A DNA stretch of 37,197 nt. Source: Sedimentimonas flavescens (GTDB lineage Bacteria; Pseudomonadota; Alphaproteobacteria; Rhodobacterales; Rhodobacteraceae). The stretch spans positions 1-37,197 of the forward strand of contig NZ_JAHVAI010000021.1 of NCBI RefSeq assembly GCF_019264375.1. Reading direction: 5' to 3'. The notes under the pieces were generated by a model. That model did not search any database, was not told the DNA's origin, and saw nothing but the letters and a program-made list of their open reading frames with translations. This document shows positions 1 to 37,197 of the stretch, one piece after another. How positions within the stretch are numbered: the stretch's first letter is position 1; the number at the start of each line of letters is the position of its first letter. A program made the translations under genes and the position numbers.

Positions 1-17
1 AAATTGCCTTTGCCCAT
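1..17 (-). CDS. 5' end of a small basic protein gene (partial, runs off the window)
   Basis: On the minus strand an ATG at 17 is preceded by a strong ribosome binding site (AAGGAGG, complement of 23-29). It opens MGKGN before the window ends. The start resembles that of the Lys-rich 43-residue protein at 15656-15787 (MAKGK), so the two may be paralogues. Only five codons are visible, so the family assignment is an inference from the start and the ribosome binding site. Confidence 0.45.
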
Positions 18-69
18 CTCGGCCTCCTTGCCTCAAAATTAGGGAAGAAGGCGTCTACAGATCTAGGGG

Positions 70-1089
70 CTATTCAGTTTGTTGGAAATCAGCACCCTGA
101 AACGTCATGCCGGCATTCGCCAGCGCGAAAATCGGCATGATTGCAAAGCCGACCCAAGGGTGCAGTATCATCTCGAGACGCTCGACTGGAGAGACGGATT
201 CCGTGACCGCTGTCCCTGCCTGGAGAAGGTCATGGCGTTCTGTGGTATCGCCACTCCAATGCTCACCGGCAGGATGGGCCAGCAAACGCCCCAGGATCCC
301 GCGTAGACGTGCATCGCTGACCCAGACCCGGGTGGGTGTCATGAGACCCAGAATGACGCCAGCGATGGTCGCATGGACGCCGGATGCGTCAATACACAGC
401 CAAACTCCCGCTCCTATCAATGAATAGACCGGAACACTTCTGATTCCGAGCCGCGAGGCGCTTGCAACGGCACCAATTCCCAGCAGACCTAACCCGAGTG
501 CCGACCAGTTCAGGGCTTCTCCGTACCCGAGCGCGACCACGAGAATCGCGCCGACATCATCGAATATCGCCAGCGAGAGCAAGAAAAGACGCAGGGTAGG
601 TGGAACTCGGTTTCCGAATAGCGCGAGGCACCCGATTACGAATGCCGTATCGGTTGCCATCACGGTTCCCCAACCATGCATTCCGGATTCACCGGACATC
701 AACGTCAAATACATTGCGACTGGAACCACCATGCCGCCCACGGCCCCCGCCAGAGGCAAGGCGACTTGTCGAGGATTTCTCAATTCGCCCAGAACGATTT
801 CCCTCTTGAGTTCGAGCGAGAGCACAAAGAAGAAGAGTGTCATCAGTCCGTCGTTGACCCAGTGGCGCAGGGAGCGGCTGAAATCCCATGAGCCGAATGT
901 CAGGCCGATACGAGTTTCCCAGAAATCCAGAAAAACGCGGTGCCAAGGCGAATTCGCCAGTCCCAACGCCAGCAACACCGCCAGGAAAAGAAGGGCACCC
1001 GCTGCCGCCTCGATTTTCAGAAAGCGTGCGAAGGGTCGCGCGAGCGTGTCGGCTGCCTCATGGGGCAGAGATGCAAGTTTGTCGATCAT
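70..1089 (-). pseudogene. nhaA: Na+/H+ antiporter NhaA, C-terminally truncated
   Basis: This is an NhaA-family sodium/proton antiporter of the inner membrane, which exchanges Na+ for H+ for pH and salt homeostasis. Diagnostic segments are visible: LELKREIVLGEL, the MATDTAFVIG stretch, LAIFDDVGAI with the paired aspartates of the ion site, and HPWVGFAIMPIFALANAG. I place the start at 1089 (MIDKLASLP) because an AAGGA lies upstream, although a longer reading is open. Family members run about 390-440 residues. This one has about 339 and stops soon after FALANAG, so it lacks roughly the last 80 residues, which form the final two membrane helices. After its TAG there is no recognisable continuation in the next 50 bases, where another gene's ribosome binding site begins. 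It is probably non-functional. It lies just downstream of the desaturase in the same direction. Confidence 0.85.
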
Positions 1090-1182
1090 TGGGCCGATTT
1101 TCCTTTTTACACCAGGAGGGACAGTGCCTCCGCACACTCAACCAGGGCCTGTTTCCTTGTCCTTCAGCCAAATCGCACAACC

Positions 1183-2314
1183 TCAGGCGGAAATTGCCCG
1201 GGCCTCCGCTAACGACAAAAGCCTGTGGCGCTGCTCGTCCAAGAGGTGGAGGCGCGCGCAGCGGAAGCTCTCCCAAAGTGTTATGCGCTTGATCTGTGCC
1301 AGGACATCGTGATCCCGGATAACCTCGTTCAGGCGGTAGAAGGGAATGCGGCTGGCCAGATGATGGACACAGTGAACGCCGATGTTTGCGCTGATCCAGC
1401 GCAGGATACCGGCAACGCATAGTGTGAACTTCCGTGCAGGGCCGCGTTTTGAATGTTCCAGTCCCCTTCGTGCCGCCAGCTTGTATCCTCGAACTGATGC
1501 TGCACGTAGAAGAACCACATGCCGGCGACCGCGGCCAGATGATCGTCATCAGTGAAAGGCCAATAGCGACGTTTGTGCCCATCGCGCTCAGGCAGTACCG
1601 CCAGCCGGATCGCATCAGGCGCACGGGCAGGCGGTACTGCAGGAAGAATGTATAGAACCGCACCACGCCAAACAGGAACACCGGATTTCGGATCAGCCGA
1701 TAGCCCGCCCGTCCAAGTCGGCTCTTGTCCTGATATTCGCTGACCGTCAGGATCGGCATGTCTCCGACACCCCGATGGTCCAGATTTCCGGTCGTGGCAT
1801 GGTGGATTGCGTGCGTCTTGCGCCAGACATCGTAGGGGGGCAAGGTGAGGACGCCGATCATCCGCCCGATCCAGTCGCAGAGGAGCCGGTTGCGAAACAG
1901 CGACGCGTGACCGCAATCGTGCTGAAACATGAACAGACGGACGAGGAAGGCCGCGTTCGTCAGCGCCAGCACGATCGCCAGCGCGGTGCTGATCGACAGC
2001 GCCCACCAGGCAACGGCCCAGAGCGCCACGAACGGGACGAGTGTGATCGCGAGTTCGAAAACGCTACGCGACGGGACAGGCTGTCGATACGCCGCTAGCG
2101 TCCGCGCCCAGTCCGATGGGGTAAACCGTGACTCCTGCGATGCGCAGCCGGTCTCGGCTGATGAATGGCCAGCATTTGACACCGCTCCCGCATGCGATCC
2201 GGTGTCCCGCAGGGCGGGGTCGGAGTTTCGTTGTTCGCCTCTTTTGCTCTGGGCTGCGTCCTGTCGGCCAGGCTGTTGAGGCGGCCCGTTGTCTGAGTAG
2301 GACGAAAACCTCAT
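1183..2314 (-). pseudogene. Fatty acid desaturase broken by two frameshifts
   Basis: This is a membrane di-iron acyl-lipid desaturase of the DesA/delta-12 type, which would introduce double bonds into membrane fatty acids. The three histidine boxes are present but not in one frame: HDCGH (residues 132-136) and HAIHH (168-172) in the first, and HCVHH (about 1360-1374) in the third. The reading must shift near 1530-1545 (after LMTIIWP, into AAVAGMWFFYVQHQFEDTSW) and again near 1410-1416 (after GSSHYALP, into ILRWISANIGVH). Each shift fits loss of one base. The start at 2314 has GGAG upstream. The first 60 residues are polar and poorly conserved. The remains read through to AEARAISA, so the pieces together give a full-length family member. 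Either the gene is decayed or the sequence has two indel errors. Confidence 0.85.
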
Positions 2315-2345
2315 GGGTGGTGCAGCTCCATTGCGATTGGATGCA

Positions 2346-2588
2346 TCATGCCGGTGGTCTCCGCACTGAATTGCCCCCCGCGATGATCTGGTTGATGAGC
2401 GCCGCCACTGCCCGGTGGATTTCCGCGTCAGGCTCAGTGTCGATGGTGTTCTCGTGGGTGGCCGCAGCGTCGCGGAGCACGCCAACGATATCATTCTCCG
2501 GCAGCAATCCGCGATCGTTCATGGCCAGTAGAAGTGACTCGCAGATCGAAAGGGCGGCCAGTCCTGCAGCGTTATTCGATGTAGACAT
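2346..2588 (-). CDS. Small conserved-looking hypothetical protein
   Basis: About 80 residues with no recognised domain. It has an Ala/Leu-rich helical character (AALSICESLLLAMND, EIHRAVAALINQIIAGG) and no signal peptide or membrane segment. I choose the ATG at 2588 (MSTSNNAAG) over the upstream in-frame ATGs near 2600-2609 because AAAGGA lies at good spacing before it. It ends 31 bases before the desaturase start on the same strand and diverges from the Crp/Fnr gene, so it is probably the first gene of the desaturase-nhaA transcript. Function unknown. Confidence 0.6.
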   Translation of the reverse strand: MSTSNNAAGLAALSICESLLLAMNDRGLLPENDIVGVLRDAAATHENTIDTEPDAEIHRAVAALINQIIAGGNSVRRPPA

Positions 2589-2738
2589 CTGGTGTATTCC
2601 TTTCATCATATCACTATCTGGCAGTGAAACCAGTCTGATGAATTCCTCATGTTCGCATGAAATGCTCTATGCTGGGCTGATCGAAAGCAGTCCCTGAGCG
2701 GATCTCGGCAGATCCTCCGTAACCGAAAGGAAAGGGTC

Positions 2739-3473
2739 ATGACACCGATCGCGGCCAGCCCGCTCACCCGAAAGCTCTCGGCCTTTGTCGTTTTGTCGGA
2801 GCCCGAACTTGCCGTGCTTGCGCGTCTGCACGGGCGTCGGCGGACCTTTGTCGCCGGGCGAGACATGGCCCATCAGGGACAATCGGATCAGGCCGCCTAC
2901 ATCCTGTCCGCGGGCTGGGTCTGCTCCTACAAGATCCAGCCGGATGGAACGCGGCAGATCGTCGATTTTCAGGTGCCCGGCGATTTTCTGGGATTGCGAA
3001 GCGTGCTTTTGCGTACCTCAGACCACAGTTTCGAGCCTATCGTGGACGTAGAGGCTGCCGAAGTCTTGACGGGCGATCTGCTCGAGGCGTTCGCGCAGAC
3101 ACCGCGGCTCGCAACGGCCATCCTTTGGGCGGCATCGCGGGATGAGGCGATGGTGGTTGAACATCTCGTCGGGATTGGGCGGCGGGACGCGGGAGCACGG
3201 ATGGCGCATCTCCTGCTGGAGTTGGGATCGCGGTTGGCTCTGGTAGGCATGGGGAGCAAGGAGGGGTACGACTGCCCGCTCACACAATATCACCTTGCCG
3301 ACGCGCTTGGATTGAGCGCTGTCCATGTGAACCGTGTGTTGCGGCAATTGCGTGAACGCGGTCTGGTGACTTTCCGGGACGGTCACGTGGCATTTCACGA
3401 CTACAGCGGGCTGGCGGAGCTTGCCGGGTTCGATCCGGCGTATCTGGATCAGACCGGACCGCTTTTGAAATGA
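2739..3473 (+). CDS. Crp/Fnr-family transcriptional regulator
   Basis: A 244-residue cytoplasmic regulator. Residues about 15-130 form a cyclic-nucleotide-binding-like beta barrel (DMAHQGQSDQAAYILSAGW, VPGDFLGLRS). The C-terminal part is a Crp-type winged helix-turn-helix (LTQYHLADALGLSAVHVNRVL, then LRERGLVTF). The N-terminus lacks the clustered cysteines of oxygen-sensing Fnr, so an Fe-S sensor is unlikely from what is visible. AAGGAAAG precedes the ATG. It diverges from the small gene and desaturase, the usual layout for a local regulator, and could act on their shared 150-bp intergenic region. I saw no clear Fnr box there. The signal sensed is unknown. Confidence 0.88.
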   Translation: MTPIAASPLTRKLSAFVVLSEPELAVLARLHGRRRTFVAGRDMAHQGQSDQAAYILSAGWVCSYKIQPDGTRQIVDFQVPGDFLGLRSVLLRTSDHSFEPIVDVEAAEVLTGDLLEAFAQTPRLATAILWAASRDEAMVVEHLVGIGRRDAGARMAHLLLELGSRLALVGMGSKEGYDCPLTQYHLADALGLSAVHVNRVLRQLRERGLVTFRDGHVAFHDYSGLAELAGFDPAYLDQTGPLLK

Positions 3474-3531
3474 CAGAGTCGCCCTCAGTCTTCAGCAAGC
3501 GTCTCAGGAGGTCGCGACAGGCGCTTGACCG

Positions 3532-3720
3532 TTACTCAAGCGCGCTTCTGGCCGCGTCGAGTTCCACGTTCGTCTCGGCTTCGCTCATTTCTTTTCGAGC
3601 TTTTTGAGCTGCGAGTAGGTGCTGGAGCGCGGCATCTTTCTTCGAACCTGTAGGCGCGTCATTGCACGCGGTTTCGACGGATTTCATCTTCAGGGATGGT
3701 CTACTGGTATCCAGCGTCAT
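3532..3720 (-). CDS. Small hypothetical protein (62 residues)
   Basis: The start has a good ribosome binding site (GGAAGGAC) and the product is charged and helical. The phrases LKMKSVETACNDAPTGSKKDAALQHL and AAQKARKEMSEAETNVELDAA look like the small tetratricopeptide-like or helical-hairpin proteins found in many alphaproteobacteria; this is from memory and was not searched. There is no signal peptide. It converges with the Crp/Fnr gene and stands alone. Function unknown. Confidence 0.55.
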   Translation of the reverse strand: MTLDTSRPSLKMKSVETACNDAPTGSKKDAALQHLLAAQKARKEMSEAETNVELDAARSALE

Positions 3721-4074
3721 CAGTTTGTCCTTCCATTCATCTACCGGGAAATAAGAAGCGCATCGACATGCCGACCTTTCGGGATAAGCAGGTCCACACG
3801 CCTCTCAGGTACTCGTAAAAACCGTGCCTCGAAATGTCCGGTGGGCACGTCTCCATATACAACTTCTCAGGACTTGGCGGCACTGACGCAGATTAGCCCG
3901 GACGCTTGGCGCAGCTCGATCCTCTCCACGATTAGGTCTCGTTCAACTGAACGCGGTCGAATTCGGCCCCCAGCACAGCGGTTTCTCGCCGGGTGGCACG
4001 AAGAGACTATGCACATATCATGCTCACACTTCGCCAGCCAAGGAGCTTTCCAGACCGCTCTTTCAGCGGCTGTC
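3721..4074. other. Gene-free stretch between the 62-residue gene and the permease
   Basis: I see no convincing coding sequence here; the long plus-strand frame across it is the antisense of the permease. A weak hairpin (CCGCT/AGCGG arms, about 4055-4069) lies just beyond the permease stop and might help end that transcript, but it lacks a T-run. The part before 3720 should contain the promoter of the 62-residue gene; no clear -35/-10 pair stands out. Confidence 0.4.
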
Positions 4075-5856
4075 TTAGAAGGGAAAGAACACCGGAATTG
4101 CCAGGATTGCGGCGGCCCCCACGATGATGTTCATCGGCAGACCGATCTTGATGAAGTCCGTGAATTTGTAATTGCCGGCGCCATAGACCAGCGTGTTGGT
4201 CTGATAGCCGATCGGGGTCGCGAAGCTTGCGCTCGCTCCGAACATGACTGCGACAACGAAGGGGCGTGGATCAACCCCGATCTGGTCCGCCAGTCCGATC
4301 GCCAGAGGGGTCACGACGACCGCGACCGCACTGTTGGTGACCGCCTCCGTCAAGGTCGAAGCGAGCAAATAGACCGCGGCCAGGGCGATGATCGGGGGCA
4401 TGTCCGCAAGCGGCGGGGCAATGGCACCGACGATCAAGGCAATCGCGCCCGAGTGCTGCAGCCCCGCACCAACCACCAGCATCGAGAAGATCAGAACGAG
4501 CACGCCCGCGTCGATGGAACTCCAGGCCTCATCGTTGTCGATGCAGCGCAGGACGAGGATGAAGGCCACGGCGACGAGGGAAACAAGGCTGATGTCCGCC
4601 ACACCGATGGCGGCCAGGGCCACCACTGCAAACAGTGCCGCAAGCGCGAGCGGGGCCTTGCCGCGTCGGAAGGGGCGCCCTCCGGCCATCGTGACGCCAG
4701 CCAGGTCCCCGGCCTCGATCAGGCGGTCGTAGCTTTCGTCGGTTCCCTCCAATAGCAGTTTGTCCGCAGGTCTGAGGAGCGTGGTCGAGAGGTCGGGGCC
4801 GAGGCTTTCCCCATGACGATGTGCCCCAAGGACACGCATGCCATACCTGAACCCGATGGTCAGTTGCGCGATCCGTACACCGCGGCTGCGATGCGAGAGC
4901 GTGACGATCGCCTCCGCGACTGTTGTTTCGGCACTATCCCCGGCTGTCGGCCCCTGACGCAGTCCGACATCCCATCCTTTCCTGTTTCTCAACGTCAGCA
5001 GTTCGGAGGTGCGGATAACCGCGATCAGCCGGTCACCAGCGGCAAGGATGTGATCGAGCACGTCGTCACGCCTAACCTCTGCACCGGAACGTATTCCGAC
5101 CACCGTCACACCCGGGCGGGTCAGATCATCGATATCCCCCAAGGCGTGACCCAGCCCCCAGAAATCATCCTTTGGGCGCAACTCGGTCAGGAAATCCGCC
5201 TCACCTGCCGCACCCAGATCCGTCTGATCCTTGCGGTTGGGAAGCAGGAGCGGTCCGAGTAGCAGCAGGGTCAATCCGCCGGTGGCCGCGGCCACCAGAC
5301 CGACCGGTGTGATTTCCAGAATTGAGAAGGGCGCCAGCCCGATCTCTCTGGCAACGCCATCGACCAGCAGATTGGTCGAGGTTCCGATCAGCGTGCAGGT
5401 CCCGCCGAGCACCGCCATGTAAGAGAGCGGGATCAACAGGCGTGTCGCTGCGAGGCCGAGGCTTTGGGCCAGTCTTATGGCGACCGGGATCAGCACCAGG
5501 ACGACAGGTGTGTTGTTCATGAGCGCCGAGGCCACGAGGGTCGAAGCCAGAAACACGCCCGTTGCCGCAATGGGGCGCTGGCCGGCGGCGGCTACGACCC
5601 GGTTTGCCAGTACATCGAGCAACCCGGTGCGGACGAGGGCGCCGCTGAGGATAAACATCGCGGCGATGGTGATCGGTGCGGGATTCGAAAAAACCGACAG
5701 AACAGTGTCTTGAGGCACCAGTCCAAAAACGACAAACAACGCCGCGACCGCTGCGGCCGTCACCTCGGGGGCGAACCGCTCATAAAGGAAACCCGCGAAG
5801 AGAACCAGAAGAAGCGCGAGCGCAAGATAAGGCTCGTAGGTGGGCAGGTGTGTCAT
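4075..5856 (-). CDS. SLC13/CitT-type permease with two TrkA-C (RCK_C) domains
   Basis: A 593-residue inner-membrane transporter of the divalent anion:Na+ symporter/ArsB-NhaD superfamily. The N-terminal half has helices with ALMNNTPVVLVLIPV and GGTCTLIGTSTNLLV. The C-terminal half repeats the theme with LTEAVTNSAVAVVV and ATPIGYQTNTLVY. These are the two pseudo-symmetric substrate and ion-binding hairpins. Between them, about residues 215-390, lie two soluble TrkA-C-like modules (GVTVVGIRSGAEVRRDDVLDHI; LRPADKLLLEGTDESYDRLIEAG), probably regulatory. Likely substrates are sulfate, dicarboxylate or another anion; the sequence does not decide. GGAG precedes the ATG. The gene follows the transglutaminase gene on the same strand after a 133-bp gap, so it may have its own promoter. 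Confidence 0.88.
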   Translation of the reverse strand: MTHLPTYEPYLALALLLVLFAGFLYERFAPEVTAAAVAALFVVFGLVPQDTVLSVFSNPAPITIAAMFILSGALVRTGLLDVLANRVVAAAGQRPIAATGVFLASTLVASALMNNTPVVLVLIPVAIRLAQSLGLAATRLLIPLSYMAVLGGTCTLIGTSTNLLVDGVAREIGLAPFSILEITPVGLVAAATGGLTLLLLGPLLLPNRKDQTDLGAAGEADFLTELRPKDDFWGLGHALGDIDDLTRPGVTVVGIRSGAEVRRDDVLDHILAAGDRLIAVIRTSELLTLRNRKGWDVGLRQGPTAGDSAETTVAEAIVTLSHRSRGVRIAQLTIGFRYGMRVLGAHRHGESLGPDLSTTLLRPADKLLLEGTDESYDRLIEAGDLAGVTMAGGRPFRRGKAPLALAALFAVVALAAIGVADISLVSLVAVAFILVLRCIDNDEAWSSIDAGVLVLIFSMLVVGAGLQHSGAIALIVGAIAPPLADMPPIIALAAVYLLASTLTEAVTNSAVAVVVTPLAIGLADQIGVDPRPFVVAVMFGASASFATPIGYQTNTLVYGAGNYKFTDFIKIGLPMNIIVGAAAILAIPVFFPF

Positions 5857-5989
5857 TCCGGAGTCTCCAGTGCATTGACGGCGGAGAGGTCCTGACGTCG
5901 CGCAATATGTGGTCTTTCGTTCTCACTCTACCCCGAAAACCGACGCGGAGCGCTCCTCGATCGGTCGCCGCGGACCGGGGTTGCGGTGA

Positions 5990-6862
5990 TCAGTATTCGA
6001 TGACCACGTGGCGCACCTCAACGGTCATGCTTCGCTGGGTGTTTCCCGACCCCGTGAAGCTCCCAGTGACCGGGACGACCTGATGAATGCCACGGGCGAC
6101 CGCCACGGGAATGAGGTTCTTTGATCCGACGCTCCGGTTTGTAGGGTCGAACGCGACCCAGCCGGCACCGGGAATGAAGACTTCGGCCCAGGCATGGGTA
6201 GAACCCGCCCCTTCAGATCCGACAAGGCGCGTCTCGGGATCGAAGAGATAGCCGGAAACGATGCGGGCACCGAGACTGAGCGTGCGCGCGGCCTCGGCAA
6301 ACAACACCGCAAAGTCACGGCATGAGCCCCAACCGCGGGAAAGTGTTTCCAGCGGCGACTGTGTCCCTTCCATCTCTCGCCCCTGATATGCGATCTGCGT
6401 CGACACCCCGTTGGCGATATCCTTGAGCAGAGACAACGTATCCGTGGGGCGTTGAAGGACGAAGCCCTCGACCCAGCTGGAAAACTTGCCGTCAGGGTCG
6501 GGATATTGTGGCGCCGTCAGGGCGCCGAGGTCGGCCCAGTCGTCGCCTGAATAAAGGAAGGGAAAGCTGATTGCCTCCGCCGCTATGGCGAATACCGGCC
6601 AGACCGCGGCGGTCAGATCGACGGTTGCACGGCTTTCGATGATCAGATGGTCGCTCGGCTGATTGAACTGCGCCGTGGCGACCGCATTGCCGGCAACGTC
6701 ATGGGCCCAGGTGATATCGGCATGGGGCGTGAGGGTGATCTCATGCGACACCAGCCGCAGGTCCCGGGCTTCGCGCGGGCGCAGCATCATTCGATGAGGT
6801 CCAAGCAGAACGGGTTCGCCGTAGCGGTATTCGGTCTTGTGATAGGTCGTCAGCGTGGTCAC
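5990..6862 (-). CDS. Transglutaminase-like (cysteine protease fold) protein
   Basis: A 290-residue protein with the bacterial transglutaminase N-terminal beta domain ([23 protein letters not shown]) followed by a transglutaminase core. The catalytic triad is visible: Cys in [11 protein letters not shown], His in STHAWAEV and Asp in FDPTN. Such proteins are thought to act as peptidases or amide-bond transferases; no substrate can be read. There is no signal peptide. The start is GTG at 6862 with AAAGG upstream. It begins 73 bases after the cyclic glucan synthase gene on the same strand and is probably co-transcribed. Any link to glucan export or modification is inference from position. Confidence 0.85.
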
Positions 6863-6934
6863 GTTAGGTGCCTTTCGGCTGCAATGCGGTCACCCGGAGT
6901 CGGGTCGCTTGAGTGGCGTCGGTTAGACAGGCGG

Positions 6935-9900
6935 TCAATCCGGCGGGATCGGGAGCACAGAACTGTCGATTTCGGCTGACGTCTCGGTCGACACAAGGGG
7001 ACCGAGAGTCAGGTTCAGGTCGTGAGACCCGCCGTCGAGGGGCAGGAACACCACCGGCCAGGGCGTGATGGGGTGGCCATCCAGCGTGGCTCTCGGATGA
7101 TCCGCTCTCTCGATCCGGATCCTGCACGACGTGCCTGCCACCCTCAGCGTCATGGAAAATCCCGGCCAGTCGGGTGGCATGGTGGGGGCGATCCGCAGAC
7201 GGTCTCCGTCCCGGGTCACGCCGAGGATGCCTTCGATGGCCGCACGGTGCATCCAGGCGGCCGCGCCCGTGTACCAGCTCCAGCCGCCGCGTCCGATATG
7301 CGGGGCAACGGAATAGACATCGGCGGCGACCGCATAGGGTTCCGTCCTGTAGCGCTGCACGCCTTCGGGTGTCCGGGCGTGGTTGATCGGATTGAGCATC
7401 GCGAAGAGCTCTGCCGCGCGCGCTCCATTCCCCAGTCGCGCCCAGGCCAGGATGGCCCACATCGCGGCATGGCTGTACTGCCCGCCATTCTCGCGCAGCC
7501 CTGGCGGATAGCCGGCAATATAGCCCGGGTCCTGCCCGCCCGCGTCGGCCTTGGTCCCGAAGGGCGGCGTGAACAGCCGTGCCAGATGGTTTTCGCGATC
7601 GACCAGCAGGCGGTCGACGGCCTCCATCGCGCGCCGTGCGCGCTCGGGATCGGCCTGCCCGGACAGCACCGCCCAGCTTTGCGGGATCGAGTCGATGCAA
7701 CAGGCCGGTGCGTCAGCCGCGCCCAGCCATGTTCCATCATCGAAGGTCGCGCGGCGGTACCAGTCCCCATCCCAGGCATGGGTCTCCATGGAGAGGCGCA
7801 GCGTTTCGGCCAGCTCGCGCCAGCGCCGTGCCCGGGCCGGATCGCGCTTTTCTGCAAGCGGCACGAAGGCGCCGAGCGTCTGCAGCAGCAGCCAGCCCAG
7901 CCAGACGCTTTCGCCGCGGCCGGCGGCGCCGACGCGGTTCATCCCGTCGTTCCAGTCGCCGCTGCCGATCAGCGGCAGACCGTGCTCCCCGGTCAGGCTG
8001 AGTGCGCGGTCCAGCCCCAGGGCGCAATGATCGAACAGCGCCGCACCGTGGCCCGCATCGTCGGGCAGGAAGAACGCGTCGTGCTCGGTCTCTCCGAGGC
8101 GATGCCCTTCGAGGAAGGGCACCTGTTCGTCCAGTATCGCCCTGTCGCCCGTACTCGTCACATAGGCGGCGACAGCATGGCCGAGCCAAACGCAATCGTC
8201 GGAAATGCGCGTCCGTACCCCCTGGCCGGAATGCGGCAGCCACCAGTGCTGCACGTCGCCTTCCGGGAACTGGCGGGCGGCGACCCGCAGCAGATGCGCG
8301 CGGGTGCGGTCGGGGCGCGTCAGCATGAAGGCCATGTTGTCCTGCAGCTGGTCGCGGAACCCGTAGGCGCCGCTTGCCTGGTAGAAGGCCGCGCGCGCCT
8401 CGATCCGGCAGGCGAGCGCCTGATAGGGCAGCCAGCCGTTGACCATGATATCCATCGCCCGGTCCGGCGTCTCGATCCGGAGATCGCCCAGCGTGTCGTC
8501 CCAATAGGTCTGTACCGCTGCCAGTTCGGCCTGCATGTCGGCGGACCGCAGCCTTTTCAGAAGCGGGACGACCGCCTCCGCGTCTGCGCATTGGCCGAGA
8601 AGATGGACAAGCTCAATGCTCTCGCCAGGGGCCAGGGTCAGGGTCTTCATCATCGCGAGGCAGGGATCGAGCCCCGCTCCGACCCGCCCCGAGATGACGG
8701 CGCCCCGGCGTAGTGCGGCGGGATCGGCATGGCTGCCGCCCGAGCCCAGAAATTCGGTGCGATCTCCTGTCCAGGCCTCGGCCGAACCGGAAGGCGCGTT
8801 GAGCGCCGCGAACATCACCCGGCCGGGAAAAGCGGTGTTCCACGGATTCTGGACCAGAAGCGCGCCAGTTTCCGGCTCGTGCGAGGTCACGAGGAACGGG
8901 GCCGAGGCGGCGCGCGATTGACCCATGACGGGTTCGCTATAGCTGACGACGCTCAACCTCCGGGGCTGCGTCCCTGTATTGCGCAGGAACAGCCGCGAGA
9001 CCCTGACCGGATCGGCGCGCGGCACGAACTGGACCAATTCGCAGTCGATGCCATTCGCCTGATGCTCGAACCGGCTGTAGCCGAAGCCGTGGCGTACTAT
9101 GTGCGGACCGGCCCCTGCAGAAAGCGGCAAAGGGCGCGCAGTCGGTGAAAACAACACGCCGCTGTCGTCGTCTCGGATGTAGATTGCCTCGCCCGGAGGG
9201 TCTGCCACAGCATCATTGGACCAGGGCGTTAGCTGGTTGTCGCGGCTGTTCTCGGCCCAGGTAAAACCGCTGCCGCTGGCCGACACCTGGAATCCGAAGT
9301 CCGGATTGGCGATCACGTTGATCCATGGGGCAGGCGTGCTGTCCGGTGGGCCAAGGCGGATGACATATTCTCGTCCCTCCCGGTCGAACCCGCCTGTGCC
9401 ATTGTAGAACTCGAGGTTCGGGCGGTCGGATGGCGGCCTGGCCTCGTCCCGCTGCGGGGCGGTTCTGTCACGTCTGTTCGCGCGCAGTCGGAGCGCATTG
9501 GCGGGTTGCGGGGCGGGGCCAATCTGTCGCGTGTCTGCGGTCATGGTGTCAGCCGTAACAGGATCGGCAAGAAGGGCGTCGAGCTGTTCGCCGATCATGC
9601 CGCGCCGGGCCAGCATCACAACCCGCGCCGCAGCCAGGAGAAGCGCCCGCGTATCTGGTGCGATCAGGTCGGAGCGCAGCGCAATCACGGCGCCCCGGGC
9701 CGGTCGCGTGTCGTCGCCGGGACGGGAATGGCTGCTGCGCAAGGCGATGTCGATGGCGGTCTGCAGATCCTTGACATAGGAGGCCGGGTGCTCGTTGAGG
9801 ATCACCAGATCGACCGCAAGCTGCCTTCCCAGCCAGTACTCGTGGGCCTGTAGCAAGGCACGAACCTGTCCGATATCGGCGGGATCGTCGATGCGCAGCA

Positions 9901-12900
9901 CCACGATCGGCAAATCGCCGGAAATCGCGAGCGGCCAAAGGCCGGATTGACGTCCGGCGCCACGTAACAAGGTGGCAGACGGCAGGCGGAATCGGCGATC
10001 ATGATAGAGGACAGGGGCGGCGAGGCGTTGGAAGTCGGCGGCTTCGGTCGGCGAGATGCCTAGATGGCGCAGTTGCACCTGAGCCTGGGTCCAGGCCAGG
10101 GTCCGTGCGCGGTCATAGGCGCTGCGGTCGTGATGCCGGTCGATCAGATCCATCAGCGCTTCGCGGCTGTTGGCAGCCACCATCCAGACCAGGATCCGTG
10201 CGGTGCGCCCAGGCGCGATCAGGAGCCGGTTGCGCAATGCGAAAACCGGATCCAACACCGTGCCAGCGGTCCCGGCAAGAGGCGCCGGATCGGTTATGAC
10301 GTGCGGCTGGGTCTGGTCATGATCGCGGCCGAAAGCGCTGTTGCGATCACTGTCATATTGCAGCGGCGCGACGGTCGTCCCCTCGACCACGGAGAACTGC
10401 GCCACCCAGATTTCCGGTTCCTCCGGACTGCGCCGCCTGCGCCACGCTATCAACGCGCCGTATTCGGGCAGGAACTCGGTCTGAACGAACATCCGCGAGA
10501 AGGCCGGGTGCGCCAGTTCTGAGGCCGGATCCGCCAGCGTCAATTCGACGTAGGAGGTTACATCCAGTTCCCGGGGTTTGCGCCCGCCATTGGTCACCGA
10601 CAGGCGTCGCACCTCCGCATCCGCCTCGCCCGAGACGAGAACATCCAGCACCGTTTCGAGCTGGCCTGTCCGGGCGGTGAAGGTCGCGTGATCCTCGAAG
10701 AACTGCACGTCCTCCGCGTCGGCAGTATCCGGCGCGCCAGGTCCGAACCTCTGGTCAGAGCCGTCCGAGAGATTCCGGATGTGGAGGATGGCGCCATGCG
10801 GATCCCGGGTCGCGTCCTCGCGCCAGCGGGTGAGCGCAATATCGCCCCAGCGGCTGTAACTCCCGCCCGTGGCGGTCAGCATAACCGCGTAGCGTCCATT
10901 CGACATGAGATGGGTGACCGGGGGGCCGCCCGGGCGGCCGGCAATCCGGCGGCCCCGGTCCGCTTCGGACGGCGTCGGACCGCCGGGCCTGGCGTCCTCA
11001 AGCGGCGGCAAGGCGCGGTCGATATCGCGCGGCAGCCGTTCCTGGAGCAGCAGTTCGCTGGCATGGATCATCGGTTCGTGGTGGAACCTCTGGCGCATCA
11101 GGCCGCCGGTCAGGGCGTTGGCGATGGCCACGATGGTCATCCCCTGATGATGCGCCATGTAGCTTTGCACCACGGCAACGCGGCGACCCGGCAGCACACG
11201 GTCGGGGGTAAAGTCGAGGGCTTCATAGAAGCCACAGAGCCCGAGGCCACCCATGGCCTCCAGGTCGTCGTAGTTCCGCCGTGCAGCACCGGGATCCAGC
11301 ATCGCGGCCAGCCCGGTTGCATAGGGCGCGATCACCAGATCCCCGGCAAGTCCGCGCTTGAGCCCAAGCCCCGGCACACCGAAGGTGGAATACTGATAGT
11401 TGAAATCCACATCCCGCGCGTTGAAACCGGATTCCGAAATGCCCCAAGGGACGCCTTGCGCCCGTCCGTAGGCGATCTGTCTCTCGACGACCAATCGACA
11501 GGTGCGACCCAGCTGACCGCCTTCGGGTTCTTGCATCACCAGTCCAGGCATCAGGTATTCGAACATCGAGCCGGCCCAGGAGACGAGAACGGCGCCGCCA
11601 CGGGTTGCGGTGACCGTCCGCCCCAGACGGAACCAGTGGCGCAGCGGCAGATCCTGTTTGGCGACGGCGAAGAGACTGGCCAGACGCGCCTCGGAGGCCA
11701 GGAGGTCATAGCAGGACGGATCGAGACTGCTCTCATGGACCGAGTAGCCGATGGACAGCAGCTTGCGCTCGGGGTCGAGCAGGAAGCCGAAATCCATGTC
11801 CACTGCGAGCCCGCGGGCCTGCACTCCCAGCCGATGCAATTCTGCGGCCAGAGCGGCATGGTCGGCCTCAGTTGACGCGGCATCTGTCGCGGCTTCGGCC
11901 AAGCCGTCGCGAAGCAAGGACAGCCATCGGGGCGCATGGGGGGGCATAGCCGCCGGAGGCGGAGTGGCGCGTTCGGCCTTAGCCGCCAGGCGTTGCAGGA
12001 AGGGCCAGTTCACTTCAGCCTGTTTCAGGCCATCGCGCAGCGATCCGATCGCCTCGGAGCAGGAGTCACTGAGCGGGGACATTAACCGCTCTGCGTCACG
12101 CTCCACCAGGTCAAGAAGATCGGTCAGCCCCTGAGATCTCTGACGTGGCGTCGCGCCGGAATGCGCGGCCCAGTCCTCGCAGGCGTTGGCCAGTGCGATC
12201 AGGTGGCCGGCCAGATTGCCGCTGTCCACCGACGAGACATAGGGCGGGTCGAGAACCCTGCCGTCTCGCGTGTCGTACCAGTTGTAGAAATGCCCCTTTA
12301 CCCGCGGCAGCGCTTGCATCGTGCCAAGGGTCGCGGCGATCCGGCTGGCCGCCTGACGCAGGCCGATCCAGCCGAGATCGCAGGCTGTGACAGTGGACAG
12401 AAGATAAAGCCCCATATTTGTGGGCGAAGTTCTGTGCGCGAGCGTCGCGTGTGGTTGCTCCTGAAAGTTGTCCGGGGGCAGATGGCTGTCTTCTGGCGTG
12501 ACGAAGGTCTCGAAATAGTGCCATGTCCTGCGTGCGATCAGGCGCAATTCCTGGGCGTCCTGCGGGGTAAGGGCGGCGTCGGGTTGTGCGCGGGAAGGCT
12601 GACTGACTCGAAAGGCGATGAGCGGCGCGGCAAGCCAGAGGGCTGCAAAGGGCAGGATCAGGGGGAGCGCACCGGGGGCGGCCAAGCCGGCCAGGCCTGT
12701 GGTCGACAGTCCCAGCAGGATCCCCGGCGCCATGGCACGGGAAAATCCCCGCAGATCGGGGCGCGGAGCGGCCGAGACCGAGGCCGCCGTGGTCCATTCC
12801 AGGAGATGCCGCCGTGAAACCGTCAATCGCCAGAGTGTGCGGGCGATGGCATCGAGCGCGCGCCAGGCGGCGTCGGCGAGAAAGCTGATCGCCAGCCCGG

Positions 12901-15559
12901 TTTGCAGCACGGCAAGCGACAGGTCTTCCTGCATCAGGCGCAGGTGGTTGCCCATGTGAAGGCGGCGCTGATGCGGAATGGCGGAAAGGGCTGCATGCAG
13001 GAAAGCGGGCAGGCTCATGGCGACCAGCGCCAGAGCCGTCGCCAGCAAGGCCGCCGGGCCAGGCAGAAGCCACCCCAGTGTCAACAGGACAAGCGTGGCC
13101 GGGGCCAACAATGAGCGGCGCAGCGTGTCCAGCACCTTGACCCGTCCCAGCGCGCCCAGCCCGCCTTCCCGGCCAAGCCAGGGCAGCAGTTGCCAGTCGC
13201 CGCGACACCAACGATGGATGCGCCGCGCGGCGAGGTCCTGTCGGTCGGGGAAGGACTCGATCAGTTCCACGTCCGAGACGAGCCCGGCCCGGGCGAAGAT
13301 GCCTTCAAGCAGGTCATGGCTGAGAAGGGCATTTTCGGGCACGCGCCCGGCCATCGCCTCTTGGAAGACATCGACGTCGTAGATGCCCTTGCCGGTAAAG
13401 GAGCCCTCGCCGAAGAGATCCTGATAGACGTCCGACGCAGCTGCAGCATAGGGATCCATCCCGCCCGGACCCGAGGTCGCGCGCTGAAATGCCGTGCCGT
13501 GCCGTTCCGGTGTCAGGGCGGGGGTGATCCTCGGCTGTAGTATGGCGTGACCAGCACTGACCCGGCTGCGGGCCGTATCGAAGATCGGCTGGTTCAGCGG
13601 GTGCGCCATCTTGCCGATCAGCCGCAAGGCCGCGTCACGCGGCATCCGGGTGTCGGAATCGAGCGTCAGGACGTAGCGCACCTCAGGAGGCACGGCTGGC
13701 ACATGACCCTCTGCCGTGCGGTAGTCGGTATCATCGGCACCGCGCAACAGACGGTTGAGCTCGTGCAGCTTGCCGCGTTTGCGCTCCCATCCCATCCAAA
13801 TCTGCTCGGCGGCGTTGTAACGGCGGTCACGATGCAGGTGCAGAAAGCGGGCACCGGCGGGACCCGCCCCGTAGACCTGGTTCAGTCGCGCAACCTCGAC
13901 GTCGATCAACGCGACAAGTGGCGCATCCTCCGGCATGTGCTGTCCGGGGGCGTCCAGCCCGTCGGTCAGGATTGCAAAAGTCACGTCTCCTTGGGCGCCG
14001 GACAGATAATGGACTTCCAGCCCTTCGAGTTGTTCGGTCAGCTCTGCGCCATTTGTCAGCATTGTCGGCACAACCACGAGCGTGCGCAGCGAAGACGGCA
14101 CGCCGCTCTCAAGCGCCAGTCCCGGCAGTGCCGTGGCAGGTACGGCCCAGGCCACCATGCGATCAACGATAAGTTGAGCGACGGCACTGGCCGGGATGAC
14201 CGCTGCGAGAAACCAGAGCGCGAGCACAGTCCACGACGCGGATGGGCCGGAAAGGGCCACCAGACTCCATGCGCTCAGCGCGAGCAGCCCAAGAGTGACA
14301 CAAAGAATGCTGCCAAGGTATCCTGCGAGACCGGGTCGGACCTGCGGGCGATGCCGTCCCCTGTAACGATAGCCGATCTGGCGCTCGAAGGCCGCCCGGC
14401 CCTCGGCGAGGAGATGCCAGCCCGGATCGCTCCTGCGCAGGATTTCCGCCTCGGAAATCAGGTCGCCATCCGCTTCCGGCGCAGCCCCCACCGTCGCCAG
14501 CACCTGCTCGGCCAGATCCAATTCGCTGTAGTCACTGTGACGAGCGAGATCCTCGAGGGCATCGCGATAGAGGTTGCGGCTGGCGAAATCCATCGCGGAA
14601 AATCCCGGATGCTCCCGCAGCTTCGCATCGACCAGGCTGACACTTTCAAAGAGCTCTGGCCAGTCCGTCTCTGCGATCGTGCGCAGGCTGGTAATGACGT
14701 TTCGAACGGTGACGTTCGAGGCGCCCTGACGCTCCTGTGCATGCCGGACCGCCAGGTCGACATTCGACCCCTGCTTGGCCAGCCGATCCTCAAGCCAGCC
14801 GATGGCCGGGGTCGTGACAGGGTCGCAGTCGCGTAGCCGTTTCGCCAACTGGGCGGCAAAGATCTCGGAAAGGGGCTCGGACGCGTCAATATCTGCAGGC
14901 ATCCCGATCCCGGTCTGGTCGGCCTCCAGGAGCCGATCCGCAAGGGCATCCGCCGACAGGCGCATCCTGTGACCGAAGGTGATCTGGTCGGCCAGCCGCC
15001 GCAGGTTTTCCAGAAGGACGAGGCGGAGCGTTATCGGAACCGCCCAGAGCTCTCCTATGGTCAGGGGCTGTACCTGCTGATAGGCGCGCAAAAAGCGGGC
15101 CAGTGCGGGGGCGTCGAGATGGCTGTCCGTATGGGCGACATAGGCCCAGATTAGTTCGAACACACGCGGATAACCGTGAAACGGCCCTTGGGCGAGTTTC
15201 GGCAGAAGCTTGTAGTAGCTGGGCGGCAAATCCGTACGGCAGTCGCGCACCTGCGCCTCGACCCTGTGAAAATTGTCCACCAGCCATTGGGCAGCAGGGA
15301 CAATAGGTTTTCCCGCCGCCAACTCTGAGAGACAGGCCTTGTGAGTGGCCCTCAGAGCCGTCGCATTATCGTCCAGTCGCTGGCGCAGTGACGCGACACG
15401 CGGTGAAGAGGCACATATACGCTGGACCTCCGCCAGGCTGGCGGCGTGTTGCTCCAGCCTTTCGATACCGAAAAGCTCCGCGCGCACCGGCGCGACGCTC
15501 TTCCAGGGTGAGGTGCGGGTGCCGCGGAGGTCGAGTCGAGGTAGCGTCCAGGCCCTCAT
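6935..15559 (-). CDS. ndvB: Cyclic beta-1,2-glucan synthase (NdvB/ChvB/Cgs type)
   Basis: About 2874 residues, matching the 2830-2870 of ChvB and Cgs, so it is full length. It makes periplasmic cyclic beta-1,2-glucan from UDP-glucose: initiation on the protein, elongation, length control by phosphorolysis, and cyclization. In order it has an N-terminal cytoplasmic part and membrane helices (about residues 410-470). A GT84 glycosyltransferase follows with TLDSDTRMP (the D-x-D), GEGSFTGKGIYDVD and RWCRGDWQ. More helices come next, then a glucoamylase-like domain (GHFYNWYDTRDG, ESGFNARDVDFNYQYS). Two beta-sandwich and linker regions lead to a C-terminal GH94 phosphorylase domain (GFRDQLQDNMAF; GSGDWNDGMN with the catalytic Asp). 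I choose the ATG at 15559 (MRAWTLPRL), which has CAGGAT upstream, over one 54 bases earlier. The product supports osmotic adaptation and host interaction in relatives. Confidence 0.93.
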   Translation of the reverse strand: MRAWTLPRLDLRGTRTSPWKSVAPVRAELFGIERLEQHAASLAEVQRICASSPRVASLRQRLDDNATALRATHKACLSELAAGKPIVPAAQWLVDNFHRVEAQVRDCRTDLPPSYYKLLPKLAQGPFHGYPRVFELIWAYVAHTDSHLDAPALARFLRAYQQVQPLTIGELWAVPITLRLVLLENLRRLADQITFGHRMRLSADALADRLLEADQTGIGMPADIDASEPLSEIFAAQLAKRLRDCDPVTTPAIGWLEDRLAKQGSNVDLAVRHAQERQGASNVTVRNVITSLRTIAETDWPELFESVSLVDAKLREHPGFSAMDFASRNLYRDALEDLARHSDYSELDLAEQVLATVGAAPEADGDLISEAEILRRSDPGWHLLAEGRAAFERQIGYRYRGRHRPQVRPGLAGYLGSILCVTLGLLALSAWSLVALSGPSASWTVLALWFLAAVIPASAVAQLIVDRMVAWAVPATALPGLALESGVPSSLRTLVVVPTMLTNGAELTEQLEGLEVHYLSGAQGDVTFAILTDGLDAPGQHMPEDAPLVALIDVEVARLNQVYGAGPAGARFLHLHRDRRYNAAEQIWMGWERKRGKLHELNRLLRGADDTDYRTAEGHVPAVPPEVRYVLTLDSDTRMPRDAALRLIGKMAHPLNQPIFDTARSRVSAGHAILQPRITPALTPERHGTAFQRATSGPGGMDPYAAAASDVYQDLFGEGSFTGKGIYDVDVFQEAMAGRVPENALLSHDLLEGIFARAGLVSDVELIESFPDRQDLAARRIHRWCRGDWQLLPWLGREGGLGALGRVKVLDTLRRSLLAPATLVLLTLGWLLPGPAALLATALALVAMSLPAFLHAALSAIPHQRRLHMGNHLRLMQEDLSLAVLQTGLAISFLADAAWRALDAIARTLWRLTVSRRHLLEWTTAASVSAAPRPDLRGFSRAMAPGILLGLSTTGLAGLAAPGALPLILPFAALWLAAPLIAFRVSQPSRAQPDAALTPQDAQELRLIARRTWHYFETFVTPEDSHLPPDNFQEQPHATLAHRTSPTNMGLYLLSTVTACDLGWIGLRQAASRIAATLGTMQALPRVKGHFYNWYDTRDGRVLDPPYVSSVDSGNLAGHLIALANACEDWAAHSGATPRQRSQGLTDLLDLVERDAERLMSPLSDSCSEAIGSLRDGLKQAEVNWPFLQRLAAKAERATPPPAAMPPHAPRWLSLLRDGLAEAATDAASTEADHAALAAELHRLGVQARGLAVDMDFGFLLDPERKLLSIGYSVHESSLDPSCYDLLASEARLASLFAVAKQDLPLRHWFRLGRTVTATRGGAVLVSWAGSMFEYLMPGLVMQEPEGGQLGRTCRLVVERQIAYGRAQGVPWGISESGFNARDVDFNYQYSTFGVPGLGLKRGLAGDLVIAPYATGLAAMLDPGAARRNYDDLEAMGGLGLCGFYEALDFTPDRVLPGRRVAVVQSYMAHHQGMTIVAIANALTGGLMRQRFHHEPMIHASELLLQERLPRDIDRALPPLEDARPGGPTPSEADRGRRIAGRPGGPPVTHLMSNGRYAVMLTATGGSYSRWGDIALTRWREDATRDPHGAILHIRNLSDGSDQRFGPGAPDTADAEDVQFFEDHATFTARTGQLETVLDVLVSGEADAEVRRLSVTNGGRKPRELDVTSYVELTLADPASELAHPAFSRMFVQTEFLPEYGALIAWRRRRSPEEPEIWVAQFSVVEGTTVAPLQYDSDRNSAFGRDHDQTQPHVITDPAPLAGTAGTVLDPVFALRNRLLIAPGRTARILVWMVAANSREALMDLIDRHHDRSAYDRARTLAWTQAQVQLRHLGISPTEAADFQRLAAPVLYHDRRFRLPSATLLRGAGRQSGLWPLAISGDLPIVVLRIDDPADIGQVRALLQAHEYWLGRQLAVDLVILNEHPASYVKDLQTAIDIALRSSHSRPGDDTRPARGAVIALRSDLIAPDTRALLLAAARVVMLARRGMIGEQLDALLADPVTADTMTADTRQIGPAPQPANALRLRANRRDRTAPQRDEARPPSDRPNLEFYNGTGGFDREGREYVIRLGPPDSTPAPWINVIANPDFGFQVSASGSGFTWAENSRDNQLTPWSNDAVADPPGEAIYIRDDDSGVLFSPTARPLPLSAGAGPHIVRHGFGYSRFEHQANGIDCELVQFVPRADPVRVSRLFLRNTGTQPRRLSVVSYSEPVMGQSRAASAPFLVTSHEPETGALLVQNPWNTAFPGRVMFAALNAPSGSAEAWTGDRTEFLGSGGSHADPAALRRGAVISGRVGAGLDPCLAMMKTLTLAPGESIELVHLLGQCADAEAVVPLLKRLRSADMQAELAAVQTYWDDTLGDLRIETPDRAMDIMVNGWLPYQALACRIEARAAFYQASGAYGFRDQLQDNMAFMLTRPDRTRAHLLRVAARQFPEGDVQHWWLPHSGQGVRTRISDDCVWLGHAVAAYVTSTGDRAILDEQVPFLEGHRLGETEHDAFFLPDDAGHGAALFDHCALGLDRALSLTGEHGLPLIGSGDWNDGMNRVGAAGRGESVWLGWLLLQTLGAFVPLAEKRDPARARRWRELAETLRLSMETHAWDGDWYRRATFDDGTWLGAADAPACCIDSIPQSWAVLSGQADPERARRAMEAVDRLLVDRENHLARLFTPPFGTKADAGGQDPGYIAGYPPGLRENGGQYSHAAMWAILAWARLGNGARAAELFAMLNPINHARTPEGVQRYRTEPYAVAADVYSVAPHIGRGGWSWYTGAAAWMHRAAIEGILGVTRDGDRLRIAPTMPPDWPGFSMTLRVAGTSCRIRIERADHPRATLDGHPITPWPVVFLPLDGGSHDLNLTLGPLVSTETSAEIDSSVLPIPPD

Positions 15560-15655
15560 GCTAGAATCCTGTCGGCAAGTGGGCAATTTTGCCGACTTGC
15601 CGCTTGGATGCACGTTCTGCGCCCAGGCCCGGGCGATCGCGCAAGACGAGCCGGG

Positions 15656-15787
15656 TCAGGCCTTTTTCCCCTTCGGCTTTGTGTCGATCGTCAGGCCCTT
15701 GCTGAAGGACGGCGCCGGCGCCGGTTCAGCCTTCTTCTGCTTCGGTTTCTTGTCTTCTCGGCCGCGACGGCTTTTGCCCTTCGCCAT
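15656..15787 (-). CDS. Small Lys-rich basic protein (43 residues)
   Basis: A short gene with an AGGAGAAC ribosome binding site before ATG at 15787 and a TGA at 15656. It reads MAKGKSRRGREDKKPKQKK and continues with an Ala-Pro segment (EPAPAPSFSKG), then TIDTKPKGKKA. Very basic, no membrane segment, probably disordered. Short proteins opening MAKGKxxGNKExKKPK are common in proteobacteria, with unknown role (from memory). It lies 97 bases upstream of the glucan synthase on the same strand and is likely the first gene of that transcript. The gene starting at the left edge of the window (MGKGN) may be a paralogue. Confidence 0.7.
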   Translation of the reverse strand: MAKGKSRRGREDKKPKQKKAEPAPAPSFSKGLTIDTKPKGKKA

Positions 15788-15934
15788 GGTGTTCTCCTAA
15801 GTGTTTTGTGTACGTGGAAAATTCTCTCGCCTCGACGAGGCGAAGACCGCATGCGTCGCGGGCCAGGATTCCGAGGGCCACGCAGGTCCGCATCGGTGCA
15901 ATTTGAGAGTATCGCCGAGGTCAGCCGCTTCCAT

Positions 15935-15950
15935 GCTGATCCAGATCAGC
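15935..15950. promoter_or_regulatory. Crp/Fnr-like palindrome (candidate operator)
   Basis: A perfect 7-bp inverted repeat, GCTGATC-CA-GATCAGC. Read as half-sites it is CTGAT-N4-ATCAG, one base per half away from the classical Fnr/Dnr box TTGAT-N4-ATCAA, with the exact spacing. It lies about 150 bp upstream of the small basic protein and glucan synthase genes. A Crp/Fnr regulator is encoded at 2739-3473. Regulation is inferred from resemblance only. Confidence 0.35.
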
Positions 15951-16170
15951 GTTCAACGGAGAGTCTTTCTGCTACGTGTCTCTATGAATGGTCCTGAGAC
16001 AAGTCTGAAGTCGTACCCCAGCACCTCAGTGATACGTCCGCAGGAGGAGCGCCTCGATCTGAAACCGATGGCCGAAATGATCCACTACGGGGTAAAACGC
16101 GATCGAAAACTGTCCTCTTGACGCATCCGGCCATAGGCTTGAAGTGACGAATTTAGTGGCGGTTTGACTT

Positions 16171-16190
16171 GAGAGACCAAACGGTCTCTC
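16171..16190. repeat. Perfect 8-bp inverted repeat with 4-base loop
   Basis: GAGAGACC-AAAC-GGTCTCTC. It lies 100 bp beyond the stop of the coupling-protein gene and could be the end hairpin of the mobilization transcript, but no T-run follows on either strand. It could also be a protein-binding site. Confidence 0.45.
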
Positions 16191-16289
16191 GCCAACACAA
16201 CCAAATCAACTCGGACAAATCGAGCGGCACGCCGGATATTTTGGAGCAATAAGCTGCCTGTGAAGCGCAGGCCGCAGACTTACTAACGA

Positions 16290-18266
16290 TCACCCGTACT
16301 CAGCTATAATTGCCCTTGTGGTCTGAACAGCCGCAGTCAATTCAGTCCTGTTCGCCCCCTTGATCCCCAGCCTATCAAGATCGAATGACAACTGACTTGA
16401 ACGACCGCCGGACGCGGCAGCGCGTGCCGATCGGCCACGTGCGCGACTAGTCGATACGAGCTTCCGATCCTGCGGATCCGTTGTCGACTTCTCGTCTATC
16501 GCCGACGCTACACCATTTTCCCGCGCCCCCGCAGCCTCACGAACTTCCTGCAGCTCCTGCTTCAACCTCTCCACCGTCTCGCGAGTCTCAGACATCTGTC
16601 GGTCCCGCCGCACACCTTCCTCGTCCGGATACGGAAAACTCCCCGACTGGCCCGCATGCAGCACCTTGAGCGCCGGGTCCTCGAAATACTTCACCCTTCT
16701 TGCCCGGATCGGCATCTGCGCATCGATCACAAGGATGACCTCGTCGAGGTCCATGCGCCGGGCTTCATCCTCTGTAAGAAGCGGGGTATCTTCTGTCCTT
16801 TCCGAAACGCTGCGCCCCTCAAACGGATTGCGTCCAACAGCGCGGGAGCGGGTCACCACGCGCTTGGTTGTCTTGCCCACGGCCTGGCTCAACTCTTCGA
16901 TGGTCTTCTGCTCGGACGGGGTGAGGTAGAGCTTCACGCCGGCGCCGCCCTGCAGCGATCTGCGGGTGTTCTCACCATAGATCTCGTCCAGCGCCGGGAT
17001 CGTCTGGGTCACGATGGCGAGGTTGCCGCCGAAGGAGCGCAGCGTCTTGATGCTCTCGGCGACGATCGGCATTTTCCCGATCCGGTCAAACTCGTCGAGC
17101 ATGATCATCACCGGCCAAGGCTCGTCATCGCCGGGCTCCTGTGCTTGCAGCGAGGCAATCAGGTCCGAAAAAAAGAGGCGGATCAGCGGGGCAAGCGGGC
17201 GGATCATCTCGGATTCGACCACAAGATAGATCGCATGTGGGCGGCGGCGGATATCCCGGAATGAGAAGTCAGAGGTCGCGGTGGCCGCGTCAATCGCGCG
17301 GTTGTCCCAAGTGTCGAGACCCGATGTCATAAGCAGGGAGAGGTAGGAAGTGAGGGTGTCGTTGTTGGTCGATGCCATACGCTCGAAGATCAGTTTGGCC
17401 GACTTGTTCTTCACCTCCTGTGAACGCTTCAGGTATTCCTTCTGCTTGTCGCCCCCCGAGGCTGTGATGCGGTAAATCTCGCCGATGGTCGGAACGCCGC
17501 GCTCGAAGGCCAGAAGACCGGCCGCCACGAAGAGGTCGATACCCCCGGCCAATAGCCCGCTCAGTTTTTCGTTGTCGGTTTGCAGGAAGAGCTTGGCGGT
17601 GAGTTTCAGCTCCATCTGCTGCCGGTCGGGGTTGGTCATGGCCGCGATGCGCGCAAGCGGGTTGTAGCGGTGGGTTGGGCGATCCCAGTCGGTCGGCGCG
17701 AAGCGGAAGACCTTGTCGCCCATACTGGCGCGGAAGCGCGATGTCTCGCGGAAGTTCTCGCCTTTCACATCGAGCACCACGGCCGAGCCCTTGTAGGTCA
17801 GCAGGTTCGGGATCACGAAGCCCACGCCCTTGCCGCGGCCCGTGGGCGCCACGATCAGTGCATGGGGAAAGGTTTTTGAGACAAGGAACGGGCGCCTGGA
17901 TTTCGGGGAGCCGAGCTTGCCGAGAAGGAACCCGCCACCGGGCTTGGCAAAGAAGCCGTTCCTCTTCATCTCGCTGCGAGTCTGCCAATGCGTCGTCCCG
18001 AAGCGGGTCAATGCATCCCCCAGAAGCGTGACGCTCAGCATCAGCGATGCCAGGCCGAAGCCGCCAAGGATGAGGTTCACCCAGAGGAAGTCTTTTGGTG
18101 CGGACTGAGACAGACCCCGATATTCGCGGGCAAGCAGGGTGACGTCGAAACGCGTGGGTGAAAGCCCATAGCGGAACATCACAAAGCCGGTCGCCACGAC
18201 ATAGCCCATGGCGAGGCCGACCAGCACGAGGCTCAATACACCGAGGGCAATCTTGCCTTTATCCAT
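16290..18266 (-). CDS. VirD4/TraG-type conjugal transfer coupling protein
   Basis: A 658-residue inner-membrane ATPase that brings the relaxase-DNA complex to a type IV secretion channel. Two N-terminal membrane helices (about residues 5-30 and 61-83) precede the soluble motor. Walker A is APTGRGKGVG (140-149), with LDVKGENF soon after, and Walker B is MIMLDEFDRIG. SFGGNLAIVTQTIPALDEIYG is a well-conserved motor segment. The C-terminal tail is charged, Ser/Arg/Ala-rich and probably disordered, typical of substrate-recognition tails. I choose the start at 18266 (MDKGKIALG) over one 75 bases earlier because AAGGGGA precedes it. It overlaps the relaxase stop by 8 bases, so the two are translationally coupled. 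No VirB or Trb channel genes are in the window. Confidence 0.92.
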   Translation of the reverse strand: MDKGKIALGVLSLVLVGLAMGYVVATGFVMFRYGLSPTRFDVTLLAREYRGLSQSAPKDFLWVNLILGGFGLASLMLSVTLLGDALTRFGTTHWQTRSEMKRNGFFAKPGGGFLLGKLGSPKSRRPFLVSKTFPHALIVAPTGRGKGVGFVIPNLLTYKGSAVVLDVKGENFRETSRFRASMGDKVFRFAPTDWDRPTHRYNPLARIAAMTNPDRQQMELKLTAKLFLQTDNEKLSGLLAGGIDLFVAAGLLAFERGVPTIGEIYRITASGGDKQKEYLKRSQEVKNKSAKLIFERMASTNNDTLTSYLSLLMTSGLDTWDNRAIDAATATSDFSFRDIRRRPHAIYLVVESEMIRPLAPLIRLFFSDLIASLQAQEPGDDEPWPVMIMLDEFDRIGKMPIVAESIKTLRSFGGNLAIVTQTIPALDEIYGENTRRSLQGGAGVKLYLTPSEQKTIEELSQAVGKTTKRVVTRSRAVGRNPFEGRSVSERTEDTPLLTEDEARRMDLDEVILVIDAQMPIRARRVKYFEDPALKVLHAGQSGSFPYPDEEGVRRDRQMSETRETVERLKQELQEVREAAGARENGVASAIDEKSTTDPQDRKLVSTSRARGRSARAAASGGRSSQLSFDLDRLGIKGANRTELTAAVQTTRAIIAEYG

Positions 18267-20607
18267 GGGTGATCCCCTTCTCACCATGTGCCGCGGCGTG
18301 GCGCGCGCGCTGCGCCTCGATCTGCTCTTCGGCCAGAGCATCGAGAACGCGCTCCATCGCCGGGCCGTGCGCAGTGACCTCGCTGCTCTGGAGATAGGTC
18401 TTGGCGAGTTCCAGCTGGCGCAGCGGATCCTCGGTGAATGAGTCCAGGACGTCCGCGTTACCGGCCCGCAGCGCGTCGATTGCGTCGGGGCTTAGTCGCT
18501 CGTTTATCTGCTGGACGATGTCCTGCTGCTCTGCCTCGGAGGCCGAGGTCCCGACGTCAGCGTTTCGCACAAAGGCCATGACCGTTGGCGCTGTCTCTTC
18601 CAGATACCGGCGCTCGGCGTAGTCTTGTCGCGCCCGGTCCTCGATCTCGAAACTGCGTTCGCTGATATAGGCACGCGACGCGCCGAGCGAACGAAGGTAA
18701 TTGATTTCGTCCTGGACGGCCTGCCCGAATTCATCATCCGGCATCTCCGTGCGATAGCGGGCGAGGGTGCGGACTTCTTCGGTGATCGGACCGAGATGAT
18801 CCGAGGGATCCCGCAAGGCGAGGTCCATGTCGCCAGCATGCAACGTGCGGTCCTGCTCAGATACCGCATATTGCTCCGGCATTCGACTGTCAGTCGCCTG
18901 GTCCCAGGCCATCGACGCCAGTTCGGCATGCTGTGGAGATCTCTGCGCGTAGGCGTCGAACGCGGCGCGGGCCTCTTCAACCTCCACGGCACCTGCCCGC
19001 CGGACCGACGGGTCGTCGGAGAACGGATGATCGAAATCCGTCCGGCGGAACTGCGCCACCAGCGCCCTGAACGCCTGCCGCTCCGATGGGGCAAAAATGT
19101 CGGGCCCGTCCTTCACGAGATCACCCCCAGGTGTCGCCAACCGCTCACCGAGCACTTCCTCAGCGTCATCCACCTTATCGACCTCGGTTGGCGCGCGCAG
19201 GACGCGTACATCGGTAAGAACATCGCCCAACCGAACATGCACAGCTTCCAGCCGGTCGAGTGCTTCTTCCCGGTCCGCAGGTCTCTCCAGATCGAGTCCC
19301 CCTTCTTTGGCAATCGCCTGCAGATCCTGTGCCAGCCACTGACGTTCCAATGCGGCATTGCCTGCCCCTTCCCGCAGACGCGCGGCCACTGCCTCGGCGT
19401 CGATGCCTGTGCCCTGCAACGCCTCGGCCAACTTTGGCGCGACCTCTCCGTCGTCAAGGCGCGCGAGATGATCTTCACTGGCGTTTGGCCTTGCATAGAT
19501 GCCGTCCCGGGACGGAGCATCGACCAGAGCGGCGGAGCGATCCCCAAGCGGGTTCAGATGCGCGACCGAGGCCAAAACGTCGGTCAGCTTGCGCTCGATC
19601 ACCGGCTTCTCGGCCGCCGGCGCCCTGTCGATCGCCGCCTCGATCTGGCGAATATTCTGAGAAAACTCGGTGATCAGTGTGTCGAACGCTGCTTCGTCTT
19701 GGGACATATAGATGGCTCCGTCAGATTGAATCTGACCGCCACTGGCAAGGATGGTGCTGGCCCTCTCGAGCGCCTCGGCCACGTCTTCGAAATTCGAACG
19801 TGACGCTTCCGCCGCGAGCCCACGGTACATCAACGCGTTGTGCCGGACGGTTTCCAGAGCGGCCGCCAGGTCAGCACCGGTTCTCTGGCGCTCGACTGGG
19901 GGACGACCTTCGTCGCGAGCCTTGTAGATTTCATCGATCTCGGCGCGGTAGGTCGTGACGCCGCGATCCAGACGACGCGTCGCCTCGAGGCGGATCCCAT
20001 GAACTTGGGCCGCCTCAACCATCGCCTCGCGAAAGACGTCGTAGTTGAAGTGATGATCCTTCCCGAGAAAGAACATTTCGCCATCCTTGCTGCGGCGGTT
20101 CAGAACGATATGCGCATGTGGATGCGCGCGATCTTGGTGTATTGCAGCAATATAGTCGAATTGCGACCCCTCACCTTGAAAGAACTTCTCGCAGACCGCC
20201 TGGGTGATATCGCGCACCTCTTCACCCCTGGTCCCAATCGGGAATGCCATCAGCAGATGCGACGTATGGCCAAGCTTGGGGCTGTAGCGCTCGTTCCACT
20301 GGTTCTCGAACCGCCGCGCCACTCGGTTAATCTCGGCTTCCGAGAGCTGCTTCTTCCCGTCATGGGTGCCGCGACTGTCGAAGATATGGGTCGACTTCGT
20401 CGTGAGATATGTGAGCTGCGCCCGTAGCTGCGCCCCGGTGTGACAGCCCCCTTTCGAGATAGCCTTGAAGATCGCTGGCGAATAGCCGCGCGCGGCTCGC
20501 ACCATCTGCGCGCCCCTGGAAAGCCCCTGCCAGGATCCCGAAACTCGGCTCCAGCCGCGGTCAAATAGCGCCGGGTCGATGCCACGGACCCGGTCACTCC
20601 GCGCCAT
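18259..20607 (-). CDS. VirD2-type relaxase (MOBP-like DNA nickase)
   Basis: A 782-residue protein expected to nick the transfer origin and stay bound to the 5' end through a tyrosine. The N-terminal 230 residues carry the relaxase core: QLRAQLTYLTTKS with the likely catalytic Tyr near residue 67, GHTSHLLMAFP, and the metal-binding histidine motif HQDRAHPHAHIVLN (about 157-170). The remaining 550 residues are acidic, helical and without recognised motifs, probably for interaction or secretion. ATG at 20607 is preferred to the one at 20613, because GAGAGGA is only two bases from the latter and well spaced for the former. It overlaps the end of the MobC-like gene by 14 bases and the coupling protein gene by 8 bases, forming a three-gene operon. 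Confidence 0.92.
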   Translation of the reverse strand: MARSDRVRGIDPALFDRGWSRVSGSWQGLSRGAQMVRAARGYSPAIFKAISKGGCHTGAQLRAQLTYLTTKSTHIFDSRGTHDGKKQLSEAEINRVARRFENQWNERYSPKLGHTSHLLMAFPIGTRGEEVRDITQAVCEKFFQGEGSQFDYIAAIHQDRAHPHAHIVLNRRSKDGEMFFLGKDHHFNYDVFREAMVEAAQVHGIRLEATRRLDRGVTTYRAEIDEIYKARDEGRPPVERQRTGADLAAALETVRHNALMYRGLAAEASRSNFEDVAEALERASTILASGGQIQSDGAIYMSQDEAAFDTLITEFSQNIRQIEAAIDRAPAAEKPVIERKLTDVLASVAHLNPLGDRSAALVDAPSRDGIYARPNASEDHLARLDDGEVAPKLAEALQGTGIDAEAVAARLREGAGNAALERQWLAQDLQAIAKEGGLDLERPADREEALDRLEAVHVRLGDVLTDVRVLRAPTEVDKVDDAEEVLGERLATPGGDLVKDGPDIFAPSERQAFRALVAQFRRTDFDHPFSDDPSVRRAGAVEVEEARAAFDAYAQRSPQHAELASMAWDQATDSRMPEQYAVSEQDRTLHAGDMDLALRDPSDHLGPITEEVRTLARYRTEMPDDEFGQAVQDEINYLRSLGASRAYISERSFEIEDRARQDYAERRYLEETAPTVMAFVRNADVGTSASEAEQQDIVQQINERLSPDAIDALRAGNADVLDSFTEDPLRQLELAKTYLQSSEVTAHGPAMERVLDALAEEQIEAQRARHAAAHGEKGITHG

Positions 20608-21181
20608 TCTCATTCCTCTCGGCTAGGCCCGCCAGGGCAGAGCTGATCTCAAGGTCCAGCACGCTGCGCCGCGCACGCGACATCTCCTGGACCTGGTCGG
20701 CCAGATCGAAGACCAGACCCGCAAGGGCGCGGACGTCACGGTGACTTGAGGCCGGGTAGGACAGTCTCTCGCCCCGCACCTTGGCCTCGTTCAGACGTCG
20801 CGCGATCTGGTTCACGTTGTTGCCGACCCGGTTGAGCGCGGCGCCGAGGCTGCGCAACTCGTCACACATCTCGTCGTCGGGCAGGAAGACACCTTCGGCC
20901 GCCAGCATCAGGCGGCGCATGGCATCCGAGCGGTGCGCAATCCCGCGCCGCGACAGCGCCGCGTCGAACCGGCGCAGGTCGTCGTCCGAGACCCGGATCC
21001 CCACAACCCGCGATCGGCTGCCGTTCGCTGTCTGACGCTCACCCCAGTGGTTCACCACGTTGTAGATCGTCTTAAGGCTGACATCGTAGTGGGCTGCCAA
21101 CGACGCCGCGGAGACGCCGTTCCGGCGGTCCTGGGCGATGGTCGATCGCTCGATCTCTGACAGTCTGCGGCGGCGGGGCAT
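20594..21181 (-). CDS. MobC/VirD1-like relaxosome accessory protein with helix-turn-helix
   Basis: About 195 residues. The N-terminus has a resolvase-like helix-turn-helix (IAQDRRNGVSAASLAAHYDVSLKTIYNVV). This is followed by a ribbon-helix-helix-like strand (VVGIRVSDDDLRRFDAAL) and the MobC signature region (LRSLGAALNRVGNNVNQIARRLNEA). Such proteins bind the transfer origin, help the relaxase nick and often repress their own operon. I place the start at 21181 (MPRRRRLSE). An AGGAACG lies 14 bases upstream, a longer gap than usual. A start at 21256 is open but would run through the palindromic element at 21217-21267, so I prefer the shorter form. It is the first gene of the relaxase operon. 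Confidence 0.82.
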   Translation of the reverse strand: MPRRRRLSEIERSTIAQDRRNGVSAASLAAHYDVSLKTIYNVVNHWGERQTANGSRSRVVGIRVSDDDLRRFDAALSRRGIAHRSDAMRRLMLAAEGVFLPDDEMCDELRSLGAALNRVGNNVNQIARRLNEAKVRGERLSYPASSHRDVRALAGLVFDLADQVQEMSRARRSVLDLEISSALAGLAERNENGAE

Positions 21182-21216
21182 TTTGAAGTTAACGTTCCTA
21201 TTTCTTGCCAACTTCG

Positions 21217-21267
21217 TACAAGCCCGCCGACTCCCAACGCAAGTGGAGTCGGCCATAAGGGCTTGTA
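21217..21267. promoter_or_regulatory. Nested inverted repeat, candidate oriT or relaxosome binding site
   Basis: Outer arms TACAAGCCC (21217-21225) and GGGCTTGTA (21259-21267) enclose inner arms GCCGACTCC (21226-21234) and GGAGTCGGC (21245-21253). All four 9-bp arms pair perfectly, with a 10-base centre and a 5-base bulge. The element sits 36 bp before the MobC-like gene, between the relaxase operon and the divergent VirC1-like gene, which is where transfer origins of this class usually lie. It could also be the operator of the mobilization operon. Confidence 0.6.
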
Positions 21268-21278
21268 CTCAATGTAGA

Positions 21279-21301
21279 AAATCGCCCTGCAGGGGCGATT
21301 T
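21279..21301. repeat. Perfect 9-bp inverted repeat beside the candidate oriT
   Basis: AAATCGCCC-TGCAG-GGGCGATTT. It contains CCCTGC, weakly like the YATCCTGY nick consensus of VirD2/RP4-type origins. The resemblance is limited, so a nick site here is only a suggestion. Confidence 0.5.
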
Positions 21302-21733
21302 CCCGCCCTTTGTCAAATGGATCGCGCTTCGCGCTCATTGCACCACGCGATGCGGTCCCCGCCTCGCGCATCGCGTCTTTTGCACTCCGTCTCTTGCACC
21401 CCGCAAGACGGGCTTCGCTGCGTGCTGACCGTCTCGCGTCACCTGCAGAACGCCATACGCGAGGCTGCCTCCCGTCGTCTGGCGCACGCTATCCGTCACC
21501 TGGAGTCCGTCCGCAGCACATCGCCAAGCGCATCACGACATTTGGAGGGTGTGTGGTGCCCCGCGACGAATGCTGAAGGCGCCACGGCAGACGTCGCACG
21601 ATCATCGCACAACGCCACCCGCTGCATGCCAAACGCGGGTCGCATCCCGACTTCTGCTTGACCCCTCCGCCCCATGCGTTTAGCGACATTTTTGCATTAT
21701 CGTTTCGATTCACTATTTTTGCGGAGGATGAGA
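21302..21733. other. Gene-free, inverted-repeat-rich region upstream of virC1-like gene
   Basis: It carries a 9-bp perfect inverted repeat (CGCGATGCG 21346-21354 with CGCATCGCG 21367-21375). It also has a 6-bp pair AGACGG/CCGTCT around 21404-21432 and two copies of GTCACCTG(C/G)AG (21438 and 21495). Open frames on the plus strand here read as degenerate Arg/His/Ser-rich peptide without a ribosome binding site, so I call no gene. Together with 21217-21301 it makes a 300-bp block of secondary structure typical of a transfer origin and leading region. The promoter of the VirC1-like gene should lie near its right end, which is A+T-rich (21690-21722). Confidence 0.5.
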
Positions 21734-22453
21734 ATGCCGAACGAAAATCTTGTGGTGATCGCAGCGATGGCCCGGAAAGGGGGCAGTGGAAAAACGACGC
21801 TTTCGCGCGCCTTGATCAGTGCCGCGATCGCCGCCGGACGCAGGGTGATGTTGATCGACACGGACAGCACAAGAGTACTCGGGGCCTGGCATGCTCGGGC
21901 GCAAGCCGGTGGGCTGAGTTCGCCGCTTCTCTGCTCGGCCATCGTCGAAAGCGTGGCGGGTGTCGAGGATCAGATCGATCAGGTCTACATGGCAGGCACG
22001 GCAGACTTCATCTTCATCGATACCGCAGGGGTCGGTGCCGAATGGTCAGACGGCATCGCGGTGCTTGTGGACCACATTGTGACGCCCGTCATGCTGTCGA
22101 CGTCTGATTTCGATGTCGGAGCGCAGACTTCTGATTGGTTTGAGAAACTGAAATCCCGTGTTGACGACCCCTCCAGCCTTCCGCGCCACCACGTCGTCCT
22201 CAACATGGTCGACCCGAAAACGACCCGTGCTGACGCCGCCCTGATTGAAGAAGCGCTCACCCGTTTTCCGGTGATTGAGACCGTCATGATGCGACGAAAC
22301 ACTTACAAGGAGATGGATCAGAAGGGGCTTCTCCACGCCTTGGCGCTGGAAAAGCAATCTGATCCAAACCCTCTGATGCGTCCACATGTACGTCATGTCG
22401 TCGAGGCGCTCGAGGAGGCGACGGACATCCTCAACAATATTCTTGCTGCGTGA
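21734..22453 (+). CDS. VirC1-like ParA-family ATPase
   Basis: A 239-residue ATPase with a deviant Walker A (ARKGGSGKTTLS, near the N-terminus), ParA-type LIDTDSTRVLGAW, and the Walker B-like IFIDTAGVGAE. The C-terminus (YKEMDQKGLLHALAL, then HVRHVVEALEEATDILNNILAA) follows the pattern of the Agrobacterium VirC1 end, not that of partition ParAs. VirC1 gathers relaxosomes at the cell pole and stimulates nicking beside the T-DNA border. ATG at 21734 has GGAGG at good spacing; an in-frame ATG six bases earlier is too close to it. No parB or parS-like partner follows. It diverges from the relaxase operon and is followed ten bases later by a VirC2-like gene. Confidence 0.8.
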   Translation: MPNENLVVIAAMARKGGSGKTTLSRALISAAIAAGRRVMLIDTDSTRVLGAWHARAQAGGLSSPLLCSAIVESVAGVEDQIDQVYMAGTADFIFIDTAGVGAEWSDGIAVLVDHIVTPVMLSTSDFDVGAQTSDWFEKLKSRVDDPSSLPRHHVVLNMVDPKTTRADAALIEEALTRFPVIETVMMRRNTYKEMDQKGLLHALALEKQSDPNPLMRPHVRHVVEALEEATDILNNILAA

Positions 22454-22463
22454 GGACAGTCGA

Positions 22464-23105
22464 TTGCGCAAGAAGATCCCGACCATCACTAGGCCCGACC
22501 CAGCCTACGCCGCCACCCTGCAACAGGGTGACCGCGAGATTCCCGGGAAGGAAGATGAGGCACAGGTCACAGCAACAAAGACAGGCACCCCAGCCGCTGA
22601 CGTTGACGCGGATCGGCACGGGTCAGAGCTTGTGCCGGAAGGTGCCGTGGCGCCGCACCAAGTCACCGCGAAAAGCTCAGACCCGCATACCAGCCTGAGA
22701 GCTCCCGTATCGGCGCGCGCTTTGAGCCCCACGCGGAAGATCGACATCAGGGTCAACGCACTCGAACGACAGGAAGCAGCGCTGCAGACTTGTGGTGTCG
22801 AGCCAGCACATGTGGTGCGTGCCGCCCTGCGCCGTGCAGTCAAAGGCTGGCAACTGTCGCCGGTCTTCGCCCCAGTCGTGGAGGAGCGGCGCACTCGCAA
22901 TACACAGTGGCAGGCCCGTACATCTCTGGCAGTAGATGCGGCCAGCCTGGGTGTCCTCCTCCGGGACCACGACCCCCTCGACGTCTTGAGTAAATGGGCC
23001 CTGATCCGCGGCCAGGTGGAACCACGCATATGGGGCGAGATCGACAAGATCTTGGAAGAAATTGCTGCTCGTGCTGCATCGCCGCATGAGCAGCCCGGAC
23101 CTTAA
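22464..23105 (+). CDS. VirC2-like ribbon-helix-helix DNA-binding protein (TTG start)
   Basis: I start this at TTG 22464 because GAGGA sits seven bases before it and ten bases separate it from the previous stop. An ATG reading from 22386 would overlap most of the end of the upstream gene. The 213-residue product opens RKKIPTITRPDPAYAA, has a long polar linker, then a C-terminal domain (KIDIRVNALERQEAALQTCGVEPAHVVRAALRRAV). That domain fits the strand-helix-helix pattern and length of VirC2 (about 200 residues), which binds overdrive DNA beside the T-DNA border. Overall sequence similarity to VirC2 is weak; the call rests on fold pattern, size and order after a VirC1-like gene. Confidence 0.62.
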   Translation: MRKKIPTITRPDPAYAATLQQGDREIPGKEDEAQVTATKTGTPAADVDADRHGSELVPEGAVAPHQVTAKSSDPHTSLRAPVSARALSPTRKIDIRVNALERQEAALQTCGVEPAHVVRAALRRAVKGWQLSPVFAPVVEERRTRNTQWQARTSLAVDAASLGVLLRDHDPLDVLSKWALIRGQVEPRIWGEIDKILEEIAARAASPHEQPGP

Positions 23106-23267
23106 GGAACCTATCTGAAAGGACAACTTTCACTTCGCCGGTGGATTTCTGCCCATTCGCGGCCATTCGCCTTGAAGTTGCATTGGGCCACCATTAACAC
23201 CGCCGAACAGATTTTTTGATGACCTCATTGTTGAATAGTTTCGAGGTCCCCTTTGGAGGAACGCATT

Positions 23268-23507
23268 ATGAACACGAAGCCCCGCCTGACTGGCGAACCG
23301 ATCATGCGCATCCTCTGCAAGACATCTGAAAATCTGGTTGGCTACCTTTATCAATGGAACAATGGTGACGTGCAGCCTGCCTGGTTCGACGGCGCCATGG
23401 CGGACGTTCGCTATGAACCATTCATTCAAGCGCCGGAACAAAACCCTGTCGATCCGAAGACCCTCAGACCGCGTCAGCAAGATCTGACGCACCTTGAAAA
23501 GGCCTAG
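23268..23507 (+). CDS. Hypothetical protein (79 residues)
   Basis: A strong GGAGGA ribosome binding site precedes ATG 23268. The product is soluble, with EPIMRILCKTSENLVGYLYQWNNGDVQPAWFDG and a polar tail, and has no domain I recognise. The first half could form a small beta-sheet. It ends in a short hairpin region (GCGTCAG/CTGACGC 23471-23490 and paired AGGCCT at 23500-23517) that may act as a weak terminator. It lies alone between the transfer genes and the Fic gene. Confidence 0.6.
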   Translation: MNTKPRLTGEPIMRILCKTSENLVGYLYQWNNGDVQPAWFDGAMADVRYEPFIQAPEQNPVDPKTLRPRQQDLTHLEKA

Positions 23508-23567
23508 CTCAAGGCCTCGCGTCGGTTTGTGAGCCATCCCATCCCGCAGGTCCTTTGAGCGATAGAG

Positions 23568-23597
23568 TTGACTTCTATGCCTCAAAAGTGATCTAGA
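23568..23597 (+). promoter_or_regulatory. Possible promoter of the Fic gene
   Basis: TTGACT at 23568-23573 and TCTAGA at 23592-23597 are separated by 18 bases. The -10 is a poor match, so this is only a candidate. It would place the transcript start close to the inverted repeat at 23601-23627. Confidence 0.25.
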
Positions 23598-23600
23598 TAT

Positions 23601-23627
23601 GAGTTATAGAAAGGATGTCTATAACTC
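23601..23627 (+). promoter_or_regulatory. Inverted repeat around the Fic ribosome binding site
   Basis: GAGTTATAG (23601-23609) and CTATAACTC (23619-23627) are perfect 9-bp arms. The nine bases between them hold the ribosome binding site (AAAGGA), and the ATG follows at 23628. On DNA it is a good operator, possibly for the protein's own winged helix. On RNA it would be a hairpin presenting the Shine-Dalgarno in its loop, with the start codon immediately after the stem. Confidence 0.6.
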
Positions 23628-24740
23628 ATGGCTTGGAACTGGACGCTGCCCGATTGGCCGGATTTCCGGTATGACGCCTCCGCTGTGGAGCCGTTTGAGC
23701 AGAGGTTCCTGCTGTCGTCCGGAGAAATCCTCGGCGCGGTCCATCATGTCAGCCAGCCGGAGCGCGAGCAACTCCGCATCGAACTGCTCAGCGAGGAAGC
23801 GATGCAGACGAGCGCCATCGAGGGTGAAATCCTCGATCGGCTCAGTGTCCAGTCTTCGCTGCGCCGCCATCTGGGCCTCGATCCGGACAGCTACCCTGCC
23901 AAACCGCGCGAACAGGGCGTCGCGGAAATGATGGTCGATGTCTATTCCAGTTTTGCAGAGCCGCTGACCCATGAGACACTGTACCGCTGGCATCGGATGC
24001 TACTGTCCCATGACCGTCGGTTGGAAACCATCGGGGCCTACCGACAACACGCCGAGGCGATGCAAATCGTTTCCGGCCGCCTTGACCGGCCCACGATCCA
24101 TTTCGAAGCGCCGCCCTCAGAGCGGGTCATGCCTGAGATGGAGCGATACGCGGATTGGTTCAACAAGACCGGGCCGGGGGGAGCAGAGCCGCTTCCAGCG
24201 CTGACGCGCGCAGGGCTAAGCCACCTCTATTTCGAGAGCATCCACCCATTCGAAGACGGCAACGGCCGCCTGGGTCGCGCCCTCGCTGAAAAGTCGCTGG
24301 CGCAGAACATCGGCCAGCCGACGCTCATCTCGCTCGCCTTCACCATCGAGAAGGAGCGCAAGGCATACTACGACCAGCTCGAGCAGCATCAAAAAACACT
24401 CGACGTGACCGATTGGCTCGTCTGGTTCGCGGAAGTTGTCTTGAAGGCCCAACAGGCAACACTCGACCGCGTCGGCTTCTTCATCAGCAAGGCACACTTC
24501 TACGATCGTCACAGAGACCAGTTGAACGAACGACAGGCCAAGGCCATCGCTCGAATGTTTCGGGAAGGCCCTGGCGGTTTCAAAGGCGGCCTCAGCGCCG
24601 ACAACTATCTCAAGATCACCGGAACTTCACGCGCAACCGCGACCCGCGATCTGCAGGATCTGGTCGAGCAAGGTGCGCTCAGCCGAACTGGCGAGCGCCG
24701 CCATACGAGGTACTGGCTGAACCTAGATGGGAGAGCGTGA
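23628..24740 (+). CDS. Fic-domain protein (AMP-transferase family) with C-terminal winged helix
   Basis: A 370-residue protein. The Fic active-site motif HPFEDGNGRLGR (about 206-217) is intact, with the catalytic His and the phosphate-binding GNGR, so transfer of AMP or another nucleotide onto a protein target is possible. Upstream of it, TSAIEGE (61-67) matches the inhibitory S/T-x-x-x-E-G/N helix of class II Fic proteins, so activity is self-inhibited and no separate antitoxin is needed. The C-terminal 70 residues (LSADNYLKITGTSRATATRDLQDLVEQGALSR) form a winged helix-turn-helix that could bind its own operator at 23601-23627. Roles of this class range from stress regulation to toxin or phage defense; the target is unknown. 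Confidence 0.9.
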   Translation: MAWNWTLPDWPDFRYDASAVEPFEQRFLLSSGEILGAVHHVSQPEREQLRIELLSEEAMQTSAIEGEILDRLSVQSSLRRHLGLDPDSYPAKPREQGVAEMMVDVYSSFAEPLTHETLYRWHRMLLSHDRRLETIGAYRQHAEAMQIVSGRLDRPTIHFEAPPSERVMPEMERYADWFNKTGPGGAEPLPALTRAGLSHLYFESIHPFEDGNGRLGRALAEKSLAQNIGQPTLISLAFTIEKERKAYYDQLEQHQKTLDVTDWLVWFAEVVLKAQQATLDRVGFFISKAHFYDRHRDQLNERQAKAIARMFREGPGGFKGGLSADNYLKITGTSRATATRDLQDLVEQGALSRTGERRHTRYWLNLDGRA

Positions 24741-24881
24741 ATGGTTGGTAGAAAGCCCGAGATCTTTACTATTGGCACATACGGCACGACGCGCAGTGCC
24801 CAGATTGGATGTTCCCTCTTTGTGCCAACCAGCGTAGAGTGGCCGTCAAAAAGGATTGAGCAGGATGGCACAGAAATCTGA
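24741..24881 (+). pseudogene. Probable DUF488 remnant, 46 codons
   Basis: ATG at 24741 follows the Fic stop directly. The reading opens MVGRKPEIFTIGTYG, like the first residues of DUF488 proteins (IFTIGTYGFT and similar, from memory). It then loses any likeness and ends at 24881, overlapping the start of the DUF5131 gene in another frame. This suggests the start of a DUF488 gene left after a deletion. It might instead be a short translated leader. Similarity rests on about ten residues. Confidence 0.35.
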
Positions 24882-25623
24882 AATCGAGTGGACAGACGCG
24901 ACGTGGAATCCCGTTACCGGCTGTACAAAAATCGGTCCGGGCTGCGACAACTGCTATGCGGAACGCTTTGCGGAGCGGTGGCGTGGTATAGAAGGGCATC
25001 CTTACGAACAAGGATTTGATCTGCGTCTCTGGCCGTCACGACTTGACCAACCGGCTCGTTGGAAGAAGCCGCGTATGATTTTTGTCAATTCAATGAGCGA
25101 TCTATTTCACAAGGATATTCCAATCAGTCACATCGACGCCGTTTTTGACGCGATGGAGAGGGCCAATTGGCATGTGTATCAGGTTCTTACCAAACGCTCT
25201 TCGCTGATGCGAAACTATGTGAAGAAGAGGTACTCTGGAGAAAAAGTCCCTTCGCACATTTGGCTCGGCGTGTCCGTCGAGGACAGCGCACACAAGAGCC
25301 GAATCGAACACCTGCGCCAAATCAACTCAGAAGCGCGATTTATTTCGTTTGAGCCATTGCTCGGCAGGATCGGGAACGTCGATCTGAGTGGCATAGCCTG
25401 GGCAATCGTCGGGGGAGAAAGTGGACCAAAGGCGAGGCCGATGGAACCGTCATGGGCAACAGAATTACGCCTGGCATGTGAAAAATACGACGTTGCATTC
25501 TTTTTCAAGCAGTGGGGGGGAGCCCGTCCAAAGTCTGGCGGACGGCTTCTCGAGGGGGCTGAGTGGAACGGCTTTCCATGGCAGATTGTTCCCAAAGAAA
25601 TAATGGCAGAGCTGACGAGTTAG
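24865..25623 (+). CDS. DUF5131 (Gp37/Gp68-like) three-Cys-motif protein
   Basis: A 252-residue protein with an N-terminal cysteine cluster C20-x6-C27-x2-C30 (TGCTKIGPGCDNCYAE), the mark of the phage Gp37/Gp68 family. The motif resembles the metal or Fe-S ligand sets of radical-SAM-like proteins, but no SAM chemistry has been shown to my knowledge. FVNSMSDLFH, YQVLTKRSSLM, IWLGVSVED and IVGGESGPKARP are conserved family segments, and FKQWGG sits near the end. I use ATG 24865 because AAGGA lies nine bases upstream; a TTG at 24856 overlaps that site. It ends seven bases before the tcmP-like gene, so the two form an operon. Confidence 0.87.
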   Translation: MAQKSEIEWTDATWNPVTGCTKIGPGCDNCYAERFAERWRGIEGHPYEQGFDLRLWPSRLDQPARWKKPRMIFVNSMSDLFHKDIPISHIDAVFDAMERANWHVYQVLTKRSSLMRNYVKKRYSGEKVPSHIWLGVSVEDSAHKSRIEHLRQINSEARFISFEPLLGRIGNVDLSGIAWAIVGGESGPKARPMEPSWATELRLACEKYDVAFFFKQWGGARPKSGGRLLEGAEWNGFPWQIVPKEIMAELTS

Positions 25624-25630
25624 GAACGCG

Positions 25631-26881
25631 ATGGCGACGAACTTCATCTGGGGACCTGATGGCAATCTCCCGCGAATTGAGGAACATACCAAGCGTAAGC
25701 TCGATGTCCTCAAGAACTATCTTGATGTCTATTTCGACACAGTGGTTCGCAACCCAGCACAAGATCGTTTGAATATTACTCTCGTGGATGGATTCAGTGG
25801 AGGCGGCGCATATTCCGATGGAAACGAGACACGAGCCGGGAGCCCGCTTGTTCTCCTCAATGCTGTTGAAGAGGCGACCGTAAGACTGAACGAAGGTCGC
25901 GCAAAGCCTCTGGAAATCAATGCACGCTTTATCTTTGTGGATGACGAACGCGAGCATGTGGCCGCCCTGAAGAGGGAGCTGCGCGGGAGAGGGTACAAAG
26001 AGAACGACCCGCAGATCTCTGTATTAGAAGGAAAGTTTGTAGAACACTTGCCGACAATCATGGCTGAGATCACGCAGACTCAGCGCAAAGGCCGATCCAT
26101 TTTCTTTTTGGATCAGTTTGGCTACTCCGACGTGCCAATGTCAGCGATACAGACGATCTTCACTGCCCTTGATAGAGCAGAGGTCGTGCTCAATTTCGCC
26201 ATCGATAGCCTCTTGAACTATCTCCAGGACGCCTCGGCAGAACTTCCTCTCTACCAACAGTTTGGTATCGACTCCCGCTTCATCGCTGATTGGAGACAGC
26301 GAAAAGATGAACATATGGGCCGCGCCCTGACGCAGCGCGCGCTCATGGCGCACATTCACGCAAAAAGTGGGGCCAAGTTTTTCACGCCATTCATGCTGTG
26401 GTCGCGCACGGATAACCGATGGATGATGCTTGCACACCTATCGCAACACCAAGCTGCCCGCGACAAGATGCTTAGCGTGCACTGGCAGGAACAGAACAGC
26501 TTCACCCACATTGGTTCTGGCAGCTTATTTTCTTTGGGGTATGACACGCGGTTGATCGAAAGTTGCGACTCGCTCTTCAACTTTTCAGAGATCGATCGAA
26601 CCAAATTGAGTACGGAGCTCGTGAACGCCCTGCCAGCCGAAGTCCACCAAATGATGGAAAATGGGCAGTTGGACGTCGCACGCCTGTTGGATGAGATTGG
26701 CAATCGAACAGCGGGCACCAACGACGACATTTTTCAGGTACTATCCGAATTGGCACAAGCGCGTGAATTAGAGGTTTTATCGGCCAACGGAACGCCGAAA
26801 AGGGCAGGAACGCGTATTTCTATCAAAGATCGACTTATCAGACCTAGCCAACCAACATTATTTTTTCCGTCGCGCTGGTAG
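25631..26881 (+). CDS. tcmP: Three-Cys-motif partner protein TcmP
   Basis: A 416-residue protein of the TcmP family, whose members are found next to three-Cys-motif proteins, as here. The N-terminal half looks like a Rossmann methyltransferase-like fold: LVDGFSGGGAYSDGN (about 51-65) in the place of motif I, FIFVDDEREHVAALK as the acidic strand-2 end, and FFLDQFGYSDVP (148-159) in the place of motif IV. The C-terminal half is helical. AGGA precedes the ATG and seven bases separate it from the DUF5131 gene. Base composition of this pair looks more A+T-rich by eye than the glucan gene, suggesting separate acquisition. The role is unproven; mobile context suggests defense or nucleic-acid modification. 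It converges with the GIY-YIG gene, whose stop is 21 bases away. Confidence 0.87.
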   Translation: MATNFIWGPDGNLPRIEEHTKRKLDVLKNYLDVYFDTVVRNPAQDRLNITLVDGFSGGGAYSDGNETRAGSPLVLLNAVEEATVRLNEGRAKPLEINARFIFVDDEREHVAALKRELRGRGYKENDPQISVLEGKFVEHLPTIMAEITQTQRKGRSIFFLDQFGYSDVPMSAIQTIFTALDRAEVVLNFAIDSLLNYLQDASAELPLYQQFGIDSRFIADWRQRKDEHMGRALTQRALMAHIHAKSGAKFFTPFMLWSRTDNRWMMLAHLSQHQAARDKMLSVHWQEQNSFTHIGSGSLFSLGYDTRLIESCDSLFNFSEIDRTKLSTELVNALPAEVHQMMENGQLDVARLLDEIGNRTAGTNDDIFQVLSELAQARELEVLSANGTPKRAGTRISIKDRLIRPSQPTLFFPSRW

Positions 26882-26901
26882 CCCGCCGCGCCTTTTCCTG
26901 G

Positions 26902-28110
26902 TCAAACCTTCGCAACGATTTCTTGGGATTGAACGTCGTACTCGAACAAATGAAGGCGCCCCTCTTCAATCAGTTTCGCCGCACGGCCGACATGGTCCGG
27001 CAAAACGTAAAACCATTCCTTTGGAAAGACCTTCTTCCCGAAGCGATCCGTCACAAAGAGCTCTGCCGGCCTGGCCGTCGCGAAAAAGCGGTGGAGAAGG
27101 TTCTCAACTTTGCGGCGGGACAGGTTTTGAAGCTCGTAGGTCGCGACGATGTCCACTGGTGCTAGCAAAAAAGTTGGATCGTTGCGAGCGTCTGCAACCC
27201 GGCGCGAAACATCCTGACTGGTGACACCGATCTTGTGCAGGATCATTCGCTGAGTTCTGATCGACGGATCATCCGAGCGCGACCGAGCGACGTAAATTGT
27301 CCCAGACAATTCGAGTTGATCAGATTCCCAGTCCGGATCGAGGGGACCAAGCCCGACCTTCTGAACCATTCTGGCCGTCTTATCGTCGTTGAGCGACTTG
27401 CGGAACGAAGACATAAGAGGATCACTCTCCATGCCGTTGGAAAAGATGACCCGAAGTCTGTGGTCACGAGAGCCCCCTCGCGCGGACATCTCGGATTTCT
27501 CAGCGATCATCGCGAGAAGGCCGTTGCGGATGAAGAAGTCGCCTTCTATGGGCTCAATCACGGACCATTTCTTTACGGGCAGTGCTTGGCGGTCGCCCGC
27601 TTCCAAAGCCTGCTGCACCGCTTCAAAACGCTCTGCGAACTGGTCGAAATCGCGACAGGGAACAAATTCCGCCCGATGATCGGGCAAGTGTCGCTCTGCG
27701 GCAGGCGTCGTATGTTTCAAATCGATCAGAGACGCATCGACGGAAAGCTCTTCATCGTCGAAAATATCATCTAGGCTGTCAGGCACGTCAGAAACTAGCG
27801 GCTCATCTCGCCATGATTTCAATGCCTGCGCTGTCTCGTCGTCCAAGAGTCCAAACCGGTCCTCCAGCCGCATCTGGTCTGTCGGCGCAGACTTGATCGA
27901 TGCCCAGATCGAACCGAGCCGCATCTCGTCATGGTCCACCGCATCAGGATCGGGAACGCGCCCGTGTTTCTCAAAGAACGCTGAGACTTCTCTCAGCGCG
28001 CCAGCCCCTTGGTCGGAAACTACAGTGGCGCGGCTGCCGCGCAGCCTAACGTCCAACAGGCCGAATTCATCGTCTTCCGCAAATATGTCATCCAAGCTCG
28101 GCCGCGTCAT
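26902..28110 (-). CDS. GIY-YIG nuclease family protein (T5orf172-like)
   Basis: A 402-residue protein, last gene of the five-gene defense operon. The C-terminal domain has the GIY-YIG pattern: GTIYVARS (270-277) for the first tripeptide region, LHKIGVTS (291-298) for the second, VSRRVADARNDP with the catalytic-type Arg, KVENLLHRFF (334-343) with a candidate catalytic Glu, and FPKEWFYV at the end. The first 250 residues are acidic and repeat a short motif: SLDDIFAEDDE near residue 5 and SLDDIFDDEE near 112. The protein may be recruited to a partner through these. Its start overlaps the helicase stop by four bases. It is the likely cleavage subunit of the system; this is inference from domain and position. 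Confidence 0.82.
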   Translation of the reverse strand: MTRPSLDDIFAEDDEFGLLDVRLRGSRATVVSDQGAGALREVSAFFEKHGRVPDPDAVDHDEMRLGSIWASIKSAPTDQMRLEDRFGLLDDETAQALKSWRDEPLVSDVPDSLDDIFDDEELSVDASLIDLKHTTPAAERHLPDHRAEFVPCRDFDQFAERFEAVQQALEAGDRQALPVKKWSVIEPIEGDFFIRNGLLAMIAEKSEMSARGGSRDHRLRVIFSNGMESDPLMSSFRKSLNDDKTARMVQKVGLGPLDPDWESDQLELSGTIYVARSRSDDPSIRTQRMILHKIGVTSQDVSRRVADARNDPTFLLAPVDIVATYELQNLSRRKVENLLHRFFATARPAELFVTDRFGKKVFPKEWFYVLPDHVGRAAKLIEEGRLHLFEYDVQSQEIVAKV

Positions 28111-30191
28111 TGCATCGCGCCCTCGCGCAGCCGCTTCGCCTTCTCAGCTTTCAGCCAGGCCAGTGCCTCTGCCATCCGCTTCTCCAGGGGATCGGCAGAA
28201 TGAACGTTCGGCTCACGTCCTTCACTGGCCCGGAACGCCTTGATCCTCGGCCAAAGTGTTCGAGCCTCGTCGCCGGTCATATTGACCCGCAATGCAACCA
28301 TCGCCGATTGGACATGTGCCAAGAGCTCCGAGTTCAAAGACTTCGATGCGACCTCGAACCGTTCACGAAACGTGTTCACGCTATCGATGAGCTCAACATC
28401 GATGTCGCGGACGTTGATGAATTTCTTGACCATCTGCAGCAGCGTATTGGGGGCGCTGTCTCCGGCTTCATCCCCATCGTCGTCAGAAGCGTCCGCCTTG
28501 CCGGGGCTGCCGGTCAAAGGTGACTGCCCTTCAGCGAAGCCACGCTCAGCTTCTCGCCGCGCCAAAGTTAGCACGTTCATATGCGCCGCAAGGTGTTGCC
28601 GAACAGACTCGGCCTCTTCTGAATCCAGAGTTTCGTATCTGCGCTCGATGATGTCCGTCAGAACCATTTGCGTGGCAACCTCAGGCGCCGTGTCGGGAGA
28701 AAGGACCCGTCTATCCATTTCCTGGTAGGCGGTAGCCATCAAGTCGTGCATGTCCTTCTCGCAGATTTCCCGAGCTCGATCAGTGGGTGGCTCAATCAGT
28801 CCCTTGATACCGATTGTAACGTTGCCTTCGGCGTCAGTCCCGACCGGGGCACGCACGTCGCCATCCTCGCGCCGATAGAATTTGAAGTTGGGTGCCAACA
28901 CCTGCTCCATAAGCAGAGAACCAGAAATGGCCTTCAGCATGTCGTTGACCGCGTCCGTCACAACGCCGGTTTCCACACCCGGCTCGGCAACCAGGTTGGT
29001 GAAGAGCGCACGCGGCTTACCCGGCGCATCGCGAGTGGCTCTCCCGATAATCTGCACGATTTCTGTAAGCGATGACCGGTAGCCGATCGTCAGGGCATGT
29101 TCACACCAGACCCAGTCGAACCCTTCTTTCGCCATACCAAGCGCAATTATGATGTCGACCTTCTCGCGGTCCGACGTATCGTCTCGACGACCATCAGTGC
29201 CTTTGATCTCTCGCGAAAGCGCAGATTTAACGATGTCCCGGCCTGGTCCGTCATCAACCAGATCGGCGATTTTCAGAATCTGCCCATCTGGCCTGCGGAC
29301 CAGATCAAATCCGGTCTCAGGATCGCGACCTTCATGGACACCCAAGAGGTCGAGAATCTTTCCGACTTCGTTGTATTTGTCGTCGAATGCCTCGGACGAC
29401 CCCCGATGAGGAATGTGGATGATCGTCTTTTGGTCAGGGTTCAGCACCCCTGGCAATCCGTTGACGTAATTGCCCTTGTAGAATTCGTAGTTGATCCCGA
29501 GTGCCTTGAGAAATTCGTAGCCTTCCAGCTGCTCGTAGTAGCTGTAGGTGATCTTGGTAAACCGATCCTCATCCTCTGGCCGCAACACTGGATCCGCATC
29601 CCCGCGGAAATAGCTGCCGGTCATTGCCATCACATGACATTCCGCTCGGGAAATCAGACTGCGCAGGATCACGCCCAGCCGGTTGTTGTCGGAGGCAGAG
29701 ACATGGTGGAATTCGTCAATGGCGATGAAGCAATTGTCAAAAGCCTCGATACCCGCAGTTCTTGCCACCTCATCGAAACCAAAGCGGAATGTGGCATGGG
29801 TGCACACCAGCACCTTGGCATCGCTTTCCAGGAACGCCTGAAACGCCTTGACCTTTTGCTTGTCTGCGTCCTCGCCGGTCAAACAGAGGTTCCAGCGATC
29901 ATCGACGTCCCAGTCCGCCTCAAACCCATAGCGGGTCAGATCCGTTGAGCGGAATGATCCGCCAATCGATGTCTCGGGCACGCAAACAATCGTCTTTTCC
30001 AGCCCCTGATGAAGCATCTTGTCGAGAGCGACGAACATGAGCGCGCGGCTCTTGCCAGCTGCGGGGGGCGCTTTGAGCAAAAGGAACTGCGCCGCTCGTG
30101 CGGCATAGGCGCGGGCCTGCATCGGGCGTTGGCCCAACTTGTTGGTTGTCGAATTGGAGCGCCCATAGGTCACGTTCACCATTTCAACCAT
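28107..30191 (-). CDS. SF2 DEAD/DEAH-type helicase or translocase
   Basis: A 694-residue ATPase. Walker A is APPAAGKS (41-48), motif II is DEFH (159-162), motif III is the MTGS stretch near 190, and motif VI is QIIGRATRD (380-388), so both RecA lobes are present. About 280 residues follow, with an acidic linker (DASDDDGDEAGDSAP) and helical ends, which may contact partners. GGGAG lies six bases before the ATG. It starts one base after the Abi-like stop and overlaps the nuclease gene by four bases. It could translocate on DNA as HsdR or Res subunits do, but has no nuclease motif of its own; the neighbouring GIY-YIG protein may supply that. The C-terminal part is not one I recognise. Confidence 0.87.
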   Translation of the reverse strand: MVEMVNVTYGRSNSTTNKLGQRPMQARAYAARAAQFLLLKAPPAAGKSRALMFVALDKMLHQGLEKTIVCVPETSIGGSFRSTDLTRYGFEADWDVDDRWNLCLTGEDADKQKVKAFQAFLESDAKVLVCTHATFRFGFDEVARTAGIEAFDNCFIAIDEFHHVSASDNNRLGVILRSLISRAECHVMAMTGSYFRGDADPVLRPEDEDRFTKITYSYYEQLEGYEFLKALGINYEFYKGNYVNGLPGVLNPDQKTIIHIPHRGSSEAFDDKYNEVGKILDLLGVHEGRDPETGFDLVRRPDGQILKIADLVDDGPGRDIVKSALSREIKGTDGRRDDTSDREKVDIIIALGMAKEGFDWVWCEHALTIGYRSSLTEIVQIIGRATRDAPGKPRALFTNLVAEPGVETGVVTDAVNDMLKAISGSLLMEQVLAPNFKFYRREDGDVRAPVGTDAEGNVTIGIKGLIEPPTDRAREICEKDMHDLMATAYQEMDRRVLSPDTAPEVATQMVLTDIIERRYETLDSEEAESVRQHLAAHMNVLTLARREAERGFAEGQSPLTGSPGKADASDDDGDEAGDSAPNTLLQMVKKFINVRDIDVELIDSVNTFRERFEVASKSLNSELLAHVQSAMVALRVNMTGDEARTLWPRIKAFRASEGREPNVHSADPLEKRMAEALAWLKAEKAKRLREGAMQ

Positions 30192-30192
30192 G

Positions 30193-31017
30193 TCATTCTC
30201 CCTTCGGGCGCGCGTTGATAATCTGGTTCACACGGCATCGGGTTGCTACCCATGCCTCCAGGTCCGGAGAGGACCACGCGATCAGCTTTAACGCGTCTTG
30301 GTACTTCGAAGATGGGCCTTTGTCGAAGATCGCATTGTGGTGCGCGATGCGGTTACGCCAGCGGCGAACGCTTTCGATCAAGTCGTGCAAGTCTTCCAGC
30401 TTGGCATCCCATGGAGCGTGCTTGAACACCCGCTGAAACCCTTTCGGGAACAGATAACGCTGGAACCGCTTGGTCGTCAGGTGCTCCCAAAACCCGAAAG
30501 ACAAAGCCGAAACCATGTGGTGGGCGTCCATAACGTCACCGTGTTGATCGGTCTCATCAGCGATTGCGTTGTCGATATCCTTCCTGCGAACAGGGTCCAG
30601 GATTTTCAGGAAAGTTGCGTTTTCAAACCATCGCGGGTCACGGAACGTCAGGGCGTTGTGTATGCTGTTCCGGCAGGTCACCTCGGCCATATGCAATGCA
30701 AAGTGAAAGGCCTCGGACAGGTCGCAGTTCCAGAGGTAGATGTCCTCGCGCGCCACCCCGGCATCACCCGCCGCAGGGGCGTATCGCTGCAGTCTTCGGT
30801 CGCTCAGGCAGTCGGTTAACAGCTTCTGAACCCTAAGATCGGTCAGAGTTTGAACTTGATCCGTGGCCACATCAGCGCTATCTATTGCTTCGTGAGACGC
30901 GGTGAGGTTGCCTTTAGGTGCTTCGGCAGGCTTCTGGCCCCTCCCGTGGACAAGATCATGAGGCGGGCCTTCGGGCGCCGCCTCGCTTGTTTTTGGGGGC
31001 GCGTTCTTATCGGTCAT
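30193..31017 (-). CDS. Abi_2/AbiD-like HEPN protein (putative RNase toxin)
   Basis: A 274-residue protein. The first 60 residues are low-complexity and polar, the rest is the Abi_2-like domain. Signs are RLQRYAPAAGD, the LHMAEVTCRNSIHNAL helix, VSALSFGFWEHL, and the HEPN ribonuclease motif RNRIAHH (R221-x4-H226). Proteins of this family stop phage growth by killing or arresting the infected cell, and HEPN domains usually cleave RNA. Its ATG overlaps the previous gene's stop (ATGA). Being in the middle of a methyltransferase-helicase-nuclease operon, it may be a last-resort effector or be controlled by the other subunits. No separate antitoxin is obvious unless the preceding unknown gene serves as one. 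Confidence 0.82.
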   Translation of the reverse strand: MTDKNAPPKTSEAAPEGPPHDLVHGRGQKPAEAPKGNLTASHEAIDSADVATDQVQTLTDLRVQKLLTDCLSDRRLQRYAPAAGDAGVAREDIYLWNCDLSEAFHFALHMAEVTCRNSIHNALTFRDPRWFENATFLKILDPVRRKDIDNAIADETDQHGDVMDAHHMVSALSFGFWEHLTTKRFQRYLFPKGFQRVFKHAPWDAKLEDLHDLIESVRRWRNRIAHHNAIFDKGPSSKYQDALKLIAWSSPDLEAWVATRCRVNQIINARPKGE

Positions 31018-31805
31018 TTCGCACCCGCCTTCTGATCACGATCCTTCAGTATCGCCTTCTCGAACCACGCGGGAACACTGGTAACGTCAGCCTTAGAGAT
31101 GTTCTCGGGCACGTCCTTCCAGAAAGACACGATGGCATCAGCGAACGCCTGCAATTGTACATCGCTGACCTTGAGGTGTGTATGATCACGCCACTCAATA
31201 CCCAAGTCGTTGTAGAATTTAACGCCATTTTCGTCCGTAAAAGGATCGACCACGTACTCGGGAAACTCCCTCTTCAAATTTTCAAATGCCGTGCCCTCTC
31301 CATGCTTGTAGACATTCACTACAAGTCGGCACGCATCCAGCAGCTTGAAATACCCAGTACTGCGGATCTTCCACCCGAAGCCTTCGAGCAGGTCAGCGAG
31401 GTCTGAAAAGTTCGCCTTCCAGATTTTTTCGGCGGCCAGATCCCCCCGGTGCCAATGTCCAATCTCACGCACCAGCCAATCGCGAAGCTGCTTGTCCCAT
31501 TCATGGAACATGCCCGCGACCACACTCAGCTGGGTCTGATCACGCATATCGGAGAGCAGGCGATAGAACTCGATGCCGGCCTCTCCGGCCGCCTCATAGA
31601 AGCTCCCCGGATCGTCTCGGTCGGGATCGAAACGGTGGCTGTTGTTCTCGAGCCAGTCTTCCGAGGCCTTGTCTGCCTCAGCTTCTATGTTCTCAAACTG
31701 CGTGAGAAGCCGCTTGCGTGCCTGTTCGACATAGAACAAGTGCCCGTCGATCAGCGACTGGCGAAATGGTCCCCACATCTGGAACAATACATAGGCCCCC
31801 GTCAT
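31014..31805 (-). CDS. Unknown helical protein of the defense operon
   Basis: A 263-residue soluble, helix-rich protein with no domain I can name. The stretch FKLLDACRLVVNVYKHGEGTAFENL resembles the Asn-x-x-KHG motif in families of uncharacterised proteins with HEPN-like helices, but the Arg-to-His spacing (seven residues) does not fit the usual Rx4-6H. I therefore do not call it HEPN. WLVREIGHWHRGDLAAEKIW is another distinctive segment. It overlaps the methyltransferase stop by four bases (ATGA) and the Abi-like start by four, so it is surely expressed with them. It could be an antitoxin for the Abi-like protein, a specificity partner, or a sensor; nothing in the sequence decides. Confidence 0.75.
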   Translation of the reverse strand: MTGAYVLFQMWGPFRQSLIDGHLFYVEQARKRLLTQFENIEAEADKASEDWLENNSHRFDPDRDDPGSFYEAAGEAGIEFYRLLSDMRDQTQLSVVAGMFHEWDKQLRDWLVREIGHWHRGDLAAEKIWKANFSDLADLLEGFGWKIRSTGYFKLLDACRLVVNVYKHGEGTAFENLKREFPEYVVDPFTDENGVKFYNDLGIEWRDHTHLKVSDVQLQAFADAIVSFWKDVPENISKADVTSVPAWFEKAILKDRDQKAGAK

Positions 31806-34492
31806 GCGCGCGCGCCCTTCTTGTCCTGCGATTTCACCTTGGCGGCATAGAGCTTGAAGAGCTTCTCTAGCCGTTCGGTGTCATTGCGGAAGGGGCGGCC
31901 GATATACATTGTTTCCAAGAGGTCATCGTTCTCCCGATGCACCGCGCGCAGGTCGTCGGGCATTTTGTCGGGGTCGTAGAGCTCGGCGATGGTCTTGGGG
32001 AAATGCGAGTAGCGGCACTTGAGGATGCGCCGCGCCGAGGCGGATAGCTCTGCCAGCTGATCCTCACTGAACTTCGGCACCGGGAAGGTGTTCCAACCGA
32101 GGGTGTTGGAGTAGCGAAAGCGCGTCTCAAGTTTTCCGCACACGTTGGCAACCCAAATGAGATGCAGGCGTGACGCGATCAGGGCGATGCACCATTCAGG
32201 GGCGTCATAGAGCACTTGGTTGAGGTTCGACGCGATAACATCTGCACCAACACGCTCGACAGGAAGGTATGGCCTGCGTTCGGAAGTGACGCTCGGCACC
32301 AGAATAGAATGGTTTTCGGCGGTGAAGACTTGCTTAAAACGATACGACAGAGGAAGCAGCTTTTCCCGCACATATGCGTCAGTGCTTTTCGCACGAAATG
32401 CTTTCACCTCTCGGATGCGTTCCGCTATTGCCGGAATGGCCTCTGCTTCGGCGACAGTCTCAGGGGTGATCCACAGACAGTAACGGCGGTAACCATTAAC
32501 GACCTCGTCGGCGCCCATGAACGGTCGGACAAATGCTGATGCACGCGGCTCACGCTCAACTAACGCCTCTTTTTCATCCTGAGTTAAGATGAGGTGACCA
32601 CCCTCAACTGGCTTGTTGCCATAGTCCATGGAGGCGAGGCCGAACAATCCGGTGCGCGTTCCTTCCACAGCGACGGATGGGGCATTGACCAAGTATCCGT
32701 TGATGTTGTCTGCCGCGCTCTCGATGCCATCCGCAAACAACCGCTTCGATTCTCTGCACTGGTTACGGATGCCGATTACCGAACACATGACCGTTGCATT
32801 GGAAGAAGCATTGTTCTGCCATTTGAAATCCTTATGCGCGAATCCGATTTCCAGATCATCTTCCAGCACATGCGGCCACAACGCGGCGACAGAATAGCCC
32901 TGACAAATCGAGTTAGTGGACACCAAGGCCGCCCGAGCGGTTCGTCCACGGATGTAGCGGGAAGCCTTGAAGAACCATGCCGCCACGAAGTCGAAAGCGG
33001 CAAAGCTCTTTACATGCCCGGAGAAGACATGCGCAAGGTCGGCCTTCTGTTCTTTGCTCTGATACGTTGACCCAAGGAACGGCGGGTTGCCCGCGATGAA
33101 CACCTCCTCGCCCTCACCGGGAGGCGGGCAGACTTCTTCCCAGTCAATACGCAGAGAGTTCCCGGTGCGAATATGCGCCGCATCTTTTAGAGGCAGCGCA
33201 GCGGGACGGCGACCAAAAACCTCGGCAAAGCTGGCATTGGCCTGATACTCGGCAATGAACAGCGCGAGCTTGGCAGTCTCTGCCGCAAAGTCCGCGATCT
33301 CGATTCCATAGAAATTGCTGATCGGGATGGCCGAAAACATCTGCATCGAGCCGGGGCCGGTGAGTTCCTCCAACCGCTGCAGGATGCGCGTCTCGCGCGC
33401 TCTGAGTTCGCGGTAGGACACGACCAGAAAGTTGCCCGAGCCACAGGCAGGATCAAAGACGCGAATACGCGACATGCGGTCCAACACCTGCTGCAAAGCT
33501 TTCGCGCGATCCCAGGCCTTGTGGATCTCGGCATCCAGATCATCGAGGAACAGCGGCCCGATCACCTTCATGATGTTCGGCACCGAGGTGTAGTGCATCC
33601 CCAGTTCCGAGCGCTGCTTGGGATCAGCCACCGACTGGATCATCGAACCGAAGATGTCAGGGTTGATTTCGCGCCAATCAAGATCGCTGGCATCGCGCAG
33701 GTAGCGGAAGGCGATTGTGTCAAACCGCGGCGCGTCGATGGTGCCCGCGAACAGCCCGCCGTTGACGTATTCTAACTCTGCCGTCCATGCTGGCAGGGCG
33801 CCGCGCTTGTCCTTGGGCAAGTTCATGGCGTTGAAGGCGGCGATGATGGTTTCACGCGCCTCTTCGCCCTTGTCGCCCGCATGGGTGAACAAAAGGCGCG
33901 AGAACTGGTTGTCCGGGAAGATGCCCACGTCCTCGGCGAACATGCAGAAGATGAGCCGCATCATCAGCTGGTTCATCTCGTGCCGCCGATCGTCGCTACC
34001 CCAATCGGGATTGGCCTTGGTCAGCGCATCATAGAGACGCGCGAGCTTGCCGGTCGCTTTGACGTCGACAGGGTTCTCTTCGACCGCGCGGTAGCGTTCC
34101 TTGCCCGCGGCGGGCAGGAAGAAGCCGAAATGATCACCTAACTCGCTGAAGGTGCAATGCAGTGTATCGCCTGAAGCTGGATGTTCAGCCGCAATGGTTT
34201 CGCCATCGGTCGCGATCAGGATCGCGGGCTTGGACGCCTTGGTTTTCTTAGAGGCGCGCAGCTGATCGAGCGTGACATCGGTCAGACCCTTTAGTGCAGG
34301 CGCGTAGTGGAATTTCTTGTTGAACAGAACGCCGCCAGAAAGATCCGACTTGTTGGTCGAGCCATTGCGCAGTTTCGAAATCGCAGCCTTGGCCGCGTCC
34401 GTCGCCTCAGCAAATGCAAAGGGGAATTCATTCGGATCAAATGGCTTGGCCGCAATCTCGGCAAGGGCATCGTAAATTTCAGTCGGGTTCAT
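31802..34492 (-). CDS. MmeI-like N6-adenine DNA methyltransferase
   Basis: A 896-residue class I methyltransferase, first gene of the operon. Motif I is FDPACGSGNFL (346-356) and motif IV is NPPF (469-472), which marks an amino-methyltransferase, probably adenine N6. An N-terminal helical spacer (HEMNQLMMRLIFCMFAEDVGIFP) precedes them. The C-terminal half (FVRPFMGADEVVNG, YRRYCLWI, LETRFRYSNTLGWNTFPVP) matches the target-recognition and C-terminal parts of MmeI/YeeA-type enzymes. I see no PD-ExK nuclease domain at the N-terminus as in true type IIL enzymes, so cutting would need another protein. The upstream TTG is ignored: ATG 34492 has GAGG at good spacing. It gives the host mark; the helicase and GIY-YIG genes downstream are candidates for restriction. 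Confidence 0.87.
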   Translation of the reverse strand: MNPTEIYDALAEIAAKPFDPNEFPFAFAEATDAAKAAISKLRNGSTNKSDLSGGVLFNKKFHYAPALKGLTDVTLDQLRASKKTKASKPAILIATDGETIAAEHPASGDTLHCTFSELGDHFGFFLPAAGKERYRAVEENPVDVKATGKLARLYDALTKANPDWGSDDRRHEMNQLMMRLIFCMFAEDVGIFPDNQFSRLLFTHAGDKGEEARETIIAAFNAMNLPKDKRGALPAWTAELEYVNGGLFAGTIDAPRFDTIAFRYLRDASDLDWREINPDIFGSMIQSVADPKQRSELGMHYTSVPNIMKVIGPLFLDDLDAEIHKAWDRAKALQQVLDRMSRIRVFDPACGSGNFLVVSYRELRARETRILQRLEELTGPGSMQMFSAIPISNFYGIEIADFAAETAKLALFIAEYQANASFAEVFGRRPAALPLKDAAHIRTGNSLRIDWEEVCPPPGEGEEVFIAGNPPFLGSTYQSKEQKADLAHVFSGHVKSFAAFDFVAAWFFKASRYIRGRTARAALVSTNSICQGYSVAALWPHVLEDDLEIGFAHKDFKWQNNASSNATVMCSVIGIRNQCRESKRLFADGIESAADNINGYLVNAPSVAVEGTRTGLFGLASMDYGNKPVEGGHLILTQDEKEALVEREPRASAFVRPFMGADEVVNGYRRYCLWITPETVAEAEAIPAIAERIREVKAFRAKSTDAYVREKLLPLSYRFKQVFTAENHSILVPSVTSERRPYLPVERVGADVIASNLNQVLYDAPEWCIALIASRLHLIWVANVCGKLETRFRYSNTLGWNTFPVPKFSEDQLAELSASARRILKCRYSHFPKTIAELYDPDKMPDDLRAVHRENDDLLETMYIGRPFRNDTERLEKLFKLYAAKVKSQDKKGARA

Positions 34493-34506
34493 CAACAGGC
34501 CTCGGA

Positions 34507-34527
34507 ATTCGTTACACTATTCGTAGT
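34507..34527. promoter_or_regulatory. Short repeats upstream of the methyltransferase operon
   Basis: ATTCGT occurs at 34507-34512 and 34519-34524, one helical turn apart, and ACTA-TTCG-TAGT (34516-34527) is a small palindrome. They lie 15-35 bases before the start of the defense operon and could be an operator. Too short to be sure. Confidence 0.2.
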
Positions 34528-34598
34528 CAAAGAAGCCGCCGGAAACTACCGAAAATAAACGCGAAATACACGCTTGGCGAAATCTCATTCACCGCTTT

Positions 34599-34880
34599 TC
34601 AATCCATCTTCTGCTCTGCGACCGCTCGATACCCTCGCCGCGTCTTGTTCGCTGCGAGCTTCAACAGGGCGGTCACAGCATGCCCCTCGTCCGGGTGCTG
34701 TTCGATTAGCATCTGCCCTCGAAACCCGATACGGCCCCATTCCCGCACAAGGCATGCGCCGCCAAACAGGTCCGGCTGAACGCTCATTCGATAGAAGCGC
34801 CGCATGTTGAGAGACGGGTCGATCCGCTTGAGATCGACCGTTGTCGGGAACACTTCCATTTGCTGCGATATGTCGAACAT
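34599..34880 (-). CDS. WGR-domain protein
   Basis: A 93-residue protein that is almost entirely a WGR domain. RRFYRMSVQPDLFGGACLVREWGRIGFRG carries the name-giving Trp-Gly-Arg. WGR domains bind nucleic acid in PARPs and related proteins, and short stand-alone copies are common on alphaproteobacterial plasmids beside DUF2493 genes (from memory). A GAGAGG lies 12 bases before the ATG. It is followed by the methyltransferase operon after about 105 bases, and preceded by the DUF2493 gene 85 bases upstream, all on the same strand. Confidence 0.8.
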   Translation of the reverse strand: MFDISQQMEVFPTTVDLKRIDPSLNMRRFYRMSVQPDLFGGACLVREWGRIGFRGQMLIEQHPDEGHAVTALLKLAANKTRRGYRAVAEQKMD

Positions 34881-34964
34881 GTTGTTGGCGCCTCTCTCTA
34901 GACCACAATATCAAGCGCTCTTCGACGTTTCCACAATGTTCTTTCCCGGATTGAAGTCGGGGGC

Positions 34965-35897
34965 TCACGCCCCCTTCTCGAACTTCATGACCGGGATGCC
35001 GAGCTTCTTGGCCTTGTCGGCGAGGTTTTCCTGGATACCGGTTCCGGGGAAGACAAGGACCCCGACCGGGAGCACATCCAGCATCGCGTCATTGCGCTTG
35101 AAGGGCGCGGCCTTGGCGTGCTTGGTCCAGTCGGGCTTGAAGGCCACCTGCGTCACGCCGCGAGCCTCGGCCCATTTGGCGGCGATGAGCTCTGCGCCCT
35201 TCGGGCTGCCACCGTGCAGGAGGACCATGTCGGGATACTTGGTCCGGACCTGGTCGAGCTTGCCCCAGATCAGGCGGTGATCGTTGAAATCGGTCCCGCC
35301 GGTGAGGGCGACCTTGGGGCCTGCGGGAAGCATTACCTCGGTCTCGGCGCGGCGCTTGGCGGCCAGGAAGTCGCGGCTGTCGATCAGGGCGGCGGTCATG
35401 TGCTGGCGATTCACCATCGAGCCGGTGCGGGGTCGCCAGGTCGATCCCGTGTGATGGACGAACTCGGTGGCGGCGTGATCGCGCATCATGTCCATGCAGT
35501 TGCGCCGTTCGATCAGCGTCAGGCCTTCGGCCGTCAGGCGCTCGAGTTCGACGGACTTCACCTCGGAGCCATCCTGCTCGCGCTGGAGGCGGCGCTGCGC
35601 CTGTTCGTTCTCATCGAGCGACCGCTCGATCCGGGCCGTGGCGCGGTGGAAGAGGTTGACCTGGCCCCAGAGCACTTCTTCGAGGTCGGGTTCCATGCGG
35701 GTGTCTTCGAGGGTCCCGACGAGGGCGTCGAAGATGTCGGCGACGGCGACGGCGAGGCGCTGCCCATCGGGCATCGGGCGCGGATCGGGCTCGTCAAAGG
35801 GGCGATAGCCGTAGAGCTGGAGTTCGTCGAGCGCATGGGCGGTCTGGGATGTGCTATGGGCGGGTTCATACGCGTCGTCGTGGGTATGGATCGTCAT
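34965..35897 (-). CDS. DUF2493-domain (SLOG-like) plasmid protein
   Basis: A 310-residue protein. The first 190 residues are helical and charged (QAQRRLQREQDGSEVKSVELERL). The last 115 are the DUF2493 domain, a Rossmann-like fold related to the nucleotide-binding SLOG group: KVALTGGTDFNDHRLIWGKL, MVLLHGGSPKGAELIAAKWA and VLVFPGTGIQENLADKAK. The start at 35897 (MTIHTHDD) has GGAGG 10 bases upstream; a start 39 bases earlier lacks one. Genes like this are a steady part of alphaproteobacterial plasmid backbones, next to WGR and Toprim genes as here. The biochemical role is unknown. Its leader contains a very large inverted repeat (35937-36150) that may control it. Confidence 0.85.
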   Translation of the reverse strand: MTIHTHDDAYEPAHSTSQTAHALDELQLYGYRPFDEPDPRPMPDGQRLAVAVADIFDALVGTLEDTRMEPDLEEVLWGQVNLFHRATARIERSLDENEQAQRRLQREQDGSEVKSVELERLTAEGLTLIERRNCMDMMRDHAATEFVHHTGSTWRPRTGSMVNRQHMTAALIDSRDFLAAKRRAETEVMLPAGPKVALTGGTDFNDHRLIWGKLDQVRTKYPDMVLLHGGSPKGAELIAAKWAEARGVTQVAFKPDWTKHAKAAPFKRNDAMLDVLPVGVLVFPGTGIQENLADKAKKLGIPVMKFEKGA

Positions 35898-35936
35898 CGG
35901 TTTCTTGCCTCCGGGCCTGTCTCGTCCGCGCGTCAT

Positions 35937-36150
35937 CCCGCGCGGCCTTCATGGGCAGACCCGAGCCGTCGGGGCGGTTGCCCCTTCACCCCGGCTTCAC
36001 CGGGGCCGGAACAGCGTGGAGGAGGTCGGCAGGGAAGCTATTTGTCTCGCGATGCAAAGGCGGCTTTGCCGCCGGCGGAAATAGGTTCCCTGCCGACCTT
36101 GCAGGGGCAACCGCTTTGACGGCCTGCCCATCTCTTGAAGGCCGCGCGGG
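35937..36150. repeat. 214-bp nested inverted repeat (possible structured RNA or control element)
   Basis: Complementary blocks occur in nested order. CCCGCGCGGCCTTC (35937-35950) pairs with 36137-36150, and ATGGGCAG (35951-35958) with 36124-36131. GCGGTTGCCCC (35974-35984) pairs with 36104-36114. A 20-base arm at 36024-36043 pairs with 36079-36098 with one mismatch. GGCGGC (36059-36064) pairs with 36068-36073 at the tip. A side hairpin CCCCGG/CCGGGG lies at 35989-36005. It occupies nearly the whole gap between the Toprim stop and the DUF2493 start. No coding sequence seen. Confidence 0.8.
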
Positions 36151-36259
36151 CTGACGGGTGGATGCGCAAGGCCCGGGATGGGGTGAGGACGACGATCCAG
36201 AGCCACGACTGGGATGCTGCCCCCTGCCCCGCACTCCCAGACCCCCTGCGCGATGCAGC
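36151..36259. other. Remainder of the gap before the Toprim stop
   Basis: About 110 bases, C-rich on the plus strand, with no gene and no strong repeat seen beyond the edge of the large inverted repeat. Confidence 0.3.
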
Positions 36260-37197
36260 TCAGCTGGGCAGGCGATGCCGATCCTCTGGCCCGATCTGAC
36301 CTGCCAGATGCTGGCGCAGTGCGTCCTTGCCGTTCGCCCGAAGATCATCGTTGAAATCCCCGAGCCGCGGTTCCAGCACATGGCAACCGATCCCGACCTC
36401 GGAGGCTCTGGCGCTCAACTTCTCTGCCGCGCGCTGCCCGGCCGGATCGCGATCGATCGCGATGTAGAGGCGCTTCAGCCCATCTGGCAGCAGGACCGCC
36501 CCGAGGTGACCCGAAGAGAGCGCCGCCCAGACGGGCAGACCTGGGATTGCCTCGGACAGGGACAGCATGGTCTCGATGCCTTCGCCGATGACGAGGATGT
36601 CATCCTGCGGGGTCAGCCTGACAGCATTGCCGAGGAGGTGACCCATAGCCCGACGCTCTGGATTCACTGCCGCCTTCCCCTGCCCGTCAGCTGCCAACCA
36701 GGTGCGATGCACGCCCTGCACGGCCCCTGCCCCATCGGTAACCGCCGCGATCATCGCCGGTCTGGGGATGCTCCGGGTCTGCCCCTCTTCCCGATGCCAG
36801 CACTTCGGGTGGAAGCGTAAGGCGCCGTTCGCCCCGAATTGGGTGATGCCTCGGGAACGGAGGTAGGTCTCCGCAAGCGTGCCTGTGATCGGGTTCGAGG
36901 CAGCAAACAAGCGCGCCGCCGCCGCAGGAGTGCCACCGGGCGCCTTGGCCTTCCTAGGCTCTTGCCTATCAGGGACGACCGGCTGCGGACGGCCAAGATG
37001 CGCTCGGGCCTCGGCGAGAAGGTCGGGGAAGCGCGTGATCCCCGTCCGGGAGCGGATGATGTCCAGGAGATCGCCATGCTCGCCTGTGGCCCCATCCGTA
37101 TTATGTGGAATTCCACATAATACGGAACATGTTGCGGTGCGGATTATGTTGCGGTTGCGGTTCTGGTCCCTGTTTTGCTGTGGATTTCGCGGGGCTG
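36260..37197 (-). CDS. Toprim-domain plasmid primase-like protein, 5' end missing or disrupted
   Basis: The frame is open from the stop at 36260 to the window edge. From about 37098 on it reads TDGATGEHGDLLDIIRSRTG, then LFAASNPITGTLAETYLRSRGI, a metal-binding Toprim core with VIGEGIETMLSL (the Glu) and LYIAIDRDPAGQ (the D-x-D), and RLGDFNDDL. This matches the C-terminal two thirds of DUF7146/Toprim plasmid proteins (about 300-350 residues). In relatives known to me, TDAATGEHGD is preceded by a Gly-Lys-Trp segment and about 80 conserved residues. Here the frame continues through a 30-bp palindrome into Asn/Arg-rich sequence with no likeness. A TTG at 36910 is not the true start, since homology extends beyond it. 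Either the gene is interrupted at the palindrome or its 5' part is rearranged. Confidence 0.8.
   Translation of the reverse strand, partial: APRNPQQNRDQNRNRNIIRTATCSVLCGIPHNTDGATGEHGDLLDIIRSRTGITRFPDLLAEARAHLGRPQPVVPDRQEPRKAKAPGGTPAAAARLFAASNPITGTLAETYLRSRGITQFGANGALRFHPKCWHREEGQTRSIPRPAMIAAVTDGAGAVQGVHRTWLAADGQGKAAVNPERRAMGHLLGNAVRLTPQDDILVIGEGIETMLSLSEAIPGLPVWAALSSGHLGAVLLPDGLKRLYIAIDRDPAGQRAAEKLSARASEVGIGCHVLEPRLGDFNDDLRANGKDALRQHLAGQIGPEDRHRLPS
37096..37125. repeat. Perfect 30-bp palindrome centred on an EcoRI site
   Basis: Half-site CCGTATTATGTGGAA followed by its exact reverse complement, with GAATTC at the centre. Just to the right, 37125-37162 has related pieces: a CGGAACATGTTGCGG block, a CGGATTATGTTGCGG block, then another TTGCGG. 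Homology of the Toprim gene ends at the palindrome, so it may be the tip of an inserted element. Confidence 0.75.

Follow-up and report, generated by a model that had tools for sequence, protein, structure and literature searches.

A probable restriction-modification operon of the DnmA-YeeB-YeeC type with two accessory genes between methyltransferase and helicase

Five genes in the window, by which we mean the whole 37,197-nucleotide stretch of Sedimentimonas flavescens DNA analysed here, are in our reading likely to form a restriction-modification operon of the DnmA-YeeB-YeeC type, with two accessory genes inserted between methyltransferase and helicase. The core three-gene cluster is already known; what looks new is the cargo slot in which the two extra genes lie, the family to which one of them belongs, and a natural swap of the recognition part between near-identical operons. 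The genes and their principal features are as follows.

31802..34492 (-), MTA: MmeI-like adenine methyltransferase with a target recognition domain, DnmA/YeeA type
32150..33200 (-), block of MTA replaced between the window and loci L020/L021 (edges good to about 150 bp)
32120..32128 (-), MTA residues E790 and R792 (numbered from a TTG start), which align with MmeI E806/R808
31014..31805 (-), UNK: member of a family without a Pfam model
31293..31316 (-), UNK motif NVYKHGEG, residues 164-171 (family form NVYKHGxG)
30193..31017 (-), ABI: Abi_2 (AbiD/AbiF-type HEPN) protein, embedded cargo
30340..30357 (-), HEPN-type motif RNRIAH (RNxxxH) of ABI, residues 221-226
28107..30191 (-), HEL: SF2 helicase/translocase, YeeB type
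26902..28110 (-), GIY: GIY-YIG/T5orf172 nuclease, YeeC type

The operon and its three-gene core

The five open reading frames are uninterrupted and share the minus strand; MTA could also start at a TTG at 34495 (ORF 31802-34495), the ATG at 34492 being the next codon. The operon adjoins mobilisation genes. Four-base overlaps link MTA to UNK (31802-31805), UNK to ABI (31014-31017) and HEL to GIY (28107-28110), and a gap of 1 bp at 30192 separates ABI from HEL; the ORF coordinates bear out the five overlapping genes and the junctions described in a first-pass annotation of this DNA. That annotation had also proposed looking for the same gene order elsewhere, and in six other genomes (L020-L024 and L053) all five genes indeed recur in this order. 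Wherever dN/dS could be computed between the window and these six, it lies at 0.03-0.22 for all five genes (0.03-0.07 for HEL), from which we judge all five to be under purifying selection. Since the order is shared with six other genomes and dN/dS is low, the five-gene arrangement is not due to chance.

MTA carries five MmeI Pfam domains and an NPP[FYW] motif (Pfam scan and motif search) and scores 895 bits against the PADLOC type IIG model. By phmmer it can be aligned to MmeI (5hr4) from query residue 129 onward, with the N-terminal part left unaligned; the Pfam model MmeI_N nevertheless matches residues 2-160. A motif search for the loose nuclease pattern D-x7-13-(D/E)xK found none in the MTA of the window, and the pattern occurs in 8 of 67 MTA homologues, perhaps by chance. 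On these matches MTA is, as far as sequence can tell, an MmeI-like methyltransferase lacking the nuclease. HEL lies barely above the Pfam DEAD cut-off (26.4 versus 26 bits) and contains the motifs DEFH and GRATR (motif search) as well as a Walker A stretch, APPAAGKS at residues 41-48, which was read by eye. GIY matches T5orf172 (PF10544) with 34.2 bits (cut-off 20) and MUG113 (PF13455) with 44.8 bits (cut-off 22.3), and a motif search found in it IYVA, KIG, RRV and VENL, which we take to be the motif stretches of the GIY-YIG family. These assignments agree with the earlier suggestion that an MmeI-type enzyme is split here, with modification and recognition in one protein, a motor-type and a nuclease-type protein beside it, and an HEPN-type protein added.

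By its domains, its gene order and one listed plasmid homologue of HEL annotated YeeB, we identify MTA-HEL-GIY as the dnmA(yeeA)-yeeB-yeeC cluster of Bacillus subtilis, with an MmeI-like methyltransferase without nuclease, an SF2 helicase and a T5orf172/GIY-YIG gene in the same order and on the same strand; the window operon differs in having UNK and ABI added between methyltransferase and helicase. It was the YeeB-annotated homologue that led to this cluster (PMC7261158, PMC9973331), and the first-pass view that no named system could be recognised has to be given up for the core: three of the five genes match one, which that annotation had itself listed among the findings that would speak against its proposal. 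According to PMC7261158, Morgan et al. 2009 had noted the cluster and suggested a Type I-like restriction-modification system, while PMC9973331 reports synteny of dnmA-yeeB-yeeC and raises the possibility that, in some bacteria, an uncharacterised family found near dnmA also belongs to the cluster.

Synteny is equally evident in our own sample. Among 36 other HEL loci from two genome draws, MTA lies upstream in 33 (L133, which retains a short MTA remnant only, being scored as without MTA) and GIY downstream in 35, so that a helicase and GIY-YIG pair commonly occurring without the methyltransferase, the other finding that had been expected to count against the proposal, is not what the loci display. 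The first draw of 18 genomes gave 17 loci from 16 genomes after exclusion of our own and of G186 (86 residues, E 9.9e-4), with two loci in G281; the second draw of 24 gave 19 loci after exclusion of our own and three already seen, one of the 20 new genomes, G553 (106 residues, contig end), being omitted.

Exchange of the recognition part

At the nucleotide level the HEL and GIY DNA of L020 and L021 is 97.6-98.6% identical to that of the window; identity in the recognition part of MTA goes down to 73% (L020) and 64% (L021). In 150-bp windows the replaced block shows 65-81% (L020) and 51-80% (L021) identity, and the flanking windows 87-97%. E790 and R792 sit at the downstream edge of this block, and the residues found there are E,R in the window and K,D in both L020 and L021. 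The equivalent E806/R808 pair of MmeI is reported to set the last base of its recognition sequence, with E,R specifying C and K,D specifying G (PMC4081073). If this code carries over, the last recognised base is predicted to be C for the window and G for L020 and L021. A point against our reading of the operon is that R,D, for which we found no base assignment, occupies the two positions in 15 of 67 MTA homologues. These 67 are the window and, of 79 loci that have an MTA match, the 66 whose matched piece is longer than 700 residues.

Because HEL and GIY remain unchanged across the recognition swap in MTA, and residues 790/792 are altered, specificity seems to reside in MTA alone. This is what one would expect of a restriction system that is split and Type ISP-like, and the mosaic operons support the earlier placement of target recognition in the methyltransferase. 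A swap in MTA without change in HEL and GIY could also occur if the latter two were idle, but the selection on HEL and GIY speaks against this. A separate mosaic block occurs in the UNK gene of L021 but not in that of L020; with L021 changed in both genes and L020 in MTA only, a rule by which UNK travels with the recognition swap was rejected, as its changes do not track the swap. Apart from the recognition part, the three operons of the window, L020 and L021 are largely alike, which makes a direct test possible.

In the mechanism that we infer for the core, the recognition domain of MTA would bind a short asymmetric site, and MTA would methylate one adenine there, thus marking the DNA as self. 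At unmethylated sites the MTA-DNA complex would recruit HEL, which would translocate on DNA at the expense of ATP, and converging HEL motors would bring in GIY for the cut. The operon as a whole is probably directed against viruses. The proposed logic resembles that of the Type ISP enzymes LlaGI and LlaBIII, which combine an asymmetric site, a gamma-class methyltransferase with recognition domain, a translocase and cleavage away from the site; whereas Type ISP enzymes are single polypeptides that carry an Mrr-like nuclease (PMC3874165), the window operon would place these parts on three chains, with GIY-YIG instead of Mrr.

The slot between methyltransferase and helicase and its occupants

MTA and HEL are more than 300 bp apart in 11 of 33 loci, HEL and GIY in 0 of 35 (a split MTA frame makes the computed gaps of L123 and L124 too large, yet they exceed 300 bp either way). 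The MTA-HEL gap looks like a cargo slot, and its contents are varied: Abi_2 in the window, and elsewhere RhuM, YhcG, PDDEXK_4, Fic, zeta-like and Schlafen-like proteins. Some of these labels were given through clusters with a Pfam-typed member, namely RhuM in L045, L050, L052, L054, L125 and L132 (typed member L048), PDDEXK_4 in L116 and L136 (L019) and Fic in L071 (L070), and Fic in L069 by its ORF and tblastn; Pfam matched none of the cargo ORFs of L075, L122, L126, L145, L082 and L119 (327 aa), nor one in L131 and two in L123. Since neither UNK nor ABI occupies the slot in any of the 36 drawn HEL loci, both are optional parts of the operon. A three-gene relative on a Kozakia plasmid (HEL 85% identical in amino acids, MTA-HEL spacing 3 bp) has neither of them.

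Accessory defence genes within restriction operons have precedents in TgvAB, inside the VPI-2 Type I operon of Vibrio cholerae (PMC11411939), and in the HEPN, Fic and RhuM genes reported inside restriction-modification operons (PMC3710099); the host system, the slot and the cargo are different here. In the literature searched, outside of which lay most subscription journals and all preprints, we found no description of the slot, and no paper that joins methyltransferase, helicase, GIY-YIG and Abi_2 in phage defense or an MmeI-like protein with T5orf172 and a helicase. The slot offers a place in which to look for uncharacterised defence genes.

UNK gave nothing above cut-off in the Pfam scan and corresponds to phrog_19541, whose function is not annotated. 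In 56 aligned sequences (the window and 55 of 72 loci, from which the tree was also built), N164, V165, K167, H168, G169 and G171 are invariant. The NVYKHG motif led us to consider an HEPN identity, for which the comparisons made gave no support: an HEPN Pfam match appeared in 1 of the 56 members at E 0.13, a PDB profile search gave unrelated proteins with a best E of 0.27, and the profile comparison with ABI returned a probability of 0.4%. The 72 loci remained from 73 after L092 (24 residues matched) was left out. In 40 of them UNK stands behind MTA in the slot (39 between MTA and HEL, 1 at a contig end), and in 32 it stands apart from MTA and HEL, counting L061, L078 and L081, where UNK is near a contig end and one side is not visible. 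Together with its presence in 5 of 398 genomes of the phylum draw at E 1e-10 (our own included) and its absence from the slot of the 36 drawn HEL loci, this led us to reject the notion that UNK always accompanies the core. We suggest that UNK would be an independently mobile gene that became embedded.

The separate occurrence of UNK also bears on a reading that we entertain as a real if tentative possibility, in which UNK and ABI form an abortive-infection module of two genes that works without the core and for which the slot is a landing place. UNK stands apart from MTA and HEL in the 32 loci just given, it occurs by itself on plasmids as well as in viral contigs, neither MTA nor HEL is seen at any of 35 viral-contig loci, and in 11 viral contigs (L168-L172, L174-L177, L179 and L181) an Abi_2 gene, typed by Pfam in L172 only, follows about 90 bp after UNK; a further one, L173, has a weaker Abi_2 match further downstream. 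RhuM and YhcG, moreover, occur in the slot both with and without UNK. However, the 11 contigs look like one prophage lineage and, given their identical ABI score, probably represent one independent case. A constant partner of solo UNK was sought and rejected, as apart from UNK itself no neighbour family recurs in more than 5 loci, mostly close relatives, and no UNK lies within 7 kb of the closest plasmid relative of ABI, which is in Methylorubrum extorquens AM1.

ABI exceeds the Pfam Abi_2 (PF07751) cut-off (29.2 versus 25.6 bits) over residues 92-232 and matches the PADLOC model PD-T4-5 with 51.9 bits; R221, N222, R223 and H226 are invariant in 8 aligned sequences. In these matches it resembles AbiD/AbiF (Abi_2) and PD-T4-5, from which it differs in being embedded in a restriction operon and in having its first ~90 residues outside the Abi_2 match. 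It is probably an RNA-cutting protein that would most likely cleave RNA and halt growth once DNA restriction has failed or been inhibited. Such a role as a second line, already put forward in the first-pass annotation, is plausible by analogy with PrrC, and ABI would be one instance of what the slot can hold.

The analogy can be pressed further, to a doubtful reading in which the restriction complex keeps ABI inactive and frees it when a phage inhibitor disables the complex, with UNK as tether or antitoxin. PrrC itself is kept inactive by its Type I partner and released upon inhibition of the latter (PMC3710099), ABI is positioned between methyltransferase and motor, and four-base overlaps would couple translation. 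In the slot, furthermore, ABI was seen only with UNK (7 of 7 loci, the window included), but these seven are one lineage, and because a search for UNK brought up the six others, the pairing results partly from that search; UNK also occurs beside quite different cargo, and alone. It would be bolder still, and in our estimate unlikely, to regard DnmA-YeeB-YeeC as a working split Type ISP-like system whose MTA-HEL junction docks exchangeable second-line toxins, some of them, as here an HEPN RNase, loaded by UNK as adaptor or sensor, so that phages disabling restriction would trigger growth arrest.

Relation to known systems and to the B. subtilis locus

The operon does not appear to belong to Type IIL, Type ISP, Type I, BREX, DISARM or MADS; its differences from Type ISP are given above. 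With Type IIL MmeI it shares the methyltransferase, spacer and recognition domains and an E/R or K/D pair at the same place; it differs in that MTA has no alignable N-terminal nuclease part, and motor and nuclease are on separate chains. The PADLOC Type I methyltransferase model reached only 16.6 bits, and neither HsdS nor HsdR appeared in the match lists of ten proteins (the best 25 of 29 for MTA). PglX models of BREX did not exceed 24.3 bits (cut-offs 400-900), and MAD2 of MADS gave 16 bits against 720. DrmMI of DISARM matched partially with 117 bits, and the ten proteins scanned included no partner from DISARM.

What the literature says of dnmA-yeeB-yeeC comes mostly from B. subtilis, in which the cluster resembles a relic. 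For DnmA of this species m6A methylation at GACGAG is proven, and deletion of dnmA left plasmid uptake unchanged (PMC7261158); deletions in the cluster did not alter sensitivity to three phages, and the authors speak of a nonfunctional relic (PMC9973331). That the window operon is likewise a relic without restriction, its methyltransferase kept for methylation or gene regulation (gene expression is altered in B. subtilis; PMC9973331, PMC7261158) and the other genes hitching along, is unlikely given five intact frames, intact motifs, purifying selection (for HEL see the dN/dS above), and GIY next to HEL in 35 of the 36 drawn loci. In Vibrio crassostreae, deletion of the dnmA or yeeB homologues raised sensitivity to some phages (PMC9973331). 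The natural swap of recognition parts, with motor and nuclease DNA held nearly constant, points to a functioning system outside B. subtilis.

The core of the operon

Five intact genes occupy the minus strand of the window: MTA (an MmeI-like methyltransferase of the DnmA type), UNK (a protein without a Pfam model), ABI (an Abi_2, AbiD/AbiF-type HEPN protein), HEL (an SF2 helicase of the YeeB type) and GIY (a GIY-YIG/T5orf172 nuclease of the YeeC type). The ORF coordinates bear out the gene junctions of the first-pass annotation, namely three ATGA overlaps and a 1-bp gap. A Pfam scan finds five MmeI domains in MTA, a DEAD domain in HEL, Abi_2 in ABI and T5orf172/MUG113 in GIY; UNK, with 263 residues, has no match in Pfam, PADLOC or NCBIfam at the limits used, and strongly matches phrog_19541, a family of unknown function.

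Features of the window
6935-15613, minus: 2892-residue protein; domains: glycosyl hydrolase 94, glucoamylase-like
16290-22453: relaxase, MobC-like, conjugative coupling protein and VirC1/ParA-like genes
23628-26881, plus: Fic, DUF5131 and three-Cys-motif partner TcmP genes, adjoining the operon and convergent with it (PADLOC candidates PDC-M30/M41)
26902-34495, minus: the operon, MTA-UNK-ABI-HEL-GIY
34965-35936, minus: YspA/SLOG-family protein, upstream of the operon
36260-37195, minus: Toprim/DUF7146 protein, upstream of the operon

Given the mobilization-type genes at 16290-22453, the operon is probably located on a mobilisable element. Past GIY, DUF5131 or TcmP genes recur in L004, L021 and L050, with a short match in L115. 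Proteins like the 2892-residue one we take to be cyclic glucan synthases.

The first-pass annotation recognised no named system in this gene set, a view that has to be revised, as the MTA-HEL-GIY core is the dnmA-yeeB-yeeC cluster. HEL relatives occur in 263 plasmid records (tblastn), and one homologue among the 40 plasmid matches listed is annotated as “restriction/modification system component YeeB”; the five inspected plasmid loci that carry this helicase (L003-L006 and L008) have the order methyltransferase, helicase, GIY-YIG nuclease, with UNK after the methyltransferase in L008; and synteny of dnmA with helicase and T5orf172 genes is described as conserved (PMC9973331). The same order prevails in 36 helicase loci, all outside the window's genome: 17 from a class draw (HEL matched in 18 of 385 genomes, of which 16 were used once the window's own and one with an 86-residue match had been set aside) and 19 further ones from a phylum draw (24 of 398 genomes matched, counted without the window's own, three covered before and one with a short match). 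MTA lies upstream of HEL in 33 of them and GIY downstream in 35, the three loci without MTA being L129 (none within ~6 kb), L133 (a remnant) and L147 (which starts at a contig end).

DnmA is described as related to MmeI but devoid of the nuclease motif, and as producing m6A at GACGAG (PMC7261158, PMC9973331), and PMC7261158 credits Morgan et al. 2009 with proposing a Type I-like system. As reported in PMC9973331, deletions in the B. subtilis cluster left sensitivity to three phages unchanged, loss of dnmA or yeeB homologues made Vibrio crassostreae more sensitive to some phages, and an uncharacterised family near dnmA may be a further cluster member in some bacteria. The window thus holds a restriction-type operon that is known, though little tested, in a five-gene form that is new; what looks new here is a cargo slot, the UNK family and a natural specificity swap.

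A cargo slot between methyltransferase and helicase

Among the drawn loci, 11 of 33 have more than 300 bp between MTA and HEL (the slot); for HEL and GIY, spacing of this size occurs in 0 of 35.

Genes inserted in the slot (cargo)
L125, L132: RhuM, by clustering with the typed L048
L124: YhcG/DUF1016
L116, L136: PDDEXK_4 nuclease, by clustering with L019 (typed; the second copy in the window's genome)
L131: PDC-S67 family protein
L119: YafQ-type toxin and an adjoining unknown
L123: pentapeptide repeats and unknowns
L122, L126, L145: unknowns

It is well established that defence genes can be embedded in restriction operons. HEPN, Fic and RhuM genes are described inside RM operons (PMC3710099), and TgvAB sits within a Type I operon according to PMC11411939, where prior work by Payne and colleagues is cited. 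The literature searched, which did not extend to most subscription journals or to preprints, yielded no account of a defined dnmA-family slot.

The second, diverged MTA-HEL-GIY copy in the source genome (L019, on the 8260-base contig C27; HEL 51% identical) carries its PDDEXK_4 nuclease gene (PADLOC PDC-S26) between MTA and HEL. The helicase was found in 0 of 40 further genomes from the relatives draw.

UNK as a family with its own history

A genome search with A1, an alignment of plasmid relatives of UNK, returned 73 loci, of which 72 were counted after one 24-residue match was dropped. UNK stands between MTA and HEL, on the same strand, in 39 of these, follows MTA at a contig end in one (L074), and lies apart from both in 32 within the DNA fetched. 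It is the sole cargo in 19 of the 39 in-slot loci and is preceded by a PDC-S11 gene in one (L057); in the other 19 a second gene separates it from HEL, encoding Abi_2 (6), RhuM (5, one truncated), Fic (3), YhcG, a zeta-like protein, a Schlafen/AlbA-like protein (1 each) or unknowns (2). The ABI-UNK pairing is partly selected, because the search that led to the six other operons with ABI started from UNK.

UNK appears to have entered or left the slot repeatedly, since the in-slot label requires seven changes on a quick tree of 56 UNK proteins, at least three of them forced by well-supported branches; the label is clustered on that tree (0 of 500 shuffles as low). Its identity to the window is also out of step with that of HEL, both in L053 (UNK 57%, ABI and HEL 85-86%) and in Pseudomonas aeruginosa PA7 (L025; UNK 70%, HEL 53%), reflecting a history of its own. 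On a Kozakia plasmid, a three-gene relative whose HEL protein is 85% identical has an MTA-HEL spacing of 3 bp and lacks both UNK and ABI; the two genes are therefore optional as a pair in this lineage, whether through gain or through loss.

Among 35 viral-contig loci, MTA or HEL is near UNK in none and an Abi_2 gene follows UNK in 11, probably a single prophage lineage. These are L168-L172, L174-L177, L179 and L181; L172, the sole typed one, encodes a phage tail lysozyme on the upstream side and a PBECR1-type nuclease on the downstream side. In the phage collection, tblastn found UNK in zero records and HEL just as fragments in two. The conserved UNK motif NVYKHGxG resembles HEPN motifs by eye; profile tests (Pfam, PDB profile search, profile comparison with ABI) did not support such kinship.

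Proposed mechanism and exchange of specificity

The core resembles Type ISP enzymes, whose architecture is described in PMC3874165, in having a methyltransferase with recognition domain, a translocase and a nuclease, which are separate parts in the window operon. MTA would bind the recognition site, HEL would translocate on unmethylated DNA driven by ATP, GIY would cut DNA, and ABI would provide an RNA-level fallback. Position, gene overlap and the PrrC precedent suggest that ABI or UNK may be coupled to the core.

Pseudooceanicola antarcticus (L020) and Actibacterium ureilyticum (L021) have all five genes, with HEL and GIY at 97.6-98.6% nucleotide identity to the window; TcmP, DUF5131 and Fic neighbour the operon in L021 as in the window, and only Fic in L020. 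A block of ~1 kb in MTA (window 33200-32150) falls to 65-81% identity in L020 and 51-80% in L021, between flanks at 87-97% in the adjoining comparison windows. At the downstream edge of the replaced block lie MTA residues 790/792, aligned with the MmeI E806/R808 pair, which read E,R in the window and K,D in L020 and L021; in MmeI, E,R is reported to specify C, and K,D to specify G, at the last recognised position (PMC4081073). This site alternates between few pairs family-wide, as judged from 67 proteins (ER 25, KD 23, RD 15, GG 3, RG 1). The recognition part is exchanged and HEL and GIY, the putative restriction parts, are not, which argues that these two would act at whichever site MTA reads.

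A separate mosaic, not present in L020, is seen in L021 UNK (window 31400-31101), where two 150-bp windows have 79% and 65% identity, with 98-100% in the windows before and 94-100% in those after.
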